DNA of 64,000 nt from Winogradskyella wichelsiae (GTDB lineage Bacteria > Bacteroidota > Bacteroidia > Flavobacteriales > Flavobacteriaceae). Shown here piece after piece: positions 1 through 64,000 of this stretch (the first letter of the stretch is position 1; every line of letters begins with the position of its first letter). The stretch is from assembly GCF_013403925.1 (NCBI RefSeq), contig NZ_JABFDJ010000001.1, positions 310,001 to 374,000 of the forward strand. The letters run 5' to 3'. The notes under the pieces were generated by a model. It saw only the letters and a list, made by a program, of their open reading frames with translations. It was not told where the DNA came from and made no database searches. The position numbers were made by a program, and so were the translations under genes.

Positions 1-1
1 T

Positions 2-418
2 TACGAGGGTTTACTTGAGGAAGGCGTCACTCCTATCGCAAACGAAGATGATGCGGTGTCACTGACCATGTCAATGTTTTCAGATAATGATGAATTAGCA
101 AGCTTAATAGCAGAGCTTGTAGATGCAGACCGTTTAATTATATTATCAGATACCGACGGCCTCTATAACGGACATCCAGATGATGATGATTCAAAACTTT
201 TAAACACCGTAATTACAAATCAAAACGTTGAGAAATACGTTCAAGATTCTGACAAAAAAGAAGGAGAAGGTCGCGGTGGTATGGCGTCTAAATTAAAGAT
301 CGCCAAAGGAACAGCGAACAAAAATATTCCAACTTACATAGCTAATGGAAAAAAAGAAAATGTAATTGTGGATATTATTAATAATAAAGAAGTAGGAACT
401 AAATTTATTTGTGCCTAG
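2..418 (+). CDS. proB: Glutamate 5-kinase, C-terminal part (cut by window start)
   Basis: Glutamate 5-kinase phosphorylates L-glutamate to gamma-glutamyl phosphate, the first step of proline synthesis, in the cytoplasm. The reading frame is open from base 2, so the N-terminus lies outside the window. Visible are the amino-acid-kinase segments PIANEDDAVS, the FSDNDELASLIAELV stretch, LIILSDTDGLY and the glycine-rich GEGRGGMASKL loop that contacts nucleotide. The protein ends soon after the kinase fold, so it lacks the C-terminal PUA domain found in the E. coli enzyme; this short form is common in Bacteroidota. proA follows after 27 bases on the same strand, the usual proBA pairing, which makes the identification firm. 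Confidence 0.93.
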   Translation, partial: YEGLLEEGVTPIANEDDAVSLTMSMFSDNDELASLIAELVDADRLIILSDTDGLYNGHPDDDDSKLLNTVITNQNVEKYVQDSDKKEGEGRGGMASKLKIAKGTANKNIPTYIANGKKENVIVDIINNKEVGTKFICA

Positions 419-445
419 ATAAACTTCGAATTAAAATACAATAAC

Positions 446-1645
446 ATGAAACTTTTAAATACAGAAATAAAAAATAACGTTTTAAAATCGATGCTTCAAA
501 TTTTAGAGCGCGAACGTAAAACAATCATTACAGCTAATAAAAAAGATTTAGAGGCATTTCAAAGAGAAGATCAAGCGCTTTACGATCGTTTAATTGTTAA
601 CGATAAAAAGGTGGATGAAATGATAGCAGCTGTTAAGGCAGTAATGCTTCAAGATGATCCTGTTGGAAGAGAAATCACCAACAGAACCTTGCCTAATAAA
701 TTGAATATAGTCAATACAACGGCACCATTCGGAACCATTCTTATTATTTATGAATCGCGTCCAGATGTCACTATTGAAGCCGCTGTTTTAGCCTTTAAGG
801 CAAATAATAAAATCCTTTTAAAAGGGGGAAAAGAAGCTTTAAACAGTAATTTAGTTTTAGAAAAACTATGGCACGAAGCTTTAGAAGAAAATGGGTTATC
901 TAAAGATTGGATAAAACTGCTGCACTTAAAGCGCGAAGAAACTCAAGAATTCTTAAAAAACCCAACAGAGCCATTAGATCTCATTGTACCTCGTGGTGGA
1001 GAGCGCCTAATTAATTTTGTAAAAACACACGCTACATGTGCTGTTTTAATCAGCGGAAGAGGAAACAACTTTTTATATATTTCTGAGCACGCCGATTGGG
1101 GAAAAGCGGTGAATGTTATTATTAATGCGAAGACACATAAAATTTCGGGATGTAATGCGTTAGACAAAGTGCTTATTGATAAAAATCTACCGCAGTACGA
1201 CACTAAGGTTAAAATGTTGCAAGAAAAATTAGAACAACATAATGTTGAAGTTGTAGTGGACCAAAAAATAGCGACCATTTTAACTGACAAGGAAGTGATT
1301 GCTAATGAGGAGGTTTGGTATGAAGAATTTTTAGCCTTAAAAATAGTTATCGGACAGGTGGATTCATTAGACGAGGCTATTGAAACGATTAATAAATATT
1401 CAGGAAAACATTCAGCATCCATCATCACTGAAGACAAAACGGAAGCCTTAAATTTTATGCACAACGTAGATAGTGCGGCCGTATATCACAATGCGTCTAC
1501 TAGATTTACAGATGGAGGTCAAATGGGCGTTGGTGCAGAGTTAGCCATTAGTACCGATAAATTACATCACCGTGGGCCTTTAGGTCTAAATCAATTAGTG
1601 ACTAATAAATATTACATTTATGGAGATGGCCAAGTTAGGGTTTAA
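446..1645 (+). CDS. proA: Gamma-glutamyl phosphate reductase
   Basis: This NADPH-dependent enzyme reduces gamma-glutamyl phosphate to glutamate semialdehyde, the second step of proline synthesis. The 399-residue length fits the family (about 400-420). The aldehyde-dehydrogenase-like fold is recognised from PFGTILIIYESRPDVT near residues 93-108, the KGGKEALNSN loop, and the catalytic cysteine in KISGCNALDKV (Cys236). The C-terminus DGGQMGVGAELAISTDKLHHRGPLG is also characteristic, ending in the conserved RGP(L/M)G motif. It begins at an ATG 27 bases after proB and is almost certainly cotranscribed with it. A hairpin overlapping its stop codon may end the transcript. Confidence 0.96.
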   Translation: MKLLNTEIKNNVLKSMLQILERERKTIITANKKDLEAFQREDQALYDRLIVNDKKVDEMIAAVKAVMLQDDPVGREITNRTLPNKLNIVNTTAPFGTILIIYESRPDVTIEAAVLAFKANNKILLKGGKEALNSNLVLEKLWHEALEENGLSKDWIKLLHLKREETQEFLKNPTEPLDLIVPRGGERLINFVKTHATCAVLISGRGNNFLYISEHADWGKAVNVIINAKTHKISGCNALDKVLIDKNLPQYDTKVKMLQEKLEQHNVEVVVDQKIATILTDKEVIANEEVWYEEFLALKIVIGQVDSLDEAIETINKYSGKHSASIITEDKTEALNFMHNVDSAAVYHNASTRFTDGGQMGVGAELAISTDKLHHRGPLGLNQLVTNKYYIYGDGQVRV

Positions 1646-1664
1646 TAAAAGCCTAACTTCTTTT
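1632..1664 (+). terminator. Candidate terminator of proBA
   Basis: An 8-bp stem AAGTTAGG/CCTAACTT (1632-1639 and 1652-1659) with a 12-base loop is followed by CTTTT. The left arm overlaps the last codons of proA. The loop is rather long and the U-tract short, so this is only moderately convincing. Confidence 0.45.
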
Positions 1665-1812
1665 AGCTTGAATTTTAGCAACATATAATAAGGGGTATTC
1701 GTGGATTTAATTGATAGGGAAACCCCTTTAGAACAAACACAACTACTAATAAATCAGAATATTAAGCCTGAATAATTTGGTTTAAACAGCATTTTTTCGT
1801 ATCATATAAGCT

Positions 1813-2187
1813 ATGATTATACAAGATAAAGTGAAGTACACAAACCAATTAAGCAATTCAATAGCTTATCTCAAAAATTTAGGATATGATAATATCAAAG
1901 CAGATATTGAGGGTTACGAAAAACCAAAATCATATCATAAACAAGGGACTGATATTGATGTCACCCCAGACATTGTTGCAGAAAAAGAAGGAAGAAAGCA
2001 TATTTTTGATTTAAGTCTAAAATCCGAAAAACCCAGACTATTAAAATCCAAATGGCTTTTCTTAAATACCTTAAGCCAAATTAAAGCTTACAGATTTAGA
2101 CTCATAACCATGAGAGGACATTATAAGTTTACCAATGAAACGGTGGAGGCGATAAACTTAGAAAGCATAAAACTTTTAAAGATTTAA
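1813..2187 (+). CDS. Conserved small protein, possible PD-(D/E)XK nuclease-like fold
   Basis: This 124-residue soluble protein is not assigned to a named family. It has no signal peptide or membrane segment and is lysine rich. One stretch, DVTPDIVAEKEGRKHIFDLSLK (written here as positions 50-71), resembles the PD-(D/E)XK nuclease core: a PD pair, a hydrophobic strand, then an acidic residue two or three places before a lysine. The fit is by eye only. It lies between proBA and rpoD on the same strand with 167 bases upstream and 96 bases downstream, so it is probably its own transcription unit. The ATG is preceded by an A/T-rich leader without a Shine-Dalgarno site, usual for this phylum. Function unknown. 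Confidence 0.6.
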   Translation: MIIQDKVKYTNQLSNSIAYLKNLGYDNIKADIEGYEKPKSYHKQGTDIDVTPDIVAEKEGRKHIFDLSLKSEKPRLLKSKWLFLNTLSQIKAYRFRLITMRGHYKFTNETVEAINLESIKLLKI

Positions 2188-2283
2188 AAGTTTTTCATAT
2201 CATTGTGTAACATTTAATTGCTTTTGTACGTATAATAAGAGCAACATGTTGTTGTAATCAAATTGCACAAATCATAAAATGAC

Positions 2284-3147
2284 ATGAGACAGCTTAAAAT
2301 TACCAAGCAGGTAACCAATAGGGAAACTGCGTCGCTAGATAAATATTTACAAGAAATTGGTAAGGTAGATCTTATTACAGCAGATGAAGAGGTAGAATTG
2401 GCACAGCGTATTAAAGCTGGGGATCAACTCGCTTTGGAAAAATTAACCAAAGCAAATCTTCGTTTTGTCGTATCGGTTGCTAAGCAATACCAAAATCAAG
2501 GATTAACATTACCAGATTTAATTAATGAAGGGAATTTAGGTTTAATTAAAGCGGCACAACGTTTTGATGAAACACGTGGTTTTAAATTTATATCTTATGC
2601 GGTATGGTGGATTCGTCAATCCATCCTTCAAGCTTTAGCAGAGCAGTCTCGTATTGTGCGTTTGCCATTAAACAAGATTGGTTCTATTAATAAAATTAAT
2701 AAAACCTTTGCGTTTTTAGAGCAAAGCCATGAGCGTCCACCTTCTGCCGAAGAAATTGCTAAAGAATTAGACATGACCATTAACGATGTTAAGGAGTCTA
2801 TGAAAAATTCTGGCCGTCACGTCAGTATGGATGCACCTTTAGTTGAAGGCGAAGATTCTAACTTATATGATGTATTACGCAGTGGAGAATCACCAAATCC
2901 AGATAGAGATTTATTACACGATTCTTTACGTACCGAAATTGAACGTGCTTTAGAAACATTAACGCCTCGTGAAGCTGATGTAATTCGTTTGTATTTTGGA
3001 TTAGCAAATCAACACCCAATGACATTAGAAGAGATTGGTGAGACGTTCGATTTAACCCGTGAACGTGTAAGACAGATTAAAGAAAAAGCAATAAGACGCT
3101 TAAAACATACATCTAGAAGTAAAATATTAAAAACATACTTAGGATAA
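2284..3147 (+). CDS. rpoD: Primary sigma factor RpoD/SigA
   Basis: This is the housekeeping sigma-70 subunit, directing RNA polymerase to the TAnnTTTG promoters of Bacteroidota. At 287 residues it is the short primary sigma typical of the phylum, with no region 1.1. Region 1.2 lies near residues 15-50 ([16 protein letters not shown]). Region 2 is near 55-125 with the -10 recognition and melting helix [16 protein letters not shown]. Region 3 begins at [15 protein letters not shown]. Region 4 is near 220-280, with the -35 recognition helix-turn-helix [20 protein letters not shown]. The gene ends before a strong intrinsic terminator. The first codon chosen is ATG at 2284; MRQLKITKQ is the conserved N-terminus of the flavobacterial protein. 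Confidence 0.97.
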
Positions 3148-3263
3148 CCGTAATTGTTTATGCAATGACAGAATAAAGATGTAAGCATTGAATAAACGAT
3201 TCGACTAACCTAACTAAGGTAACAACAGTTACAACATAACTGTTCGTTTTTTGATTGATGAAA

Positions 3264-3299
3264 GAACCCACGGCTGATTACCGTGGGTTCACTTTTTTT
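3264..3299 (+). terminator. Intrinsic terminator of rpoD
   Basis: A perfect 10-bp stem GAACCCACGG/CCGTGGGTTC (3264-3273 and 3281-3290) with a 7-base loop is followed by ACTTTTTTT. It sits 117 bases after the rpoD stop, immediately before the G-free repeat tract. Confidence 0.9.
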
Positions 3300-3610
3300 A
3301 ATACCTTCCACCACCTCACCACCTCACCACCTCACCACCTCACCACCTCACCACCTCACCACCTCACCACCTCACCACCTCACCATCTCACCATCTCACC
3401 ACCTAACCCCCTTCACCACCTTCACCACCTCACCAAATCACCACCTTCACCACCTCACCATCTCACCAAATCACCTTTTCACCACCTTCACCACCTCACC
3501 AAATCACCTTTTCACCCCCTTCACCACCTCACCAAATCACCTTTTCACCCCCTTCACCACCTAACCACCTCACCAAATCACCACCTCACCATCTCACCAT
3601 CTCACCATTT
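3300..3610 (+). repeat. Degenerate 8-bp tandem repeat, C-rich and G-free
   Basis: About 300 bases are built from an 8-base unit CACCACCT and variants CACCATCT, CACCAAAT and CACCTTTT, with occasional one-base insertions (CACCTTCA). The first half is nearly perfect, the second half degenerate. No G occurs on the + strand from 3288 to 3622. Because 8 is not a multiple of 3 and no unit variant makes a stop in two of the frames, long HHLTTSPP-type open frames cross it; these are not regarded as genes. The array lies between the rpoD terminator and the rpe promoter. Confidence 0.95.
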
Positions 3611-3615
3611 TTAAT

Positions 3616-3623
3616 TACATTTG
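3616..3623 (+). promoter_or_regulatory. Candidate -7 box of rpe promoter
   Basis: TACATTTG matches the Bacteroidota -7 consensus TAnnTTTG and lies 26 bases before the rpe ATG. The -33 position falls at the end of the C-rich repeat and has no good TTTG. Confidence 0.55.
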
Positions 3624-3649
3624 CCTAAACATAAAAACAACTGAATACA

Positions 3650-4312
3650 ATGGCTTCTAAATTAATTGCACCCTCAATGCTTGCTGCAGATTTTGGCAAT
3701 CTACAGCGCGATACTGAAATGGTTAATAACAGTGATGCAGATTGGTTTCATATCGATGTTATGGACGGACACTTTGTACCAAATATATCTTATGGAATGC
3801 CCGTAATTGCAGCAATAAAAAAACACGCTACAAAACCATTAGATGTACATTTAATGATTGAAAAGCCTGAACGCTACATTGAAGAATTTGCAAAAGTTGG
3901 CGCGGATATGATTACGGTGCATTATGAATCTACAGTGCATTTGCATAGAACGCTAAGACAGATTAAAGATGCCGGTTGTAAAGCAGGTGTAGTTCTTAAC
4001 ATAAGCACCCCGCTTAACGTTTTAGAAGATATCTTGCCAGAATGTGACATGATATTATTAATGTCTATAAATCCAGGCTTTGGTGGTCAAAAATTTGAAG
4101 ACATAACGTACAAGCGTGTCAAAAATCTAAGAAAAATGATTAATGAGCAAGGTTTGGAGACCCGTATTGAAATTGATGGGGGGGTCACAGATAAAAATAT
4201 CGAAAAATTAGTAGAAGCTGGTGCAGATACTTTTGTAGCAGGTAGTCATGTCTTTAAAAGCAATGATCCAACAGCAACGATTAAGAGGTTAAAAGATTTA
4301 GCAAATGCATAA
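3650..4312 (+). CDS. rpe: Ribulose-phosphate 3-epimerase
   Basis: This cytoplasmic (beta/alpha)8 metalloenzyme interconverts ribulose 5-phosphate and xylulose 5-phosphate in the pentose phosphate pathway. The 220 residues match the family length. Signature segments are IAPSMLAADF at the N-terminus, the metal-binding and catalytic HIDVMDGHFVPN near residues 34-45, LDVHLMI near 65, the phosphate loop NPGFGGQKF near 142, and EIDGGV near 174. It is monocistronic: its own -7 box lies just upstream and a bidirectional terminator separates it from the convergent CBS-domain gene. The upstream spacer is entirely the CACC repeat. Confidence 0.96.
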   Translation: MASKLIAPSMLAADFGNLQRDTEMVNNSDADWFHIDVMDGHFVPNISYGMPVIAAIKKHATKPLDVHLMIEKPERYIEEFAKVGADMITVHYESTVHLHRTLRQIKDAGCKAGVVLNISTPLNVLEDILPECDMILLMSINPGFGGQKFEDITYKRVKNLRKMINEQGLETRIEIDGGVTDKNIEKLVEAGADTFVAGSHVFKSNDPTATIKRLKDLANA

Positions 4313-4320
4313 AAACAATA

Positions 4321-4349
4321 AAAAAAAGCGCTTTTAAGCGCTTTTTTTT
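4321..4349. terminator. Bidirectional terminator between rpe and CBS-domain gene
   Basis: Self-complementary AAAAAAAGCGCTT/AAGCGCTTTTTTT (4321-4333 and 4336-4348). With a 4-base loop it gives an AGCGCT stem flanked by A and T runs, so it can act on both strands. It overlaps the stop codon region of the - strand gene. Confidence 0.85.
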
Positions 4350-4791
4350 ATAATTGTTCTAAAAGGTATTTGATTAAATCTGTCGTCGTTATAATACCAA
4401 CCAATAAACCATGATCAACAACAGGCAACGCATGGAATTCTTTGGTGGCTAAAATTTGAGCGACCTCCTTAATTGAGGTGTCCGATGAAACAGTTTCTAC
4501 ATTTTTTATCATCACTTGATCTATCGTAAACATATTATAAACGAGAGAATCGACATCGGTATCATCTTCATAAACCGCATCTGCAAAGCTAATTCTTAAC
4601 AAATCAGTATAACTGAGCATGCCCACAACAACTTCTTCCTTTACCACTGGAATATGTCTAATGTTATGTCTCTTAAATAACTGTTCGGCCATCTCAAGAT
4701 CATCCTCTCTATTTAGAGCAATGATATTGGTGGACATAATTGAAGAAATAGGCGCTATAACTTTCATGAGTCTTGTTTTATAATTCACCAT
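4348..4791 (-). CDS. CBS-domain pair protein
   Basis: This 147-residue cytoplasmic protein consists of two CBS modules (about residues 10-65 and 80-140). The recurring pattern is a conserved (I/V)xxxxVxxLxxxHxxxxLPV run, seen as HNIRHIPVVKEEVVVGMLSYTDL in the first and FHALPVVDHGLLVGIITTTDL in the second (each longer than quoted motifs usually are, at 4610-4680 and 4380-4440). CBS pairs usually bind adenosyl nucleotides and regulate partners. It is the last gene of the long - strand run, 73 bases beyond the wzc stop, so it may be transcribed with the polysaccharide genes or independently. No partner is evident. Confidence 0.85.
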   Translation of the reverse strand: MVNYKTRLMKVIAPISSIMSTNIIALNREDDLEMAEQLFKRHNIRHIPVVKEEVVVGMLSYTDLLRISFADAVYEDDTDVDSLVYNMFTIDQVMIKNVETVSSDTSIKEVAQILATKEFHALPVVDHGLLVGIITTTDLIKYLLEQL

Positions 4792-4864
4792 TAAAAGTAG
4801 GTGATAATACTTTTAAAAATCATGACATATATCACGTATTGAAAAACAACGCCTTTAAAGCGGT

Positions 4865-7198
4865 TTATTTTTTATTTCCATAGCCATAATTATAACCGTA
4901 GTTATAACCATAACCATAGGATTTATTAGTATCAACACTATTTAAAACATAGGCAACATTTTTCAATTTACCAGATTCAAATAAATCCTTAGAATAATTC
5001 AATAATTTCTTTTCGGTATAATTGGCGCGAGCGAGGTAAATCGTAGCATCGGCCAACTGAGAAATAAGCATCGTATCGGTCACTAAAATCGTCGGTGCGG
5101 TATCAACAATAATATAATCATACTCCAGTTTAGCCTCTTCAATAAGTTTGCTAAATCGTCCATTGGTTAATAAGTGAGCGGGATTGGGAGGGATCGTACC
5201 CGATAAAATAATATCATGATTAGGATGTCTTTCAAAACCTTTTATAAGAGCATCTTGCCATCTAAAAGCGCCATCATGTAAATAATTGGATAAACCCGGC
5301 TTATCTTTATCGGCATTAATATGGGTATGAATTTGAGGATTTCTCAAATCGGCTCCAATCAACAAGACCCTTTTATTAATACTAGACAGTGCCAACGACA
5401 AATTAATACTGACATAAGTTTTCCCTTCGCCTTTAATTGTTGAAGTACAATAAATAACCTTCGCAGCTTCTCCAACTTTAACGGGCAAGATATAATTAAC
5501 ATTAGAGCTCAAAATGCGGAAAGCTTCAGCTTGTACGGATCGATCATCGGGATCATTAAAAATAAGGTTGTCAGTTTTTACCTTAGGGATCTCGCCTACG
5601 ATAGGGACTTTAGGATTAACAGCTAACAAGTCGTCTCTGCCTTTAATTTTCGTATCCAAAAGCATCAGTAAATAAATAATACCAAAAGGAATAATTAATC
5701 CTGCTGCCAACGCTTGTATATAGATACTTCGGGCATTAGGTGAAACAGGACTCCAATTAGAGATCGCATATTCCACAACCTTTATAGACGGCTCTGTAAT
5801 GGCTAAATTAATAGCGGCTTCTTCTCGTTTTTGAAGTAAAAACAAATATAAACTTTGCTTAATCTCACGTTGCCGCGTAATATCCGTAATAATTTTTTCT
5901 TTAACTGGTAATTGATAGACTTGAGAAGCAAACTTTCTATTCTCTCGTGCCAATTGCATCTTAGAAGCTTCCAATTGCTTTCGATACGATGAAATGGAGA
6001 CAAAAATATTGGATTTTAAATCGTTCAATTTTGAACTTAAAGCAATAACATTTGGATTATTCACACCGCCACTGGTCAATAAATTATTCCGTTCTAATGC
6101 AATAAGATTATAATTAGTGATTAAACTATTAATGCTTGCATTAGAAACACCGATATTTTCAGGGAGTAAATCTGAAGTTCCATTAGGACGTTCTATGGTC
6201 TCTTTAAGCAAACTAGAAATCATCAATTGATTTTCAATAGTAAACAATTCTTGTTCTGAAGCGGTACGTTGACTTAGGCCCAATTCAGCATCAGACTCTA
6301 AGGTAATAATATCATTTTTTTGCTTATAATCTTTTATTCCAGACTCTATCGAATCTAATTCTTTAGCTAACAAACCAAAGCGTTCATCGATAAAATCAAT
6401 AGTACGTCTCGAAATCTCTTGGCGATCATTAATACCGTCTTCATTAAAGACGTCAATTAAAGTATTTATAACGCGCTCGTTCTTTGCTTTACTTTGGCTC
6501 GTAAAGCTCAACTGCAACAAATCACTTGTACCCAAAATATTAACGCCAATCCCCCCTTTGATACCATTAGCGATGGCGGATACAGGTGAAAAATTCACAA
6601 TATAAACTTTATCTTCGGTGGTACTAATATCAAAATTTTGAGGTAAACTTAATTCAAAGGGCAGGTTATGATTGATTTTGGTAGTATCAAATCCTGGAAA
6701 GACTAAAACTTGATGCGTCGAACTATCCGTCACTTCAAAGGCTGAAGACTTTACTATTATGCGATAAGAAGAGCCTTTAAAAATACTGTCGTTACTGACG
6801 GTTTTAAGAATATGAAATGGAAATTGACTAACTTCAGTGGTAATAACACTGCCTTCCACATAAAAACGCATCGTTAAATCTAACTGATCGACAACAGCTT
6901 CGCTAATACGTAAGGACTTAAGCACCTCTATTTCATTTTCTAAATTAATATTAGAGCGGTTAAAGACAAATGCTGCTGAAGGCAGTTCTAAACCTTTAGT
7001 TTTATTTAAGATTTTAATTTTAGCGCTAGAATTATAAACTTTAGGGGTGTATCTTAAGTATAAGTAGGCGCCAATAATGGCTATAATCAACCCCAAAGCA
7101 AACCAATACCAATAAACAAGGTATTTTTGGACTTCATTTTTAATACTTTCCCCTTTATCGTTAGTGGTCTGATAGGGTGATGCTGTAAAATCGCTCAT
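4865..7198 (-). CDS. Polysaccharide co-polymerase with tyrosine autokinase domain (Wzc-like)
   Basis: This inner-membrane protein controls chain length and export of capsule or exopolysaccharide and autophosphorylates on tyrosine. The 777 residues show a cytoplasmic start, TM1 about 28-47 (FALGLIIAIIGAYLYLRY), a Wzz domain, a long periplasmic coiled region, TM2 near 500-520 (ALAAGLIIPFGIIYLLMLL), then a BY-kinase domain. The kinase has Walker A TSTIKGEGKTYVSINLS, Walker A' VLLIGADLRNPQ and Walker B YDYIIVDTAPT. The C-terminus is a tyrosine cluster (seven Tyr in YGYGYNYGYNYGYG), the usual autophosphorylation site. The first Asp of the Walker A' consensus (IDADLR) is Gly here. It starts 5 bases after the wza-like gene, so the pair is cotranscribed. 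Confidence 0.93.
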   Translation of the reverse strand: MSDFTASPYQTTNDKGESIKNEVQKYLVYWYWFALGLIIAIIGAYLYLRYTPKVYNSSAKIKILNKTKGLELPSAAFVFNRSNINLENEIEVLKSLRISEAVVDQLDLTMRFYVEGSVITTEVSQFPFHILKTVSNDSIFKGSSYRIIVKSSAFEVTDSSTHQVLVFPGFDTTKINHNLPFELSLPQNFDISTTEDKVYIVNFSPVSAIANGIKGGIGVNILGTSDLLQLSFTSQSKAKNERVINTLIDVFNEDGINDRQEISRRTIDFIDERFGLLAKELDSIESGIKDYKQKNDIITLESDAELGLSQRTASEQELFTIENQLMISSLLKETIERPNGTSDLLPENIGVSNASINSLITNYNLIALERNNLLTSGGVNNPNVIALSSKLNDLKSNIFVSISSYRKQLEASKMQLARENRKFASQVYQLPVKEKIITDITRQREIKQSLYLFLLQKREEAAINLAITEPSIKVVEYAISNWSPVSPNARSIYIQALAAGLIIPFGIIYLLMLLDTKIKGRDDLLAVNPKVPIVGEIPKVKTDNLIFNDPDDRSVQAEAFRILSSNVNYILPVKVGEAAKVIYCTSTIKGEGKTYVSINLSLALSSINKRVLLIGADLRNPQIHTHINADKDKPGLSNYLHDGAFRWQDALIKGFERHPNHDIILSGTIPPNPAHLLTNGRFSKLIEEAKLEYDYIIVDTAPTILVTDTMLISQLADATIYLARANYTEKKLLNYSKDLFESGKLKNVAYVLNSVDTNKSYGYGYNYGYNYGYGNKK

Positions 7199-7203
7199 TG
7201 AAT

Positions 7204-7965
7204 TTAATTCGTAATTAAAAGGACTGTGGTTAATACAAGAGAAACAACGGAGAATAACGTTGGTAAATTACCGACAAAACCTGCACTCTTCACTTTAGGG
7301 TCACTAGGGTTAACAATGATAACATCATTAGGTTTTACATAACTAAATTCACCATCCAACCAATCTGACGAGGTCAAATCAACATGTCCAATTTTACGCA
7401 GCCCATCGGTTTCTCTAATCACGGTAATATCTTCCCGCTTTCCTGTAATGGCTAAATCACCAGCATTAGCTAGCGCCTGTAGCAATGTAATATTTTGTTC
7501 TGTAAAATTATAGGTCCCCGGACTATTGACTTCTCCAAGCACCATCACTTTAGAATTAATTAAGCGAACGTTGACCGAAGGATTCTTTAAATGCCCTTCG
7601 CTTTCTAATTTATGCTTTAAGAAATCTGAAAATGCCTGAGTCGTCATATCGGCAACGGATAACAGTCCTAAAACAGGAAAATTAATCGTTAATGTTTCAG
7701 ATACTAAATAGCCATCCAATTGCATGAGCTCAAGACTGTTTCCCCCATTATTAGTAGTGACGTTATTATAAGGAATGGTGGATTCAGGAATTAAGGCACT
7801 CACATTAATCCGTAAAATATCATTGGGCTGAATGGTAGTAGTCGTATATCGAATTTCGGTATTATGATGCTGATCGACATCTTGTAAATACAAAATTTCT
7901 TTTTTAGTAGAGCACGAAAAAACCAACATGAGACAACAAATAAATACTATAGTTTTAAACATCAT
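7204..7965 (-). CDS. Outer-membrane polysaccharide export lipoprotein (Wza-like)
   Basis: This protein forms the outer-membrane or periplasmic export channel partner of Wzc. The open frame extends to 8007, but I place the start at 7965 (MMFKTIVF...), because this gives a classical lipoprotein signal peptide with lipobox LVFSC; the earlier ATG would add 14 residues before it. Domains are the Poly_export region (about 40-130, IQPNDILRINVSAL) and an SLBB-type beta-grasp segment (VMVLGEVNSPGTYNFTE). The C-terminal hydrophobic helix FSVVSLVLTTVLLITN is seen in many Bacteroidota homologues. It immediately precedes wzc, the standard pair for Wzy-dependent export. Confidence 0.92.
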   Translation of the reverse strand: MMFKTIVFICCLMLVFSCSTKKEILYLQDVDQHHNTEIRYTTTTIQPNDILRINVSALIPESTIPYNNVTTNNGGNSLELMQLDGYLVSETLTINFPVLGLLSVADMTTQAFSDFLKHKLESEGHLKNPSVNVRLINSKVMVLGEVNSPGTYNFTEQNITLLQALANAGDLAITGKREDITVIRETDGLRKIGHVDLTSSDWLDGEFSYVKPNDVIIVNPSDPKVKSAGFVGNLPTLFSVVSLVLTTVLLITN

Positions 7966-8034
7966 ATACAGATTAGAATAAGAGAACAAATATAAGGGCA
8001 TTAACAATAGACACCAACTAATTAGCCTTAGACC

Positions 8035-9159
8035 TTATAAATTAGAGACTTCTTTAATTTTATTGGGGCGTTTACCAAATAGCCAATGGTAAACAAAATA
8101 TAAGGAATATAAGACAGTACCAGAAATTAACAAGATGACCAATTGTAAATTAATACCAAGAGCAGCAATAAAAAAAGCAATGAAAACAAGAACACCATTA
8201 ATAAGAACAACAATAGTGGTTGTCTGTCGGTGAGAAAACCCTAAACTTAAAAAGCGATGATGCAAATGGTTTCGATCGGCCGTAAAAGGGCTCTTTTTAT
8301 GGATAACGAGACGTATAAAAAAAATACGTAACGTGTCTAATAATGGAAAGAATAAAAAAGATAAGACAAGTACAGGAGAAGAATTATGATAAATCGCGTT
8401 AGGCGTCAACTCAGAATTATTAATAAACCGCACAGCAAAAACAGCAATGATAAAACCTAAGATCATAGACCCCGTATCACCCATAAACATTTTATTGCGT
8501 TTTGAAAAATTCAGATACAAAAACGGAATTAAGGCACCTACAACCGCTCCTGCCAAAACAAACATGCTAATATCGTTGTACTTGTAAAAAACATAAGAAA
8601 AACTAACAATAGCCAATAAGGCTAGAGTCCCAGCTAGACCATCAATACCATCGATTAAATTGAAAGCATTAATCACAAGGATATATACAAAAAGAGTGAA
8701 TAGTACGGAAAGCCAATAAGGCATAATAGTAACCCCAAAAATCCCTGATAAACCTATAATACGAGTATCCGTGAATATGATCAATAATAAGGCAGCTAAC
8801 AATTGCCCTATAAATTTTTTACGAGGAGATAGAATAAGAATATCATCTTTTAAGCCTAAAAAAAACAATAAAGTAATCCCTCCTAATATTAATAAAAGAA
8901 TCTTAGTATCTAATACCGCACCTATAATGGTGATAGTAACAACGATACTTAAAAACATCCCAATACCTCCTAAGTTAGGCACACTCCCAGAGTGACTACT
9001 ACGCCCCCCTGAAGAGTCCATCAAATTTTTAGATTTCGCTACATTGATGATCGCGGGATAACTTGTACTTGAAACAAAAAATGAGATACATACAGCCAAG
9101 AAAAAAAGCCAGCCTATATAATCTTCTGGATTGAAATTTTCTAGTAATTCTTTTACCAT
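8035..9159 (-). CDS. MraY/WecA-family undecaprenyl-phosphate sugar-1-phosphate transferase
   Basis: This membrane enzyme starts polysaccharide assembly by transferring a sugar 1-phosphate from a UDP-sugar to undecaprenyl phosphate. The 374 residues hold about ten or eleven membrane segments. Family motifs are SVPNLGGIGMF near the N-terminus, the aspartate pair in GLKDDILIL, NAFNLIDGIDGLAG, the GDTGSM loop, and a C-terminal HHRFLSLGFSHRQ region equivalent to the UDP-sugar-binding HIHH motif of WecA. It lies between wza and the glycosyltransferases, consistent with being the initiating transferase. The donor sugar cannot be told from the sequence. Confidence 0.92.
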   Translation of the reverse strand: MVKELLENFNPEDYIGWLFFLAVCISFFVSSTSYPAIINVAKSKNLMDSSGGRSSHSGSVPNLGGIGMFLSIVVTITIIGAVLDTKILLLILGGITLLFFLGLKDDILILSPRKKFIGQLLAALLLIIFTDTRIIGLSGIFGVTIMPYWLSVLFTLFVYILVINAFNLIDGIDGLAGTLALLAIVSFSYVFYKYNDISMFVLAGAVVGALIPFLYLNFSKRNKMFMGDTGSMILGFIIAVFAVRFINNSELTPNAIYHNSSPVLVLSFLFFPLLDTLRIFFIRLVIHKKSPFTADRNHLHHRFLSLGFSHRQTTTIVVLINGVLVFIAFFIAALGINLQLVILLISGTVLYSLYFVYHWLFGKRPNKIKEVSNL

Positions 9160-9253
9160 TTGTTTTTACTTAGACTTAATTTGGGGGACAAATATCAGTT
9201 AAAAAAGTTAAACTGATGTTATTAAATTGTAGCGATATAAGCAACGTTTAATA

Positions 9254-10003
9254 TTAGGATTTAAACTGCTTGAGCTTACTCACATTTTTTAGGAGAACGG
9301 TGAACCAGTTCCCTATCTTATTTGTTTTTATGGCACGATAATCTTCTTTAGATTTTTGTAAAATATTTTTTAAGCTTTTATTACTGGCTCCTCCAACACG
9401 CATTTTAACAATGGTTTTGGGTAAGTAATGAAATTTTAAATTAGGTTGCTTAAAGATACGTAAAATAAAATCATAATCCGCTGCTATACGATAGTTTAGA
9501 TCAAATACACCGTATTTTTTATATAAATCTCTCTTGACATATAAAGTAGGGTGTGCAGGCATCCAGCCTTGTCTTAACAAACGATGATCAAAGGGTTCAC
9601 TTACCCAATTACGAATAATTTTAGCCGTATTTTCTAATGCAACATAATGTAAATCGCCGTATACACCATCTACCTCCTGTGCCTTGAACGCTTCAACAAT
9701 AGCCGAAATAATTGAGGGATCAGCAAGAAAATCATCGGAATGTACAAAGCCAACGATCTCCCCGGTGGCTTTTGCAATACCTTTATTTAAAGCGTCGTAG
9801 ATGCCTTGGTCGGGTTCAGAACTCAGTATAATGTTGGAGTGTTTTTCTGCGGCTTCATTCAAGTACTTTAAAGTTTTTTCATCAGAACCACCGTCAACAA
9901 TAATATATTCAATATTGGGGTAAGTTTGGTTAAGGACAGACAGCATGCAATCCTCAATAGTCGCTTCACTATTGTAAGTGGCGGTTATTAGAGATACTTT
10001 CAT
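9254..10003 (-). CDS. Family 2 glycosyltransferase
   Basis: This is a GT-A-fold transferase of 249 residues, predicted to add one sugar to the lipid-linked repeat unit on the cytoplasmic side. N-terminal SLITATYNSEATIEDCMLSV and YIIVDGGSDEKT form the nucleotide-binding start of GT2. EPDQGIYDALNKGI and the FVHSDDFL stretch supply the DxD-like metal site. No membrane segment is seen. It follows the acetyltransferase gene by 6 bases. Donor and acceptor are unknown. Confidence 0.88.
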   Translation of the reverse strand: MKVSLITATYNSEATIEDCMLSVLNQTYPNIEYIIVDGGSDEKTLKYLNEAAEKHSNIILSSEPDQGIYDALNKGIAKATGEIVGFVHSDDFLADPSIISAIVEAFKAQEVDGVYGDLHYVALENTAKIIRNWVSEPFDHRLLRQGWMPAHPTLYVKRDLYKKYGVFDLNYRIAADYDFILRIFKQPNLKFHYLPKTIVKMRVGGASNKSLKNILQKSKEDYRAIKTNKIGNWFTVLLKNVSKLKQFKS

Positions 10004-10009
10004 TTTATA

Positions 10010-10555
10010 CTAATTGAATTGACGTGATTTCACTTTTACAGCAGGATTGCCTTGATAAATACCATAAGCTTCTAGAGGTGAGGTGGCAACAGCTCCCATG
10101 CTTAATATGGCATGACTTTCTAAAGTAACCCCTGGGGCAACTTTCGCTTTTGCTCCAACCCAACTCCCTTCTCTTAACGTAATCGGAGCTACAAACAGAT
10201 CAAAACGTGTCGATTTATAATTATGATTTCCACAAAGCAATAAGGCGCCCTGAGAAATACAGACATGATCTTCTAAGGTAACCTGATCTAAATTATCAAT
10301 CCAAACAGACTCCCCAATCCAACAATGATTTCCTATAGTGAGTAACCAAGGGTATTTGATATTCACGCCTGGCTTTATGACAACTCCAGCTCCTATTGTA
10401 GCTCCAAAACGTTTTAAAATAAAGACTTTTAAACGAGAAGAAAAGTTTAACGGATTTATAAAAAAGAACACATTAATAAAATACCAACACAAGATTTTTA
10501 GTCGACCTCCGGGCTGGTACCAATCGTTATTATAAGAAGATAAATCCGTTTTCAA
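10010..10555 (-). CDS. WcaF-like hexapeptide-repeat acetyltransferase
   Basis: This 181-residue left-handed beta-helix acyltransferase probably O-acetylates a sugar of the repeat unit using acetyl-CoA. The N-terminal segment (CWYFINVFFFINPLNF, then LKVFILKRFGATIG) is typical of the colanic acid WcaF subgroup. Hexapeptide repeats follow (VVIKPGVNI, TIGNHCWIGESVWID, GSWVGAKAKVAPGVTLESHAIL). LLCGNHNYK contains the likely catalytic histidine. It begins 1 base after the UXS gene and ends 6 bases before the GT2 gene, so it is tightly coupled in the operon. Confidence 0.88.
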   Translation of the reverse strand: MKTDLSSYNNDWYQPGGRLKILCWYFINVFFFINPLNFSSRLKVFILKRFGATIGAGVVIKPGVNIKYPWLLTIGNHCWIGESVWIDNLDQVTLEDHVCISQGALLLCGNHNYKSTRFDLFVAPITLREGSWVGAKAKVAPGVTLESHAILSMGAVATSPLEAYGIYQGNPAVKVKSRQFN

Positions 10556-10556
10556 T

Positions 10557-11504
10557 TTACTGATCTGATTTAAGTAAGGTATCGAAATAACTTATAGTTT
10601 TTATTAAACCTTCTTCCAAGTGTATTTTAGGCTCCCAACCATTTAATTCCTTTTTAGCCAAATCAATAATAGGTTGACGTTGTAAAGGATCATCTTGAGG
10701 TAATGGCATATGAATAATTTTAGAGGTTGAGTTGGTCAACTCAATAACCTTACTAGCCAATTCCATCATCGTAAACTCTACGGGGTTACCAATATTTACA
10801 GGCCCTGTAAAACCATCACGACTATTCATCATTCGCGTAGTCCCTTCCACTAAATCATCGACATATTGAAAAGATCGGGTTTGCGATCCATCTCCAAACA
10901 TAGTAATATTCTCCCCTTTTAAGGCTTGAACTATAAAATTAGAGACCACACGACCATCATTAGGATTCATGTTGGGCCCATAAGTATTAAAAATTCTAAT
11001 AATTTTAACAGCAACATCATTTTGCAAATGATAATCCATAAACAAAGTCTCTGCACAACGCTTCCCTTCGTCATAACAAGAACGCAGGCCTATGGGGTTT
11101 ACATTTCCCCAATACGTTTCGGGTTGTGGGTGTACCGCAGGATCTCCATAAACTTCACTTGTAGAAGCTTGAAGAATTTTAGCTTTAACACGCTTAGCTA
11201 AACCCAACATATTGATAGCTCCCATTACCGATGTTTTAATCGTTTTTATAGGATTATATTGATAATGTACTGGTGAGGCAGGACAAGCCATATTATAGAT
11301 TTCATCAACTTCAATCATAAATGGCTCCGTCACATCATGACGTACCAATTCAAAATAATGATGATCCATTAAATGTTCAATGTTCTTTTTACTGCCTGTA
11401 AAGTAGTTATCTAAACAGATCACTTCATGGCCTTCGTTTAACAAACGCTCACATAAATGTGAGCCTACAAAACCGGCGCCTCCGGTGATTAATATTCTCT
11501 TCAT
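10557..11504 (-). CDS. UDP-glucuronate decarboxylase (UDP-xylose synthase)
   Basis: An NAD-dependent SDR enzyme converting UDP-glucuronate to UDP-xylose in the cytoplasm. The 315 residues match bacterial UXS. Evidence includes the Rossmann motif [15 protein letters not shown], the UXS-typical [14 protein letters not shown], the [11 protein letters not shown] segment, STSEVYGDP, and the catalytic YDEGKR (YxxxK). No UDP-glucose dehydrogenase is in the window, so UDP-glucuronate must come from a gene elsewhere. Its presence suggests xylose, or a sugar derived from UDP-xylose, in the polymer. Confidence 0.92.
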
Positions 11505-11513
11505 TGTACTTTT

Positions 11514-12659
11514 CTATTTAAATAATTTTTTAGTATCGATTATAAGTTGTGGCTTTTGAGTAAATGACTCAGCAAAACCATAAGCCGATTTAGACCACTT
11601 ATTAAAACAATCGGCATCCATCTCAGAGAAATAATTCAATTGTTTGACAAACATATCAGATTCAGACAAAGATAAGGCAAATCCTAAGTGTTTGTCTTCA
11701 AGATCTAACCAAGGGGTTTGATCTGAAATTAACACGGGACAGCCATTTTGCCAGGACTCCATAATAACATGACCAAAATTTTCATGCATAGTGGGTAATA
11801 ATAAAATATGTTGATCTTTTAAAACAGCATGAAGTTGATCATTAGGAATAGCTCCTAAATAATTCACTTCAACATGTTTTGGCAGCTTTTTAATAAAGGC
11901 TTCACAAGAACCCCAGTAATCTTGCTCATCTATAGGACCAATGATTGAAAATTTAATATGATGTGAGACATTGGTATAAGATAGATATTCTAAAGCTTTT
12001 AATAAATTTTTCTTTAAAGCGATCCTAGAAAGAAAAAAGACATTCAAACGGTTGGCTTGTTTTTCTTTAAAACTAAAAGGAGTCATTTTAGAAGATAAAT
12101 TTGAAGCGATTCTTATATCTAAAGCATCACCAAATTGTTGTTCTATTTCTTGTTGTTCTAAATGAGAAGTGGCATGCCAAATCAATCTTTTCTGTAAACC
12201 CTTTAGCTTAAATAGGCTAATAAACAATTTCTTCTTAAAAGGTTTTATAGCTAAGGCACCTTTACCAACCATGCCTCTAGGCGCTAAAACACACTTTAAT
12301 GAAGAGTTTCGCATCACCCACAAAGGAAGTAAGGTGAATTGTATTGAAAATAAAGAATTAAAATACACATACTGATAAGTTTCCTCTTTTAATAAATTTC
12401 TGTAAAAGCTTATATTTTGATGGTTTTTATCCAAATAAATAATCTTATAAGTACCTTTAATCTGCCATGTATTAAATGCCAGGTTAGGATAAGGTAAGGT
12501 TTCACCCAAATCTTTATTTGAAGTGACGATCGAAATATCAAAGGCATCGTGAAGATGAAAAACAATATTATTAACCGATTGAATAGGACCACCCGCTTTA
12601 TAACCTGGCAAGAACCAATCGATAAAAATTAATAGTTTTTCTTTTTTAAGCATGAGCAA
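11514..12659 (-). CDS. Family 4 (GT-B) glycosyltransferase
   Basis: A two-domain GT-B transferase of 381 residues. The N-terminal acceptor-side loop FLPGYKAGGPIQSVNN is typical of GT4. The C-terminal nucleotide-sugar domain shows FFLSRIALKKNLLKALEYL and LPTMHENFGHVIMESWQNG, the EX7E-type motif of the family. It overlaps the upstream GT4 gene by 14 bases; an internal ATG at 12653 is an equally possible start. Substrates are unknown. Confidence 0.9.
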   Translation of the reverse strand: MLMLKKEKLLIFIDWFLPGYKAGGPIQSVNNIVFHLHDAFDISIVTSNKDLGETLPYPNLAFNTWQIKGTYKIIYLDKNHQNISFYRNLLKEETYQYVYFNSLFSIQFTLLPLWVMRNSSLKCVLAPRGMVGKGALAIKPFKKKLFISLFKLKGLQKRLIWHATSHLEQQEIEQQFGDALDIRIASNLSSKMTPFSFKEKQANRLNVFFLSRIALKKNLLKALEYLSYTNVSHHIKFSIIGPIDEQDYWGSCEAFIKKLPKHVEVNYLGAIPNDQLHAVLKDQHILLLPTMHENFGHVIMESWQNGCPVLISDQTPWLDLEDKHLGFALSLSESDMFVKQLNYFSEMDADCFNKWSKSAYGFAESFTQKPQLIIDTKKLFK

Positions 12660-13641
12660 CTTCCTTATAAATATTTAAATAATCTTTGGCTATTTTATTA
12701 ATATGAAATCGTTTAATATTAAGTTGTCCTTTTTGTATCAATTCATCTCTTAAGGCTTTATCTGAAAGAATCGTTTTAACAGCGGTGTTTATCTCCTTTA
12801 CGTTATAAGGGTCTACAAGATAAGCACTACCTCCTGCAATTTCTTTCATCGCACCAATATCTGAGGTGATAACAGGCCGACCAATAGCCTGCGCTTCTAT
12901 AATTGGCATGCCAAAACCCTCATAGGTTGACGCAAACAAAACCAAATCACAGGATTTATAAGCTTCAACAATAGCAGGATAAGGAATTTGAAACATGGAT
13001 TTATAAGCTAACTTGTACGTTTTTAACAACGCTAATTGTTCCTTCGTTAATTGACCTATGATCGTTAATTGACAAGGAATACCGTTTAAAGCCTCAAAAA
13101 TACGCTCTAAATTTTTATTAACCTTAGTTCCTATCAATAAAATATGAGGATAAGAGGTGTTTATTTCTTTTGGACAATAAACCAATTGCGAATGCACAGG
13201 GTTATAAACAACCCTAATTTTATGTGCTGCAAATGGAATGACCTTACATAATTCTGATTTTGTGAATTCTGAAATCACAGTAATACGTTTTACAAATAGA
13301 GCAGGTAATGTAAACCAAACGAGTTTTAGGTAGAAACGTTTAAGAATAGAGCCTCTTAAAACAGAACGAACATCATGAATGGTTAATACAGAGGTCTTAC
13401 CGGTAACTAAAGCCATATAATTAACATCTCCTGTAATATGATTAACTTGAGTAGCGGACCTGTTTTTAAAACTAAATATATTTTTAAGAACAACGAGAGG
13501 ACTCCCCCCTGAAAACTTTAGTTCTTGATTATCCAAATCAACATCACACTTAAGTCTTGTTTGCAATGTCCCAAACAGCTCTTCAATACTATTGTATTGA
13601 GCTAAGCGTTTTCTAAAAATATAATTAACGTTTAGTCTCAT
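12646..13641 (-). CDS. Family 4 (GT-B) glycosyltransferase
   Basis: This 331-residue transferase has the C-terminal donor domain VFASTYEGFGMPIIEAQAIG (written as FASTYEGFGMPIIEAQAIG, EX7E motif) near residues 235-255 and HILLIGTKVNKNLERIFEAL near 165-185. No membrane anchor is seen. Its start overlaps the end of the polymerase-like gene by 17 bases and its end overlaps the next GT4 by 14, so translation of the three is probably coupled. Sugar specificity is unknown. Confidence 0.88.
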   Translation of the reverse strand: MRLNVNYIFRKRLAQYNSIEELFGTLQTRLKCDVDLDNQELKFSGGSPLVVLKNIFSFKNRSATQVNHITGDVNYMALVTGKTSVLTIHDVRSVLRGSILKRFYLKLVWFTLPALFVKRITVISEFTKSELCKVIPFAAHKIRVVYNPVHSQLVYCPKEINTSYPHILLIGTKVNKNLERIFEALNGIPCQLTIIGQLTKEQLALLKTYKLAYKSMFQIPYPAIVEAYKSCDLVLFASTYEGFGMPIIEAQAIGRPVITSDIGAMKEIAGGSAYLVDPYNVKEINTAVKTILSDKALRDELIQKGQLNIKRFHINKIAKDYLNIYKEVAHA

Positions 13642-14908
13642 GAGAAAAATTCCAATTCAAATAATTCTTAGCATACCAAAAGAAAAAAAGGATGACGATT
13701 AACGATTTTATTAAGTGATTTAAAACCACGACAAGTTCAGTCTCTGCTTTTATAACTTGTAAAAAAGCCAAAGGTAAAAAACTGATAAAAACAATATTAT
13801 TTAAAACGATCTTGAACAACTTAGACCATACTTTAACTAAGAAAACCCCCCACAGGCCCATAAAAATGATACCTCCAGTTTTGCCAAAATTACCATAAGC
13901 TTCCCCTATAATACTAATACCCATAGAGGTACCATCGGATAAACTTAAACCCGTAAACGTTCTAAAATTATCTTGGCCTCCGGCTTCAGCTTTATTAGGA
14001 TTTAAAAATCGTGGTAAAAGAGAGGAATAAACAGCTGTTTTAATCGTTTCACCATTAAAAAAAGGTTCATATTTAGGAATATTATTTATCACAGCACTAA
14101 TAATCCAGCCTTGATTCAACCTGACATTAGTCCCTATTTCACCTTGATCAGCCTCTTCAGTTGCATTTCCCATTACAAATGACTCTGCCATTAAAGTCAC
14201 AAACAATTCTATTTTATTTCCAGAATAGCCTTGCCAGACTTGGCTTCGATAGGCGGTTTTTATCGTCTGTAACGTAGCTAATGATAAAGTGGCAATTAAA
14301 AAAGTAGTTAGAATAAAACTAATGGAGGGTTTATTCTTTATAGCCCAAAACATATAAAAGAAAACGGACCATAATATGAGATCGTGAAATAAAGCTTTAG
14401 CCAAAGCGATAACAAATAAATAGGCGATAGCCCCATAAAAAACCTTTTTAAGTAAAGGGTCCTTCGAAAAAAACAAGATAATAGCACCTGCAAATTTAAA
14501 ATTCGATAATATAAAAGCAAAGAACCCTAAAGCGCCTGGTAAAAAACCACCGATCAAATCAAAGAACACCCCAATACCAAAGATGATTAAACCATATTGA
14601 GAATAATGTTCTAAATGAGAAATTGGGACTTTAAAACGGGCACTTTTCTTTACCCCATAAAGGATAACAAACATAAAGGCTAAATAAGCCGGAACAACAA
14701 AACCCATATAGATTTCCTGATCTACATACATAAAATACTTATAATGACCAGAAGGACTAGAATACTCTATGATGGGACCAATAATCCATTGTAAACCGCC
14801 TATTAAAGTCATTAACTCTAATATAGGTACGCTTTTTCCTAAACGTTTAACGAATAGAATCCCCAAATAAACAACGGCAATACAGCCTATAAGAGTCCAT
14901 CCTCCCAT
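13625..14908 (-). CDS. Polytopic membrane protein, probable polysaccharide polymerase (Wzy-like)
   Basis: A 427-residue integral inner-membrane protein with about ten to eleven hydrophobic segments and a large soluble loop around residues 220-330 (GYSGNKIELFVTLMAESF to GGQDNFRTFTGLSLSDGT). Poorly conserved proteins of this shape in polysaccharide loci are usually O-antigen or exopolysaccharide polymerases, and no other Wzy candidate is present. The assignment rests on topology and context, not on a diagnostic motif. It overlaps the following GT gene and lies 11 bases after the preceding one. Confidence 0.7.
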   Translation of the reverse strand: MGGWTLIGCIAVVYLGILFVKRLGKSVPILELMTLIGGLQWIIGPIIEYSSPSGHYKYFMYVDQEIYMGFVVPAYLAFMFVILYGVKKSARFKVPISHLEHYSQYGLIIFGIGVFFDLIGGFLPGALGFFAFILSNFKFAGAIILFFSKDPLLKKVFYGAIAYLFVIALAKALFHDLILWSVFFYMFWAIKNKPSISFILTTFLIATLSLATLQTIKTAYRSQVWQGYSGNKIELFVTLMAESFVMGNATEEADQGEIGTNVRLNQGWIISAVINNIPKYEPFFNGETIKTAVYSSLLPRFLNPNKAEAGGQDNFRTFTGLSLSDGTSMGISIIGEAYGNFGKTGGIIFMGLWGVFLVKVWSKLFKIVLNNIVFISFLPLAFLQVIKAETELVVVLNHLIKSLIVILFFFWYAKNYLNWNFSHETKR

Positions 14909-14919
14909 CTAAATTAATT

Positions 14920-16083
14920 TCACTTTAAATTAGTTTCTAAAGCTTCAACAATAGCTTTAAAATGCCATTGTGTAATATCTTTTTTTGCTTGGTGTCCCAT
15001 AAGCTTTAAATCGGCTATTGAGATCGTACGAAACACCTCTAATAATGCGGCCTCGTCATTAGAATCAAAAACATAACCATTAGAACCAACGTTGACAATA
15101 TCCGTAGCACAACCAACCTTGTCACTAGATATAACCGGTCGAGAAGAGGCCATAGCTTCATTGATCGCTAAGCCCCAAGTTTCCCCAGGACCTTTTGAAG
15201 GCAAACAAAATACATTGCCTAAACGATATAAAATCGGCATCTTGCTCTGATTTTGGAAAGGTATAAATTTTACATGAGAATCATTTTGGGCTAAGGATTT
15301 TAAATTCGCTTCTAAAGGGCCATGACCAACCAGTAACAACTTTAAAGGGTGCCTTAAAGTTTTATTGGCTTTTTGAACGGCTTTCAATAAAAAATCAGGT
15401 TGCTTTTTAAATTCAAATTTACCGGCAAATAAAATCACTAAATCATCAGGTTGATAACCTAATGCTTTTCGCCATACTAAGGCTTGGTCTTCATAGTGTT
15501 TAGATTCAGAATCATTAAAGCGCGCATTATCGATCGCATGTGGCGCCAATATCAATTGATGTTCTTTTAAGCCTACAGATTTAAAATAAGCCTTGTTTTG
15601 AGACCCCACATAAAAGGCTTTATCTATAAACCGATAGATATAAGTCAAATAATATTTTCGTAATAGTTGTTTAATTCCTGGGGTATCATCGAGCAAAGTA
15701 GAATCTCCTCGAAACCAAACGGGTATTTTACCCTTAAAGTACTTCATCGCCTTTAAGTGACTTTTTAAATACCAACCAAATATTAAAATAGCATCGGGTT
15801 GCCAGTCACTAATTTTAGCATTTAATTCTGGGCAATCTATCCCATTTTTATGATGCGTTCCTGGATCTTCAGAAACATTTTCTATAAACTCATAAGCATA
15901 CCCTTCTAATAAAGGAATATCCCATTTAATGGTTTTTCCAAACGTTTTATCTTTAACTTCTGCTGCGGCTTGAGACCAAGTGTAAAAGACTTTAACATCT
16001 ATTTGTTGTCGTTCTGCTAATAACTTAAACCAAGGGGCATAATATTGTATAGGATGCGTAGTAACGATGGCTAATTTTTTCAA
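14920..16083 (-). CDS. Family 4 (GT-B) glycosyltransferase
   Basis: GT-B transferase of about 387 residues. The frame is open to a GTG at 16119, but a TTG at 16083 gives the natural N-terminus (M)KKLAIVTTHPIQYYAPWF; the 12 extra residues (FLFNKFYILNN) look like translated leader, so I prefer 16083. The donor domain shows ILFAGKFEFKKQPDFLLKAV and the EX7E-type LPSKGPGETWGLAINEAMA. Histidine in TTHPIQYY is typical of this subgroup. Its sugar is unknown. Confidence 0.87.
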   Translation of the reverse strand: MKKLAIVTTHPIQYYAPWFKLLAERQQIDVKVFYTWSQAAAEVKDKTFGKTIKWDIPLLEGYAYEFIENVSEDPGTHHKNGIDCPELNAKISDWQPDAILIFGWYLKSHLKAMKYFKGKIPVWFRGDSTLLDDTPGIKQLLRKYYLTYIYRFIDKAFYVGSQNKAYFKSVGLKEHQLILAPHAIDNARFNDSESKHYEDQALVWRKALGYQPDDLVILFAGKFEFKKQPDFLLKAVQKANKTLRHPLKLLLVGHGPLEANLKSLAQNDSHVKFIPFQNQSKMPILYRLGNVFCLPSKGPGETWGLAINEAMASSRPVISSDKVGCATDIVNVGSNGYVFDSNDEAALLEVFRTISIADLKLMGHQAKKDITQWHFKAIVEALETNLK

Positions 16084-16149
16084 ATTATTTAAAATATAAA
16101 ATTTATTAAACAAAAACACAAATCAAAAAAAGCTCTTATTACCAAACAC

Positions 16150-17235
16150 TTAACGAATAAACCTATTTGATATTAAAGCTTTATAATAAGCTGTTTTTTT
16201 CTCAAAGGGTAAATAAAGCAAATAAGATATAAGCATACAAATGAAAATCATAAAAAAGAATACACCAATGGATTTGATATCAAATGTATTAAATTTTACA
16301 CCATAAAAATTTTTATAAACCTCAAGCAATGGATAATGTATTAGATACAATGTATAAGAAAATGCAGCTAACTTAGATCCGTATTTGTTTAATGATTTCC
16401 AAAACTTTTTTTGAGGTTCAATTAATAAAAGTTGCTGTATTAATATTCCAATAAATAATGATAAAATCAGTATTAAAGCTTTAACATTTGGTATATACTC
16501 CATGAATATAAGCTTATCTATCGATTTCGTTTCTATCTTGAATTGAATACCTACAATAGACATAATTATCATAAAAAAGCTAAGAATCAAAAGACCTATA
16601 TTCAATTTCACAGGTTTTAAAAAATAAATCAAAGCTCCTATCAACCAACTAAAAAGAAAAGTAGAATCTAGAATACTAAAAATAATTAAATTTGTGAACA
16701 ATAAGAAAAAACCAACTATTCTATATTTTTTAGAATAAATAAATATTCCAATAGAAAAAATTATCATGTAAAACCAAAACTCATAAGCTAAAGACCACAA
16801 AGGAGCATTGCCCATAAATGACTCTGAAAAAACTCCTTGTAAAGAAAATATATTTCCAATCAATTCAAGAAAGCTAAATTTAAAATGAGTTATTAATCCA
16901 CAAATAAAAGTTAGAATTAAAGCAGGAATTAAAGGAATATATAATCTAATAATTCTGTCTAACAAATAAACTTTAGAATTAAATGTTCCTTTAATTAATC
17001 GCTCTATAGATTTGCCCCCTACCAAAAAGCCACTTAAGACAAAGAATACAATTACCGATTCTTTACCTAACCTTGTGATAAAGTAAAATAACGTTATGAA
17101 TATATTCTTTTCTTCAATAGGCAAACTTCCATATTCCACAAATAAATACCCTCTAACATGAACTGTTAAAACAATAAAAGCGGCTATAAATCGTATTAAA
17201 TCTAGCCAAGGTAAATGTGTATGTTTTTTATGCAT
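16150..17235 (-). CDS. Acyltransferase family 3 membrane protein
   Basis: This 361-residue inner-membrane protein with about ten membrane helices is probably an O-acyltransferase modifying the polysaccharide on the periplasmic side (OafA/NodX-type). Family signatures are WLDLIRFIAAFIVLTVHVRG at the N-terminus, containing the conserved R and H, and VIVFFVLSGFLVGG near residue 80. It lacks the C-terminal SGNH hydrolase extension of larger relatives. It is visibly more AT-rich than the genes on either side, a hint of separate acquisition. Confidence 0.88.
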   Translation of the reverse strand: MHKKHTHLPWLDLIRFIAAFIVLTVHVRGYLFVEYGSLPIEEKNIFITLFYFITRLGKESVIVFFVLSGFLVGGKSIERLIKGTFNSKVYLLDRIIRLYIPLIPALILTFICGLITHFKFSFLELIGNIFSLQGVFSESFMGNAPLWSLAYEFWFYMIIFSIGIFIYSKKYRIVGFFLLFTNLIIFSILDSTFLFSWLIGALIYFLKPVKLNIGLLILSFFMIIMSIVGIQFKIETKSIDKLIFMEYIPNVKALILILSLFIGILIQQLLLIEPQKKFWKSLNKYGSKLAAFSYTLYLIHYPLLEVYKNFYGVKFNTFDIKSIGVFFFMIFICMLISYLLYLPFEKKTAYYKALISNRFIR

Positions 17236-17306
17236 TTTATAATTAGATCAATTTTTATTTTTTAAACAACGCTAACCAATTATTTGATTTAAGCTAAATC
17301 TTTAAT

Positions 17307-18548
17307 TTAATCCAGAACTTCATCCATAACTTCAGCCAACACTTTCGCTGATTGTTTAGAAGAATATGGATCTAACAATTGTAATTCTGGAGACCAAGAT
17401 GCAACATTTTGAAAGGGATTTAAAACGGTTACCATTTTAGCTACAATTTTAGATTTGGTATCACCTTCATTATAAGGCACCAAATACGCATCGGCTTTAA
17501 CATCTTGAATAACGTTTACCGCAGAACTTTCGGCATGTAAAACCGTAAATAAAGGACGTTCGCTTAATAAACATTGAAAGGTTTTTGAAGCCGTATAATG
17601 GCGTTCTGTACTTCCAAATAACAGCACACGATCGGCATGCGATAAATAGTTTAAAATATGTAAAAAGGGTTGACGCTCTCTTTGTTCTATTACAATACCT
17701 TCTAAACCATAATCTGCAGCATAGGCTGTAATACGTTTAGCAGGATAAGGTCCTGTTCCTATAAAAAATAACTTAATATCGGTATCCCAATTGCCATTAT
17801 CTTTTAATGTTTTAATGGCCTCAAAAAAGCAATCCATAAACAAATGCGAATTTGGAAGAAAAGCTCCTGCATAAATCCATGGTTTGCATTGCTCAATACC
17901 ATCCCAGGGCATTTTTAAACCCTCTATTTTTAATTTATGATCGTTAGGATCAAAACCATAAGGCATGCCAGCGTGTACAGGTGGGGTCTTAAAATTACGT
18001 TCAATCACTGGCCAATAATAAGGTGTTGAAACGCCTGTTATAAACGCTGCTTTTTTTACGGCATAAGGTTCTAATGTTCGGGCAACAGTCTGACTTAATT
18101 TTGCGCGGTTATCATTCTGATTGGTAATATCACGCACCCAAGGATCGATATAATCAATCCCATAAGGAATCCCCGTTTTATCATGTATAATACGCCCTAA
18201 AATAGCGGTGTAAAACGATGGTATAGGAATCCAAATACAATCTATCTGACGTTCTTTACAGAGTTGTAGTGCTTTTGCTTTTAGAAAAGGAAAGGCTCTA
18301 AGACCAATATCGCCTATAATACGTGGTTTTGAGACCTTATAGGCTTTGGTATAGATGACTTCAATGTCTTCTGAGACCGTTTTAGAGATATCTGGATCTG
18401 GTGTTTCCTCGTAATATTTAGAAGCTACAGTAAGCAATAAGGGGTGCCAACCAAATTGTTTTAAGTAGTTACCTATTAAACGAGGTCTTTGCACGCCTGC
18501 CAAATTTGCGGGAACCCAGTGTGGATATATAATGAGTACTGTTTTCAA
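17307..18548 (-). CDS. GT-B-type glycosyltransferase
   Basis: A 413-residue protein with a GT4-like N-terminus (LIIYPHWVPANLAGVQRPRL) and a conserved GIDYIDPW motif near residue 135. It has a C-terminal domain where FFIGTGPYPAKRI and RVLLFGSTERHYTASKTFQ stand in place of the usual EX7E segment. It has no membrane segment. It is likely cytoplasmic and adds a sugar to the repeat unit. Its upstream gap of 106 bases could contain a separate promoter, although no TAnnTTTG was seen there. Confidence 0.8.
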   Translation of the reverse strand: MKTVLIIYPHWVPANLAGVQRPRLIGNYLKQFGWHPLLLTVASKYYEETPDPDISKTVSEDIEVIYTKAYKVSKPRIIGDIGLRAFPFLKAKALQLCKERQIDCIWIPIPSFYTAILGRIIHDKTGIPYGIDYIDPWVRDITNQNDNRAKLSQTVARTLEPYAVKKAAFITGVSTPYYWPVIERNFKTPPVHAGMPYGFDPNDHKLKIEGLKMPWDGIEQCKPWIYAGAFLPNSHLFMDCFFEAIKTLKDNGNWDTDIKLFFIGTGPYPAKRITAYAADYGLEGIVIEQRERQPFLHILNYLSHADRVLLFGSTERHYTASKTFQCLLSERPLFTVLHAESSAVNVIQDVKADAYLVPYNEGDTKSKIVAKMVTVLNPFQNVASWSPELQLLDPYSSKQSAKVLAEVMDEVLD

Positions 18549-18654
18549 TATTTTAATTTTTTTTGTTAGTATTGTTCTTAATTGATAGACTATTTAAAAT
18601 ATTTAGAAAAAAATTAAAACTAAGACACAATATGTCTCCCTAATAACTCTTAAA

Positions 18655-19617
18655 TTATTTCAATATCCTTTTCCACCAACGATTTTTTTTGATTTTAACA
18701 ATTGCATTGCTCCAATCAATCATTGAACTATTCACATCGTAATGTCCACGTTGTTCATGAGGTACTGAATCATTCTTCACTTTTTCAATTAACATTGGTA
18801 ACTCTTTATAAAACTGTTCATTTCGATACGGAGGATGTAAAGAATAGAAACCGGGTTCTCCATAAAAATCAAGTCGATACTTAGATTTATTTCTAAGTTG
18901 ATTTGTTAATATATTTTCAGGCAATTCATAAATACCATTCCCCTCAACCTTACCTTTAATCCTTGATCTTAAATTTCCTTTTTCAAGAGGTAACGGTAAC
19001 ATTTCATATATAAAATGCGCTTTGTTTATTAAGAAAAGTCTTGTACTGAAAGAATCAAATAAATAAGAATAAGGTTCTTTTTGATCTTCAATTTGATTGT
19101 TGTATATTATTTTATCAGGATGTGGAGGTCCTGGCAAAGGAGAACAACTCATAATATCCTGATTTTCTTCAAGTTTTAATATAGCTTCTGATAACCACTT
19201 ATATGAGTCTCCTGAGAATATAATATCTGAATCAACATGAAAAATATACTCACTTTTACAGCTGTAAATTCCAAATAAATAGGCATAATAAGGACCTCCC
19301 CTAAAATCTTTCACGGGACAAAATGAATTATTAAAAAATGTCTGCCCGATTTCGCCGTTTTTGCTATAATCGACCTCTATTACTTCTAATTCTTTATATT
19401 CCTTTTGCAATGAATTTATTAAACTAAAAAGTTTATTTTTCCCATATTCCCAATTGTCAGAAAAACGACCTTTACTTTTATGTAAATCAACTACAAGAAG
19501 TATTTTTTCCGTAATTCCAGAAAACAATTCTAAATGATGAGGTAATAAATGAATAGAATGTTTAAAATCGCTTGGAGCTAAGTTAATTTGGACTGTTACA
19601 GGTAACCTTGTTGACAT
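18655..19617 (-). CDS. GT-A-fold glycosyltransferase, divergent
   Basis: A 320-residue soluble protein with a DxD-type metal site in YIFHVDSDIIFSGD near residue 135 and a preceding PYYAYLFGIYSCKSEYIF stretch, the arrangement seen in GT2-like transferases. The N-terminus VTVQINLAPSDFKHSIHLLP differs from the usual GT2 start. It belongs to the AT-rich middle of the locus, begins after a 139-base spacer and ends 106 bases before the next gene. Donor and acceptor are unknown. Confidence 0.72.
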   Translation of the reverse strand: MSTRLPVTVQINLAPSDFKHSIHLLPHHLELFSGITEKILLVVDLHKSKGRFSDNWEYGKNKLFSLINSLQKEYKELEVIEVDYSKNGEIGQTFFNNSFCPVKDFRGGPYYAYLFGIYSCKSEYIFHVDSDIIFSGDSYKWLSEAILKLEENQDIMSCSPLPGPPHPDKIIYNNQIEDQKEPYSYLFDSFSTRLFLINKAHFIYEMLPLPLEKGNLRSRIKGKVEGNGIYELPENILTNQLRNKSKYRLDFYGEPGFYSLHPPYRNEQFYKELPMLIEKVKNDSVPHEQRGHYDVNSSMIDWSNAIVKIKKNRWWKRILK

Positions 19618-19652
19618 GGATAATAAGTTTATTAATTTAATTTTATTCCTAA

Positions 19653-19684
19653 AAATGTAAACGTATTTGTACGTGTTTACATTT
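19653..19684 (-). terminator. Hairpin between two glycosyltransferase genes, possible terminator
   Basis: Perfect 10-bp arms AAATGTAAAC/GTTTACATTT (19653-19662 and 19675-19684) with a 12-base spacer that can pair further (GTA/TAC). On the - strand it follows the gene at 19757-20860 and ends in ATTTTT, so it may be an attenuating terminator or an operator for the gene at 18655-19617. Confidence 0.45.
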
Positions 19685-19756
19685 AAAGATTTGTTTTAAA
19701 ATTCCTCAATTTAGCTTTAACTTTGCGAAAAAATTGATTTTTATTATTTATAATTA

Positions 19757-20860
19757 TTATAAATTCGTAGAAAATCTTGAGTATTCACTATTCTTTTCCA
19801 CATTATATATAACGATATCACGAATTTCGGAAGCAACATCCTTGTTGTTACACACCCTTAATAAAATATCGGTAAATTCCTCGACATTTTTTGCAGTGAT
19901 AGTATCTAATTTTTCAAGTAAATATCCTCTATTCCCTTGATTAGTTGTTATTATAGGAAGACCTAAATTCATACCTTTTGCTAATTTAGTACTTACACCT
20001 TTCGAGTAATATAAAACAATATTTAAATAAAAAATCCAAGACCCTAATTCTTTCTTTAAATCTTGCTCGTCTAAATAGCCTAAACGCTCTATAAATGTAT
20101 ATTTAGCAACAACAGAATTAATTCGTTCATCGCCTTGACCTACCAAAATTATTTTTAAATTAGAAGGTATTTCTCTTTTATTAAGTTCTTCACATAATTT
20201 CTCAACGCCATATAAATTAGGCAAGTGTGTAAAATCTGCTAAAAAGCCTATTCTTCCTTCAATGGGATCCCATTCCAAGAAGTCGGGTTCATAAATACGT
20301 GGTAAATAAACGACTTTATTACTATGTAACCAATACTCTAAATTTTTTTCTACCTCAGATACAACTACAACCTTGTCTATATACTCCTTCCGGTATTTTG
20401 CTTCTAGAACCAATTGTTTACCTAATTTATAATAGCTTGATAACAAATTATTTTTAGAGGATTGTACTAATTCATGCATATAGTCTCCGGACTCGTTACC
20501 GTGCGATAGTAGTACAACAGAACAGTTACTACTAATTGTCTTGCAGACTTTAGCAAATTCCATAGACGATGTATGATTGATAAAAACTTTATCTATACCT
20601 TTCTTAATAATTAAATTTTCTAAAACATCTTTGTAGTTTTCAGCATCGTAATAGTCGTAAACATCAATTCCTAGTTTAAATTTTAATTTCTTAAAAAAAC
20701 TACTGGTAAAATCTACCACTACAATTTCAAGATCATATTTAGTTTCCAAAACCTTAATAAAATCTTGTGTACAAAGTTTAACTCCACCACTTTTAGTTTT
20801 GGAAGATACATATCTATAATTAGTTATGAAAACTGCTTTTGTTTTGTTATTTAAATCCAT
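19757..20860 (-). CDS. GT-B-type glycosyltransferase
   Basis: A 367-residue protein. N-terminal AVFITNYRYVSSKTKSGGVK resembles the glycine-rich GT4 start. IGFLADFTHLPNLYGVEKL and KGVSTKLAKGMNLGLPIITT form the donor-domain motifs, the latter being the position of the family EX7E motif with Lys instead of the first Glu. Cytoplasmic, no membrane helices. It is strongly AT-rich. The 68-residue frame on the opposite strand at 19734-19940 is a shadow. Confidence 0.8.
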   Translation of the reverse strand: MDLNNKTKAVFITNYRYVSSKTKSGGVKLCTQDFIKVLETKYDLEIVVVDFTSSFFKKLKFKLGIDVYDYYDAENYKDVLENLIIKKGIDKVFINHTSSMEFAKVCKTISSNCSVVLLSHGNESGDYMHELVQSSKNNLLSSYYKLGKQLVLEAKYRKEYIDKVVVVSEVEKNLEYWLHSNKVVYLPRIYEPDFLEWDPIEGRIGFLADFTHLPNLYGVEKLCEELNKREIPSNLKIILVGQGDERINSVVAKYTFIERLGYLDEQDLKKELGSWIFYLNIVLYYSKGVSTKLAKGMNLGLPIITTNQGNRGYLLEKLDTITAKNVEEFTDILLRVCNNKDVASEIRDIVIYNVEKNSEYSRFSTNL

Positions 20861-20883
20861 TAAATAAATATTATCTTTATTCT

Positions 20884-21855
20884 CTATTTAGTTTTACTAT
20901 ATAAATGCCCATAATAGGATACTGCTTTAGCTAATTTCCAACCAAATTTAAACTTTATAGTTTCTATTATTTTGCCGCCAAGCACAGGTAAATAGTCACT
21001 GCCTCCCAACTTATTACTTTTTTTTAATGCCTGTCGGGTAATACCTGGAAACATAGGCCATGCCTCTATAGCTACCCATTTAAATTGTGAAGCTATTGCC
21101 TTTTTAGCTGATTTGGATTCTGTTTTAGAAAACAAATACTTCGCTTTCAAATCGGTGGCTAGCAAATTACTTTCTAAATGTTCTCGTTTATTATGTGATG
21201 CAATGTTACTTCCATTAATATACTTTCTGTAATAATTCTTTACTTCCGATACATAAACAATCCCTTTAGATTGTAAACCAACTCGAGCAAAAAATTCGCC
21301 ATCCTGATCCTTAGCTAATAAGTTATTCCAAGGTCCAGCATTTTCAATAATTGCTCTTGGAGTTAGCCATGCACTAGTTTGGACCATATTTGTAGGTAAA
21401 CTATTTCCTCCCCACAGATTAATAAAAAATTTTTCTGGAGCAGAAGTAGAAAACAGGTGATTCCCATCTGTACAAATACCGTCCTCTAATCTATCTATAA
21501 AATGAATTGTATTACAAACCGCTAATTGATCTAAAGCTCCCTTTAATGCTTTTACTTGTTTTTCAATTTTATCTGGGCTTAAAATATCATCTGCATCCAA
21601 AAACTGAATGTAATCTCCAGTACTTAAATCAAACCCATAATTGCGTGCAGAACAAGCTCCCTTTCCTTTGTTTTTTACTACCATTAAATTATCAGACTTA
21701 AAGCTTAAAGCTTTATCAAAAGAATCATCTGTGGAGTTGTCATCAATAATAATAACTTCAATATTAGAATACGATTGTTTTAAAACAGAATTAATAGTAG
21801 TCGACAAAAACTCGCTAGCATTATAGAGAGGGATGATTACTGAAACTTTTTTCAT
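20884..21855 (-). CDS. Family 2 glycosyltransferase
   Basis: A 323-residue GT-A transferase. The N-terminal domain has VSVIIPLYNASEFLSTTINS, EVIIIDDNSTDDSF and the acceptor/metal region YIQFLDADDILSPDKI (DxDD type). The C-terminal 120 residues are basic and may contact the membrane, but there is no clear helix. It lies 15 bases downstream of the acetyltransferase gene in one operon. Specificity unknown. Confidence 0.9.
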   Translation of the reverse strand: MKKVSVIIPLYNASEFLSTTINSVLKQSYSNIEVIIIDDNSTDDSFDKALSFKSDNLMVVKNKGKGACSARNYGFDLSTGDYIQFLDADDILSPDKIEKQVKALKGALDQLAVCNTIHFIDRLEDGICTDGNHLFSTSAPEKFFINLWGGNSLPTNMVQTSAWLTPRAIIENAGPWNNLLAKDQDGEFFARVGLQSKGIVYVSEVKNYYRKYINGSNIASHNKREHLESNLLATDLKAKYLFSKTESKSAKKAIASQFKWVAIEAWPMFPGITRQALKKSNKLGGSDYLPVLGGKIIETIKFKFGWKLAKAVSYYGHLYSKTK

Positions 21856-21870
21856 TAATTTTTTATACTA

Positions 21871-22521
21871 TTAAATATTTAAATTCTTTCTTCGGTATTC
21901 CGCAAACTTATCTTGTTTAATATAGCCATGATATTTTATATCATTTTGATATTTCACACATTCTTTTGGATCAAGTGTCTTAATAATTTTAGCTGGAACC
22001 CCGCCAATAATACAATAACCATCAGGAAAAGATTTAGTTACTACTGATCCAGCTGAAACTATTGTATGGTCACCTAAAACTACACCTCCTAAAACAGTTG
22101 AATTCATACCAATCCAACAATATGAACCTATAGTTGTATCCCTTGCAGTAAGTTTTCTATAATCATATAAATCATGATTACCACTAAGAATACCAGAATT
22201 TTGTCCAATTATTGTATAATCCCCAAATCTAAGATTCCCAGTACCTTGTATATAAATATTTCTTTGAAAACCTGGAAAAGTACCTATTCCCACTAAAATG
22301 TTTTGCTCTCCAACAACTCTACTACTTTTATGTACAGGCCAATATGCGTTTTTATTGTTACCTAACACTTTTTGATTAAACCACATATTAAAAGTTATTC
22401 TTTCAATACCTTTTTCCGTTACTTTTAAAAAACGGAAATATGGTAATCTAGTAATACTCCATACTATTATATTGAGTGGGTTTCGAAGAATATGATATAC
22501 TTTTTCCTTTGTAATCTTCAT
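21871..22521 (-). CDS. Hexapeptide-repeat O-acetyltransferase
   Basis: A 216-residue left-handed beta-helix acyltransferase, probably acetylating a sugar in the polymer. Isoleucine-patch repeats run from about residue 75 to 185 (NILVGIGTFPG, GDYTIIGQNSGILSGNHD, YCWIGMNSTVLGGVVLGDHT, IVSAGSVVTKSFP), closing with IIGGVPAKIIKTL. SGNHD holds the likely catalytic histidine. Its start codon overlaps the stop of the upstream GT2 gene by one base, indicating tight coupling. Confidence 0.88.
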   Translation of the reverse strand: MKITKEKVYHILRNPLNIIVWSITRLPYFRFLKVTEKGIERITFNMWFNQKVLGNNKNAYWPVHKSSRVVGEQNILVGIGTFPGFQRNIYIQGTGNLRFGDYTIIGQNSGILSGNHDLYDYRKLTARDTTIGSYCWIGMNSTVLGGVVLGDHTIVSAGSVVTKSFPDGYCIIGGVPAKIIKTLDPKECVKYQNDIKYHGYIKQDKFAEYRRKNLNI

Positions 22522-23414
22522 TATCCTAATTTATTTTTAATGATATCTATATAATTTAAAGAACAAGCTTTTTTCATTTCCATCGCTTTAGCAATGGAAT
22601 GATGTTTAGCGGCAGATAAAATTGAAACAGCTTGTTGTTTTCTAACTTTCTTTATAGCACGAGATTTATCTTCATCCATTAAAGGACATTTATCACTGTT
22701 TAATAATTCTTCTGCTGCTAAAATATATTTAAACGGAACATATGGATCTGTACGATTATCATTCATTTGTTGATCATCATGCTCTCGATACCATACAATT
22801 CCATGAGGCATTAAAACTACAGGGTATTTTTGAGATAATACATGCCACATTTCAAAATCTCCTAAATGTTGTTTTCCACTAAAACGACCAACATCCTCAA
22901 AAGCACTTTTTCTAATTATTGACGACAACGGCGCTTTATAAAACAAGTGCTGCTCGAAATAATGTCTCTTATAAGCATCTGTTGTACTTAATTGAAAAGG
23001 AAATATTCTAGCCTTATCTTGAGGTAAAGAACATAAACCATAGCCTGCATCTGGATATTGTTCCATATAATAAACCAAAAGTTCTAGTCCATGAGGATAA
23101 ATCATATCGTCTGCATCTACATACTTTATATATTTACCTTTTGCATACGATGCTGCCTGATTCCGATTGGGATAGTCTCCTAAATTATTCTCGTTAATAT
23201 AAACTTTAACTCGGTCATCATTTTCTGAAAAAGATCTTCCTAAATTAACAGAGTTATCTTTACTTCCATCATCGACAATAATTAATTCGAAATTTTTATA
23301 TGTTGAAGCTAATACACTATCTATTGCTTCTGCAATATATTTTTCTCTATTATACACCGTCATTAAAACGGAAACTAATGGTTGCTTATTCATTGCTTTA
23401 TTTTTTATATCCAA
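22521..23414 (-). CDS. Family 2 glycosyltransferase
   Basis: A 297-residue GT-A transferase. PLVSVLMTVYNREKYIAEAI, LIIVDDGSKDNSV and YIKYVDADDMIYPHGLE are classical GT2 motifs. MWHVLSQKYPVVLMPHGIVW, followed by a YREHDDQQM stretch, is the region after the catalytic base. The first ATG (23414) overlaps the upstream sulfotransferase by 10 bases; a second ATG at 23393 (MNKQPLV) is as likely to be the true start. Sugar unknown. Confidence 0.89.
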   Translation of the reverse strand: MDIKNKAMNKQPLVSVLMTVYNREKYIAEAIDSVLASTYKNFELIIVDDGSKDNSVNLGRSFSENDDRVKVYINENNLGDYPNRNQAASYAKGKYIKYVDADDMIYPHGLELLVYYMEQYPDAGYGLCSLPQDKARIFPFQLSTTDAYKRHYFEQHLFYKAPLSSIIRKSAFEDVGRFSGKQHLGDFEMWHVLSQKYPVVLMPHGIVWYREHDDQQMNDNRTDPYVPFKYILAAEELLNSDKCPLMDEDKSRAIKKVRKQQAVSILSAAKHHSIAKAMEMKKACSLNYIDIIKNKLG

Positions 23415-24334
23415 CTATCGTCATCGTAAAACTTATTGGCTACTAACTCTGTCTTACTATTAATTTTAAAAACTTCTTCTTTTGTCAATATATTTTTCCA
23501 AGACTTAATATTATCTAGAGAATTTCTATTTAAATCGTTTTTAACCTTACCAGATGTACTAAGTTCTATTTGATTTATAACATCTTCACTAAAATCTAAA
23601 TCTAAATATTGAAATATTTTTTCAAATTCTTCCAGAGGCGCTACAGATAGCTGTTCATGAGTAATAAAATACCAATCCTTATTATGCTTTGCTTCAAGTT
23701 GGTTAACAAAATCATACATTATATTCCAAACTAATATGCCTTGATCTATTAAAGGATATTCTTTTCGACTAAACTCTTTTATCTCCTCCTTATACTTTAA
23801 CAGATGAAGATCTATCAGTCTTTCTTGATCTAATAATGCATCAAAAGTAAAACCCCAATTTTTTCTAATTATACTTGCTATAAAAGCAGCTGGATGTCTT
23901 ATTGAAATTATAACTTTACAGTTCAGCTCTTGTGCTAAAAATTCCGAAGAAAACAATGCTATCGGATCTTTTAACAGAGGTCTTTGTGTTCTGCTTTTTA
24001 ACTCATGTCTAAACCTCTCAAAATCCTTTACACCTCTAATTTTACCAATTTCATGCATCACAGAATGCGTATTCAATGTGTAAAAATTTTTAATAAATTT
24101 TACTACTTTTTTTCTTTTAGTTAAGGACGATTTATCGTCAATATATTCAAACATATATGAGAACGGAGATTGCTTGGTTTGAATACCAAGCTTCCGGAAC
24201 GGATTTGCCCATTGAATAAACACATTAAAAGGTTCATGGATATATTTTACCTCTGACGAAGAACTAATAACTTTACCTATCCAGGTAGATCCTGACCTAT
24301 GAATTCCTGTTACTAATATTGGTTGTTTTATCAT
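23405..24334 (-). CDS. PAPS-dependent sulfotransferase
   Basis: This 309-residue enzyme is predicted to transfer sulfate from PAPS to a sugar of the polymer or its lipid-linked unit. The 5'-phosphosulfate loop is ILVTGIHRSGSTWIGKVI at residues 6-23. The 3'-phosphate-binding region is VIISIRHPAAFIASIIRK near residue 143, with the conserved Arg and the Ser eight places later. It is cytoplasmic by sequence. Its start overlaps the stop of the upstream GT4 gene by 4 bases (ATGA). It is one of three sulfotransferases in this locus, which also encodes PAPS synthesis. Confidence 0.88.
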   Translation of the reverse strand: MIKQPILVTGIHRSGSTWIGKVISSSSEVKYIHEPFNVFIQWANPFRKLGIQTKQSPFSYMFEYIDDKSSLTKRKKVVKFIKNFYTLNTHSVMHEIGKIRGVKDFERFRHELKSRTQRPLLKDPIALFSSEFLAQELNCKVIISIRHPAAFIASIIRKNWGFTFDALLDQERLIDLHLLKYKEEIKEFSRKEYPLIDQGILVWNIMYDFVNQLEAKHNKDWYFITHEQLSVAPLEEFEKIFQYLDLDFSEDVINQIELSTSGKVKNDLNRNSLDNIKSWKNILTKEEVFKINSKTELVANKFYDDDSWI

Positions 24335-25509
24335 AATTTAGGGGATAAACTTAATTTTCTAATAATTTTAACTACTGTGTTAGGTATATAAGGTTGATTT
24401 AAAATACCTCCCTCAGTTTTCCCATGATATTTCTTATATGATTTTTTTGCATTCACTATTAAATTCTCATACCCTTCGGCATTTTGTTCTGGATTGAACT
24501 TTAGTGAAACCTTATTATGCGCTTCGACGGCTATTTTCTCACGAAATATATCATCCTTTATCAATGAAATTGCATGCAATGCAAAATCCTCAATATCTCC
24601 TATTGGTATTTTAAAACCAGTTACCTCATGCTCTATCAAATCTGGAATACCACTTTCTAAATCACTACAAACAGGAACGCAGAAAGATTTCATAGCCTCA
24701 ACAACAACATTTGGTAATCCTTCTACTAAAGATGGAAATATTAACACTTTTGAATCATACATCGCAGCAGAAACTTGATTGCTATTTAACTGACCAAAAA
24801 AATATACATTACTATTATCCTTAAACTGATTTTTTAACTTATTCTCAAACTCTCCAGAACCAATTATTGTAAGGTTTACGTCAGGTAATACTTTTTGAAT
24901 TTCTGTATAAATTGGTTTTAAATATTGAACACCTTTACGTTCATTTAAAGCACCTACAAAAATAAGATCTATAGACTTACTTTTTATATTTGTCCAATTT
25001 ACTCTCGAAACTGGAAAATATTTTAAAGATATTTTACCTGTATTTTCTGGATTTAATTTCTCCTTCAGTTTAAGATCCAAGAATTTACTAATAGCAATAT
25101 ATTGATCTATAACCCCTTGGTTCCGCTCTATCAGATTATAGTAGAAACCAAAATCACCATGCATAATATAAATGAGTTTGTTAGGTAATTTTAACAATTG
25201 AACCATTCTTAATTCTAATCCGTCGTTGGCAACTAGAATTGAATCTGATGAAGAAATATGATTTTTTAGACGCTTACTAATACTATATAAGTTCTCAAAT
25301 TTACTGTAAGTAAATACAATCGTTTCATCGGCTTCAAAATCAACTGATACATGAGCTTCATCACGTTCAATTAGCCTTGTTAATATAACCTTATAGTTTA
25401 TGTCACTTCCTTTTCTATACTTCAATAAATTATGAACCACCGAAGTCACTCCTCCTGCAACATCTGGCAGAAAATAAATAATTTCACACTTTCGAACTAA
25501 CTCCATCAT
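24331..25509 (-). CDS. Family 4 (GT-B) glycosyltransferase
   Basis: A 392-residue GT-B transferase. The N-terminus has FLPDVAGGVTSVVHNLL. The donor domain has LIFVGALNERKGVQYLKPI and the EX7E motif in FPSLVEGLPNVVVEAMKSF. The final 35 residues are basic and may be a flexible tail. It overlaps the following sulfotransferase gene by 4 bases, suggesting that the two act on successive steps. Specificity unknown. Confidence 0.9.
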   Translation of the reverse strand: MMELVRKCEIIYFLPDVAGGVTSVVHNLLKYRKGSDINYKVILTRLIERDEAHVSVDFEADETIVFTYSKFENLYSISKRLKNHISSSDSILVANDGLELRMVQLLKLPNKLIYIMHGDFGFYYNLIERNQGVIDQYIAISKFLDLKLKEKLNPENTGKISLKYFPVSRVNWTNIKSKSIDLIFVGALNERKGVQYLKPIYTEIQKVLPDVNLTIIGSGEFENKLKNQFKDNSNVYFFGQLNSNQVSAAMYDSKVLIFPSLVEGLPNVVVEAMKSFCVPVCSDLESGIPDLIEHEVTGFKIPIGDIEDFALHAISLIKDDIFREKIAVEAHNKVSLKFNPEQNAEGYENLIVNAKKSYKKYHGKTEGGILNQPYIPNTVVKIIRKLSLSPKL

Positions 25510-25549
25510 TTAAAAACACAATTAAATAAATATCAACTAAACAATAATT

Positions 25550-26401
25550 CTATTTAAAAAAATACTTTAAAACAGAAGCCGTTTTTCTATCTAACGGTTT
25601 TAAATAAATCATTTTATTTATAAATTTCAACAGAAAAGCAGATTTAACTTTATGTTTGTAACTAGTAAATATGTAGCTATACGAAGCATTATATTCAGAT
25701 CTATCTATATCTTTATCCGATATGGAGTTGATATAAATAGGTAACTTACTACTCCATTTATAAAAAAATATTTTAGAATATTTTAACCAATCTAAATTTA
25801 AAGATCCAATAGACAAATGCTCTAATAAAATATTATGATTAATAACTATTTTTCGTTTCTGAATGATTTGCATAGAGAAATCTTGATCATAAAAATGAAA
25901 CCCATCAAAATTTATTTCATCAAATTTATTCTCGTCCCATATCTTTTTTGTCGTAGCGAGAAACATACCATCTACTACTACTACATCTGAAAGCGAATCA
26001 TCTATAGTATCTCTTACAACGTTTAATTGTTGTTTTTCACCCTCACTCTGAATGAAATTAGATCTATAAAATTCTTTTGGAACTGATATCCAACCAGCAG
26101 GAACATTAGGTTTTATTTTGGCACCACATGCACCTATCAATCCAATATCGGTATCATTTAATGTTTTAAATAATTCTTTTCCCCAATCCATGGTATGAAA
26201 CAATATATCCTCATGACAAAAAGCTAAAACATCATATTTAGCTTTTGTAGCTCCTACATTATAAGCTTTACATATACTAAATTGCTCTTTATTATTATCT
26301 ATAATTATAAATTCATGTGGTACACCAATTGTTTCTAAAACATTAGCTTTAAAATTCTTTAATAAATCTGGTTTTATAGAACAAACTATTATAGAAATCA
26401 T
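25550..26401 (-). CDS. GT-A glycosyltransferase-like protein (StrF-like domain)
   Basis: A 283-residue protein. The N-terminus ISIIVCSIKPDLLKNF and FIIIDNNKEQFSICKAYNVG, then VLAFCHEDILFHTMDWGKEL, match the glycosyltransferase-like family represented by the StrF-type domain (PF13712). In that family CHEDI takes the place of the DxD motif. FHFYDQDFSMQIIQK provides the later acidic pair. It is AT-rich like its neighbours. The sugar transferred is unknown. Confidence 0.78.
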   Translation of the reverse strand: MISIIVCSIKPDLLKNFKANVLETIGVPHEFIIIDNNKEQFSICKAYNVGATKAKYDVLAFCHEDILFHTMDWGKELFKTLNDTDIGLIGACGAKIKPNVPAGWISVPKEFYRSNFIQSEGEKQQLNVVRDTIDDSLSDVVVVDGMFLATTKKIWDENKFDEINFDGFHFYDQDFSMQIIQKRKIVINHNILLEHLSIGSLNLDWLKYSKIFFYKWSSKLPIYINSISDKDIDRSEYNASYSYIFTSYKHKVKSAFLLKFINKMIYLKPLDRKTASVLKYFFK

Positions 26402-26434
26402 TTAAAATATTATTAATTATTAAACTACTTAAAA

Positions 26435-27226
26435 TTAGGGCTTAAATAAATTATAAATAGGTTGTCTTATTTTATAATCAAGTGCAAATTTAAAATCCAT
26501 AAGCTTCTTTTTTCTATTAAGTAAACTCAAATCAGAAGCATTCACTTCACTTTTAACCAATTTTTCAAATTCAGTTTGAATGGTCTCATAAAGTTTAAAG
26601 TCTAAAGCATTATATTTTTTAATTATATCGATATCTTCTTCTGATAACAATTTCTTTTTTTTGCCGTTATTCTTAATTCGATACGCAGGCATCTCGGGCC
26701 AATCTAAAGTCTGTTTTAAAAGAATTAAAGATTCATCATACTGCTCAACTAATCCTACGAACAAAAATTCATTTTTTATATTTTCTAAAGCTAGTTGCAA
26801 AACGTAGTCTCCGTTTCCATGATCTCCTGCTATTAAATGAGTTTGACCATTATTAAACTCTCCATCTGGAGTTGATTCCACAAACTCCCTTAAACTTAGG
26901 TTATTTGAGTGAATTCTATCGTAATGTCTATTATGAGGAAGAGCCTTTACAAAATGATAATAAGAAGAAATACGATCAATCGGATTTCTCAATAATGTAA
27001 CATATTTCATCTGTTTTGAAAAATTATTATGTAAACCATAAGTCATATGCCCTTTCAACACACTAATAGCGTCTTTATTTGGTAATGCTTTAAATTCTGG
27101 TTCAGTTGATTTTTCATTAACAACCTTTATAGAGAAAACTTCCTGTGAATTATAGTTTTTCTCAATAATACTATGCAGGGTTGTTCCCCCATTTTTAGGA
27201 ATATGAAGAAAAATAAAAGGTTTCAT
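26435..27226 (-). CDS. Sulfotransferase of the heparan 2-O-sulfotransferase type
   Basis: A 263-residue enzyme. The PAPS 5'-loop is IFLHIPKNGGTTLHSII at residues 4-20 and the 3'-phosphate site is YVTLLRNPIDRISSYYHFV near 75-93. NGQTHLIAGD near 125 and LFVGLVEQYDESLILLKQTL near 155-175 complete the Sulfotransfer_2 (PF03567) pattern known from carbohydrate sulfotransferases. Unlike the eukaryotic relatives it has no membrane anchor, so it probably acts in the cytoplasm on lipid-linked units. It is the second of three sulfotransferases here. Confidence 0.88.
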   Translation of the reverse strand: MKPFIFLHIPKNGGTTLHSIIEKNYNSQEVFSIKVVNEKSTEPEFKALPNKDAISVLKGHMTYGLHNNFSKQMKYVTLLRNPIDRISSYYHFVKALPHNRHYDRIHSNNLSLREFVESTPDGEFNNGQTHLIAGDHGNGDYVLQLALENIKNEFLFVGLVEQYDESLILLKQTLDWPEMPAYRIKNNGKKKKLLSEEDIDIIKKYNALDFKLYETIQTEFEKLVKSEVNASDLSLLNRKKKLMDFKFALDYKIRQPIYNLFKP

Positions 27227-27267
27227 ATATTATTATTTTAGTATTGATTAATATGTCGAAAGATTTA

Positions 27268-28230
27268 CTATCTGAAAATATGTAATAAATACTTCGGATT
27301 AAATCCTGAAATATGAAATGCTTGAAAAGAAAGTTTAATACTTTCATTAATGGATTGATTCGATTTAGACCAGTTTATTTTTCTAGATAAATCCTTTAAG
27401 ATATAAGCGTCATTAATTTTATGAACTGTATTTTTTCCACTATTATTTCTAAGCCATTTTTTAAGCGCTAAACGCATGGTCATACTATAATACTCGTAAA
27501 ACTTATTTCCAGTAGCATCTCCTTTTTTAATTGAGTTAATAACAGAGTTACCGTGTCTTCTAAAGGCATTTAAAGGTTCTGAAACAAATGCAACATGACC
27601 TCTACTTAACATTTTTATCCAAAGTAACCAATCTGCACAGTTTGGTATATTTTGATCTACACCTCCTATTTCTTTATATAATTCTTTTTTAAAAAGTACA
27701 GCACTCGCATTTGGAATTCCATTTTCAAAAATTAAATTTTTCTCAATAAAATCCTGACCATTCATTTCAAAGTCCGTTTTGAATATTGATTTGTTGGGCC
27801 CCTTAATATTTAAATCACACCATAATCCTTTCTCTTCTCCATGTTCGTTAACTACTTTAGATTCAGCAAAGCAAAGATCACTTTTATACGATTCTATTTT
27901 TTGTAAAAGCTTTTCTAATAGTGTTTCAGAACAATAATCATCTGCCTCTGCAATCCAGATATATTTACCCTTAGACAATTGAATGCCTTTATCCCATTGC
28001 GGAAAAGGACTACCAGCATTGGTTTCATTATAATAAACGCTTATTCTTTTGTCTTTAAAACCTTCTATAACTCTTTTACTATTATCTGTAGAACAGTCAT
28101 CTAAAATTAGCAATTCAAAATTAGTATACGTTTGATCTAAGATGGATTGAATTCTTTGAGGTAAAAAGTGTTCGTAATTATAATTTGGAAGAATTATACT
28201 AACTAATGAATTATATATATTCATTTCCAT
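27268..28230 (-). CDS. Family 2 glycosyltransferase
   Basis: A 320-residue GT-A transferase with VSIILPNYNYEHFLPQRIQS, LLILDDCSTDNSKRVI and YIWIAEADDYCSETLLEKLL (DD metal site near 98). It overlaps the RgpF-like gene upstream by 20 bases; an internal ATG at 28224 would reduce this to 14. No membrane helix. Specificity unknown. Confidence 0.9.
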   Translation of the reverse strand: MEMNIYNSLVSIILPNYNYEHFLPQRIQSILDQTYTNFELLILDDCSTDNSKRVIEGFKDKRISVYYNETNAGSPFPQWDKGIQLSKGKYIWIAEADDYCSETLLEKLLQKIESYKSDLCFAESKVVNEHGEEKGLWCDLNIKGPNKSIFKTDFEMNGQDFIEKNLIFENGIPNASAVLFKKELYKEIGGVDQNIPNCADWLLWIKMLSRGHVAFVSEPLNAFRRHGNSVINSIKKGDATGNKFYEYYSMTMRLALKKWLRNNSGKNTVHKINDAYILKDLSRKINWSKSNQSINESIKLSFQAFHISGFNPKYLLHIFR

Positions 28231-28993
28231 ATTTTGAAAGTTTTTTTATTGAATTCTGAGTCGAGTCTAAATCAAAGTTCAGATTTTTTAAATAATTCAG
28301 ATCATTTTTACGTTTAAATCCAAAAACAAGTTGTCTTTTAACTATTGGTATATTATTGTTTAAAAGAGAATCTATGCTAAAAAACATTGGGTTTAAATTA
28401 ATCTTACTACCCTCATCAAACATTACACTTGCGGCAATACTATTAGCTGATAGGTATGAGAACATACAAAGTTCATAATCATTTACAACATCTTGATAAG
28501 TGTCTTTAAGTCCTTCTTTCTCAAATTTATTATAAAGCCATTTAATAGAATTACCTTTAAAAACATGAAAATAAGATTGGTAGTGGTATGTATTTTCATT
28601 GGAACTAACTAAACCAATATATTCAGATTTTTGTTGTGAATACCAATCGAAAAAAGGTTTAAAAGGATTAACAAGAACACAAGAATCATTTGTAAGTAAA
28701 ATAGAGTTATAGCTTTCTAAATTAATATTCTGCATAGCTTTATACCACATACCAAAATCATACCCTTCATTTTTAACAAATAATACATTTAAACTATTTA
28801 ATTTAAATAAGGAACGGTTAAACGATTTTAAAAAAGTTTTATTTGTAGTAACTAAAATTATTTCAGAACAATATTTAGATAATTCTAAAATATATTGTTT
28901 TAGATATTTTGGAATTATATTTCCTTTGAAGTAGCATGATATAATGCAGACATCTACAGGTAACTGATTATTTGCATTACTTTTGGAAAGCAT
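28211..28993 (-). CDS. RgpF-like (rhamnan synthesis F family) glycosyltransferase
   Basis: A 260-residue protein with the hallmarks of the RgpF family (PF05045): VDVCIISCYFKGNIIPKYLK, ILVTTNKTF, VKNEGYDFGMWYKAM near residue 90 and SILLTNDSCVLVNPFKPF near 110. RgpF proteins take part in rhamnose-glucose polysaccharide synthesis in streptococci. Here it may transfer a deoxysugar, but no dTDP-rhamnose genes are in the window. It overlaps the sulfotransferase gene upstream by 17 bases. Confidence 0.8.
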   Translation of the reverse strand: MLSKSNANNQLPVDVCIISCYFKGNIIPKYLKQYILELSKYCSEIILVTTNKTFLKSFNRSLFKLNSLNVLFVKNEGYDFGMWYKAMQNINLESYNSILLTNDSCVLVNPFKPFFDWYSQQKSEYIGLVSSNENTYHYQSYFHVFKGNSIKWLYNKFEKEGLKDTYQDVVNDYELCMFSYLSANSIAASVMFDEGSKINLNPMFFSIDSLLNNNIPIVKRQLVFGFKRKNDLNYLKNLNFDLDSTQNSIKKLSKYGNEYI

Positions 28994-29789
28994 ATATTTC
29001 GTTTTCTATCGTTTTTATTTTTGAAATCACATTAGGATTTATTAAATTAATTATATTTGCATTTATACTTGACACCTGATTTTTATCGAAAACCTCGTCA
29101 AATTCAACCATTTCAATATTAAAATTATTAGAATTTAAAAATTCTGACATTTTTACATTCGGGTTATCAATATCAACAATTATATAATTCTTTTCATCCA
29201 TGTGTTTGACATGGTCTAAAATATATTCTAAATACTGACAATAAACTTCCGCATATTGATTTGATTTCTGATAATATTTTTTTTCATTAAGATATAATAA
29301 TTCATGAACCTTTCTAGACGAAGGACTTCTCTGTGAAAGTTTCAATTCTTTCTTTCTCACACTTATATCTCTTTTTACTAAAGAATTTATGACATTTTCA
29401 TAATTTCTTAATACTATAAAATACTTTGCATTAGGAATAAGATTTCTATAATGTTTTAAAAACAGGCAAGTTCTTGGGTCTTTCCAACCCCATTGTTTCC
29501 TTAGATTAGATTTAAAATTAATTATAGACTGCAGTCTTTCTATCTCATAATCGTTCAATTCAAAAGGTTTCAAATTACTTAATCCTCCAAAACCTATTCC
29601 AACTCTAGCCATAACAGCATCATGAAATTCTATAAAATCTAAATCTTCAAAATGCCCTTTATTATTACCAATATCTACTCCCAATAAACGATCGCCCAAG
29701 TCTAATCCAATAGCATTTAACCATTGGGACGTTAAAGATGTCCCTGACCGATGCATTCCTACTACGATTAATATATTACTACTTGACAT
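28977..29789 (-). CDS. PAPS-dependent sulfotransferase
   Basis: A 270-residue predicted sulfotransferase, third in the locus. The PAPS 5'-loop is LIVVGMHRSGTSLTSQWL at residues 7-24. WKDPRTCLFLKHYRNLIP near 97 and YFIVLRNYENVINSLVKRD near 118 give the 3'-phosphate site with its Arg and Ser. DNKGHFEDLDF-like spacing (NNKGHFEDLDF) after the loop is typical of bacterial sulfotransferases that follow glycosyltransferase genes. It begins 5 bases after the ABC transporter gene. Confidence 0.87.
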   Translation of the reverse strand: MSSSNILIVVGMHRSGTSLTSQWLNAIGLDLGDRLLGVDIGNNKGHFEDLDFIEFHDAVMARVGIGFGGLSNLKPFELNDYEIERLQSIINFKSNLRKQWGWKDPRTCLFLKHYRNLIPNAKYFIVLRNYENVINSLVKRDISVRKKELKLSQRSPSSRKVHELLYLNEKKYYQKSNQYAEVYCQYLEYILDHVKHMDEKNYIIVDIDNPNVKMSEFLNSNNFNIEMVEFDEVFDKNQVSSINANIINLINPNVISKIKTIENEIYAFQK

Positions 29790-29794
29790 ACGGT

Positions 29795-31549
29795 CTATAT
29801 TTTTTTAAAATCTAATTCCTTATTAACTATTTTTTTATCTTTTATTTCAAAAATTCTGTTACAATGAGCCAATGTACTTAGTCTATGCGCTATAATAATA
29901 ATTGTTAACCTATCATCTGACAATGATTGTATCGAATCTGTGATATCTTTTTCTGTCTTAGAATCTAAGGAGGATGTAGCTTCATCTAAGAATATAACAT
30001 CAGAATCAAAATATAAAGCTCGTGCTATTCCAATTCGCTGTCGCTGTCCTCCAGATAGTTTTGTACCATTCTCACCAATAATTTCATTCACGCCTTCTGG
30101 CAAATTAGATAACATACCTAATAAGTTCGCTTTGTTTAAAGCTTCATTTAGTTTTTCTTGATTAACCTCCTCATGTTTACAACCAAAAGCCACATTCTCG
30201 GCAATAGTACCATCTATTAAATACACCTGTTGTTGTACATAACCAATTTTGTTGTAAAAAGATTTTTCATGACTCACGTCTAATATCGTATCATCTATAA
30301 AATAGTTTCCTTTTGTGGGTGTAAGAAAACCAAGTAAAATATTCATTAATGTTGTTTTTCCTGCTCCAGAAGGTCCAACTAGTCCAATAACTTCTCCTTT
30401 TTTAATAGTTAAATTAATATTTTCTAATACAGGATCAGTACTACCAGGATAGGTAAAGTATACATTTTCTAACTTCAGATGCTTATTATACACTATCTCT
30501 TCTTCAATCACTGGTGTCAAGTTAGCTTGATCATTCTTTAACTGCCCTAGAACATTTAACACCCAATATGATCTATTTAGTCCGTTTATGGCAATCATCA
30601 TCCTGTTTATGGAAGGCATTATTCTGTAACCCGCTATTGCAAAAAGTCCTAGCAACTTTAAAAGTTCAATTTTAGAAGGTAAATAATAAATTCCAAAAGA
30701 TACTATAAGAGCTACTGCCAACATAATGGAACTTTCAATAACACGTGTTGGAGCTAAATTATAAACATTCGTTTTAATATCAACATCAACTAAATCATCT
30801 AAATTATCTTCAATTTTATTTCGAAAATCGTTCTCAGCTCCCATTATTTTAACATCTACAAAACCAAAAATACTCTGAAATAAATTTTTACCTATGATAG
30901 GACCTATTCTATTACTTATTTCACCTAGTTCCACAGACCGTTTTCTTACCCACATATAAAATATAATAAAAGGAGGTAATACAGTTACAAGTAATAGCAA
31001 TAAGATTTTAAAATTGTATAATGCAATTCCTCCAACTATAAAAGTTAAAACAATCACTTCATTTAAAAAATTTAAAGTTCCTAACACCTGTATATTAGCA
31101 AATTGATTCGTTGCTGCTCTTAAATTTCGAACCACAACATTTGAATTTGTTGTCTTAAAAAAAGAAAATCCTTTTTTATAATATAACTTATGTAATCTTA
31201 ACGTAAATTCTTTCGAAAGCCCTAATGCAAATTTTGAATTATATTTAATTATTAAAAGACCTATAATATTTTTTATTACCACAATAACAAACAAAACAAT
31301 GGCAAGAATAACAATTAATTGATTTTCATTTGTAAGGCTTAATATATCATAAATCCATCTTAAAAAAGCATATTTTTCTATTACATTATCCTCTAATAAA
31401 ACGGTAAATACAGGTATTAAAGCGCCTAATCCAAGTAAATCTAGAAAAGAGTTTACAAAAAGTAAACAAAAGACAATAAATAATTTCATTCTATCTTTGC
31501 CTGGTAAAACATCTAAGATAAACTTAACCGTCCTTATAACTATTTTCAT
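29795..31549 (-). CDS. ABC transporter, MsbA/PglK-type half-transporter (probable flippase)
   Basis: A 584-residue fusion of a six-helix membrane domain (about residues 15-310) and an ATPase domain, working as a homodimer. Walker A is GLVGPSGAGKTTLMNILLG, the signature is LSGGQRQRIGIARAL, Walker B is VIFLDEATSSLD, and the switch His lies in IIAHRLSTL. Single-gene transporters of this class in glycan loci (PglK) flip lipid-linked oligosaccharides outward. No Wzx-type flippase was found in the locus, so this is the best candidate for that role. A short hairpin with a T-run lies just upstream at 31579-31598. Confidence 0.9.
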   Translation of the reverse strand: MKIVIRTVKFILDVLPGKDRMKLFIVFCLLFVNSFLDLLGLGALIPVFTVLLEDNVIEKYAFLRWIYDILSLTNENQLIVILAIVLFVIVVIKNIIGLLIIKYNSKFALGLSKEFTLRLHKLYYKKGFSFFKTTNSNVVVRNLRAATNQFANIQVLGTLNFLNEVIVLTFIVGGIALYNFKILLLLLVTVLPPFIIFYMWVRKRSVELGEISNRIGPIIGKNLFQSIFGFVDVKIMGAENDFRNKIEDNLDDLVDVDIKTNVYNLAPTRVIESSIMLAVALIVSFGIYYLPSKIELLKLLGLFAIAGYRIMPSINRMMIAINGLNRSYWVLNVLGQLKNDQANLTPVIEEEIVYNKHLKLENVYFTYPGSTDPVLENINLTIKKGEVIGLVGPSGAGKTTLMNILLGFLTPTKGNYFIDDTILDVSHEKSFYNKIGYVQQQVYLIDGTIAENVAFGCKHEEVNQEKLNEALNKANLLGMLSNLPEGVNEIIGENGTKLSGGQRQRIGIARALYFDSDVIFLDEATSSLDSKTEKDITDSIQSLSDDRLTIIIIAHRLSTLAHCNRIFEIKDKKIVNKELDFKKI

Positions 31550-31578
31550 TTTATATGTATTGTAATTATTATAGCTTA

Positions 31579-31598
31579 TTAAAAAAGTGATAACACTT
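31579..31598 (-). terminator. Small hairpin with T-run after cysQ
   Basis: On the - strand AAGTG-TTAT-CACTT is followed by a run of T (31598 down to 31579). The stem is only 5 bp, so it is a weak terminator candidate between cysQ and the ABC transporter gene. Confidence 0.4.
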
Positions 31599-31666
31599 CT
31601 CTAATATGTTTTTTTAGGTTAAATGACAATTATGTTTACAGAAAACAACTAAACCAATATACTTTT

Positions 31667-32500
31667 TCACTTCACCAAAAACCAATGGTTCAATAAGGCT
31701 TCTCTATTATAGAGCATCGTTTGCTTCGTATCCCAATCAATAACGTCAAAACCAGCGTGTTCACAAATGGCTTGTCCGGCTGCCGTATCCCATTCCATGG
31801 TAGGGGCAAACCTTGGGTAACAATCGGCGGTGCCTTCGGCCACCATACACAACTTTAAGGAACTGCCCTTTGATATTAAGTTCACAGCACCATGCGTTTT
31901 GCGCATTTCGCTAACGTAATCTTCTGTTTCTGGTGACATATGCGAACGACTAGCCACAACAGTAAAAGTTTGATCGTCACGTTGCATCGGTAATTTTTGA
32001 CTTTGCGCTATAAAAGAAGCAATGTTATAAGCATCAAGATTCACGGTGATTTTAAAAGCACCTAAATCGGTACTCGAAAAATAAAGCTCACCAGATACCG
32101 GGACAAAAACAACACCTAAAACTGTTTTCTGATTTTCTATTAAAGCGATATTAACGGTAAATTCACCATTACGCTTTATAAATTCTTTGGTCCCATCAAT
32201 AGGATCTACAATCCATAACTGATGCCAATCTTTACGTTCGGAATAAGGTATAGCTTTGCCCTCTTCAGATAACACAGGGATATGCGTTTGGTCTAAATAA
32301 CGGACAATAACATGGTGTGAAGCCACATCGGCTTTAGTCAAAGGAGAATCATCGCCTTTAAATTCCACACCAAAATCATCAGTGTTATAGATATCTAAAA
32401 TAGATTTACCCGCCTCTAAGGCTGCTGTTATTGCTGTATGTAATAGTTTTGGTAATTGAGTATGATGATCACCACTTAAGTCAGTATGTCCTTGATTCAT
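31667..32500 (-). CDS. cysQ: 3'(2'),5'-bisphosphate nucleotidase CysQ
   Basis: This Mg-dependent phosphatase of the inositol-monophosphatase fold hydrolyses PAP, the product left by sulfotransferases, to AMP. The 277 residues contain DDSPLTKADVASHH, VLSEEGKAIPY (metal Glu), WIVDPIDGTKEFIKRNGEFT (the DPIDGT signature) and MEWDTAAGQAICEHAG (WDxAA metal site). In this locus it prevents the PAP produced by the three sulfotransferases from accumulating. It sits 1 base downstream of the four-helix-bundle gene, so the two are cotranscribed. Confidence 0.95.
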   Translation of the reverse strand: MNQGHTDLSGDHHTQLPKLLHTAITAALEAGKSILDIYNTDDFGVEFKGDDSPLTKADVASHHVIVRYLDQTHIPVLSEEGKAIPYSERKDWHQLWIVDPIDGTKEFIKRNGEFTVNIALIENQKTVLGVVFVPVSGELYFSSTDLGAFKITVNLDAYNIASFIAQSQKLPMQRDDQTFTVVASRSHMSPETEDYVSEMRKTHGAVNLISKGSSLKLCMVAEGTADCYPRFAPTMEWDTAAGQAICEHAGFDVIDWDTKQTMLYNREALLNHWFLVK

Positions 32501-32501
32501 T

Positions 32502-32858
32502 TTAGGCCTTTATTTTTTTATTTAAAGCGTGCTTTAAACGGTATAACATTTTTTTTATGCTATTAATATTATTTTTTAGTAATTCAGGAAATGTAACATA
32601 ACCAATACGTTCGGCTATAATTAATTGGGTATCAACCTCAGATAAGGATCCTGATGCAATATTCAAAAACCGTATAAAATCTTTAGTAGACCCTCGACTT
32701 GCCCCCTCGGCTATATTTGATGGTATTGAAACCGCCGCTCTTCTGAGTTGAGAAGTTAACCCATAATTTTCAGAAGAAGGAAAATCCTTAGTTAAGCTAT
32801 AAATGTCCTCAACCAAATCTAAACTTAGTTTATAAACCTCTAAATCCTTATGAGTCAT
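32502..32858 (-). CDS. Four-helix bundle protein (S23 / 23S rRNA intervening-sequence family)
   Basis: A 118-residue all-helical protein of the PF05635 family: KDLEVYKLSLDLVEDIYSLT, YGLTSQLRRAAVSIPSNIAE, the GASRGSTKDFIRFLNIA helix and SLSEVDTQLIIAERIGY are diagnostic. Such proteins were first found in rRNA intervening sequences, but in Bacteroidota they occur singly in many loci, often inside polysaccharide clusters. The molecular function is not established. It starts 249 bases after cysN; that gap is the second G-free repeat. Confidence 0.9.
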   Translation of the reverse strand: MTHKDLEVYKLSLDLVEDIYSLTKDFPSSENYGLTSQLRRAAVSIPSNIAEGASRGSTKDFIRFLNIASGSLSEVDTQLIIAERIGYVTFPELLKNNINSIKKMLYRLKHALNKKIKA

Positions 32859-32889
32859 ATGCTAATATTTTAAAATTCCTATTCTAAAG

Positions 32890-33107
32890 ATTCACCATCT
32901 CACCCCTTCACCATCTCACCAATTCACCACCTCACCACTTCACCATCAAATCACCCCTTCACCATCTCACCATTAAATCACAACCTCACCACTTCACCAT
33001 CAAATCACCCCTTCACCATCTCACCATCTCACCATTAAATCACCCCTTCACCATCTCACCATCTCACCACCTCACCATTAAATCACCATCTCACCATCAA
33101 ATCACCA
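32890..33107 (-). repeat. Second degenerate CACC-type tandem repeat, G-free on the + strand
   Basis: About 215 bases composed of CACCATCT, CACCACCT, CACCACTT, CACCATTAAAT and CACCATCAAAT type units, closely related to the array at 3300-3610 but more degenerate. The + strand has no G from 32890 to 33123. It reaches the cysN stop codon (33108-33110). Here the genes run on the - strand, so the transcript would carry the complementary G-rich sequence, opposite to the first array. Confidence 0.93.
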
Positions 33108-34364
33108 TCAAACAATCATCCCAGCACCAATAGTCTCATTAGTCTGTTCATCAATAATGATAACACTTCCAGTTTGACGGTTCTTTTTATAAGCATCAAA
33201 AAACAAAGGCTTCGCGGTTCTTATCGATAAGCGCGCAATATCATTCATTTCTACTTTATCAATACCTTCAATACGGTGTAACGTATTAATATCTATTTTA
33301 TATTTTAATTCCTTAACCATACCAACCGTTTCGTTTGTGGTATGCTTAATCACCACTTTAGTACGAGCATGAATAGGAGTACTACTCATCCATGACACTA
33401 AAACTTCAATATCTTGGCTAACTTCAGGAACATTATTTTCACGTACGATCATATCTCCACGACTGTTATCAATTTCATCTTCTAGAGTCATCGTCACAGA
33501 CATAGGCGCAAAAGCTTCGGCAATCTGTTCGCCATTAAGCTCAATAGTCTTAATCGTCGTCACAAACCCTGAAGGTAAGGATTTCACCTTATCACCTGGT
33601 TTAAAAACACCACCATCAATACGACCAGCAAAACCGCGATAATCTTGGTGTTCTATAGTATGAGGACGAATTACAGATTGAATAGGAAAACGACAATCGA
33701 CAAGATTATGGTCACTAGAAATATGAACCGTTTCTAAATGGTACATTAGAGTACTACCATCGTACCAGTCCATGTGTTCTGAACGGTTAACAACATTGTC
33801 TCCATTTAAGGCTGAAATAGGAATAAACTGAATATCTTTTATATCTAATTTTGAAGAAAACGCTTTAAAATCAGCAACGATTTTAGTATAAACCTCTTCG
33901 CTATAATCGACCAAATCCATTTTATTAACACATACAATAGCATGCGGTATACGTAATAAGGAAGCGATAAAAGCATGACGATGCGTTTGCTCTAACATCC
34001 CCTTACGGGCATCGACAAGAATAATAGCTAAGTTAGCCGTTGATGCACCAGTGACCATATTACGGGTGTACTGAATATGACCTGGGGTATCTGCAATGAT
34101 AAATTTACGCTTTGGCGTTGCAAAATAACGGTAAGCCACATCAATAGTAATCCCTTGCTCACGTTCGGACTTTAAACCATCAGTTAATAAGGATAAATCC
34201 ACATAATCAAAACCTTTACTTTTACTAGACGCTTCAACAGCATCTAATTGGTCTTGAAAAATTGATTTACTATCATAAAGCAAGCGCCCTATTAAAGTAC
34301 TTTTTCCATCATCTACACTTCCTGCAGTTGTAAAACGTAATAATTCTATATTTTGATAATCCAT
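33108..34364 (-). CDS. cysN: Sulfate adenylyltransferase subunit 1 (GTPase CysN)
   Basis: This GTPase subunit of ATP sulfurylase couples GTP hydrolysis to adenylyl sulfate (APS) synthesis with CysD. The 418 residues show the translation-factor GTPase domain: TAGSVDDGKSTLIGRLL (P-loop), REQGITIDVAYRYF, IADTPGHIQYTRNMV (G3) and CVNKMDLVDY (G4), then two beta-barrel domains. There is no fused CysC domain; the kinase is a separate gene here. It lies 304 bases downstream of cysD with a repeat in between, yet on the same strand. Its role in the locus is PAPS supply for sulfotransferases. Confidence 0.95.
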   Translation of the reverse strand: MDYQNIELLRFTTAGSVDDGKSTLIGRLLYDSKSIFQDQLDAVEASSKSKGFDYVDLSLLTDGLKSEREQGITIDVAYRYFATPKRKFIIADTPGHIQYTRNMVTGASTANLAIILVDARKGMLEQTHRHAFIASLLRIPHAIVCVNKMDLVDYSEEVYTKIVADFKAFSSKLDIKDIQFIPISALNGDNVVNRSEHMDWYDGSTLMYHLETVHISSDHNLVDCRFPIQSVIRPHTIEHQDYRGFAGRIDGGVFKPGDKVKSLPSGFVTTIKTIELNGEQIAEAFAPMSVTMTLEDEIDNSRGDMIVRENNVPEVSQDIEVLVSWMSSTPIHARTKVVIKHTTNETVGMVKELKYKIDINTLHRIEGIDKVEMNDIARLSIRTAKPLFFDAYKKNRQTGSVIIIDEQTNETIGAGMIV

Positions 34365-34668
34365 TTTTTATGTCTTTATGAGCGTTGAGTCTTTTACTGT
34401 TGACGCTAAGCCCTCTAATCTATTCTCTTTATTTTTAATATACTGACGCAGAGTAAACACGAAGTTAAACAGAGAAAAACAAAACAATTGACCTTGTAAA
34501 AATAATGGCGAGTTGACTAAGCGGTAATTAGCAGTCTTCAACCTTCCTTTTTTTGTCAAGATTCTTTTCTCTATTTTCTCTTATCTATGCTCTATCCTCT
34601 TTTATCTATCCTCTAGACTCTTTTATCTATCCTCTAGACTCTTTTATCTATGCTCTAGACTCTAACCT
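34365..34668 (-). repeat. cysD-cysN spacer with 21-bp pyrimidine-rich direct repeats
   Basis: The 304-base spacer holds no gene that I can support. Its right part contains three consecutive 21-bp units (34597-34617, 34618-34638, 34639-34659; two identical, the third with one change) rich in CTCTTTTATCTATCC and CTCTAGA, preceded by degenerate partial copies from about 34574. The array ends 9 bases from the cysD stop. The rest of the spacer is A/T-rich with a short 63-codon open frame regarded as chance. Confidence 0.85.
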
Positions 34669-35574
34669 CTAAAAATACCCCTGTTTTTTACGATCTTCCA
34701 TAGCGGTTTCGGCACGTTTATCATCAGCACGACCACCACGTTCTGTGGTACGGGTTGTGGCTATTTCTTCAATGATTTTATCTAAATCATCGGCCGTAGA
34801 TGCTACAGCTCCTGTAATAGGCATATCGCCACACGTACGGTAACGAATAGTCATATTAACCACTTCCTCACCTTCTTTTAATTTTATAAATTCAGAATTC
34901 GCTAAAATCACACCATCTCTAACAACACAATCACGTTGGTGAGAAAAGTATAAGGATGGCAAATCGATATTTTCTAATTTAATATATTCCCAAACGTCCA
35001 TTTCTGTCCAGTTAGAAATTGGAAACACTCTAAAGTGCTCTCCATAATTTTTACGTCCATTGAATAAATTCCATAATTCTGGACGTTGATTTTTCGGATC
35101 CCATTGCCCAAATTCATCACGATGAGAAAAGAAACGTTCTTTGGCACGGGCTTTTTCTTCATCACGTCTTGCACCACCCATAGCAGCATCAACTTTATAG
35201 GCTTCAAGAGTGTCTAAAAGTGAAACGATTTGAAGGGAATTACGCGAAGCATCGGCTCCTGTTTCTTCTTTAGCACGCCCGTTATCTATAGCCTCTTGAA
35301 CAGAACCAACAATAAGTGTGACCCCTAATTTCTCAACCAATGCATCTCTAAAAGCAATGGTTTCAGGGAAATTATGCCCCGTATCAATGTGTATTAAAGG
35401 AAACGGAATCTTTGCTGGAAAAAAGGCTTTCTTTGCCAAATGGGTTAATAAGATAGAATCTTTTCCCCCTGAAAATAATAATACAGGATTTTCAAATTGA
35501 GCAGCGATCTCTCTAATAACAAAGATGGCTTCAGATTCTAATTCTCTTAAGTGATTTATAATATAATTGCTCAT
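34669..35574 (-). CDS. cysD: Sulfate adenylyltransferase subunit 2 (CysD)
   Basis: The catalytic ATP sulfurylase subunit, forming APS from ATP and sulfate together with CysN. The 301 residues match the family. The PP-loop is LLFSGGKDSILLTHLAKKA near residue 32; HIDTGHNFPETIAFRD near 62, GGARRDEEKARAKERFFS near 158 and LYFSHQRDCVVRDGV near 207 are conserved blocks. RYRTCGDMPITGAV near 246 also fits. Its start overlaps the cysC stop by 4 bases, so the two are translationally coupled. Confidence 0.96.
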   Translation of the reverse strand: MSNYIINHLRELESEAIFVIREIAAQFENPVLLFSGGKDSILLTHLAKKAFFPAKIPFPLIHIDTGHNFPETIAFRDALVEKLGVTLIVGSVQEAIDNGRAKEETGADASRNSLQIVSLLDTLEAYKVDAAMGGARRDEEKARAKERFFSHRDEFGQWDPKNQRPELWNLFNGRKNYGEHFRVFPISNWTEMDVWEYIKLENIDLPSLYFSHQRDCVVRDGVILANSEFIKLKEGEEVVNMTIRYRTCGDMPITGAVASTADDLDKIIEEIATTRTTERGGRADDKRAETAMEDRKKQGYF

Positions 35575-36170
35575 GCTTCAATTTTTAATTTTTCAATAAT
35601 AACGTCTAATATACTTTTAACGGAGACTTCAATCGGTTGACCGTCGGTAATAATTTCAATATCGGGGTTTATGGGCGCTTCATAGGGCGCTGAAATTCCT
35701 GTCATATTTTGTATGTCGCCAGCGCGCGCTTTTTTGTAAAGCCCTTTAACATCTCTTCGCTCACACTCTTCTAACGAAGTATTAACGTAAATTTCTATAA
35801 AGTTTTCAGCTCCTACAATAGCTTTAATGTTTGCTCTATCTTCTCTATATGGAGACACAAACGCTGCAATAGTAAGCAAACCTGCATCAACAAACAAATT
35901 GCCAACTTCTGCAATACGTCTAATATTCTCACTGCGGTCTTCTGGGGCAAAACTCAAATCTTTGTTAAGACCATTTCTAATATTATCACCATCCAAAACA
36001 TAAGTGCTAACACCTAATTGGCGCAATTCAACTTCGACCAAATTGGCTAAAGTAGATTTCCCAGACCCTGACAAACCGGTAAACCATAACAGATAAGATT
36101 GATGCTTATGAAGTTGCTCACGATCTGCTTTGGTGACTTTATACTGATGTATAACGGTGTTATGACTCAT
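35571..36170 (-). CDS. cysC: Adenylylsulfate (APS) kinase
   Basis: This kinase phosphorylates APS to PAPS, the sulfate donor. The 199 residues contain the P-loop FTGLSGSGKSTLANLVE near 31-46, VLDGDNIRNGLNKDLSFAPED near 58-78 (APS binding), FVSPYREDR and KGLYKKARAGDIQNMTGI (the lid). It is a stand-alone CysC, consistent with the non-fused CysN. Both ends overlap neighbours by 4 bases (DUF2061 gene upstream, cysD downstream), so these three genes form a coupled unit. Confidence 0.96.
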   Translation of the reverse strand: MSHNTVIHQYKVTKADREQLHKHQSYLLWFTGLSGSGKSTLANLVEVELRQLGVSTYVLDGDNIRNGLNKDLSFAPEDRSENIRRIAEVGNLFVDAGLLTIAAFVSPYREDRANIKAIVGAENFIEIYVNTSLEECERRDVKGLYKKARAGDIQNMTGISAPYEAPINPDIEIITDGQPIEVSVKSILDVIIEKLKIEA

Positions 36171-36607
36171 AATTTCCTACGTTCTCTTAATTGTTGTAAT
36201 CGCTTTTTTCTAATACGTTGATCTAATCCGAAATTAATACGGTACCATATTTTTTCGTGTCCAAAATACAATAACATTTTTGTAACCACTTCGGCTCCTC
36301 CTATTTTTAAACCGGTTAAGGGGTTGCCCGAAATAAGCCATCCCAATAACATGGTATCAAGCGTACCTACAGCACGCCAAGAAAATGTTTTTAAAATATG
36401 CCGCTTGTTTGAAGATTTAATTTTAGACCGAAACCACAGACGCTCATGACCATAATACAATAGCATTTTGGTAATCAATTCTAATCCTCCTATTTTTAAA
36501 CCAATGGAAATATCATTAGAGATATACCAAGACAGCAAAAGGGTATCTAGTGTCCCTACCGCACGCCATGTAATGGTTTTAGCAATATGCCGTTTACTGA
36601 GTTTCAC
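36167..36607 (-). CDS. Membrane protein with two DUF2061 repeats
   Basis: This 146-residue protein contains two tandem DUF2061 modules (about residues 1-62 and 66-132). Each begins KRHI(A/L)KT(I/F)(T/S)WRAVGTLDT, continues with a hydrophobic segment and ends IGG.E..TKMLLY.GHE..W. The conserved basic, Trp and Gly-rich blocks suggest a small inner-membrane protein. The family is uncharacterised; it is often next to cysDNC genes in Bacteroidota as I recall. Four-base overlap with cysC and 4 bases from fcl make it part of the sulfate-activation operon. A role in sulfate uptake or in anchoring the pathway would be inference only. Confidence 0.85.
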   Translation of the reverse strand: MKLSKRHIAKTITWRAVGTLDTLLLSWYISNDISIGLKIGGLELITKMLLYYGHERLWFRSKIKSSNKRHILKTFSWRAVGTLDTMLLGWLISGNPLTGLKIGGAEVVTKMLLYFGHEKIWYRINFGLDQRIRKKRLQQLRERRKL

Positions 36608-36611
36608 AAAA

Positions 36612-37559
36612 TTATAATTTTACGGTTTTATAAGCACTTTGATGGGAACAAAACCAAGCGTAAGCATCTTTAATTCCTGCTTCTAAAGAATACTGAGGCT
36701 CCCACCCTAAGGCCCTTAATTTAGAACTATCCATGAGCTTTCGCGGTGTTCCATCGGGCTTTGTACGGTCCCAAACAATTTCACCGGTATGACCAACAAT
36801 CTGTTGAATCGTTTCGGCTAAAGTTTTTATAGTAACGTCAGAACCGGTCCCCACATTGTATAAATGTTCGGGTAACACATGCCCTACAGCAAATAAAACG
36901 GCTTGCGCCAAATCATCGACATGTAAAAACTCACGCATGGGTGTACCACTTCCCCAAAGTCCTACCGCTTTATGGTTGGCTTTTGCCTCATGAAACTTAC
37001 GAATCATAGCAGGCATAACATGAGAACTCTCTAAATCAAAATTATCATGAGGGCCATATAAATTGGTGGGCATTAGACTTACAAAGTCTTTCCCAAATTG
37101 TTTTCTTATAGCTTCACAAGCTTTTACACCAGCGATTTTTGCGATAGCATACCACTCATTTGTAGGCTCTAAACTATCGGTAAGTAAATAGTCTTCCTTT
37201 AGTGGCTGAGGCGCAAATTTAGGATAGATACAAGAACTACCTAAAAAGATGAATTTCTTAACGTCTAAATGATGAGCGGCATCAATGAGATTGTTTTGTA
37301 TTTGTAGGTTTTCCATTAAAAATGGATAAGGAAAATTGTTGTTCGCTAAAATCCCTCCGACTTTGGCTGCCGCATCGATGATGATGTCTGGCTTTTCTTC
37401 TGCTACAAATGCATTAACGGCCTGCTGATTTCTTAAATCGAGCTTAGCACTTGTTCTACCAATTAAATGCGTATAACCTTGAGCTGTTAAGGCGCGCCAT
37501 ATAGCAGAACCCACCATACCTCTATGGCCTGCAATATATATTTTTGAAGTCTTAGTCAT
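36612..37559 (-). CDS. fcl: GDP-L-fucose synthase
   Basis: This bifunctional epimerase-reductase turns GDP-4-keto-6-deoxymannose into GDP-L-fucose with NADPH. Signatures are KIYIAGHRGMVGSAIWRAL at the N-terminus, AAAKVGGILANN, FLGSSCIYP and the catalytic YAIAKIAG (YxxxK), plus MPTNLYGPHDNFD. The open frame starts at 37571, but ATG at 37559 (MTKTSKIYIAG) avoids overlap with gmd and fits the family's usual N-terminus, giving 315 residues. It follows gmd directly, the standard pair. Confidence 0.95.
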   Translation of the reverse strand: MTKTSKIYIAGHRGMVGSAIWRALTAQGYTHLIGRTSAKLDLRNQQAVNAFVAEEKPDIIIDAAAKVGGILANNNFPYPFLMENLQIQNNLIDAAHHLDVKKFIFLGSSCIYPKFAPQPLKEDYLLTDSLEPTNEWYAIAKIAGVKACEAIRKQFGKDFVSLMPTNLYGPHDNFDLESSHVMPAMIRKFHEAKANHKAVGLWGSGTPMREFLHVDDLAQAVLFAVGHVLPEHLYNVGTGSDVTIKTLAETIQQIVGHTGEIVWDRTKPDGTPRKLMDSSKLRALGWEPQYSLEAGIKDAYAWFCSHQSAYKTVKL

Positions 37560-37563
37560 AGGA

Positions 37564-38679
37564 TTATTCAAAATAATTCATGGTTTTATAACCGCCTTTT
37601 TCAAGATATTGTTGTTGCTGCATCAATTTAATATCACTCTGCATCATATCTTTAACAAGATCATTTAAATCATACTGACATTCCCAACCTAACTTTTCTT
37701 TGGCTTTGGTAGCATCACCAATCAACAACTCGACTTCCGTTGGTCTAAAGTAACGTGGATCTACAGCTAAGACTTCTTTACCAATTTCTAATTGATAGTC
37801 GGGGTTATGACATTTTGTAACATAAGCTTTTTCATTTTCGCCTTCGCCTTTAAACTCAAGTTCTACACCAACTTCTGCGAAACTCATATGCACAAAATCA
37901 CGTATGCTAGTGGTTTTACCTGTAGCAATCACCCAGTCTTCAGCAGCTTCAGCTTGAAGTATCATCCACATCATACGGACATAATCTTTAGCATGACCCC
38001 AATCGCGTTGGGCATCTAAATTACCTAAGTAAAATTGATCTTGTAAGCCTAAGGCGATTCGAGATACGGCTCTTGTAATTTTTCTGGTCACAAAAGTCTC
38101 CCCTCTAATTGGGGATTCGTGATTGAATAAAATACCATTACAAGCATACATACCATAAGCTTCACGGTAATTCACGGTAATCCAATACGCATACATTTTT
38201 GCGACCGCATAGGGTGAACGGGGATAAAAAGGAGTGGTTTCTGATTGTGGCACTTCTTGAACTTTACCATACAACTCAGAAGTTGATGCTTGATAAATTC
38301 GTGTTTTTTTCTCGAGACCTAATAAACGAACAGCATCTAAAATTCGAAGTGTACCTAAACCATCAGCATTCCCAGTGTATTCTGGAATCTCAAAAGACAC
38401 AGCAACATGACTCATAGCCGCTAGGTTATAAATCTCATCAGGTTGAATTTCTTTGATCAAACGGATCAAATTGGTACTATCCGTCATATCTCCATAATGC
38501 AGAAAGAAATTTTTATGATCAACATGCGGATCTTGATACAAATGATCGATACGATCCGTGTTAAACAATGAAGAACGGCGTTTTAACCCATGAACCTCAT
38601 AGCCTTTCTTTAATAAAAACTCACTTAAATAAGCTCCATCTTGGCCTGTAACTCCTGTAATAAATGCTACTTTACTCAT
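37564..38679 (-). CDS. gmd: GDP-mannose 4,6-dehydratase
   Basis: This NADP-dependent SDR dehydratase converts GDP-D-mannose to GDP-4-keto-6-deoxy-D-mannose, the precursor of GDP-L-fucose. The 371 residues carry [20 protein letters not shown] at the N-terminus, [34 protein letters not shown] and the catalytic [10 protein letters not shown], plus [15 protein letters not shown], all typical. It is the first gene of the - strand polysaccharide run, with a candidate promoter 47-54 bases upstream. Confidence 0.96.
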
Positions 38680-38725
38680 AAAATCAAATTAAACCACTGA
38701 GGTCTATTTAGGAATAATTAAAACA

Positions 38726-38733
38726 CAAATTTA
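38726..38733 (-). promoter_or_regulatory. Candidate -7 box upstream of gmd
   Basis: On the - strand TAAATTTG matches TAnnTTTG and lies 46 bases before the gmd start. It is the only good match I found in front of the locus and may drive the sulfation and polysaccharide genes. No clear TTTG at -33 was identified. Confidence 0.5.
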
Positions 38734-39436
38734 AAATAATTGGAGGAGTATACTAAAGAATTTAAAGAATTTAAAAATCTAAATACGAATCCTATGAGAC
38801 TTACGCTTAGATTAAAAAAAACAGAAACTAAAAACCATTACATCGATAAACCGACTTAAATAACACACTAAACAACAACAAATTAAAACAACAAGACAGC
38901 ATTCCGAAAGACAAATCACATAAAAGAAATACATATTTAATTTTCAAACAACCAAAAGCGTACAGCTGAAAAAGTCATAATACGAGAAGACCAATAACAC
39001 ACGATATAGCCACTTATAAGACGGAACAAATAAATAGTTCACCTGTTAACCCTATAGATACTCCCTAGATACTCCCTAGATACTCCGTAGATAGTCCATG
39101 GCTAATGTATACGATCAACATCAATAATAGCCATAAAATAAAAGCGATCAACTAAGACACTATGAACAACCAACCCGTAATTATGAACAACCAACACGTA
39201 ATATATATTCAAAAAAAGAAAGTATACAGCTACAAAACCCATGGTTTTTAAAGAAACATCCTACAAGACCATAACTATCTAACAATAAATTACTTAAAAC
39301 ATTAATATTTATATCATTTATTACATATATTTGTATTTAAAAGTAAAGTTGAGCTATTAAAACACTCCCCCTGTTTGATATATTCAGCAACAATTTTTAA
39401 TAACATTACCCCTATTCATACCTGAGAAATATTATT
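38734..39436. other. Long non-coding spacer with two tandem repeats
   Basis: No supportable gene in about 700 bases. The + strand is strikingly A-rich. It contains an 11-bp tandem repeat TAGATACTCCC in nearly four copies at 39055-39097 and two 21-bp direct copies (39161-39181 and 39182-39202, one difference) starting TATGAACAACCAAC. It separates the divergent gmd and T9SS-protein genes, so it holds promoters for both. Confidence 0.8.
39326..39333 (+). promoter_or_regulatory. Candidate -7 box of the lamin-tail protein gene
   Basis: TATATTTG fits TAnnTTTG. It would leave a leader of about 140 bases before the chosen ATG at 39482. No convincing TTTG at the expected upstream distance. Confidence 0.4.
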
Positions 39437-39481
39437 ATGATTTCTCTTTTTATAATTTTCAACCCCAAACAAAGACCTACT

Positions 39482-42400
39482 ATGAAAAACCTTTACCTTT
39501 TATTAATTGCATTATGTCTAAACAGTATAAGCTTTGCTCAAACCACTGCTGATGCTTGGATAAATGAAATACATTATGATAACTCTGGATCTGACATAGC
39601 AGAAGGTGTAGAAATTGTTATTGCTGATATCGCAACCTACCCTTTAGATAATTGGTCTATTGTTTTATACAATGGAAGTAATGGAGTATCCTACGGAACA
39701 ATAAACTACAGCGAACTATCCACAGTAACAAGTAATGTTTCTGGTTTTACAATAGGATGGGAAGCTAAATCAGATATTCAAAACGGTGCCCCAGACGGAT
39801 TAGCTCTCGTTTACGATGGAACTACAGTCGTACAATTCCTTTCTTATGAAGGTATCATTACAGCCACAGATGGAGCTGCTATCGGATTAACTTCCATTGA
39901 CATAGGGGTACAAGAAACAAATACGAATGAAACACCGGCTGGAACATCGCTACAATTAATAGATACAGGACTTCAATATTCACATTTCTCATGGCAAGCT
40001 GATGTAACTGCTACGGCAGGTACTATAAACACAGGACAAACATTTCAACTTCCTTGCTATCCGTTACTCCAAGCATCAGACTATAACACTACCACACCTA
40101 TTGGAACAACAACAGCCACTTTAAATTGGACTATAGGAGATGGAGATAATGTTTTAGTGGTGGTAAAAGAAGGGGCTGCGGTTGACACAGATCCTACATC
40201 AGGAACAAGCTATACAGGCAATACCATTTTCTCTTCAGGAGATCAAATAGGAACAGAAAATTATGTCGTATATAGCGGTGCTTCTGCTTCATCGGTAAAC
40301 ATAACGGGATTAAGTGAAGCTACAACTTACCATGTAGCTATTTACGAGTATAACATTACAGGCACTTGTTATAACCTTCGTGAATTAACGGGTAGTTTTA
40401 CAACAAACTGTACAACACCTACAAATGTTTCAGCTCTAAATGCCATAGGTGGTGATACCACAATTGATTTAAATTGGACGAATCATGCTTGTTTTGATGA
40501 AATACTTATAGTTGCAAAAGCAACCACTGAAGTTACAGAAACACCTACAGGAGATGGATCGACCTACACCGCAAATGCTACTTTTGGTAGTGGAACGAAC
40601 TTAGTACCTTTATCACCAATAGGCTTAGGAGAATATGTTGTTTACAAGGGTACTGAAACTTCAACAACTGTAACAGGGTTAACCAATGGCACTGTTTATC
40701 ATTTTGAAGTCTTTACGCGTAAAGGTTCAACTTGGAGTGCTGGTGTTAGTACTAATGCGACACCAGATTCAGCAGCTTTGTCTAACAGCATTATGATTAC
40801 CGAAATAATGATAAACCCTGACAATTCTTCTGATACACATGGAGAGTATTTTGAAGTCTACAACACTACTGATACTCCTATAGACATGAATGGATGGATA
40901 ATATTAGATACCCATACAGATAACCACACTATAAACACGAGTGTCATTGTGCCAGCCCACGGCTTTGCTGTATTTGGACGAAATGCAACTACAACTGAAA
41001 ACAGCAATGTAACCGTAAACTACCAATATAGTAATATTTCAATTGCAAATTTTGCTGATGAAATCATTTTACTCAATGCTAATAGAACAGGAATTGATCG
41101 CGTAGATTATGGTAGTGATGCAACTTGGCCAGACCCTACCACAGGTGGGACTGCAATGATATATACAGGTAGCGATATAGAAGATAATAATGAGGGCTCA
41201 CTTTGGACGTTTGCGACAGTGTCTGAAGGTATTGATGTAGATTTCGGATCTCCGGGTAGTAATGGTACTGACCAAATAGTAGCTTATTTAGTATTTGTAA
41301 ATGACGCATGGAATACAACACCATCTGGATTAACATCTACAAGAACTGGGCTCATTAAAAGTAATGAAAACACAAGTTTCACTTTAATTAGCGCCTATCT
41401 TTTAGACGAACTCTATATTGAAGAAGGGGCCAGTTTAACTATAGAAGAAAATGCAACACTAAAATTAAATAAATTAATCTTAGAATCGACCTCAAACTCT
41501 TATTCGAGTTTAATATTAGATGGTGTATTATTAGAACTTGATGGGACCTTATTAAGTAATGTTGCATATGAGCGTTTCGTAAACTCTAATACTTTAGGAA
41601 ATGACCTAATATCAACACCGCTATTTGGTCAAACTTGGTCAGATTTTTTAAGCTCAGGTACCAATGCTGATGATTTATTCGACAATGGCGCAACAGCACC
41701 AACAACTTATGCATTTGCACCTTTTGACAAAGCAGCCGATGATTATGTCAACTACAACTCAGACACTTCTTTAACCATAGAAAGTGGAAAAGGCTTCAGG
41801 GCTGCTACAGATAGTGGTACAACATTAACCTTTACAGGTAGTGTTTTAAATACCGATGTTACAATGAATATTGAATACACTGGCGCAGTTCACCCTGACT
41901 GGAATTTAATAGGAAACCCATATCCTTCTTATATAAACATAGATAACTTTTTAAACTATGAAATTAGTGGAGGAATAAAAAACATAGATCTTTTAGAAGA
42001 TGCTTCTGGAGTCTATGGTTATGATGGAGATGCAGCTGATGGGTATAATATTATCACCTTAGCAAATTCAGCAGGGCAATTAATGACTCCTGGGCAAGGC
42101 TTTTTAATTGCTGCAGATCTTAATGATGTTGCTAGTTATGATATTACATTTACGCCAAGTATGAGAACTACGGGAAACTCGGATGACTTCATACTAGGCC
42201 GTAATGCAAATCCATTAACCTTTTTAAAGCTTAATGCTAGCACCAGTAGCAAATCATACAGTACTGAGTTTTATTTCAACGCAAATTCTACTCAAGGCTT
42301 AGATCCTGGGTACGATGGTAAAGTATTGGGAAATGTAGGTTCTAGTTTTGCATTATATTCGCATTTGGCTCAAGATAACACAGGTATACCTATGGCACTT

Positions 42401-42901
42401 CAATCCTTAAACTCAACAGATTTAACCAATGTTACAATTCCTCTTGGCGTGAATACAAACCAAGGAGAACAATTAGTATTTAGCATTGCAGAGTCTACGC
42501 TACCAAATACTGTTAATGTGTACTTAGAAGATAACGTAGCTAACGTTTCTACTCTATTAAACACTAGCGATTATATAATAACACCTAGCTCTAATTTATT
42601 AGGTACAGGAAGGTTTTACCTGCGTTTTACAGAGAGTGTATTATCTACTATAGACAACTCTTTAAATGAATTGAGTATCTACACTAATAAAGCGGATGAG
42701 ACTATTCTTATAGAAGGGCAATTATCAGAGCAAACTAATGTTTCAATTTACGATATTCAGGGGAGATTAGTTTTAACCTCTACATTAGAAATAGCACAAG
42801 GATCTCAGGCTATTAATGTTAATTCCTTAAGTCAAGGGATTTACATTATACAGTTACAAAATACATATCAAAAGAAAACACAAAAAATAATTATCAATTA
42901 A
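39482..42901 (+). CDS. Secreted lamin-tail/fibronectin-III protein with T9SS C-terminal domain
   Basis: A large exported protein, about 1139 residues. The frame is open from 39437, but ATG at 39482 starts the signal peptide MKNLYLLLIALCLNSISFAQ. The first mature module (about 20-180, INEIHYDNSGSDIAEGVEIV) is lamin-tail-like. Two fibronectin-III-like modules follow (about 195-425; TTATLNWTIGDGDNVLVVVK and TTIDLNWTNHACFDEILIVA). A clear lamin-tail domain comes next (about 435-570; IMITEIMINPDNSSDTHGEY) and then a region of unknown fold. The last 75 residues form a type A sorting domain (NVSIYDIQGRLVLT, QGIYIIQLQN) directing export and surface attachment by type IX secretion. It probably has an adhesive or structural surface role. 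A strong hairpin terminates it. Confidence 0.88.
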   Translation: MKNLYLLLIALCLNSISFAQTTADAWINEIHYDNSGSDIAEGVEIVIADIATYPLDNWSIVLYNGSNGVSYGTINYSELSTVTSNVSGFTIGWEAKSDIQNGAPDGLALVYDGTTVVQFLSYEGIITATDGAAIGLTSIDIGVQETNTNETPAGTSLQLIDTGLQYSHFSWQADVTATAGTINTGQTFQLPCYPLLQASDYNTTTPIGTTTATLNWTIGDGDNVLVVVKEGAAVDTDPTSGTSYTGNTIFSSGDQIGTENYVVYSGASASSVNITGLSEATTYHVAIYEYNITGTCYNLRELTGSFTTNCTTPTNVSALNAIGGDTTIDLNWTNHACFDEILIVAKATTEVTETPTGDGSTYTANATFGSGTNLVPLSPIGLGEYVVYKGTETSTTVTGLTNGTVYHFEVFTRKGSTWSAGVSTNATPDSAALSNSIMITEIMINPDNSSDTHGEYFEVYNTTDTPIDMNGWIILDTHTDNHTINTSVIVPAHGFAVFGRNATTTENSNVTVNYQYSNISIANFADEIILLNANRTGIDRVDYGSDATWPDPTTGGTAMIYTGSDIEDNNEGSLWTFATVSEGIDVDFGSPGSNGTDQIVAYLVFVNDAWNTTPSGLTSTRTGLIKSNENTSFTLISAYLLDELYIEEGASLTIEENATLKLNKLILESTSNSYSSLILDGVLLELDGTLLSNVAYERFVNSNTLGNDLISTPLFGQTWSDFLSSGTNADDLFDNGATAPTTYAFAPFDKAADDYVNYNSDTSLTIESGKGFRAATDSGTTLTFTGSVLNTDVTMNIEYTGAVHPDWNLIGNPYPSYINIDNFLNYEISGGIKNIDLLEDASGVYGYDGDAADGYNIITLANSAGQLMTPGQGFLIAADLNDVASYDITFTPSMRTTGNSDDFILGRNANPLTFLKLNASTSSKSYSTEFYFNANSTQGLDPGYDGKVLGNVGSSFALYSHLAQDNTGIPMALQSLNSTDLTNVTIPLGVNTNQGEQLVFSIAESTLPNTVNVYLEDNVANVSTLLNTSDYIITPSSNLLGTGRFYLRFTESVLSTIDNSLNELSIYTNKADETILIEGQLSEQTNVSIYDIQGRLVLTSTLEIAQGSQAINVNSLSQGIYIIQLQNTYQKKTQKIIIN

Positions 42902-42913
42902 CAAAACATTATT

Positions 42914-42961
42914 GAACTCATTTTAGGACCTTAAACATTGACTAAAATGAGTTCTTTATTT
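42914..42961 (+). terminator. Terminator of the T9SS protein gene
   Basis: Perfect 13-bp stem GAACTCATTTTAG/CTAAAATGAGTTC (42914-42926 and 42942-42954) with a 15-base loop, followed by TTTATTT. It isolates the peptide operon that follows. Confidence 0.75.
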
Positions 42962-43002
42962 AAACCTTTTAATAATTTAGTCAAATAATTAAATTATTTT
43001 GC

Positions 43003-43010
43003 TATTTTTG
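43003..43010 (+). promoter_or_regulatory. Candidate -7 box of the peptide/kinase operon
   Basis: TATTTTTG fits TAnnTTTG and ends 24 bases before the ATG at 43035, giving a short leader. Its position inside the longest open frame shows that the TTG at 42999 cannot be the start. Confidence 0.6.
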
Positions 43011-43034
43011 AACCGAAAATCTAGGTCTAGAACC

Positions 43035-43196
43035 ATGAAAAAAGAAAACAATACAGATAAAATCACACGTAAGGAAGCCATTTCAAAAATGGGGAAATAT
43101 GCAGCATTAACAGCCGTAGGAACCTTTGTGATTTTAAACCCACTGAAAGCACAAACATCTTCTGCACCAAATCCTGGAGGAGATCCTTTTTCTTAA
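43035..43196 (+). CDS. Short exported peptide, possible modified-peptide precursor
   Basis: A 53-residue protein not known to me by name. Residues 1-20 are charged (ITRKEAISKMGK resembles a degenerate twin-arginine start). Residues 21-36 are hydrophobic (YAALTAVGTFVILNP), and LKAQ is a plausible signal-peptidase site leaving TSSAPNPGGDPFS, a 13-residue Gly/Pro/Asn-rich tail ending in Ser. The frame is open from a TTG at 42999, but that overlaps the promoter; ATG at 43035 is preferred. The next gene starts 18 bases on and encodes an HprK-like kinase with a PqqD-like N-terminus, then comes a nucleotidyltransferase. Inference: the peptide is the substrate of these enzymes and its C-terminal Ser may be phosphorylated or nucleotidylated, by analogy with lasso peptide PadeK. 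It could instead be an unrelated small secreted protein. Confidence 0.7.
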   Translation: MKKENNTDKITRKEAISKMGKYAALTAVGTFVILNPLKAQTSSAPNPGGDPFS

Positions 43197-43214
43197 TAAG
43201 TTATACTTTCTATT

Positions 43215-44342
43215 TTGAATACAGCATTAGCACCGGTAGAACAACTACTTATAGGTGATTTTTGGGTATTGTGGTATGCCAAATCGAATACTTACAGCAT
43301 TGTCAATACTGAATTTAAACTGCTCTTAGATGAATATTTAGTTTCTGAATCTAAAACTCAATTCTTAAATTCCCTTTATTTTGAAGAGGATAAAGAACTT
43401 CAAAATAAAATTGTAGAAAACTTATTTAGCTATCTGCAAAACTGTAATAGTCCATACAGCAAATCTACAACGTCAACCTCAACAGACTTAGACAAAAGAC
43501 AACGTTACATTTCAAAACAATACAATTTTGAACACAAAATCGTTCAAGTGAACTACTGCTCAGAATTGGTTTTAAAAACCATCCACCCTTCAATTGCACA
43601 TTACTGTAATATCTCAAAATCTAAAGTTGATGTATTATTTGATGTTTACTTAAAAGAGAATCATCTACACCTTTTTAAAAATGAGGAATTAATTTCTTAT
43701 GTTCCTAAAAAGGACTATCATTATATCCAAGGTAAATTTATCATGCAATTACTTTGTGAACTTCATAACAAAACCGAAAAAGATTGGATAGGTTCGTTAC
43801 ATGGATCTACAATTACAGACGAAAACAATGCAATACTATTTGTTGGAAAATCTGGAAAAGGAAAAAGTACCTTGTGTGCTTTGCTAGCTAATACGGATTT
43901 AAAACTCTTAGCTGATGATGTTTCCCCCTTACTTTCTAAAGATCAACACATCTACTATAATCCATCTGCAATATCCATTAAACAAGGTGCTTTTAAGCTA
44001 TTAGAACCTTTAGTTAATAACTTTAATAAGTTACCAATTGTAGATTTTAATAAAACAAAAGGAAACTTAAAATATTTACCTTGCACAAAACCGAAACAAA
44101 ATCATTACCCTTGCCGTGCCATTATTTTAGTAAATTATAAACCAGAATCTAAAACATTATTAGAACCAATTTCTATAAAGACAATTCTAGAAACCATAAT
44201 TGAAGATTCATGGCTGTCACCAAAACCAAAACATGCCGAACAATTTCTAAGTTGGCTAAAGAACATGAAACTATATCAATTAACGTATAGTGATACAACT
44301 TGTGTAACCAAAGAAGTCTCAAATTTATTTAAAGAACTTTAA
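43215..44342 (+). CDS. PqqD/RRE-like domain fused to HprK-like serine kinase
   Basis: A 375-residue soluble protein. Residues 1-75 (VEQLLIGDFWVLWYAKSNTY, then SIVNTEFKLLLDEYL and IVENLFSYLQN) have the strand-strand-helix pattern of PqqD-like peptide recognition elements, where the asparagine in a LN-type turn precedes a helix. From about residue 195 an HPr-kinase-like domain appears: SLHGSTI, the P-loop FVGKSGKGKSTLCALLA near 209-225 and LKLLADDVSPL near 230-240. Related kinases phosphorylate the C-terminal Ser of some lasso precursors. The start is a TTG at 43215; no ATG lies nearby and an upstream stop at 43197 limits the frame. It is cotranscribed with the peptide gene before it and the nucleotidyltransferase after it. 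The true substrate is unproven. Confidence 0.8.
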   Translation: MNTALAPVEQLLIGDFWVLWYAKSNTYSIVNTEFKLLLDEYLVSESKTQFLNSLYFEEDKELQNKIVENLFSYLQNCNSPYSKSTTSTSTDLDKRQRYISKQYNFEHKIVQVNYCSELVLKTIHPSIAHYCNISKSKVDVLFDVYLKENHLHLFKNEELISYVPKKDYHYIQGKFIMQLLCELHNKTEKDWIGSLHGSTITDENNAILFVGKSGKGKSTLCALLANTDLKLLADDVSPLLSKDQHIYYNPSAISIKQGAFKLLEPLVNNFNKLPIVDFNKTKGNLKYLPCTKPKQNHYPCRAIILVNYKPESKTLLEPISIKTILETIIEDSWLSPKPKHAEQFLSWLKNMKLYQLTYSDTTCVTKEVSNLFKEL

Positions 44343-44366
44343 AATAATTTTTAATAGTCTACCTTA

Positions 44367-45413
44367 GTGTCGAGATATCAATCTATGACTAATTCAGCGT
44401 TAACAATTCACTATATTGCAGATATTCTAAGTTTTAAGACTTTAACAAAAACATTAGAAGAAATGCTAAGTAACCCTTCTTTTGATTGGGAGGTCATAGT
44501 TGTTCAAGGTAGTAAACACTTAGTTCTGCCTGCGCTGTATTGTAGGTTGAAGGAAAGAAATCTTCTTCATACTTTACCCACGGATTTAGTTGACTATTTA
44601 AAAGAAATAACGAACATTAATAGAGCCCGAAATGTAAGAATACTAAATCAAGTTCGCAGCATATCTAAAATTTTAAACGCTAACAATATTAACCATGTAT
44701 TTTTAAAAGGAACAGCCCTTTTAGCTTTAGGCTGTTATAAAGATAATGCAGAACGCATGGTTGGTGATATCGATATTTTAATTGAAACATCTCAAGCCCA
44801 AGAGGCCTTTAACTTATTAAAGAACTCAGGTTACAATAAGACTTCAGGATTTGCTTATGACAAAAAGGATTTTAGACACCTCGACCGTTTAATTTCGGAA
44901 GAGGAACTCGCTGCTATTGAGCTACACACCGGGTTATTAAATAAAAAAAACTGGGCATTAATAGATATACCAGGCTTTATTCAAAATAAAAGAATTGTAA
45001 ATAACATCGCTATACCCAATAAAGAAAGCTTAATAAAACACCTTATACTAAGTTGGCAATTAAATGATCATGGACATTATTATAATGCGGTAAGCCTAAA
45101 ATCTATTTATGACCTAATTTCAATAAAAACCCATGAAGAACAAGTGCTATTGGATAACTTGCTAAAATTAAAATATGCTAAATCCTACTTAGAGCTTGCT
45201 AAATTTTATTTTACAGAATTCCAAAACATAGAATCTAATAATTATATGGTGTTTAGAAAATTGATGTATGATCTTAAAACCTCTTATAAGCCAATAACTA
45301 TATTAATAAATCTCACCCTATATTGTATCCAGTATTTAGGAGAACGAATATTTCTAATTTGTACAAACAAAAGCTATACCATTCATATCCTAAAAAAAGC
45401 TTTCAAAAATTAA
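44367..45413 (+). CDS. Nucleotidyltransferase family protein (PF14907 type)
   Basis: A protein of 348 residues from GTG at 44367, or 342 from the ATG at 44385, which I consider equally likely. The diagnostic blocks are VFLKGTALLALGCY (KG motif) near 112 and ERMVGDIDILIET near 133, where the two Asp form the nucleotidyltransferase metal site, then AIELHTGLL near 185. This matches the uncharacterised nucleotidyltransferase family found beside HprK-like kinases in RiPP-type clusters. The last 50 residues are hydrophobic (ITILINLTLYCIQYLGERIF) and may touch the membrane. It ends the operon; a weak hairpin TTATACT/AGTATAA at 45529-45548 followed by T-runs may terminate it. Confidence 0.82.
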   Translation: MSRYQSMTNSALTIHYIADILSFKTLTKTLEEMLSNPSFDWEVIVVQGSKHLVLPALYCRLKERNLLHTLPTDLVDYLKEITNINRARNVRILNQVRSISKILNANNINHVFLKGTALLALGCYKDNAERMVGDIDILIETSQAQEAFNLLKNSGYNKTSGFAYDKKDFRHLDRLISEEELAAIELHTGLLNKKNWALIDIPGFIQNKRIVNNIAIPNKESLIKHLILSWQLNDHGHYYNAVSLKSIYDLISIKTHEEQVLLDNLLKLKYAKSYLELAKFYFTEFQNIESNNYMVFRKLMYDLKTSYKPITILINLTLYCIQYLGERIFLICTNKSYTIHILKKAFKN

Positions 45414-45603
45414 ACCCACAGGATTAAAAAAGATTATTAAATCGGCTATAATACACCATCTATTATTCAAATATTTAACTCTAACACAAGCACATTACAA
45501 ACACCTTAAATAACAGGAAAAAAGACAGTTATACTCAATTTAGTATAATTCTAAGCTTCTTTTATTTTTTTTTAAGTATTATTACAATAAGTTTACGGCT
45601 ATA

Positions 45604-45634
45604 TTTGTTTTATAATCCTTAAAGACTACCTTTG
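45604..45634 (+). promoter_or_regulatory. Bacteroidota promoter of the outer-membrane protein gene
   Basis: TTTG (45604-45607), a 19-base spacer and TACCTTTG (45627-45634) match the phylum's TTTG-N19-TAnnTTTG consensus exactly. The ATG lies 17 bases downstream. Confidence 0.75.
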
Positions 45635-45651
45635 GACAAAATTTTTTTAGT

Positions 45652-46236
45652 ATGAAAAAAATCATTTTACTAATATTACTCATATCGTTTAGTTTATCAT
45701 CTTTTGCTCAGAGATATAGATCTTATGAAGATTGGACTTTAAGTTTTGGTGTTGATGCTATAAATAACTTAGCATCGCGCTCGCCTTTTGAAAAACCTGG
45801 AGATTGGAATTTCGGAACGCCTATTTCAGCAGCAATTGAATACAGTTGGATTGAAAATTTTGCAATAGAACAATCGATTACGATTAATAGTTTTACTGGT
45901 GATCCTAATATCGATAATATATTTCCTGAAAAAGATTACAATTATCTATCATTAGATACCCATGCTAAATATTATTTTAAAGAACTTATTTTTGGTCGCG
46001 GTAGAAACATGAGTTGGTTTAACATATACGCTGATGCGGGTTTAGGTTACTTTCATATTGATAAAGGTAATGTATCGGCAAATATTGGAGCTGGTGTTTT
46101 ATTTTGGCTAGACAGAAACCAAACAATTGGAATTAGAGCACAAACAATTGCTAAATTTACAGGATTTAGCACTTCTGAAGTTGGTTACGACAATAATCAT
46201 TATCAATACCACTTACAAGCCGTAATAAGATTATAA
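45652..46236 (+). CDS. Outer-membrane beta-barrel protein
   Basis: A 194-residue protein with the signal peptide MKKIILLILLISFSLSSFAQ (cleavage after AQ). It is followed by alternating amphipathic strands such as DWTLSFGVDAINNLA, ISAAIEYSWIENFAIEQSIT, the THAKYYFKELIF strand, DAGLGYFHIDKG and YQYHLQAVIRL with a C-terminal strand ending in Leu. This is the pattern of small OmpA/OmpW-like eight-stranded barrels. Function unknown. It has its own near-consensus promoter and a strong terminator, so it is monocistronic. Confidence 0.82.
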   Translation: MKKIILLILLISFSLSSFAQRYRSYEDWTLSFGVDAINNLASRSPFEKPGDWNFGTPISAAIEYSWIENFAIEQSITINSFTGDPNIDNIFPEKDYNYLSLDTHAKYYFKELIFGRGRNMSWFNIYADAGLGYFHIDKGNVSANIGAGVLFWLDRNQTIGIRAQTIAKFTGFSTSEVGYDNNHYQYHLQAVIRL

Positions 46237-46254
46237 GTTTATAATTATATATAT

Positions 46255-46290
46255 AAAAAGAGGTTCACAAATGTGAACCTCTTTTTTTTT
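46255..46290. terminator. Bidirectional terminator
   Basis: Perfect 14-bp stem AAAAAGAGGTTCAC/GTGAACCTCTTTTT (46255-46268 and 46273-46286), loop AAAT, further T-run to 46290. It serves the + strand outer-membrane gene and probably the convergent peptidase gene. Confidence 0.92.
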
Positions 46291-46345
46291 ACAATACAAT
46301 GTAATATGCCCTTTTAAAAGTTATAGAACAACTAAATAAACTGTT

Positions 46346-47203
46346 CTAATAACCTGCAAACTTAAAATTAAGCATGTGTTTCATTTGTTTATATAACTCT
46401 GGAAATTGTGCTTTAAATTGTGACGGTGTCTCGATAAAGTTTTCAAGCAAAACCGCAAAAAATTCGTACTGATTAGTGTATGCATATGTTCTAAAATATT
46501 TTGAGGCAATTAAGCGTTGTCTAACCTCTTTATTGTGCTGCAAATATTGAGTTAACTTTTTAAATCCTTTATTAAAAATTAAACTACTAATATCATTACT
46601 TTTCGAAGCACTAAGGTGAATGGCATGTCCAAATTCATGAATTCCGAGATTTAGGTTATCATCTCCAATTTTATAACCATGTTCAAAATCTTCCCAAGAG
46701 AATACGATGGCTTTATACTGCGGATTCATTTCCCCTTTATGGTAGGTATTATGACTTGTAGAATAATAGACTTTTGGATATATAATTACAGTTTCAATAA
46801 GATTTAAAAGATATTTCTTAAAACCAAACGTTAGCATTATAGCAGTCGCTGCAATAGTAACTCGCATCTGTTCTGTTACTTCTAATTCATTATGGCCAAC
46901 AAATTCTTTCTCTTTTATAAATGTAGCGACTCTATGCTCAAAATACTGTTTATTTTTATCATCTAATTGTCGATAAAATATGCTTTCTTGTTTTAAAATA
47001 GCACATTGTTGGAGTGTTAATTTATTTCGATTAAAATAGATATGAGTAAAAACTGGTTTATTAAATAATGAGGCATAATAAAACTGAAAAATTAAAGCAA
47101 GACGATATAAGATAAAGAGCGCAATTATAAAAATCCCAATAGGAACTACATAATTAGAAATCATTTCTAATTCAAAAATCTCTTGCTCTGTTTTTAACTC
47201 CAT
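46346..47203 (-). CDS. MtfA/M90-family zinc peptidase-like membrane protein
   Basis: A 285-residue protein with one N-terminal membrane helix (VVPIGIFIIALFILYRLALI) and a soluble domain bearing the zinc motif HEFGHAIH near residue 195. ATAIMLTFGFKKYLL upstream and YAYTNQYEFFAVLLENFIE downstream (third ligand Glu) fit the MtfA family (PF06167). E. coli MtfA acts on the Mlc regulator, but no such partner is visible here. It lies alone between a terminator and glutamate dehydrogenase, on the same strand as the latter but separated by that gene's terminator. Confidence 0.87.
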   Translation of the reverse strand: MELKTEQEIFELEMISNYVVPIGIFIIALFILYRLALIFQFYYASLFNKPVFTHIYFNRNKLTLQQCAILKQESIFYRQLDDKNKQYFEHRVATFIKEKEFVGHNELEVTEQMRVTIAATAIMLTFGFKKYLLNLIETVIIYPKVYYSTSHNTYHKGEMNPQYKAIVFSWEDFEHGYKIGDDNLNLGIHEFGHAIHLSASKSNDISSLIFNKGFKKLTQYLQHNKEVRQRLIASKYFRTYAYTNQYEFFAVLLENFIETPSQFKAQFPELYKQMKHMLNFKFAGY

Positions 47204-47249
47204 ATTATTTAAATCACTTAGTTGTAAAACTAAACAAATAATTCAGTGC

Positions 47250-47285
47250 AAAAAAATACCGCTCAACTTAGATGTTGAACGGTAT
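47250..47285 (-). terminator. Terminator of glutamate dehydrogenase gene
   Basis: On the - strand, arms ATACCGTTCAAC and GTTGAGCGGTAT (one mismatch) with a 6-base loop are followed by TTTTTT at 47255-47250. Confidence 0.85.
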
Positions 47286-47321
47286 TTATATAAATTTAAA
47301 GGCATTAAATGAGCCGAATGA

Positions 47322-48626
47322 TTAAGGAAAAATACCACGTTGAATATATGCTTTTTCAATACGCTGAATCGCGATACAAAAAGCTGCTGTTCTAAAGTCA
47401 ACGTTTTCATTTTCTGAATACGTATAAACTTTATCGAATGAACCCTTTAATTTTTTACGTAGCTTGTCTAAGACCTCTTCTAAATGCCAAATCTCACCAC
47501 TTCGGTTTTGTAGCCATTCAAAATAACTTCCAATTACACCACCAGAATTACAAAGGATATCTGGAATAATAACCACACCTCTATCTAACAATATTTTTTC
47601 ACCTTCAACATTTGTTGGTCCGTTAGCTCCTTCTGCGATTATCTTCGCTTTTATATGCGGTGCATTTTCTTTTGTAATTTGATTTCCTAATGCTGCAGGA
47701 ATACAAATATCACAATCAATTGAAAAGAATTCATTTTTAGCTACCAATTGAGATTTAGGAAAATCCATAACCGTACCCCCCTTCTCTTGCGTGTAATTAA
47801 AAAGACTTTCTACATCAATACCATCTTGATTTTCGATACTACCTTTTGCATCTTGAACGCCTACTAATTTTGCGCCATCTTGTTCTAAGAAAACAGAAGC
47901 CCAATAGCCCACATTACCAAAGCCCTGAACAATAAATCGTTTACCATTTAAGTCCATATTATTTTTATCAGCCCAAAACTTAATGGTTAAATAAACACCA
48001 AAGCCTGTAGCTCTATCACGTCCTTCTAGTCCACCACTACCATCGGGCTTACCCGTTACGACATGTTGATTTGCACTACGTTGCGCAGGCGGCCTTGTAC
48101 TCATATAAGTATCAGCAATCCATGCCATAGTTTGGCTATTGGTGTTAACATCTGGTGCAGGTATGTCATGTTCTGGACCAATATTATCTGCTAGAGCAAA
48201 CGTAAAACGTCTTGTGATACGCTCTAATTCTGATTGCGAATACAGTGAAGGATCTATTTTAATCCCTCCTTTGGCACCACCATAGGGTAAGCCTGCTAAA
48301 GAAGTTTTCCAGGTCATCCACATAGCTAATGCTCTTGCGGCATCTAAATCTACAGTAGCATGGTAACGAAGACCACCTTTATAAGGTCCTAAAGCTCCAT
48401 TATGCTGAACACGATACCCCGTAAAGACTTCCACATTACCGTTGTCCATTTTTACAGGAAAGTTTACTAAAATCTCATTATTAGTGATACTTAATATTTT
48501 CCTGATATTGGGATGTAAATCAATATGATCTGCAGCACTGTTAAACTGTTCCATGACGTTATCCATCATTCCTTTTAAAGGCACAGCTTTCTTTTTATTC
48601 TTTAACTCTATTTTTGAATTTTCCAT
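47322..48626 (-). CDS. Glu/Leu/Phe/Val dehydrogenase family glutamate dehydrogenase
   Basis: This NAD(P)-dependent enzyme interconverts glutamate and 2-oxoglutarate plus ammonium. The 434 residues fit the hexameric family. Evidence includes YRVQHNGALGPYKGGLRYH, the catalytic Lys region LPYGGAKGGIKIDP, the DIPAPDVNTN segment, the Rossmann GFGNVGYWAS and ANGPTNVEGEKILLDRGV. Substrate preference for glutamate over branched or aromatic amino acids is inferred from overall similarity, not proven. Cofactor choice cannot be decided. A -7 box TATTTTTG lies 42-49 bases upstream. A possible alanine dehydrogenase remnant is encoded nearby on the other strand. Confidence 0.93.
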   Translation of the reverse strand: MENSKIELKNKKKAVPLKGMMDNVMEQFNSAADHIDLHPNIRKILSITNNEILVNFPVKMDNGNVEVFTGYRVQHNGALGPYKGGLRYHATVDLDAARALAMWMTWKTSLAGLPYGGAKGGIKIDPSLYSQSELERITRRFTFALADNIGPEHDIPAPDVNTNSQTMAWIADTYMSTRPPAQRSANQHVVTGKPDGSGGLEGRDRATGFGVYLTIKFWADKNNMDLNGKRFIVQGFGNVGYWASVFLEQDGAKLVGVQDAKGSIENQDGIDVESLFNYTQEKGGTVMDFPKSQLVAKNEFFSIDCDICIPAALGNQITKENAPHIKAKIIAEGANGPTNVEGEKILLDRGVVIIPDILCNSGGVIGSYFEWLQNRSGEIWHLEEVLDKLRKKLKGSFDKVYTYSENENVDFRTAAFCIAIQRIEKAYIQRGIFP

Positions 48627-48667
48627 TTATGCGTATCTTATTTTTAGAATTACATATAATTATCGCG

Positions 48668-48675
48668 CAAAAATA
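48668..48675 (-). promoter_or_regulatory. Candidate -7 box of glutamate dehydrogenase gene
   Basis: TATTTTTG on the - strand, matching TAnnTTTG, 41 bases before the start codon. Confidence 0.45.
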
Positions 48676-48756
48676 ACAAATTCCTAAATAACAAGTCTTT
48701 TTTTAACAAATAAGTAATTTATATTTTCATGAGTCGATTATAGTTACTAAAAATGA

Positions 48757-48852
48757 AAGCTTCTAAGGCTCCATATATTGAAAGAACTAGCAAATAAAGG
48801 CTTTAAAGATGCTTTAAAAACAAACGAAGTACTTAAGGTCATTTCATTTAAA
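48757..48852 (+). pseudogene. Possible remnant of an alanine dehydrogenase C-terminus
   Basis: In the 227-base spacer between two - strand genes, the + strand reads KELANKGFKDALKTNEVLK from 48781. One base out of frame just before it lies APYI. Alanine dehydrogenase C-terminal regions contain a PYI(L)xLANKGxKxAL-type stretch, so this looks like a frameshifted, truncated relic. It is not an intact gene. The similarity is from memory and covers only about 20 residues. Confidence 0.35.
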
Positions 48853-48853
48853 A

Positions 48854-49954
48854 CTATGCTTTATTTTCCGAATGCTTTTCATTTGCCATGTAAATCGTTC
48901 GGGTAGGAAATGCGAGTCCTATTCCTTCACTATCAAAACGCTTTTTAGCACTTTCATAAACATCACATTTTAGGGTAAACGAATTACCAAAACTTGATGA
49001 CCAAGCCCAAGCCCTAATCGTTATTGAAGAATCATTAAATTTAGTTAAAGCAGTTTTAACAATAGGTTTACCATCTGACTTATCTAATGCTGTTCTATTA
49101 TCATAAATTAAAGGGTGATTTTCACATTCTTGTTGAAGAATCTTTTTAGCCAAAGTAATATCACTATCGTAAGTAATGCCCATTTCTATATGTTCGCAAC
49201 ACTTCAGCTCTCCTAAATCATAGTTAATTAACTTCTCTTTATTAATTACAGCATTAGGAATGACAATCATTTTGTTTTCAAAATTTCTAATGACTGTATG
49301 ACGTAATGTAATATCGGTAACTGTACCAACCATAGTATCTGTTATCTTAATAACATCACCTATTTTAAAAGGTTTAAACGAGACTATAAAAATACCACCC
49401 ACCAAATTAGATAACGCTTCTTGTGAAGCAACACCTGCAATAAGAGCTAAAACACCTGCACCGCCTAACGCTGTTTGGGCAACTCCTTTTAAAGAAGGAA
49501 AAGCCATTAAAACAAAAAGCAGGCCAATGAAACAAATAGCAAAAACAGAAATATACCTAAGAAATTTGTAGGTTGTAGGATCAAAGTCGTGTGTTACTTT
49601 TTCTGAAATACGATGTTTAAACCATAAATTACAAAGCGTAGCAGATATTATAGTGACCACTGTAACAATACCAATGTAACTGGCTAATTTAAAATAACCT
49701 AATAAAACCTCATCCTTATCTCGATCTACAAAAATAGCACTCAACGCAATAATACCTAATACCAACCACAAAAGATTAAGCGTCAGTTTCACCATTTTCA
49801 TAGATCTTACTGGCGATTCAGGTAAACGATTAGATTCTTTTTTAATCAACCACTTAACAATAAACTTTGTGAGAAGTCGAAGAATGATCACTGACGAAAT
49901 TACTATCGCTACATATATTATAAGCGGTTTATAAGCTTCTATAAATTCTGTCAT
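48854..49954 (-). CDS. MscS-family mechanosensitive channel
   Basis: A 366-residue inner-membrane channel that releases solutes on hypo-osmotic shock. It has four to five hydrophobic segments (residues about 10-35, 55-75, 90-110, 130-150) and the pore helix LGGAGVLALIAGVASQEALS with the alternating Gly/Ala pattern. NLVGGIFIVSFKPFKIGDVI and GTVTDITLRHTVIR then enter the MscS beta domain. The C-terminal vestibule is present. It is probably monocistronic; no promoter consensus was recognised upstream. Confidence 0.92.
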   Translation of the reverse strand: MTEFIEAYKPLIIYVAIVISSVIILRLLTKFIVKWLIKKESNRLPESPVRSMKMVKLTLNLLWLVLGIIALSAIFVDRDKDEVLLGYFKLASYIGIVTVVTIISATLCNLWFKHRISEKVTHDFDPTTYKFLRYISVFAICFIGLLFVLMAFPSLKGVAQTALGGAGVLALIAGVASQEALSNLVGGIFIVSFKPFKIGDVIKITDTMVGTVTDITLRHTVIRNFENKMIVIPNAVINKEKLINYDLGELKCCEHIEMGITYDSDITLAKKILQQECENHPLIYDNRTALDKSDGKPIVKTALTKFNDSSITIRAWAWSSSFGNSFTLKCDVYESAKKRFDSEGIGLAFPTRTIYMANEKHSENKA

Positions 49955-50105
49955 ATATTATATTAGTTAAGAAGTCTGTACATATTAAAACAATTTACAA
50001 ACACATTAATTGAACTACTAAATTATACAAAGTACTATTAATAGTCCTCAATAAATGTATCAATAAAAATAACGTTTATTAAAAAATAATATTCACAACT
50101 TAATG

Positions 50106-50140
50106 CATAAAAAATGCTGTTATTAGAAATAACAGCATTT
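50106..50140 (-). terminator. Terminator of the efflux operon
   Basis: Stem AAATGCTGTTATT/AATAACAGCATTT (50112-50124 and 50128-50140) with a 3-base loop and a T-run on the - strand. It follows the TetR gene, the last gene of the RND operon. Confidence 0.8.
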
Positions 50141-50157
50141 ATAAACTTCAGTAACTA

Positions 50158-50736
50158 TTAAAGTAAACTTTTATCTTTTAGAATGCCATTTAGATTATAA
50201 ACGACAATATGATCTACGATTTGAGTTATAGTATATTCACTAAAAATAGCATCATTAAGAAGTAACACATCTATTTTGTAAATGTTTAGCAAACAAAACA
50301 ATTTAAGATCTACTTCTGGTTTAATATCCCCTAACTTTTGAGCCTCTTTTAACAAATCTAAAATAATTGTAAAGGTGATATAATCGCGCTCTACTTCATA
50401 TTTTTTATAAACTTTTGGATAGTATTTTTTTAGTTCTAAATAAAACGTTCTAGAATTCGCCGATAATTGACGAATTCCGTAACGATACATTAAAATGATT
50501 TTCTTTAATGGTAAAATATCTCGTTTCAAAATTTGATCAAAAACAGAATGATGTAGCTTAAAAATTGAGTCAACACTCTGCTCAACTAAATCACCTTTAC
50601 TTTTATAATGCACATACAATGTTTTTTTAGAAATACCTAAATGATGACTGATATCATCCATGGTAATCCTTTTTACACCATAATTTCTAAAAACAGGAAT
50701 AATAGTATTTAACATATCTTCCATAACATAGAGCAC
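50158..50736 (-). CDS. TetR-family transcriptional regulator
   Basis: A 192-residue regulator. The N-terminal helix-turn-helix is IIPVFRNYGVKRITMDDISH then LGISKKTLYVHYKSKGDLVE at residues 10-50, typical of TetR proteins. The C-terminal ligand domain is not assignable. It starts 39 bases after the outer-membrane efflux gene, so it is the fifth gene of the RND operon and probably feeds back on it. The operon also begins with a different regulator, an unusual arrangement. Confidence 0.9.
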   Translation of the reverse strand: MLYVMEDMLNTIIPVFRNYGVKRITMDDISHHLGISKKTLYVHYKSKGDLVEQSVDSIFKLHHSVFDQILKRDILPLKKIILMYRYGIRQLSANSRTFYLELKKYYPKVYKKYEVERDYITFTIILDLLKEAQKLGDIKPEVDLKLFCLLNIYKIDVLLLNDAIFSEYTITQIVDHIVVYNLNGILKDKSLL

Positions 50737-50774
50737 TTTAAACTGCTTTTATTTTTTTAACGATAAAACCATTT

Positions 50775-52208
50775 TTATTTCCAACCACCACCTAGTGCTT
50801 CATATAAATCTACAATAGAAACCAATTGTTGTAATTGACTATCTATGATATTAAGTTCTGCACTTAAGGCACTCTGTCTTGCCGTTAATAGATCTAAATA
50901 ATTCGCATAACCATTTTTAAGTAATTCTTCAGAATTTGTTTCTGCAGTTCTTAAGGCTTCAACTTCATTCTTTCTAAATTCAAATTTTTTCGTTTCTGAT
51001 TCATATGAGAATAATGCATTAGAAACTTCACTACCTGCAACCAATAAGGTCTTCTTAAAATTCAATAATGAACTTTCTTGATTTGCTAACGCGACTTCCT
51101 TTTGAGTTTTTAACTTTCTTTGATTTAATAGAGGTTGCGTTAACCCACCAACTACTGTTGCAAATAAAGAATTCACATTAAATAAATTATCCAATTCTAA
51201 ACTTTGCAAACCACCTGAAGCTGTTAAAGTTAATGAAGGATAAAAATTACTATTAGCAACATTAGTTAATTCAAAGTTTTTAATCAAAGCATATTCTGCA
51301 GCCATAACATCTGGCCTGTTTCTTAATAGCGTCGCAGGAACTCCTAGTTTTATCTCTTGATCTATTTTTTGAGTTTCTAAAGCACTCCTTTCAAAATCCT
51401 GAGGTGATTTTCCTAATAAAATACTTAATGTATTTTCTGCTTTAAAAATAGCCGTCTCAATATCTACTTGTAGTGCTCTAGCACTATTGTATTGTGCGAT
51501 ATTTTGATCTACAGCGACCTGAGTAACCTGACCAGCATCCTTTAAAGCTTTAATAGTTTCTACACCACTCTCCCTCGTCTCAATCGTTTGTTTCGTAACT
51601 TCTAATTGCGCGTCTAAAGCCAATAAATTATAATAGGTATTGGCAATACTAGAGATTAATTGTGTTTTCACAGCTTGATGACCTGCTACATTTTGCAAAT
51701 AATCGGCTTGAGAAGCTCTTTTACCACTTCTTATTTTCCCCCAAATATCGGCTTCCCAAGATAAATCTGCTGTAACGTCATAACTATCTAATCCTCCACT
51801 AAAAATAGAACCAAATTGACTATTTTCTGAAAACTCTTGACGTGTATAATTAGGTCCTACACTTAAGGTAGGCATATAACCTGCCTTACCTTGTTTTGCG
51901 TAAGCTTCTGCTGCTATCATTTGTTGAATAGCGATACGAATATCCATATTATTTTGCAGACCTTCTTCTATGTATTGTTGAAGGTATTGATCTGTAAATA
52001 AGTCTTTCCAAGATACATCGGCGATAGAAATGCTATCTATCGGAAGATTCTCTGTTCTATAAAGTGCTTCAGTTTCGATATCTAATTCTGGCCTAGCATA
52101 ATCTTTTGCGACAAAGCAACTTTGAAAAGTTAGTCCAACAACGAGAATTATAGCTCCTCTATTAAAATTTCTATGTTTTATAATTGATTTCATCATTTTA
52201 TTCTTCAA
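50775..52208 (-). CDS. RND efflux outer-membrane lipoprotein (TolC/NodT family)
   Basis: A 477-residue outer-membrane channel of the NodT type. The N-terminal signal has the lipobox LTFQSC, so the protein is probably lipid-anchored. YARPELDIETEALYR resembles the usual start of the family. SYDVTADLSWEADIWGKIRSGKRAS (positions about 145-170), NTYYNLLALDAQLEVT and LLRNRPDVMAAEYAL are conserved repeats of the two-fold barrel/tunnel. It overlaps the RND pump gene by 11 bases. It is the third component of the tripartite pump. Confidence 0.93.
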   Translation of the reverse strand: MKNKMMKSIIKHRNFNRGAIILVVGLTFQSCFVAKDYARPELDIETEALYRTENLPIDSISIADVSWKDLFTDQYLQQYIEEGLQNNMDIRIAIQQMIAAEAYAKQGKAGYMPTLSVGPNYTRQEFSENSQFGSIFSGGLDSYDVTADLSWEADIWGKIRSGKRASQADYLQNVAGHQAVKTQLISSIANTYYNLLALDAQLEVTKQTIETRESGVETIKALKDAGQVTQVAVDQNIAQYNSARALQVDIETAIFKAENTLSILLGKSPQDFERSALETQKIDQEIKLGVPATLLRNRPDVMAAEYALIKNFELTNVANSNFYPSLTLTASGGLQSLELDNLFNVNSLFATVVGGLTQPLLNQRKLKTQKEVALANQESSLLNFKKTLLVAGSEVSNALFSYESETKKFEFRKNEVEALRTAETNSEELLKNGYANYLDLLTARQSALSAELNIIDSQLQQLVSIVDLYEALGGGWK

Positions 52209-55200
52209 TAGTTTGTATTGCTGGCTTACTAGAAATTTTTTCTTGTAACCACTGAAATAATATAAATAAGATTGGAATTACAAAAACCCCGATAATAGTA
52301 CCTATTAATAATCCTCCAACAGCACCAGTTCCTATAGATTTATTTCCTTCTGACCCTACACCTTGTGCTAAAACCAATGGCATTAATCCTAAAATAAAGG
52401 CAAAAGAGGTCATTAAAATTGGACGTAAACGCGACTTAGCTCCTGTGATGGCTGAGTCTACAATACTGTCGCCTGCTTTTCGCCTTTGCAAGGCAAACTC
52501 TACAATAAGAATCGCATTTTTAGCTAATAAACCAATCAGCATTATTAAAGCAATTTGGAAATAAATATTGTTTTCTAACCCTAAGAATTTTGTACTGATA
52601 TAAGCACCAAACACCCCAAACGGTAAGGATAACACCACTGCAAATGGTAATAAATAACTTTCGTATTGCGCACTTAATAAAAAGTATACAAATACAATAC
52701 TTAAGATAAATATAAATGTAGTTTGGTTACCTGCACTTACCTCTTCTCGTGTTAAACCTGAATAAGCAACTGTATAATTACTTGGTAATTTAGCAACTTC
52801 TTCTTCAATAACTCTAATGGCATCACCGGTACTAAACCCATCATTGGTTGCACCTGTAATACTTGTAGAATTTAATAAGTTAAAACGTGTTACAGATTGC
52901 GGCCCGTAAACTCTTTTTAAATTTACAAACTGCGTAATTGGTGTCATTTCTCCAGTATCTGTTCTTACATACATACTATTTAATGCACTTTCATCTGCTC
53001 TGTCTTCTGGTAAAGCTTGAATATAGACTCTAAACTGTTTTCCGAATTTAGAAAAATCTGATGCATAAATTCCACCGATATAACCTTGTAAAGTTGAAAA
53101 GATACTTGTTACTGAAACTCCTTTTTCTTTAGCTAAAGGCACATTAACTTCCATTTCGTATTGCGGATAGCTTGTTTTGAAAGAAGACTGTGCGTACTTA
53201 ATTTCTGGGTGACTCATTAAAGCCATAGAGAAATCTTTATTCGCTTTATCTAAATCTGAAAATTCACCCCCAAATTTATCTAATAAATTCACCTCAAAAC
53301 CAGCCGAATTACCAAACCCACGTATACTTGGTGGCGAAAAGAAAATAATATTAGCTTCAGGAACACTTGCTGCTAAACCAAACAATTTTCCAGTAATTGC
53401 TGTTGAAGAAAGAGAAGCATCTTCACGCTCACCCCAATCTTCTAATTTAATAATACCCATGCCGTAGTTAGACCCAGTACCATTAATTAAACTTCGTCCT
53501 TTAATGAAGTTTACACCAACAATACCTTCCATACCTTCAATTTTAGAATATAATTTTCTTGCTACAGCATCTGTTCTATCTAAAGAAGCACCTGCTGGCA
53601 ATTCTATATTCGCAAAAATGATACCTCTATCTTCATTAGGTACAAATCCTGTAGGCGTTGTATTTGCAGCCCAATAAATACCTACGACAGCAATAATTAA
53701 TAGTATTGCTGAAATAAATTTTCTCTTGTATAAAAAGTGTAATGATCTACCATATCTCTCAACAGTAGCATTAAAACCACGATTAAATAAAGCGTAAAAA
53801 CGTTTTAAAGGACTTTTTCCTTTAATCGCTTCATCATCTTTATGAGGTTTTAATAACAATGCACACAACGCCGGACTTAATGTTAAGGCGTTTACTGCAG
53901 ATATTAAAATAGCAATAATTAAAGTCACACCAAACTGCTCGTAAAATACACCTGTTGGACCTGTTACAAAAGTTACTGGAATAAATACCGCTGCCATGAC
54001 TAAAGTAATTGAGATAATGGCTCCAGAAATTTCATTCATTGCGGTTAAAGTTGCTTTTTTAGGATTCTTTTCGCCTTCATCTAATTTAGCATGAACCGCC
54101 TCTACAACAACTATGGCATCATCGACCACAATACCAATGGCGAGTACTAATGCGAATAACGTTAATAAGTTGATAGAGTATCCAAAAACATTCAAGAAAA
54201 AGAACGTACCGATAATAGAAACGGGTACAGCAATTGCCGGAATTAATGTAGAACGGAAATCTTGTAAAAAGATAAATACCACTAAGAACACTAATACAAA
54301 AGCTTCTAATAAGGTATGAATTACTTTTTCTATCGATGCATTTAAGAATAAACTTGTATCGTATGGTACAAAAACACCTAATCCCTCTGGTAAATCTTTT
54401 TCTACAGCAGATAAGGTTGTTTTTATGTTTTCAATAATCTCTTGTGCATTAGAACCTTTAGTTTGAAAAATCCCCATAAATACTGCTGGGTGGCCTAAAC
54501 TCATCGCATTTGCAGCATAAGATTGTGCATCTAACTCTATAGTTGCAACATCTTTTAGTCTTAAAAACTCACCGTTTCCTAAGGCTTTAATTACAATATC
54601 ACTGTATTGCGCTTCTTCCTTAAAACGCCCACTATAGGTTAAAGTATATGAAAACGATTCTCCATTATTCTGACCTAATGAACCCGCTGCTGCTTCTAAA
54701 TTTTGTTCTGCTAAAGCAGTCGTAATATCTGAAGGAATTAAGTTATAAGCTGCTAATTTTTCTGGCTTTAACCAAATGCGCATGGCATAATCTTGTTGTG
54801 AGAATACACTAACATCACCTACACCACTAATACGTTGCATAGCAGGAATAACATTAATCTTTAAGTAATTCTGAATAAACGTAGCATCATAATCCTCACT
54901 TTCAGAATACATGGAAACAAACATTAAAGCACTAGTTTCTACTTTTTGCGTCGTAACACCGGTTTGCGTTACCTCTTGTGGTAATAATGGCGTAGCTCTT
55001 GCTACACGGTTTTGTACGTTTACGGCAGCAATATCAGCATCCATTTCTTGATCAAAATAAACGGTAATTTCTGCGGTCCCCGTATTTGATGCTGTAGAAG
55101 TAATGTATGTCATTCCTTCTACCCCATTAATTTGCTCTTCTATAGGAATGATAACACTCTCTAAAACAGTTTCGGCATTTGCACCCGTGTAACTTGCTGT

Positions 55201-55335
55201 TACTTTAATTGTAGGGGGCGCAATATCTGGATATTCCTCTATAGGTAACGTACCGATACTAATAGCACCAAGTAACACTATAATGATAGAGATTACTGTT
55301 GAAAGTACTGGCCTTTCAATAAATGTTTTTAACAT
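52198..55335 (-). CDS. RND multidrug efflux permease (AcrB/HAE1 family)
   Basis: A 1045-residue inner-membrane proton-driven pump exporting hydrophobic or amphiphilic compounds. The N-terminus FIERPVLSTVISIIIVLLG and LPIEEYPDIAPPTIKVTASY are characteristic of HAE1. TM4 carries the proton-relay Asp pair in LALVLAIGIVVDDAIVVVEA. The second half begins near residue 550. Twelve membrane helices and two large periplasmic loops fit AcrB. It is cotranscribed with the membrane-fusion protein 22 bases upstream. Substrates cannot be predicted. Confidence 0.95.
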   Translation of the reverse strand: MLKTFIERPVLSTVISIIIVLLGAISIGTLPIEEYPDIAPPTIKVTASYTGANAETVLESVIIPIEEQINGVEGMTYITSTASNTGTAEITVYFDQEMDADIAAVNVQNRVARATPLLPQEVTQTGVTTQKVETSALMFVSMYSESEDYDATFIQNYLKINVIPAMQRISGVGDVSVFSQQDYAMRIWLKPEKLAAYNLIPSDITTALAEQNLEAAAGSLGQNNGESFSYTLTYSGRFKEEAQYSDIVIKALGNGEFLRLKDVATIELDAQSYAANAMSLGHPAVFMGIFQTKGSNAQEIIENIKTTLSAVEKDLPEGLGVFVPYDTSLFLNASIEKVIHTLLEAFVLVFLVVFIFLQDFRSTLIPAIAVPVSIIGTFFFLNVFGYSINLLTLFALVLAIGIVVDDAIVVVEAVHAKLDEGEKNPKKATLTAMNEISGAIISITLVMAAVFIPVTFVTGPTGVFYEQFGVTLIIAILISAVNALTLSPALCALLLKPHKDDEAIKGKSPLKRFYALFNRGFNATVERYGRSLHFLYKRKFISAILLIIAVVGIYWAANTTPTGFVPNEDRGIIFANIELPAGASLDRTDAVARKLYSKIEGMEGIVGVNFIKGRSLINGTGSNYGMGIIKLEDWGEREDASLSSTAITGKLFGLAASVPEANIIFFSPPSIRGFGNSAGFEVNLLDKFGGEFSDLDKANKDFSMALMSHPEIKYAQSSFKTSYPQYEMEVNVPLAKEKGVSVTSIFSTLQGYIGGIYASDFSKFGKQFRVYIQALPEDRADESALNSMYVRTDTGEMTPITQFVNLKRVYGPQSVTRFNLLNSTSITGATNDGFSTGDAIRVIEEEVAKLPSNYTVAYSGLTREEVSAGNQTTFIFILSIVFVYFLLSAQYESYLLPFAVVLSLPFGVFGAYISTKFLGLENNIYFQIALIMLIGLLAKNAILIVEFALQRRKAGDSIVDSAITGAKSRLRPILMTSFAFILGLMPLVLAQGVGSEGNKSIGTGAVGGLLIGTIIGVFVIPILFILFQWLQEKISSKPAIQTIEE

Positions 55336-55357
55336 AATAAAAATGTTTGGTGATTAA

Positions 55358-56491
55358 TTAATTTCTAAATAAAGTTGCAATAGGCTTAATAGCTTCATCA
55401 AAAGGCTTATCTTGAGGACTAATAACCATTCCGGCTCTTAGCTTACCTACACCAGAAACTATTATTTTGTCTTTAGCAGTTACACCAGATTCTATAACGT
55501 ACAAGTTATCTACAGTTGCTTTTACTTCTACTATCGAAGTTGTTACTTTATTCTCTTCTCCTAGTTTAAACACCATTACATTACCTTGTTGCTCATAAGT
55601 AGCATCTTGTGGCACCACAATAGCATTTTCGTAAACCAATGGTATTTGAATTTTACCACTATTACCATTCGTAACTAATTGATTAGGGTTATCAAAAACA
55701 GCTCTAAAACTTACCGTACCTGTACTTTGATTTATTTGACCAGAACTTGTTTCGATCTTACCTTTCTCTTCATAAGTACTACCATTAGCCAATATTAAAT
55801 TTACAGGTGCAAAATTTGCAATCTTTTCTTTTACGTTTTTGCCTTCTGCATTTTGTAAAAAATCTAAATATTGTGTTTCATTTAAACTAAAAAAAGCATA
55901 CACCTTACTAATATCGCTAACCGTTGTTAATGGTGTTGGATCACTTGGGCTAATTAAAGCACCTTCTCTAAAATTAATTTGACCAACATAGCCGTTAACA
56001 GGACTTTTAATCGTTGCATAACCAATATTTGCAGAAACACCGCTGTAATTCGCTTTTGCTTGTGCTAAGTTAGCTTTTGCTGTTTCTAATTGTACGGCAC
56101 TAATAATGTTTTTTTCTACAAGCGGAATTAATTTATCGACCTCAACTTGCGCTACATTAATACGGGCTTTTGCTGCACCTGCATCTTGACTTAAAGACTG
56201 TGTTTCTAATCTAAATAACACTTGTCCTTTACGCACTTTTTCACCTTCATCTACTAATACACTCTTAACATACCCTGAAGTTTTTGCTCTAACATCACTG
56301 TTTACGATACCTTCAATAGTAGTTGGGTATTCTTGATAACCTGTAACTGTTTTAGTTTCTAATTGCGAAACAGGAATAGATGGTGGTGGTGCTTGTACTG
56401 CCGCAGCACCTTGTCCTTCTTTGTCGCCACAGCTTAAAACAAGGAAAAATACACCTAGTGCTAATATTGAGTATAAATTATTTTTTTTCAT
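55358..56491 (-). CDS. RND efflux membrane-fusion protein (AcrA family)
   Basis: A 377-residue periplasmic adaptor. Signal peptide with lipobox VLSCGD, then the paired barrel-sandwich halves VRAKTSGYVKSVLVDEGEKV, written with KGQVLFRL, and the helical hairpin near residues 100-140. The second lipoyl half is ATIKSPVNGYVGQINFREGA. Beta-barrel and membrane-proximal domains complete it. It starts the structural part of the operon, 12 bases after the regulator gene. Confidence 0.94.
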   Translation of the reverse strand: MKKNNLYSILALGVFFLVLSCGDKEGQGAAAVQAPPPSIPVSQLETKTVTGYQEYPTTIEGIVNSDVRAKTSGYVKSVLVDEGEKVRKGQVLFRLETQSLSQDAGAAKARINVAQVEVDKLIPLVEKNIISAVQLETAKANLAQAKANYSGVSANIGYATIKSPVNGYVGQINFREGALISPSDPTPLTTVSDISKVYAFFSLNETQYLDFLQNAEGKNVKEKIANFAPVNLILANGSTYEEKGKIETSSGQINQSTGTVSFRAVFDNPNQLVTNGNSGKIQIPLVYENAIVVPQDATYEQQGNVMVFKLGEENKVTTSIVEVKATVDNLYVIESGVTAKDKIIVSGVGKLRAGMVISPQDKPFDEAIKPIATLFRN

Positions 56492-56503
56492 TTTTTTATA
56501 TAT

Positions 56504-57007
56504 TTAAAGGGTAAAATGGTTCGTTATTATTTTATTTTTTAATTCTTTAATTGATGTCGTTGCCCCATCTAAAAATTCGATGTAATCGTTATGAAAATTT
56601 AAGTCAAACTTTTCTTCATTATCAGCTTTTGCTTTTTCATTAATGGTTTCTTTATAACTTCTAATTTCTAAGTGCAATCCTTTAATATCATTCCATTCAT
56701 CAACCATATTATCTATATGCTGAAGGATAGAGTCTTTATTTATAATAAAGTATTTTTTACGATCACCTGTTTTAGTGAAATAAACAATCTTATTTAAATC
56801 TTGAAGATGGTTTAAATGTGTAGAAATAGTACTCTTACTTGCACACAAAATTTTAACCATATCTTCAAAAGTCACTCCTTTTTTACCCGTTAATATTATA
56901 AAAGATAAAATGCGTGCCGCAACAGGAGCTAGTTGTTCTCTCGTTTCTAAATGAACCCCTAGTTTTTCAACTAAAGCCATTTTTTCTTTGCAGATATTTT
57001 GTTTCAT
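56504..57007 (-). CDS. GbsR/MarR-like winged-helix regulator
   Basis: A 167-residue regulator with a winged helix-turn-helix: RILSFIILTGKKGVTFEDMV, then ILCASKSTISTHLNHLQDLN and the wing KIVYFTKTGDRKKYFII. The C-terminal region is helical and may dimerise. This domain order matches GbsR-type proteins that often head RND operons in Bacteroidota. It is the first gene of the efflux operon and likely represses it. Two inverted repeats lie upstream. Confidence 0.88.
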   Translation of the reverse strand: MKQNICKEKMALVEKLGVHLETREQLAPVAARILSFIILTGKKGVTFEDMVKILCASKSTISTHLNHLQDLNKIVYFTKTGDRKKYFIINKDSILQHIDNMVDEWNDIKGLHLEIRSYKETINEKAKADNEEKFDLNFHNDYIEFLDGATTSIKELKNKIITNHFTL

Positions 57008-57023
57008 TGTTTTTAAAATTTAC

Positions 57024-57059
57024 TACTGTGAAATACAAATTTAATATCTCTCCACAGTA
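57024..57059 (-). promoter_or_regulatory. Promoter region of efflux operon with flanking inverted repeat
   Basis: A -7 box TAAATTTG on the - strand (57036-57043) lies between the arms TACTGTG (57024-57030) and CACAGTA (57053-57059). The arrangement is suggestive of an operator covering the promoter. Confidence 0.45.
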
Positions 57060-57083
57060 AACCGGTCGCAAAAATACCACTTA

Positions 57084-57101
57084 GTTCGGAAGTAACCGAA
57101 C
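57084..57101. promoter_or_regulatory. Inverted repeat GTTCGG-N6-CCGAAC
   Basis: Perfect 6-bp arms separated by AAGTAA, about 77 bases upstream of the first gene of the efflux operon. A plausible operator for the TetR or GbsR-like protein of the operon. Confidence 0.4.
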
Positions 57102-57135
57102 CAATCGAAGTTAAGTATTTGTTAAAAAGCATAAA

Positions 57136-57167
57136 CACAAAAAAGCCTATATAATTTATATAGGCTT
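57136..57167 (-). terminator. Terminator of nhaA
   Basis: Stem AAGCCTATATA/TATATAGGCTT (57143-57153 and 57157-57167) with a 3-base loop, followed on the - strand by TTTTTGTGTTT. Confidence 0.75.
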
Positions 57168-57193
57168 AAGACATTAAGATTTTAAAAATTTAA

Positions 57194-58507
57194 TTAGACG
57201 GCTTCAATTACTTTTTTCTTAGAGGATAAATGCAGTATAACATAACCTATAATTGCTGAAATAAAGGAACCAATAAGAATACCGATTTTTGCAGAATCAA
57301 TATACTCTGGTGTAGACTCAAAAGCTAAACTTGCAATAAATATGGCCATGGTAAAACCTATACCTGCTAAAAATGCAACACCTATAATTTGAATAAATTT
57401 AATATCACTTGGCACTTCTATAAGTTTAATCTTCTTAGCTAAAAAGACAATCAAGGTAATACCAATACCCTTACCTAAAATTAAACTCACAACAATATTA
57501 ATGACTAGCATAGTGTCTAAACCTTCAGAACCACTAATTAATACTCCTGCGTTTGCGAGTGCAAAAATTGGTATTATAAAATAAGCCACCCAACCATGTA
57601 GACTATGTTCTAAATGCTGTAAAGGCGACTGAAATTTAGCAGACCAATCATCTAAATCATCAATTAGTTGAATCTGCTCTGTTGAAAGAATTGGTGCTTT
57701 AAGTACACTAGCTTTCTTAATTCTATTAAATACTCTTTCTAACTGCTCTAAAAATGTTGCAGTTTTAATCTTCTGCCTAATAGGTACAGAAAATGCTAAT
57801 AAAATACCCGCTATAGTTGGGTGAAGCCCTGCTTTTAAAAACAAGAACCAAACAGCTATTCCGAAAAAGAACAATAGAAAACGAGAATAAATTCCTTTAT
57901 AAGAAAGAAAATATAAAACAGCTAATAATGCTGCTGCGATTAATAATAAGGTGATTTTAATACTACCACTATAAAAAAGAGCAATAACCAACACTGCACC
58001 AATATCATCTACAATAGCAAAAGCTGTTAAAAAGATTTTAAGACTTAAAGGAACTCTATTCCCTAATACATTTAAAATCGCTAAAGAAAACGCGATATCA
58101 GTTGCCATAGGTATTCCCCAACCATGTGTTGTTTCAGGATTTTGATTAATAAGTAAAAAGAATAGAACAGGAACCACCATTCCGCCTATTGCCCCCACTA
58201 AAGGAAAAGCAATTTTTTTTGGTGTATTTAATTCACCTATTACTAACTCCCTTTTTATCTCTAATCCTATTAAAAAAAAGAATATTGCCATAAGGCCATC
58301 ATTAATCCAAAGGATTAAAGGCTTCTTAAACTCAAAGTTTTCGGTTACAATACCGACATCATATTGCCACAAATCTCTATAGATATCACCAAAAGGAGAA
58401 TTAGCCCAAACTAACGCAATAATTGTAGCAAACAATAGCAAAATACCACTGAAACTCTCAAATTGTACAAATTTTTGAAATGGTGTAAGAAATACTCTTT
58501 TTATCAT
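57194..58507 (-). CDS. nhaA: Na+/H+ antiporter NhaA
   Basis: This inner-membrane protein exchanges cytoplasmic Na+ for external protons, useful in a saline habitat. The 437 residues include about eleven to twelve helices. Family segments are FESFSGILLLFATIIALVWA near the N-terminus, NDGLMAIFFFLIGLEIKREL and GWGIPMATDIAFSLAIL. The ion-binding Asp pair lies in FLTAFAIVDDIGAVLVIALF. ILISGSEGLD and GIGFTMAIFIASLAF are also typical. It is monocistronic with its own -7 box and terminator. Confidence 0.96.
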   Translation of the reverse strand: MIKRVFLTPFQKFVQFESFSGILLLFATIIALVWANSPFGDIYRDLWQYDVGIVTENFEFKKPLILWINDGLMAIFFFLIGLEIKRELVIGELNTPKKIAFPLVGAIGGMVVPVLFFLLINQNPETTHGWGIPMATDIAFSLAILNVLGNRVPLSLKIFLTAFAIVDDIGAVLVIALFYSGSIKITLLLIAAALLAVLYFLSYKGIYSRFLLFFFGIAVWFLFLKAGLHPTIAGILLAFSVPIRQKIKTATFLEQLERVFNRIKKASVLKAPILSTEQIQLIDDLDDWSAKFQSPLQHLEHSLHGWVAYFIIPIFALANAGVLISGSEGLDTMLVINIVVSLILGKGIGITLIVFLAKKIKLIEVPSDIKFIQIIGVAFLAGIGFTMAIFIASLAFESTPEYIDSAKIGILIGSFISAIIGYVILHLSSKKKVIEAV

Positions 58508-58537
58508 ATATTAATTTGTTGTATAAATCGTTAATTC

Positions 58538-58545
58538 CAAAGATA
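58538..58545 (-). promoter_or_regulatory. Candidate -7 box of nhaA
   Basis: TATCTTTG on the - strand matches TAnnTTTG, 30 bases before the start codon. Confidence 0.5.
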
Positions 58546-58592
58546 AGATATCAAAGGATTAAAATTAAATATTAACGATTCAATTTTTTTTA

Positions 58593-58646
58593 GCCAGATA
58601 GCTTATCTGGCCTTGTTGTATTTTACTTGATTCTTGTCAAGAATCA
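58593..58646. other. Two adjacent palindromes in the nhaA-doxX spacer
   Basis: GCCAGATA-GCT-TATCTGGC (58593-58611) and TGATTCTTG-T-CAAGAATCA (58628-58646) are both perfect. Neither is followed by a T-run in the direction of the upstream gene. They may be unusual terminators, operators or an RNA element. Confidence 0.6.
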
Positions 58647-58706
58647 TCTTATTTCATTACAAATATTAGAACACTATAAGTCTTTCAAATATTCGTTCTG
58701 ATAATT

Positions 58707-59138
58707 CTAATATTTATATTTCACTTTTTTTCGCTTAACAAAAGTGTCTAAAGCATATTTACCTGGTCCTGTAAGTAACAAGGTGATGTAACCAACACCG
58801 TATAAAAGTCCTTTTTCCATAACACCAAAACCATCAGTAATATGAACACTAAATATAGCCACTAACATCGTAACAATAAGAGGCAATAAAGCCAAGCGTG
58901 TAAATAAACCTAACGCCAAAAGTATACTGCAGATAACTTCTGCAAAAACAGCCAGAGCTAATGATGCCAGCATTCCAATTCCAAATGGATCTGCAAATTT
59001 AATTTCTTCTCCACTAAAAAGTGAACTCCATTTTCCTAAACCATGACCAAAGCACATAGCAACACCTAAAAACACTCTTAGTATCAGAAGACCTAAATCT
59101 GTTAAATTATTTCTATTGTTACGGCTTAAAACGCTCAT
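58707..59138 (-). CDS. DoxX-family membrane protein
   Basis: A 143-residue inner-membrane protein of the DoxX family with four helices: LGLLILRVFLGVAMCFGHGL, LASLALAVFAEVICSILLAL, LALLPLIVTMLVAIFSVHIT and LYGVGYITLLLTGPGKYALD. The GHGLGKW and EVICSILLALGLFTR motifs are typical. Family members have been linked to quinone or thiol redox chemistry, but the function of most is unknown. The C-terminus is strongly basic (KRKKVKYKY). It has no close partner; a 393-base spacer precedes it. Confidence 0.87.
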   Translation of the reverse strand: MSVLSRNNRNNLTDLGLLILRVFLGVAMCFGHGLGKWSSLFSGEEIKFADPFGIGMLASLALAVFAEVICSILLALGLFTRLALLPLIVTMLVAIFSVHITDGFGVMEKGLLYGVGYITLLLTGPGKYALDTFVKRKKVKYKY

Positions 59139-59531
59139 TTTAATTACTTGTTTTGAATTCGGCTAATAGACATTTTTCTAATTATTAAAGAAAATACCTT
59201 CTTTTAAAATAAAACTATCCGCTTTTTTTAAAGTCGTTACAACTTGCTAATATTAAAAGCGTATTAATATTATTATTTTCAGCAAAGATCTACAAATATA
59301 TAGCTTGTTAAAATTAGATAAAACAACCAAAGATTAAAGTATTGTTAAAAAAACACCCATTATAATCTTTAAAGAAGTATTTCTCTGGATCTTCAGCATT
59401 GTCAAATTATAATTATAACTTCCAAATGTTAATAATTCCTGATTTTTTTTAACAAAAAACCACAAACTTTACAATTTTAATTTCTTATTCAAAAGGTAAT
59501 CCTATCTTCGCGCTTCATTAAAAATAAACCT
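59139..59531. other. Divergent intergenic region
   Basis: No gene or RNA is seen in 393 A/T-rich bases between doxX-like (- strand) and the glutamate-synthase-like gene (+ strand). TATCTTCG at 59503-59510, 22 bases before the + strand ATG, is a one-mismatch version of the -7 box and may be that gene's promoter. Confidence 0.4.
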
Positions 59532-61121
59532 ATGAAAGTACGTGAGTATTTTATAATAATTTCGATAGCGCTTACACTATCTCTGATTGCTATTGCGCAA
59601 TTTTGGACACCTGCATTATGGTTTTTCATAATAATAGGACCTTTAATTATTTTGGGTATTTTTGATATTTTTCAAACTTCGCATACTATAAGACGAAACT
59701 TTCCTTTATTAGGACGGTTTAGGTATATTCTTGAGTCTATAAGACCAGAGATTATGCAGTATTTTGTTGAAACCGATACTGAAGGAAGACCACTTAACCG
59801 TATTTTAAGATCATTAATATACCGAAGAGCAAAAGGAGAAAATGATACAGAGCCTTTTGGTACACAAATGGATCTTTATCATTCTGGTTACGAATGGTTA
59901 GAGCACTCAATGTATGCTAAAACAAACCCAAAAGATATTGGCGAATTTCCTAGATTACTTATTGGGGGTAAAGATTGTAAACAGCCTTACTCTTCAAGTT
60001 TATTAAACATTTCAGCAATGAGTTTTGGTTCTTTAAGTAATAATGCTGTAATGGCTTTAAACAAAGGAGCTAAAATGGGTAATTTTGCTCACAATACAGG
60101 TGAAGGTGCTATAAGTGATTATCATTTAGAGCATGGTGGTGATTTAATATGGCAAATTGGTACGGGTTATTTTGGATGTAGACACGAAGACGGTACATTC
60201 AACGAAACTACATTTAGAAAAAATGCAATAAGACATGAGGTTAAGATGATAGAGATTAAATTATCTCAGGGTGCAAAACCTGGTCATGGTGGAATTTTAC
60301 CTGCGTCTAAAAACACTGAAGAAATTGCAAAAATAAGACATGTACAACCAGGAGTTGCGGTACACTCACCTCCATCTCACTCTGCTTTCTCAGACCCCAT
60401 ACAATTTATGTATTTTATAAAAAACCTTAGAGAACTTTCTGATGGAAAGCCTGTAGGTTTTAAATTATGTTTAGGTAGAAAACAAGAATTCATGGATTTC
60501 TGTGAAGCTATGATTTTTACCGGAATTCTTCCTGATTTTATTACTGTAGATGGTGGTGAAGGAGGAACAGGTGCTGCACCTGTTGAGTTTTCTAACTCTA
60601 TGGGAATGCCCTTAAGAGAAGGATTAATATTTGTACACGATACACTTGTTGGTTTTGGATTAAGAAAAGAAATTAAGGTTATCGTTGCTGGTAAAATAAT
60701 TACAGGTTTCCATATGGCTAGAGCACTCGCTTTGGGTGCAGATGGTTGCAACAGTGCACGTGCAATGATGCTATCTATTGGTTGTATACAAGCCTTACAG
60801 TGTAATACAAACACATGCCCTGTAGGAGTCGCTACTCAAAATGCATCTTTAGTAAAAGGATTGGTTGTAGAAGATAAAGCGCCAAGAGCAAAACGATACC
60901 AAGAAGCAACAATTCATAGTTTTTTAGAGCTCGTTGCCGCAGCAGGACTAAATAGTCCGCAAGATTTAGAACGCGAACATATAAGTAAACGTGTCGGTTT
61001 ATATGACGTAAAAACTTATGCTGAAATTTACCCTAATATAGAAGAAGGATCTTTATTAAATATTGATACAATACCTGAAGACTATAAAAAGTTTTTTCAC
61101 TTAACACGTATCATGAAATAA
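59532..61121 (+). CDS. FMN-binding glutamate synthase family protein
   Basis: A 529-residue protein resembling the FMN/Fe-S synthase domain of glutamate synthase without the amidotransferase part. The N-terminus has two hydrophobic helices (YFIIISIALTLSLIAIAQFW and LWFFIIIGPLIILGIFDIF), suggesting membrane attachment. ISAMSFGSLSNNAVMALNKG, GAKPGHGGILPASKNTEEIA, TVDGGEGGTGAAPVEFSNSM and the cysteine cluster GCIQALQCNTNTCPVGVATQ (3Fe-4S) follow. In the real enzyme this domain makes glutamate from 2-oxoglutarate and ammonia; stand-alone homologues are common but not well characterised. It is monocistronic with a clear terminator. Confidence 0.9.
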   Translation: MKVREYFIIISIALTLSLIAIAQFWTPALWFFIIIGPLIILGIFDIFQTSHTIRRNFPLLGRFRYILESIRPEIMQYFVETDTEGRPLNRILRSLIYRRAKGENDTEPFGTQMDLYHSGYEWLEHSMYAKTNPKDIGEFPRLLIGGKDCKQPYSSSLLNISAMSFGSLSNNAVMALNKGAKMGNFAHNTGEGAISDYHLEHGGDLIWQIGTGYFGCRHEDGTFNETTFRKNAIRHEVKMIEIKLSQGAKPGHGGILPASKNTEEIAKIRHVQPGVAVHSPPSHSAFSDPIQFMYFIKNLRELSDGKPVGFKLCLGRKQEFMDFCEAMIFTGILPDFITVDGGEGGTGAAPVEFSNSMGMPLREGLIFVHDTLVGFGLRKEIKVIVAGKIITGFHMARALALGADGCNSARAMMLSIGCIQALQCNTNTCPVGVATQNASLVKGLVVEDKAPRAKRYQEATIHSFLELVAAAGLNSPQDLEREHISKRVGLYDVKTYAEIYPNIEEGSLLNIDTIPEDYKKFFHLTRIMK

Positions 61122-61143
61122 AACACTGACTTAATTTATTAGC

Positions 61144-61171
61144 AATGCCTTCAGAAATGAAGGCATTTTTT
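61144..61171 (+). terminator. Terminator of the glutamate-synthase-like gene
   Basis: Stem AATGCCTTCA/TGAAGGCATT (61144-61153 and 61158-61167) with a GAAA tetraloop and TTTTTT. Confidence 0.93.
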
Positions 61172-61285
61172 ATTCCAATTACTCAAAACATAGAACTAAT
61201 TGTTATCTACTAACAAGGTTCGTTTACTTTTAATTATATTTAAGTTCTAAGGTTTCTTTTGAAACTAAAATCAGGTTTCAAATTG

Positions 61286-61293
61286 TATCTTTG
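61286..61293 (+). promoter_or_regulatory. Candidate -7 box of the FUSC-family gene
   Basis: TATCTTTG matches TAnnTTTG. A TTTG at 61258-61261 is 24 bases upstream, slightly beyond the usual spacing. Transcription would start near 61300, leaving a very short leader. Confidence 0.5.
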
Positions 61294-61319
61294 TTACTCA
61301 TTATTAAATCACTAAAATC

Positions 61320-63539
61320 ATTTTAAATTTAATATCAAATCACCTCAAAGAATTATTAGAATTCTTTAAAAGCACAAGCTTTTCTAAAGCTATTTTAGTT
61401 GGTATTGCTGTTACTACACCTATCATTTTAGGTATTGCAACTGACCATTTTGAAATAGGTCTTTCGTTTTGTTTTGGTGCTATTTGGTGCTCTCCAAGTG
61501 ATGTTAGTGGTAATTTAAAACAAAAACAAATTGGTATTCTTTTTTCATCTGTATTAGTTGTAATTATTAGTTTTATAGGTGGCTATTTAGCTATTCCTAA
61601 TATCTTATTATTTCCAATTTTAGGGTTCTTAACATTCTGCATCGCATTTATTTCTATTTATGGCTTTAGAGCTTCTTTAATCAGTTTTTCAGGATTATTG
61701 GCATTAATATTAAGCTTTGCTCATACCTCTAAAACTTTAGAGGTATACCAATACGCTTTATTTATTGGTGCAGGTGGTTTATGGTATTTATGCTTATCAA
61801 CGTTATGGTATTTTATAAACCCTAAAGCACAAACTAAAGAAACGCTTACAGAAACCTTCTTATTAACTGCCAATTTTTTAAATGTAAGACGGGAACTTAT
61901 TGGAGAACAACCAGACCGTGTTAGCTTACAAAAGCAACTAATAACCATACAAAGTGAATTAACAGAACATCATGAAACCCTGCGTGAAATTTTAATTTTA
62001 TCCAGAAAAAATTCAGGTAAATCTAATTACCACAACAAACGTTTATTAGTATTTATTTTGCTCGTTGAAATGTTAGAAACAGCGATTGCAAATCCTGTAA
62101 ACTACCAAAAGATGGATGCCCTATTTAAAGTTCAGCCAGAATTAAAAATTGATTTTCAAAAGTTAATTTCAGAAATATCAAGCCAACTACATGCTATTGC
62201 CAAAAACAGTAGGTCTGAAGCATTTCCTTCAAACAAAATTCTTACAGAACAATTTAAAACGCTTGAACAAGATATATTAAAATTTAAAAAAGAAGATCAC
62301 CATAAGGATTATGAACGTTATTTAATGCTTCAGAATTTATTGGATTATCAAAGTAAACAAATTGAAAAACTTAAAAAGATAAAATGGCTATTAGGAAACC
62401 CTGTATTAACTTCTGAAGATTTAGTTAATAAGGATAAAATGAAACGGTTCATTGTTTCTCAAGACTATGATCCTAAAATAATTTTAAGAAATTTAAGTTT
62501 CAAATCCACCATATTTAAACACTCTTTACGTTTAGCTGTTGCTGTAATGCTAGGTTATGGTATCGGTTTAGTCTTTGATTTTCAAAATCCTTATTGGATT
62601 ATACTTACTGTTATTGTTATAATGAGACCAAGTTACGGCCTTACAAAAACACGATCTAAGGATCGTATAATTGGCACACTTATAGGTGCTGCATTAGCTA
62701 GTATTTTGGTTTTCATAATTAAGGATCCTTACCTCTTTGGAGGCTTAGCAGTTGTCTCAATGGTTATTGCCTTTTCAATGGTTCAGAAAAATTATAAAGC
62801 TTCTGCAACCTTTATAACCATTAGTGTCATTTTTATATATGCCATTCTTCAACCAGACATTTTAAAAGTTATTCAATTTAGAGTTATTGACACCGTGATA
62901 GGTGCTACTATTTCTTTTATAACAACGAGATGGCTTTGGCCTGCTTGGTCTTTTATGGAAATCGGAAATAATATTACAGATGCATTAAAAGCCAATATGG
63001 CATTTTTTAAATCTATAAGTACATTTTATCAAAACAAAGGACCAATACCGACCAGTTTAAAAGTGAATAGGAAAGAAGCTTTTGTACAAATGTCTAACCT
63101 AAGTTCTGCGTTTCAGCGTATGGCGCAAGAACCACAATCTAAGCAAACACATATTGATGATATTTATGAGCTTGTGGTAATAAACCATAGTTTTTTATCA
63201 TCGCTATCCTCTATAAATACATTCATCCAAAATCACAATACAACAGCTGCATCAAACGATTTTAAGCAAATTTCTGATAAAATTGAAAGCAACATTAATA
63301 CCGCTTATACATATCTTAAGCTTATTAATTTTGAAACTATAAATTCTAAAGTTGGAACTCCAAACACAAAGATAGACGACTTTAATTTCTCTGCCAACCA
63401 GCTTACTAACATTGCAATTTCGCAATCTAACAATGAGCATACGCATAGAGAAGCTCACTTAGTTTGGGAACAATTGTATTGGTTATATTCTCTTAGTGAA
63501 AAAATGTTGAAATTAACATCTAAATATAAAATTGATTAA
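61320..63539 (+). CDS. FUSC/YccS-family inner-membrane protein, non-standard start
   Basis: The conserved frame is open from 61308 to 63539 (about 740 codons, the size usual for the family), but it contains no ATG, GTG or TTG before 61698. Starting at 61698 would remove the first membrane bundle. I therefore place the start at the ATT at 61320, guided by the promoter and the N-terminus LNLISNHLKELLEFFKSTSF; ATC or ATA nearby are possible. The first bundle has AILVGIAVTTPIILGIA and LISFSGLLALILSFAHTS. After a cytoplasmic domain comes the second bundle with LRLAVAVMLGYGIGLVFDF then PYWIILTVIVIMRPSYGLTK, the FUSC signature. Related proteins are thought to export aromatic acids or similar compounds. 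Alternatively the gene has lost its start codon. Confidence 0.78.
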   Translation: MLNLISNHLKELLEFFKSTSFSKAILVGIAVTTPIILGIATDHFEIGLSFCFGAIWCSPSDVSGNLKQKQIGILFSSVLVVIISFIGGYLAIPNILLFPILGFLTFCIAFISIYGFRASLISFSGLLALILSFAHTSKTLEVYQYALFIGAGGLWYLCLSTLWYFINPKAQTKETLTETFLLTANFLNVRRELIGEQPDRVSLQKQLITIQSELTEHHETLREILILSRKNSGKSNYHNKRLLVFILLVEMLETAIANPVNYQKMDALFKVQPELKIDFQKLISEISSQLHAIAKNSRSEAFPSNKILTEQFKTLEQDILKFKKEDHHKDYERYLMLQNLLDYQSKQIEKLKKIKWLLGNPVLTSEDLVNKDKMKRFIVSQDYDPKIILRNLSFKSTIFKHSLRLAVAVMLGYGIGLVFDFQNPYWIILTVIVIMRPSYGLTKTRSKDRIIGTLIGAALASILVFIIKDPYLFGGLAVVSMVIAFSMVQKNYKASATFITISVIFIYAILQPDILKVIQFRVIDTVIGATISFITTRWLWPAWSFMEIGNNITDALKANMAFFKSISTFYQNKGPIPTSLKVNRKEAFVQMSNLSSAFQRMAQEPQSKQTHIDDIYELVVINHSFLSSLSSINTFIQNHNTTAASNDFKQISDKIESNINTAYTYLKLINFETINSKVGTPNTKIDDFNFSANQLTNIAISQSNNEHTHREAHLVWEQLYWLYSLSEKMLKLTSKYKID

Positions 63540-63550
63540 TGTATCACATA

Positions 63551-63584
63551 AAAAAAAGGTTGAACTTTCATCCAACCTTTTTTA
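63551..63584. terminator. Bidirectional terminator
   Basis: AAAAAAGGTTG/CAACCTTTTTT (63552-63562 and 63573-63583) with a 10-base loop and flanking A and T runs, between convergent genes. Confidence 0.85.
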
Positions 63585-63599
63585 TATTGAGACTTTAAA

Positions 63600-63998
63600 T
63601 CAGTCTCTTGTAGAACTTATAACGTTTCCTTTTTCATCAAAAACAACAGTCAATTCTTCAGTCCAACCCTTATCTAGTTCAACTTCGTAAATTTTCTCAT
63701 TATTTATTTCAGTGACCTCTGCTTCATCAACCTTAAAGCCTGCATATTTACTTTTAATTGTAGATAAAATAGCCGTCGGTAAGTTACGCGCTGTTATTTC
63801 TTTTTCAGACTTTACGACTTCACCTGACTCTGCATACCAAATCTCATGATCCATTCTATTTAGATCAAATTCTACTTTATAATACTCACCTTCCATTTCC
63901 CACTCTACATCCGAAGCAGTCTTATAGTTTTTTTGGAAGTCGATTATAAGATTCCCAGGAACCTCATTCATTCTTAAATCTTGTGCACTTATTGCTGC
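63600..63998 (-). CDS. Secreted PepSY-like (BLIP-like) protein, N-terminus cut by window end
   Basis: The frame is open through the window edge. Before the ATG at 63971 it reads AAISAQDLR, which looks like the end of a signal peptide, so the true start is outside. The remaining 130 residues contain two copies of a repeat: FQKNYKTASDVEWEMEGEYY with KVEFDLNRMDHEIWYAESGE, and IKSKYAGFKVDEAEVTEINN with KIYEVELDKGWTEELTVVFD. This is the pattern of the PepSY-like putative beta-lactamase-inhibitor family (PF11396) that is abundant in Bacteroidota periplasms. The function is not known. Confidence 0.8.
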   Translation of the reverse strand, partial: AAISAQDLRMNEVPGNLIIDFQKNYKTASDVEWEMEGEYYKVEFDLNRMDHEIWYAESGEVVKSEKEITARNLPTAILSTIKSKYAGFKVDEAEVTEINNEKIYEVELDKGWTEELTVVFDEKGNVISSTRD

Positions 63999-64000
63999 CG

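Follow-up and report, generated by a model that had tools for sequence, protein, structure and literature searches.

What does a 53-residue peptide do beside an HprK-like kinase and a PF14907 nucleotidyltransferase, the enzyme pair of paeninodin-type lasso peptides, when no lasso cyclase is encoded next to it? The question is raised by a locus within a 64,000-nucleotide stretch of the Winogradskyella wichelsiae genome, referred to here as the window.

Layout of the locus and its enzymes

All features described lie on the forward strand. The precursor peptide runs from ATG 43035 to its stop (43035–43196) and is followed after 18 bases by an HprK-like kinase of 375 residues with the start codon TTG and the motif GKSGKGKST (43215–44342). 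A further 24 bases separate the kinase from the frame of a PF14907 (NTP_transf_5) nucleotidyltransferase-fold protein with the motifs LKGTALL...RMVGDIDIL. This frame opens at GTG 44367, while ATG 44385 agrees better with relatives (44385–45413), and its PF14907 match reaches 110.8 bits against a Pfam gathering score of 31.2. Besides these three, no same-strand ORF of at least 40 aa was present between 42999 and 45652. A promoter-like box, TATTTTTG (43003–43010), lies upstream of the peptide; it is kept between the window and the congener G163, and we take it to fit the Bacteroidota -7 box consensus. A sigma-70 scan returned 23 sites against 23.1 expected by chance, and thus no excess. Ahead of the box, a perfect 13-bp hairpin with a 15-nt loop (42914–42954) forms the putative terminator of the preceding gene, with a folding energy of -16.4 kcal/mol (z -5.7) and none of 200 shuffles equally stable. 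A generic hairpin scan covering loops of 3–8 nt did not list this hairpin, the loop here being 15 nt. The sequence-only reading had described this tandem of terminator, promoter-like box, peptide and two enzymes, and each element was recovered where it had been placed. Its further observation, that paeninodin-type enzymes accompany the peptide with no lasso cyclase beside them, was borne out as well; judged by translations, no B proteins or macrolactam cyclase were recognised among the ORFs of positions 38000–50000.

The same reading called the system minimal, a misleading term for one made up of four parts or more; a T9SS cargo gene just upstream had been overlooked. This gene (39437–42901) encodes 1154 aa comprising a Lamin Tail Domain, fibronectin-like parts and a C-terminal sorting domain, with matches to Pfam LTD (61.6 bits) and Por_Secre_tail (PF18962, 43.4 bits, cut-off 27). 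NCBIfam TIGR04183 matches residues 1081–1154 (42677–42898) at 47.4 bits against a cut-off of 23, which makes the protein a T9SS type A cargo. Its true start is probably ATG 39482, which opens a signal-peptide-like stretch. Ahead of the sorting domain (CTD) lies a module of ~340 aa (41600–42628, residues 722–1064), assigned to a clade, termed S, by a tree and a comparison of cargos.

The best NCBIfam match of the window kinase is HprK_rel_A (TIGR04352), at 53.4 bits and below the curated cut-off of 200. All 31 kinases compared match this family (best E 1.4e-23), but by curated score the window kinase is not a member. Residues H196, K217, D234 and D235 are invariant in all 31 and, as read from motif order, equate with the four H-K-D-D residues that the available text of PMC9266682 gives as required in lasso kinases. 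The sequence-only reading had named the enzyme a PqqD-HprK-like kinase; the HprK-like half of that name stands, while evidence for the PqqD half is weak. PF05402 (PqqD/RRE) gave no match for the window kinase and matched 2 of 10 kinase N-terminal segments below its cut-off (E 0.0045 and 0.058). At E 0.1, PqqD was not among the best 25 of the 39 families matched by the 31 full kinases, and a profile of the kinase N-terminus retrieved no PqqD among its 29 PDB matches. The N-terminus is predicted as strand-strand-helix-helix-helix with a pLDDT under 50 over most of the stretch, within a mediocre model of the whole kinase (mean pLDDT 57), and its ~95 residues are possibly PqqD/RRE-like. The nucleotidyltransferase model was uninformative (mean pLDDT 35).

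Of the 39 loci with a kinase, 32 have the PF14907 gene next to it, or 33 when L077, with its reversed order, is included. Four kinase loci with a visible flank have no PF14907 neighbour (G597, G346, G434 and G358), and two further loci without it sit at contig ends. Because of these four loci, the transferase step of the pathway proposed below, in this form, is not general.

The peptide family and its conserved serine

Relatives of the peptide were found in 42 of 397 same-family genomes, 40 of them strong (about 10%), and 58 ORFs were collected as a family. The peptide is built of an ITRKEAI... start, a hydrophobic segment, an AQT/SS site and a Pro/Gly-rich tail, which in the window reads TSSAPNPGGDPFS. 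Purifying selection was evident in all four pairs compared (dN/dS 0.04–0.09; a fifth pair, of unequal length, was left out), with dN 0.077 and dS 0.82 between the window and G163 peptides. Judged by purifying selection and recurrence, the peptide gene is real, beyond chance.

Following the paeninodin precedent, the C-terminal Ser had been put forward as the phosphorylation site. The window peptide does end in Ser, but only 4 of the 58 peptides have a terminal Ser and 54 do not, the congener G163 ending in Asn; this site was rejected, and a paeninodin-like modification there is scarcely credible. Relatives without the terminal Ser are among the findings that the sequence-only reading had itself listed as speaking against its proposal. 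The conserved Ser is internal. Ser43 (codon 43161–43163), the proposed phosphorylation site, is kept as Ser in 57 of the 58, just past an AxA-like signal-peptidase site. The lone exception, with Tyr instead, comes from G558, a genome without the kinase, where the ITRKEAI motif is in frame yet no ATG, GTG or TTG precedes it. The peptide is probably exported, to judge by its sequence pattern, and probably phosphorylated, as the sequence-only reading had proposed. A strict twin-Arg Tat signal was rejected: the first Arg of the motif is kept in all 53 matched peptides (the motif being unmatched in the other 5 of 58), and the second position is Lys in 49, Asn in 3 and Thr in 1. An NCBIfam scan of the peptides gave only weak best matches, at E 0.035 (formate_TAT) and 0.063.

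Among the aligned peptides, most conserved columns belong to the N-terminal region with ITRKEAI and the hydrophobic GKYAALTA rather than to the tail. HprK proper, for its part, has a regulatory role, and the two points together would suit a small peptide that is left uncleaved in the inner membrane and there regulates or chaperones the production or secretion of cargo, with the kinase as a sensor acting on it. We consider this quite unlikely, since small residues occupy the AxA-like positions of 55 of the 58 peptides, with constant spacing to the conserved Ser that follows, which fits cleavage, and a cytoplasmic kinase could reach a periplasmic Ser only before export.

Genetic linkage of the peptide to clade-S module cargos

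The peptide is genetically linked to cargos bearing the clade-S module. Of 53 peptides, 45 have a module cargo directly upstream, even when the kinase lies at a distance, and no other neighbour recurs as constantly. The ~340-aa pre-CTD module is common to the 38 cargos first examined. Across the 397 genomes, the best module score per genome was at least 171 bits in 43 genomes and at most 137 bits in all others. In a tree of 64 selected modules (24 peptide-adjacent and 40 others selected from search lists), a branch with support 100/99 set the strong modules apart; among the 42 strong rows, G558 is entered twice and G357 is a kinase-negative genome. The score gap and this branch reject the view that the module is an ordinary pre-CTD domain. 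Partial matches of 145–165 bits in the kinase genomes G611, G303, G358, G072 and G206 were not counted separately. No catalytic-looking residue specific to clade S stood out, and T9SS CTD matches amounted to only 14–85 per genome (11 genomes). RemA (8gl6) and RemZ (8gl8) are distant solved relatives of the module (98–106 bits), RemZ being a Type A substrate and RemA homologue of Flavobacterium johnsoniae in the available text of PMC10994853. The RemA and RemZ modules score like a weak clade found also in genomes without the system, whereas the cassette accompanies a separate clade.

Peptide and kinase occur together in 35 of the 397 genomes, the peptide alone in 5, the kinase alone in 1 and neither in 356 (Fisher 1e-43, with genomes treated as independent). 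This table leaves out peptide matches with E > 1e-3 (G355, G626) and kinase matches of at most 39 bits (G521, G660, G426), and it counts the peptide of G436, whose frame has an internal stop, the kinases of G340, G358 and G434, each containing a stop, and that of G333, which is spread over two frames; the kinase and module searches scored the few best candidates of each genome. The peptide is thus present in 35 of 36 kinase genomes, including those where the two are unlinked, and the clade-S module in all 36 against 7 of the 361 others. Five genera include a second sampled species in which peptide, kinase and module are each absent (g117, g126, g300, g268, g269), another species of the genus having them. 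Four kinase genomes have no adjacent peptide in view, and three of these carry peptides elsewhere (6, 3 and 1 copies), by which the prediction that kinase and peptide co-occur was tested and supported. Since peptide and kinase co-occur even when unlinked, chance neighbourhood is rejected as a full account of the cassette. The HMMs A4, A5 and A6 were built from cassette-found loci, so that their own members score high by construction; independent evidence is provided by strong non-adjacent modules, the remote peptides of kinase genomes and the absences in second species.

Peptides occurring without the enzymes, which the sequence-only reading had named as evidence against itself, are largely absent at the genome level, with the kinase found in 35 of 40 peptide genomes. 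In three of the other five, the peptide gene looks decayed. Peptide genes are interrupted in the kinase-free genomes G570 and G590, the latter with a fragmented module cargo as well. G421 and G550 carry a peptide without kinase whose tail and Ser appear intact, in genomes only 84% and 82% complete. Five genomes, G357, G608, G410, G567 and G624, showed a strong or intermediate module with kinase and peptide undetected; of these, G608, G410 and G624 are single-contig assemblies of 99–100% completeness.

Where peptides are numerous, the association with cargos is repeated. In G206 and G256, eight of nine peptides lie behind a module cargo, directly or via a second peptide. All six peptides of G072 and five of the six of G206 stand directly behind one, with tails much alike. 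Strong module cargos number 9 to 1 peptide in G163 and 6 to 1 in G337; such surpluses of cargo rule out one-to-one pairing, and several cargos may be served by one peptide.

These arrangements also bear on whether the peptide is a secreted phosphopeptide natural product akin to the Linear Polyphosphorylated Peptides (LPP), such as a signal or bacteriocin, with the module cargo merely co-regulated or acting as its receptor or processing protein. The cyclase-free set of peptide, HprK kinase and NTP transferase resembles LPP as the available text of PMC13381572 presents it, and the tails are short, Pro/Gly-rich and variable between genera. We nevertheless regard such a product as unlikely. No recurrent exporter or dedicated peptidase was seen among neighbours of at least 90 aa, the constant neighbour is instead the cargo, whose clade is missing from most genomes without the system, and the repeated, similar-tailed peptides behind module cargos in G072 and G206 fit a partner better than a signal.

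A proposed modification pathway and related systems

The reading preferred here, at a probability of about 0.5, is a system that modifies a peptide specifically for one class of T9SS surface proteins, in which the kinase acts on Ser43, the transferase on the phosphate, and the exported tail joins the module cargos. In the first step the cytoplasmic HprK-like kinase would bind the N-terminal part of the peptide and phosphorylate Ser43, not Ser53, as its family and the conservation suggest. By analogy with PsmN, the PF14907 enzyme would then put a sugar or nucleotidyl group on the phosphoserine. The hydrophobic segment, to go by its sequence, may take the peptide through the inner membrane; cleavage by signal peptidase would fall between AQA and xS (in the window between AQT and SSAPNPGGDPFS) and release a tail of ~12 residues, the second of them the modified Ser. 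Lastly, the modified tail could serve as a bound or covalent cofactor, an anchor or a folding partner of clade-S type A cargos.

That a ribosomal peptide, phosphorylated and given a sugar or nucleotide while still in the cytoplasm and exported apart from its cargo, serves as a cofactor, covalent cap or anchor of dedicated T9SS surface proteins is a tentative and rather doubtful extension. If true, it would be a new T9SS principle, an alternative or addition to the link between type A cargo and lipopolysaccharide in which PorU has a role. For the T9SS, a small modified peptide and two enzymes would join the requirements of some cargos. The joint occurrence of peptide, kinase, transferase and secreted surface protein across the family suggests that surface proteins are equipped in a manner not yet described; no paper joining the T9SS with such peptides was found in the literature searched, most subscription journals being outside its reach. 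Because the peptide has a strict genetic partner, a definable T9SS cargo class, its role is directly testable.

The kinase and nucleotidyltransferase might instead target the cargo, or the sugar linking type A cargo to lipopolysaccharide, with the peptide as a helper. Genes upstream in the window, named from translations, are presumably GDP-mannose dehydratase-like, and we take the gene directly after the kinase in G597 and G346 to be sugar-nucleotidyltransferase-like; both would suit such targets. So would the anchoring of type A cargo to A-LPS via a linking sugar, which is 2-N-seryl, 3-N-acetylglucuronamide in P. gingivalis according to the available text of PMC13086638. This remains very unlikely given the conserved Ser, its change in a kinase-free genome, the strict co-occurrence with the peptide and the precedents for kinases that act on peptides.

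Such precedents include the LPP cluster lppA-K-B-S-D-N of Paenibacillus alginolyticus, reported in 2026 (PMC13381572). In the available text of that report, HprK-like LppK phosphorylates core Ser3, with S3A, S3T and S3Y unphosphorylated, and LppN had no detectable effect in a heterologous host. Both systems have a linear precursor, an HprK-like kinase and an NTP transferase without a lasso cyclase. In LPP the phosphorylated Ser lies a few residues into the core and the leader is removed by a signal-peptidase-like enzyme, features whose window counterparts are predicted. LPP as described there differs in its discrete RRE, archaeal-type signal peptidase and MsbA-like exporter, none of which is in the present cassette; by clustering of neighbours of at least 90 aa and translations, neither the peptidase nor the exporter formed a recurrent neighbour cluster. 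Its leader YxxPxVLxHQxIxFETxxS was not seen in the aligned peptides, which carry ITRKEAI...GKYAALTA, and LPP is described mainly from Bacillota, whereas the present peptide is tied to a T9SS cargo.

Paeninodin and pseudomycoidin (PadeK; PsmK/PsmN) share with the window an HprK-like kinase with H-K-D-D and an annotated nucleotidyltransferase. In the available text of PMC9266682, PsmK phosphorylates and PsmN is then needed for hexoses on that Ser, a nucleotidyltransferase role for PsmN followed by a host glycosyltransferase not being excluded. In those systems the modified residue is the C-terminal Ser of the lasso precursor, and a cyclase and B proteins are present; the window peptide has its conserved Ser inside the chain, with no cyclase gene adjacent. 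Judged by translations, lasso B proteins or cyclase formed no recurrent neighbour cluster among the relatives' loci. A likeness in the kinase is also offered by ScmC, which we take to be the HprK-like protein of the SynChlorMet peptide cassette, but no radical SAM enzymes were seen in the present cassette; ScmC (TIGR04249) matches 18 of the 31 kinases (best E 2.6e-4).

A peptide gene with a conserved internal serine

The forward strand of the window carries, in order, the gene for a 1154-aa T9SS type A cargo protein (39437–42901), a hairpin terminator, a promoter-like box, a 53-aa peptide gene (43035–43196), an HprK-like kinase gene (375 aa, 43215–44342) and a PF14907 nucleotidyltransferase gene ending at 45413. 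The sequence-only reading described the tandem of terminator, promoter-like box, peptide, kinase and nucleotidyltransferase correctly, and overlooked the cargo directly upstream. The kinase uses a TTG start codon that the congener G163 has in the same position, and the transferase start was put at 44385, probably the correct position, because its relatives align from that Met.

The window and G163 peptides differ by 9 nonsynonymous and 18 synonymous changes (dN 0.077, dS 0.82), and dN/dS was ~0.04–0.08 in three further pairs, with a fifth pair left out given its unequal length. The 53-aa ORF is thus a real gene. A search with a profile of three peptides identified relatives in 42 of 397 same-family genomes, 40 of them strong. 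In a phylum-wide draw of 238 genomes, strong peptide scores were confined to four, all of the same family, with one additional weak match at E 0.001; the kinase scored 447–470 bits in those four and at most 54 bits in the other 52 of 56 matching genomes. In an order-level draw of 296 genomes, 15 matched at E 0.001 when the window kinase alone was the query; seven of these matches were strong, including that of G085, a genome from another family.

Alignment of 58 peptide ORFs collected from the fetched loci showed a short polar start followed by [IM][TSDN]RKEA[IL]xK, a hydrophobic GKYAALTAxGTFxxLNP, then KAQAxS, with a tail of mostly 7–13 residues after the Ser. This internal residue (Ser43 in the window, codon 43161–43163) is kept in 57 of the 58 peptides at a position fixed by the distance from the LNP proline, and small residues occupy the AxA positions ahead of it in 55. 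The C-terminal Ser, earlier proposed as the modified residue, lost its place as candidate since only four of the 58 peptides end in Ser, that of the window included. The sole member without the conserved Ser (locus L086, genome G558) has Tyr instead; its frame contains the ITRKEAI motif but, back to the nearest stop, has no ATG, GTG or TTG ahead of it, and the profile search of the 397 genomes detected no kinase in G558. Long tails of 42–53 residues after the Ser, partly low-complexity (e.g. PGKPGKPGK), are present in a few peptides (L072, 8680–9150 and 10169–10456; L070; L082; L094).

The peptide, kinase and one class of T9SS cargo belong together

The kinase profile gave 36 strong matches among the 397 same-family genomes. 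Peptide and kinase were found together in 35 genomes, peptide only in five, kinase only in one and neither in 356 (Fisher's exact 1e-43 with genomes taken as independent, a value that overstates independence because relatives share ancestry). A short ORF ending in Ser had been expected to recur upstream of kinase homologues; the peptide is present in 35 of 36 kinase genomes, and the terminal Ser failed as a shared feature (4/58). Peptides lacking the enzymes, which had been named as a counterindication, amount to five of 40 peptide genomes without a kinase found (G421, G550, G558, G570 and G590; completeness 82–92%), and in three of these, G570, G590 and G558, the peptide gene looks decayed. 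The G570 peptide has two stops inside the matched stretch, and at L183 (G590:C3:650000-665000, 6655–8238) both the peptide and the module cargo are in fragments with no kinase found in the genome, as though the parts of the system had decayed together. The G421 and G550 peptides have tails that look intact; both genomes are incomplete. The kinase-only genome, G340, is 82% complete in 340 contigs, and yielded no peptide with a larger peptide profile either; in that search all four genomes with module or kinase alone (G340 itself, G357, G608 and G410) were negative.

As a forward test of the association, four genomes from the order draw with a kinase but no peptide beside it in view were searched for peptides. 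Copies were located elsewhere in G206 (six), G256 (three) and G085 (one, at a contig end), with none found in G062 (72% complete, kinase cut by the contig end). In each of five genera (g117, g126, g300, g268, g269) the set of peptide, kinase and strong module is complete in one sampled species and wholly missing from another; therefore, joint gain or loss probably happened several times. At L181 (genome G436, 2376–2520) the peptide frame, flanked by module cargo and kinase, is interrupted by a stop immediately ahead of the tail that carries the Ser, representing either a sequencing error or decay; the kinase looks intact.

The cargo and its module

Among 53 peptides with the upstream gene in view, 45 lie directly behind a module-type T9SS cargo on the same strand, two sit behind another peptide that itself has such a cargo in front of it, and six are placed elsewhere (L068, L069, L081, L089, L095, L174). 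The kinase is next downstream of 26 of 58 peptides and cargo and kinase both flank 23, the arrangement behind a cargo being seen both with and without a kinase next in line. T9SS C-terminal domains (CTDs) number 14–85 per genome in the 11 genomes tested, an estimated ~1–2% of genes; at an assumed 3%, the probability that 38 of the 44 first-set peptides follow such a cargo by chance is 8e-52. The N-terminal parts of these 38 cargos differ, with a common ~340-aa module just before the CTD (41600–42628 in the window). After removal of the CTD, every cargo retained matches to 36 or 37 of the 37 others, for the most part across the module stretch. The window module has no matching family in Pfam. 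At L068 (G412, 3080–5000), a tandem array of five 119-aa ORFs, all from one cluster and at 391-base spacing, lies upstream of a stand-alone peptide gene.

The best module score per genome was at least 171 bits in 43 genomes and at most 137 in all others; within ten kinase genomes, full-length strong modules scored at least 255, weak ones at most 117 and two partial copies 151–154. The strong module is present in 36 of 36 kinase genomes, in peptide-only G558 and G550, and in five genomes with neither kinase nor peptide (G357, G608, G410, G567, G624). A tree built from 64 selected modules (42 strong, 4 intermediate, 18 weak) was divided by a branch with 100/99 support, which set the strong and intermediate rows apart from the weak rows, 11 of the latter from kinase-negative and seven from six kinase-positive genomes. 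By this phylogeny the strong module forms a separate clade. The Flavobacterium johnsoniae substrates RemA and RemZ score 106 and 98 bits against the module profile, like the weak class. The modules of G608, G410 and G624 (L199–L201; single-contig, 99–100% complete), genomes in which the searches detected neither kinase nor peptide, lie inside the strong clade; either the enzymes were lost or these modules do without them.

Strong modules and peptides per genome number 2:1 in G000, 9:1 in G163, 6:1 in G337, 2:1 in G574, 1:1 in G030 and G505, 1:2 in G412, 7:6 in G072, 6:6 in G206 and 7:3 in G256; therefore, one peptide probably serves several cargos in some species. G072 and G206 (L071, L078, L083, L097, L168–L171) have six peptide copies each, 11 of the 12 immediately following a module cargo, and their tails (SPExPGxGF) are largely alike. 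Peptide tails seem to go with genus rather than with cargo.

Probable modification enzymes and a proposed route

The best solved relatives of the kinase by sequence are HPr kinases, and a model of moderate quality gave HprK/P and PEP carboxykinase as top structural matches with low TM-scores, placing the kinase in the HprK fold. All 31 kinases compared share His196, Lys217, Asp234 and Asp235, which match the His-Lys-Asp-Asp residues reported as essential in lasso kinases by mutagenesis (PMC9266682). Two sub-threshold Pfam matches in relatives and a low-confidence model suggest that the N-terminal ~95 residues may form a PqqD/RRE-like domain. Although related to HprK-related kinase A, the kinase scores far under the cut-off of that family.

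In pseudomycoidin, a Ser is phosphorylated by PsmK, and PsmN, an annotated nucleotidyltransferase, is needed for adding hexoses (PMC9266682). In linear polyphosphorylated peptides (LPPs), LppK phosphorylates Ser3 of the linear core but fails to modify an Ala, Thr or Tyr substituted for it, and the leader is removed by a signal-peptidase-like enzyme (PMC13381572). By analogy with these systems, the window kinase would phosphorylate Ser43, the transferase would add to this phosphate, and cleavage by a signal peptidase would release a tail of ~12 residues whose second residue is the modified Ser. The link shown between peptide, kinase and this class of T9SS cargo is genetic. Read most simply, it would make the module the target or the partner of the tail, which may serve as ligand, anchor, cap or regulator. 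A paeninodin-type lasso system was rejected given that most family members lack the terminal Ser and that no cyclase lies beside the cassette, the latter as already recognized from the sequence. Membership of the LPPs as defined was also rejected, as these have a discrete RRE, peptidase, exporter and leader motif, none of which occurs in the window-type cassette. By analogy, the cassette would work like the modification half of both lasso-tailoring and LPP systems: HprK/PF14907 peptide modification in variant form, in which the novelty lies in the T9SS link.

At L131 (Bacteroidota bacterium BWSM_53, 8695–12452) an HprK-like kinase has as neighbours an asparagine-synthetase-like protein and a lasso-B-like one of 135 aa, which we take to be such from their translations; so named, the locus is an example of a Bacteroidota lasso cluster with this kind of kinase.

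Of 39 kinase loci, 32 have a PF14907 gene adjoining the kinase, or 33 including L077, where the order is reversed. In two of the remaining six (L180, L181) the contig stops on the side in question. In place of PF14907, G597 and G346 have a presumed sugar-nucleotidyltransferase-like gene, named from its translation, that starts 4–5 bases after the kinase. This pairing spans two genera (L085, 9046–12085, equal to L130, MAG AG-319-B23, genome G597; L177, 1270–3310) and is a possible alternative for the second modification step; in L085 it precedes a gene we take, likewise from its translation, to be aminoglycoside-phosphotransferase-like. Neither type of gene was in view beside the kinase in G434 and G358. 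The window nucleotidyltransferase is directly followed by a gene (45652–46236) for a small beta-barrel protein of the outer membrane (OMP_b-brl, below cut-off); with the window counted, 14 of 27 cassette loci have such a gene (cluster c3) at this position. The beta-barrel protein may be part of the system or may reflect synteny only, an ftsZ-like neighbour being common to many of these loci.
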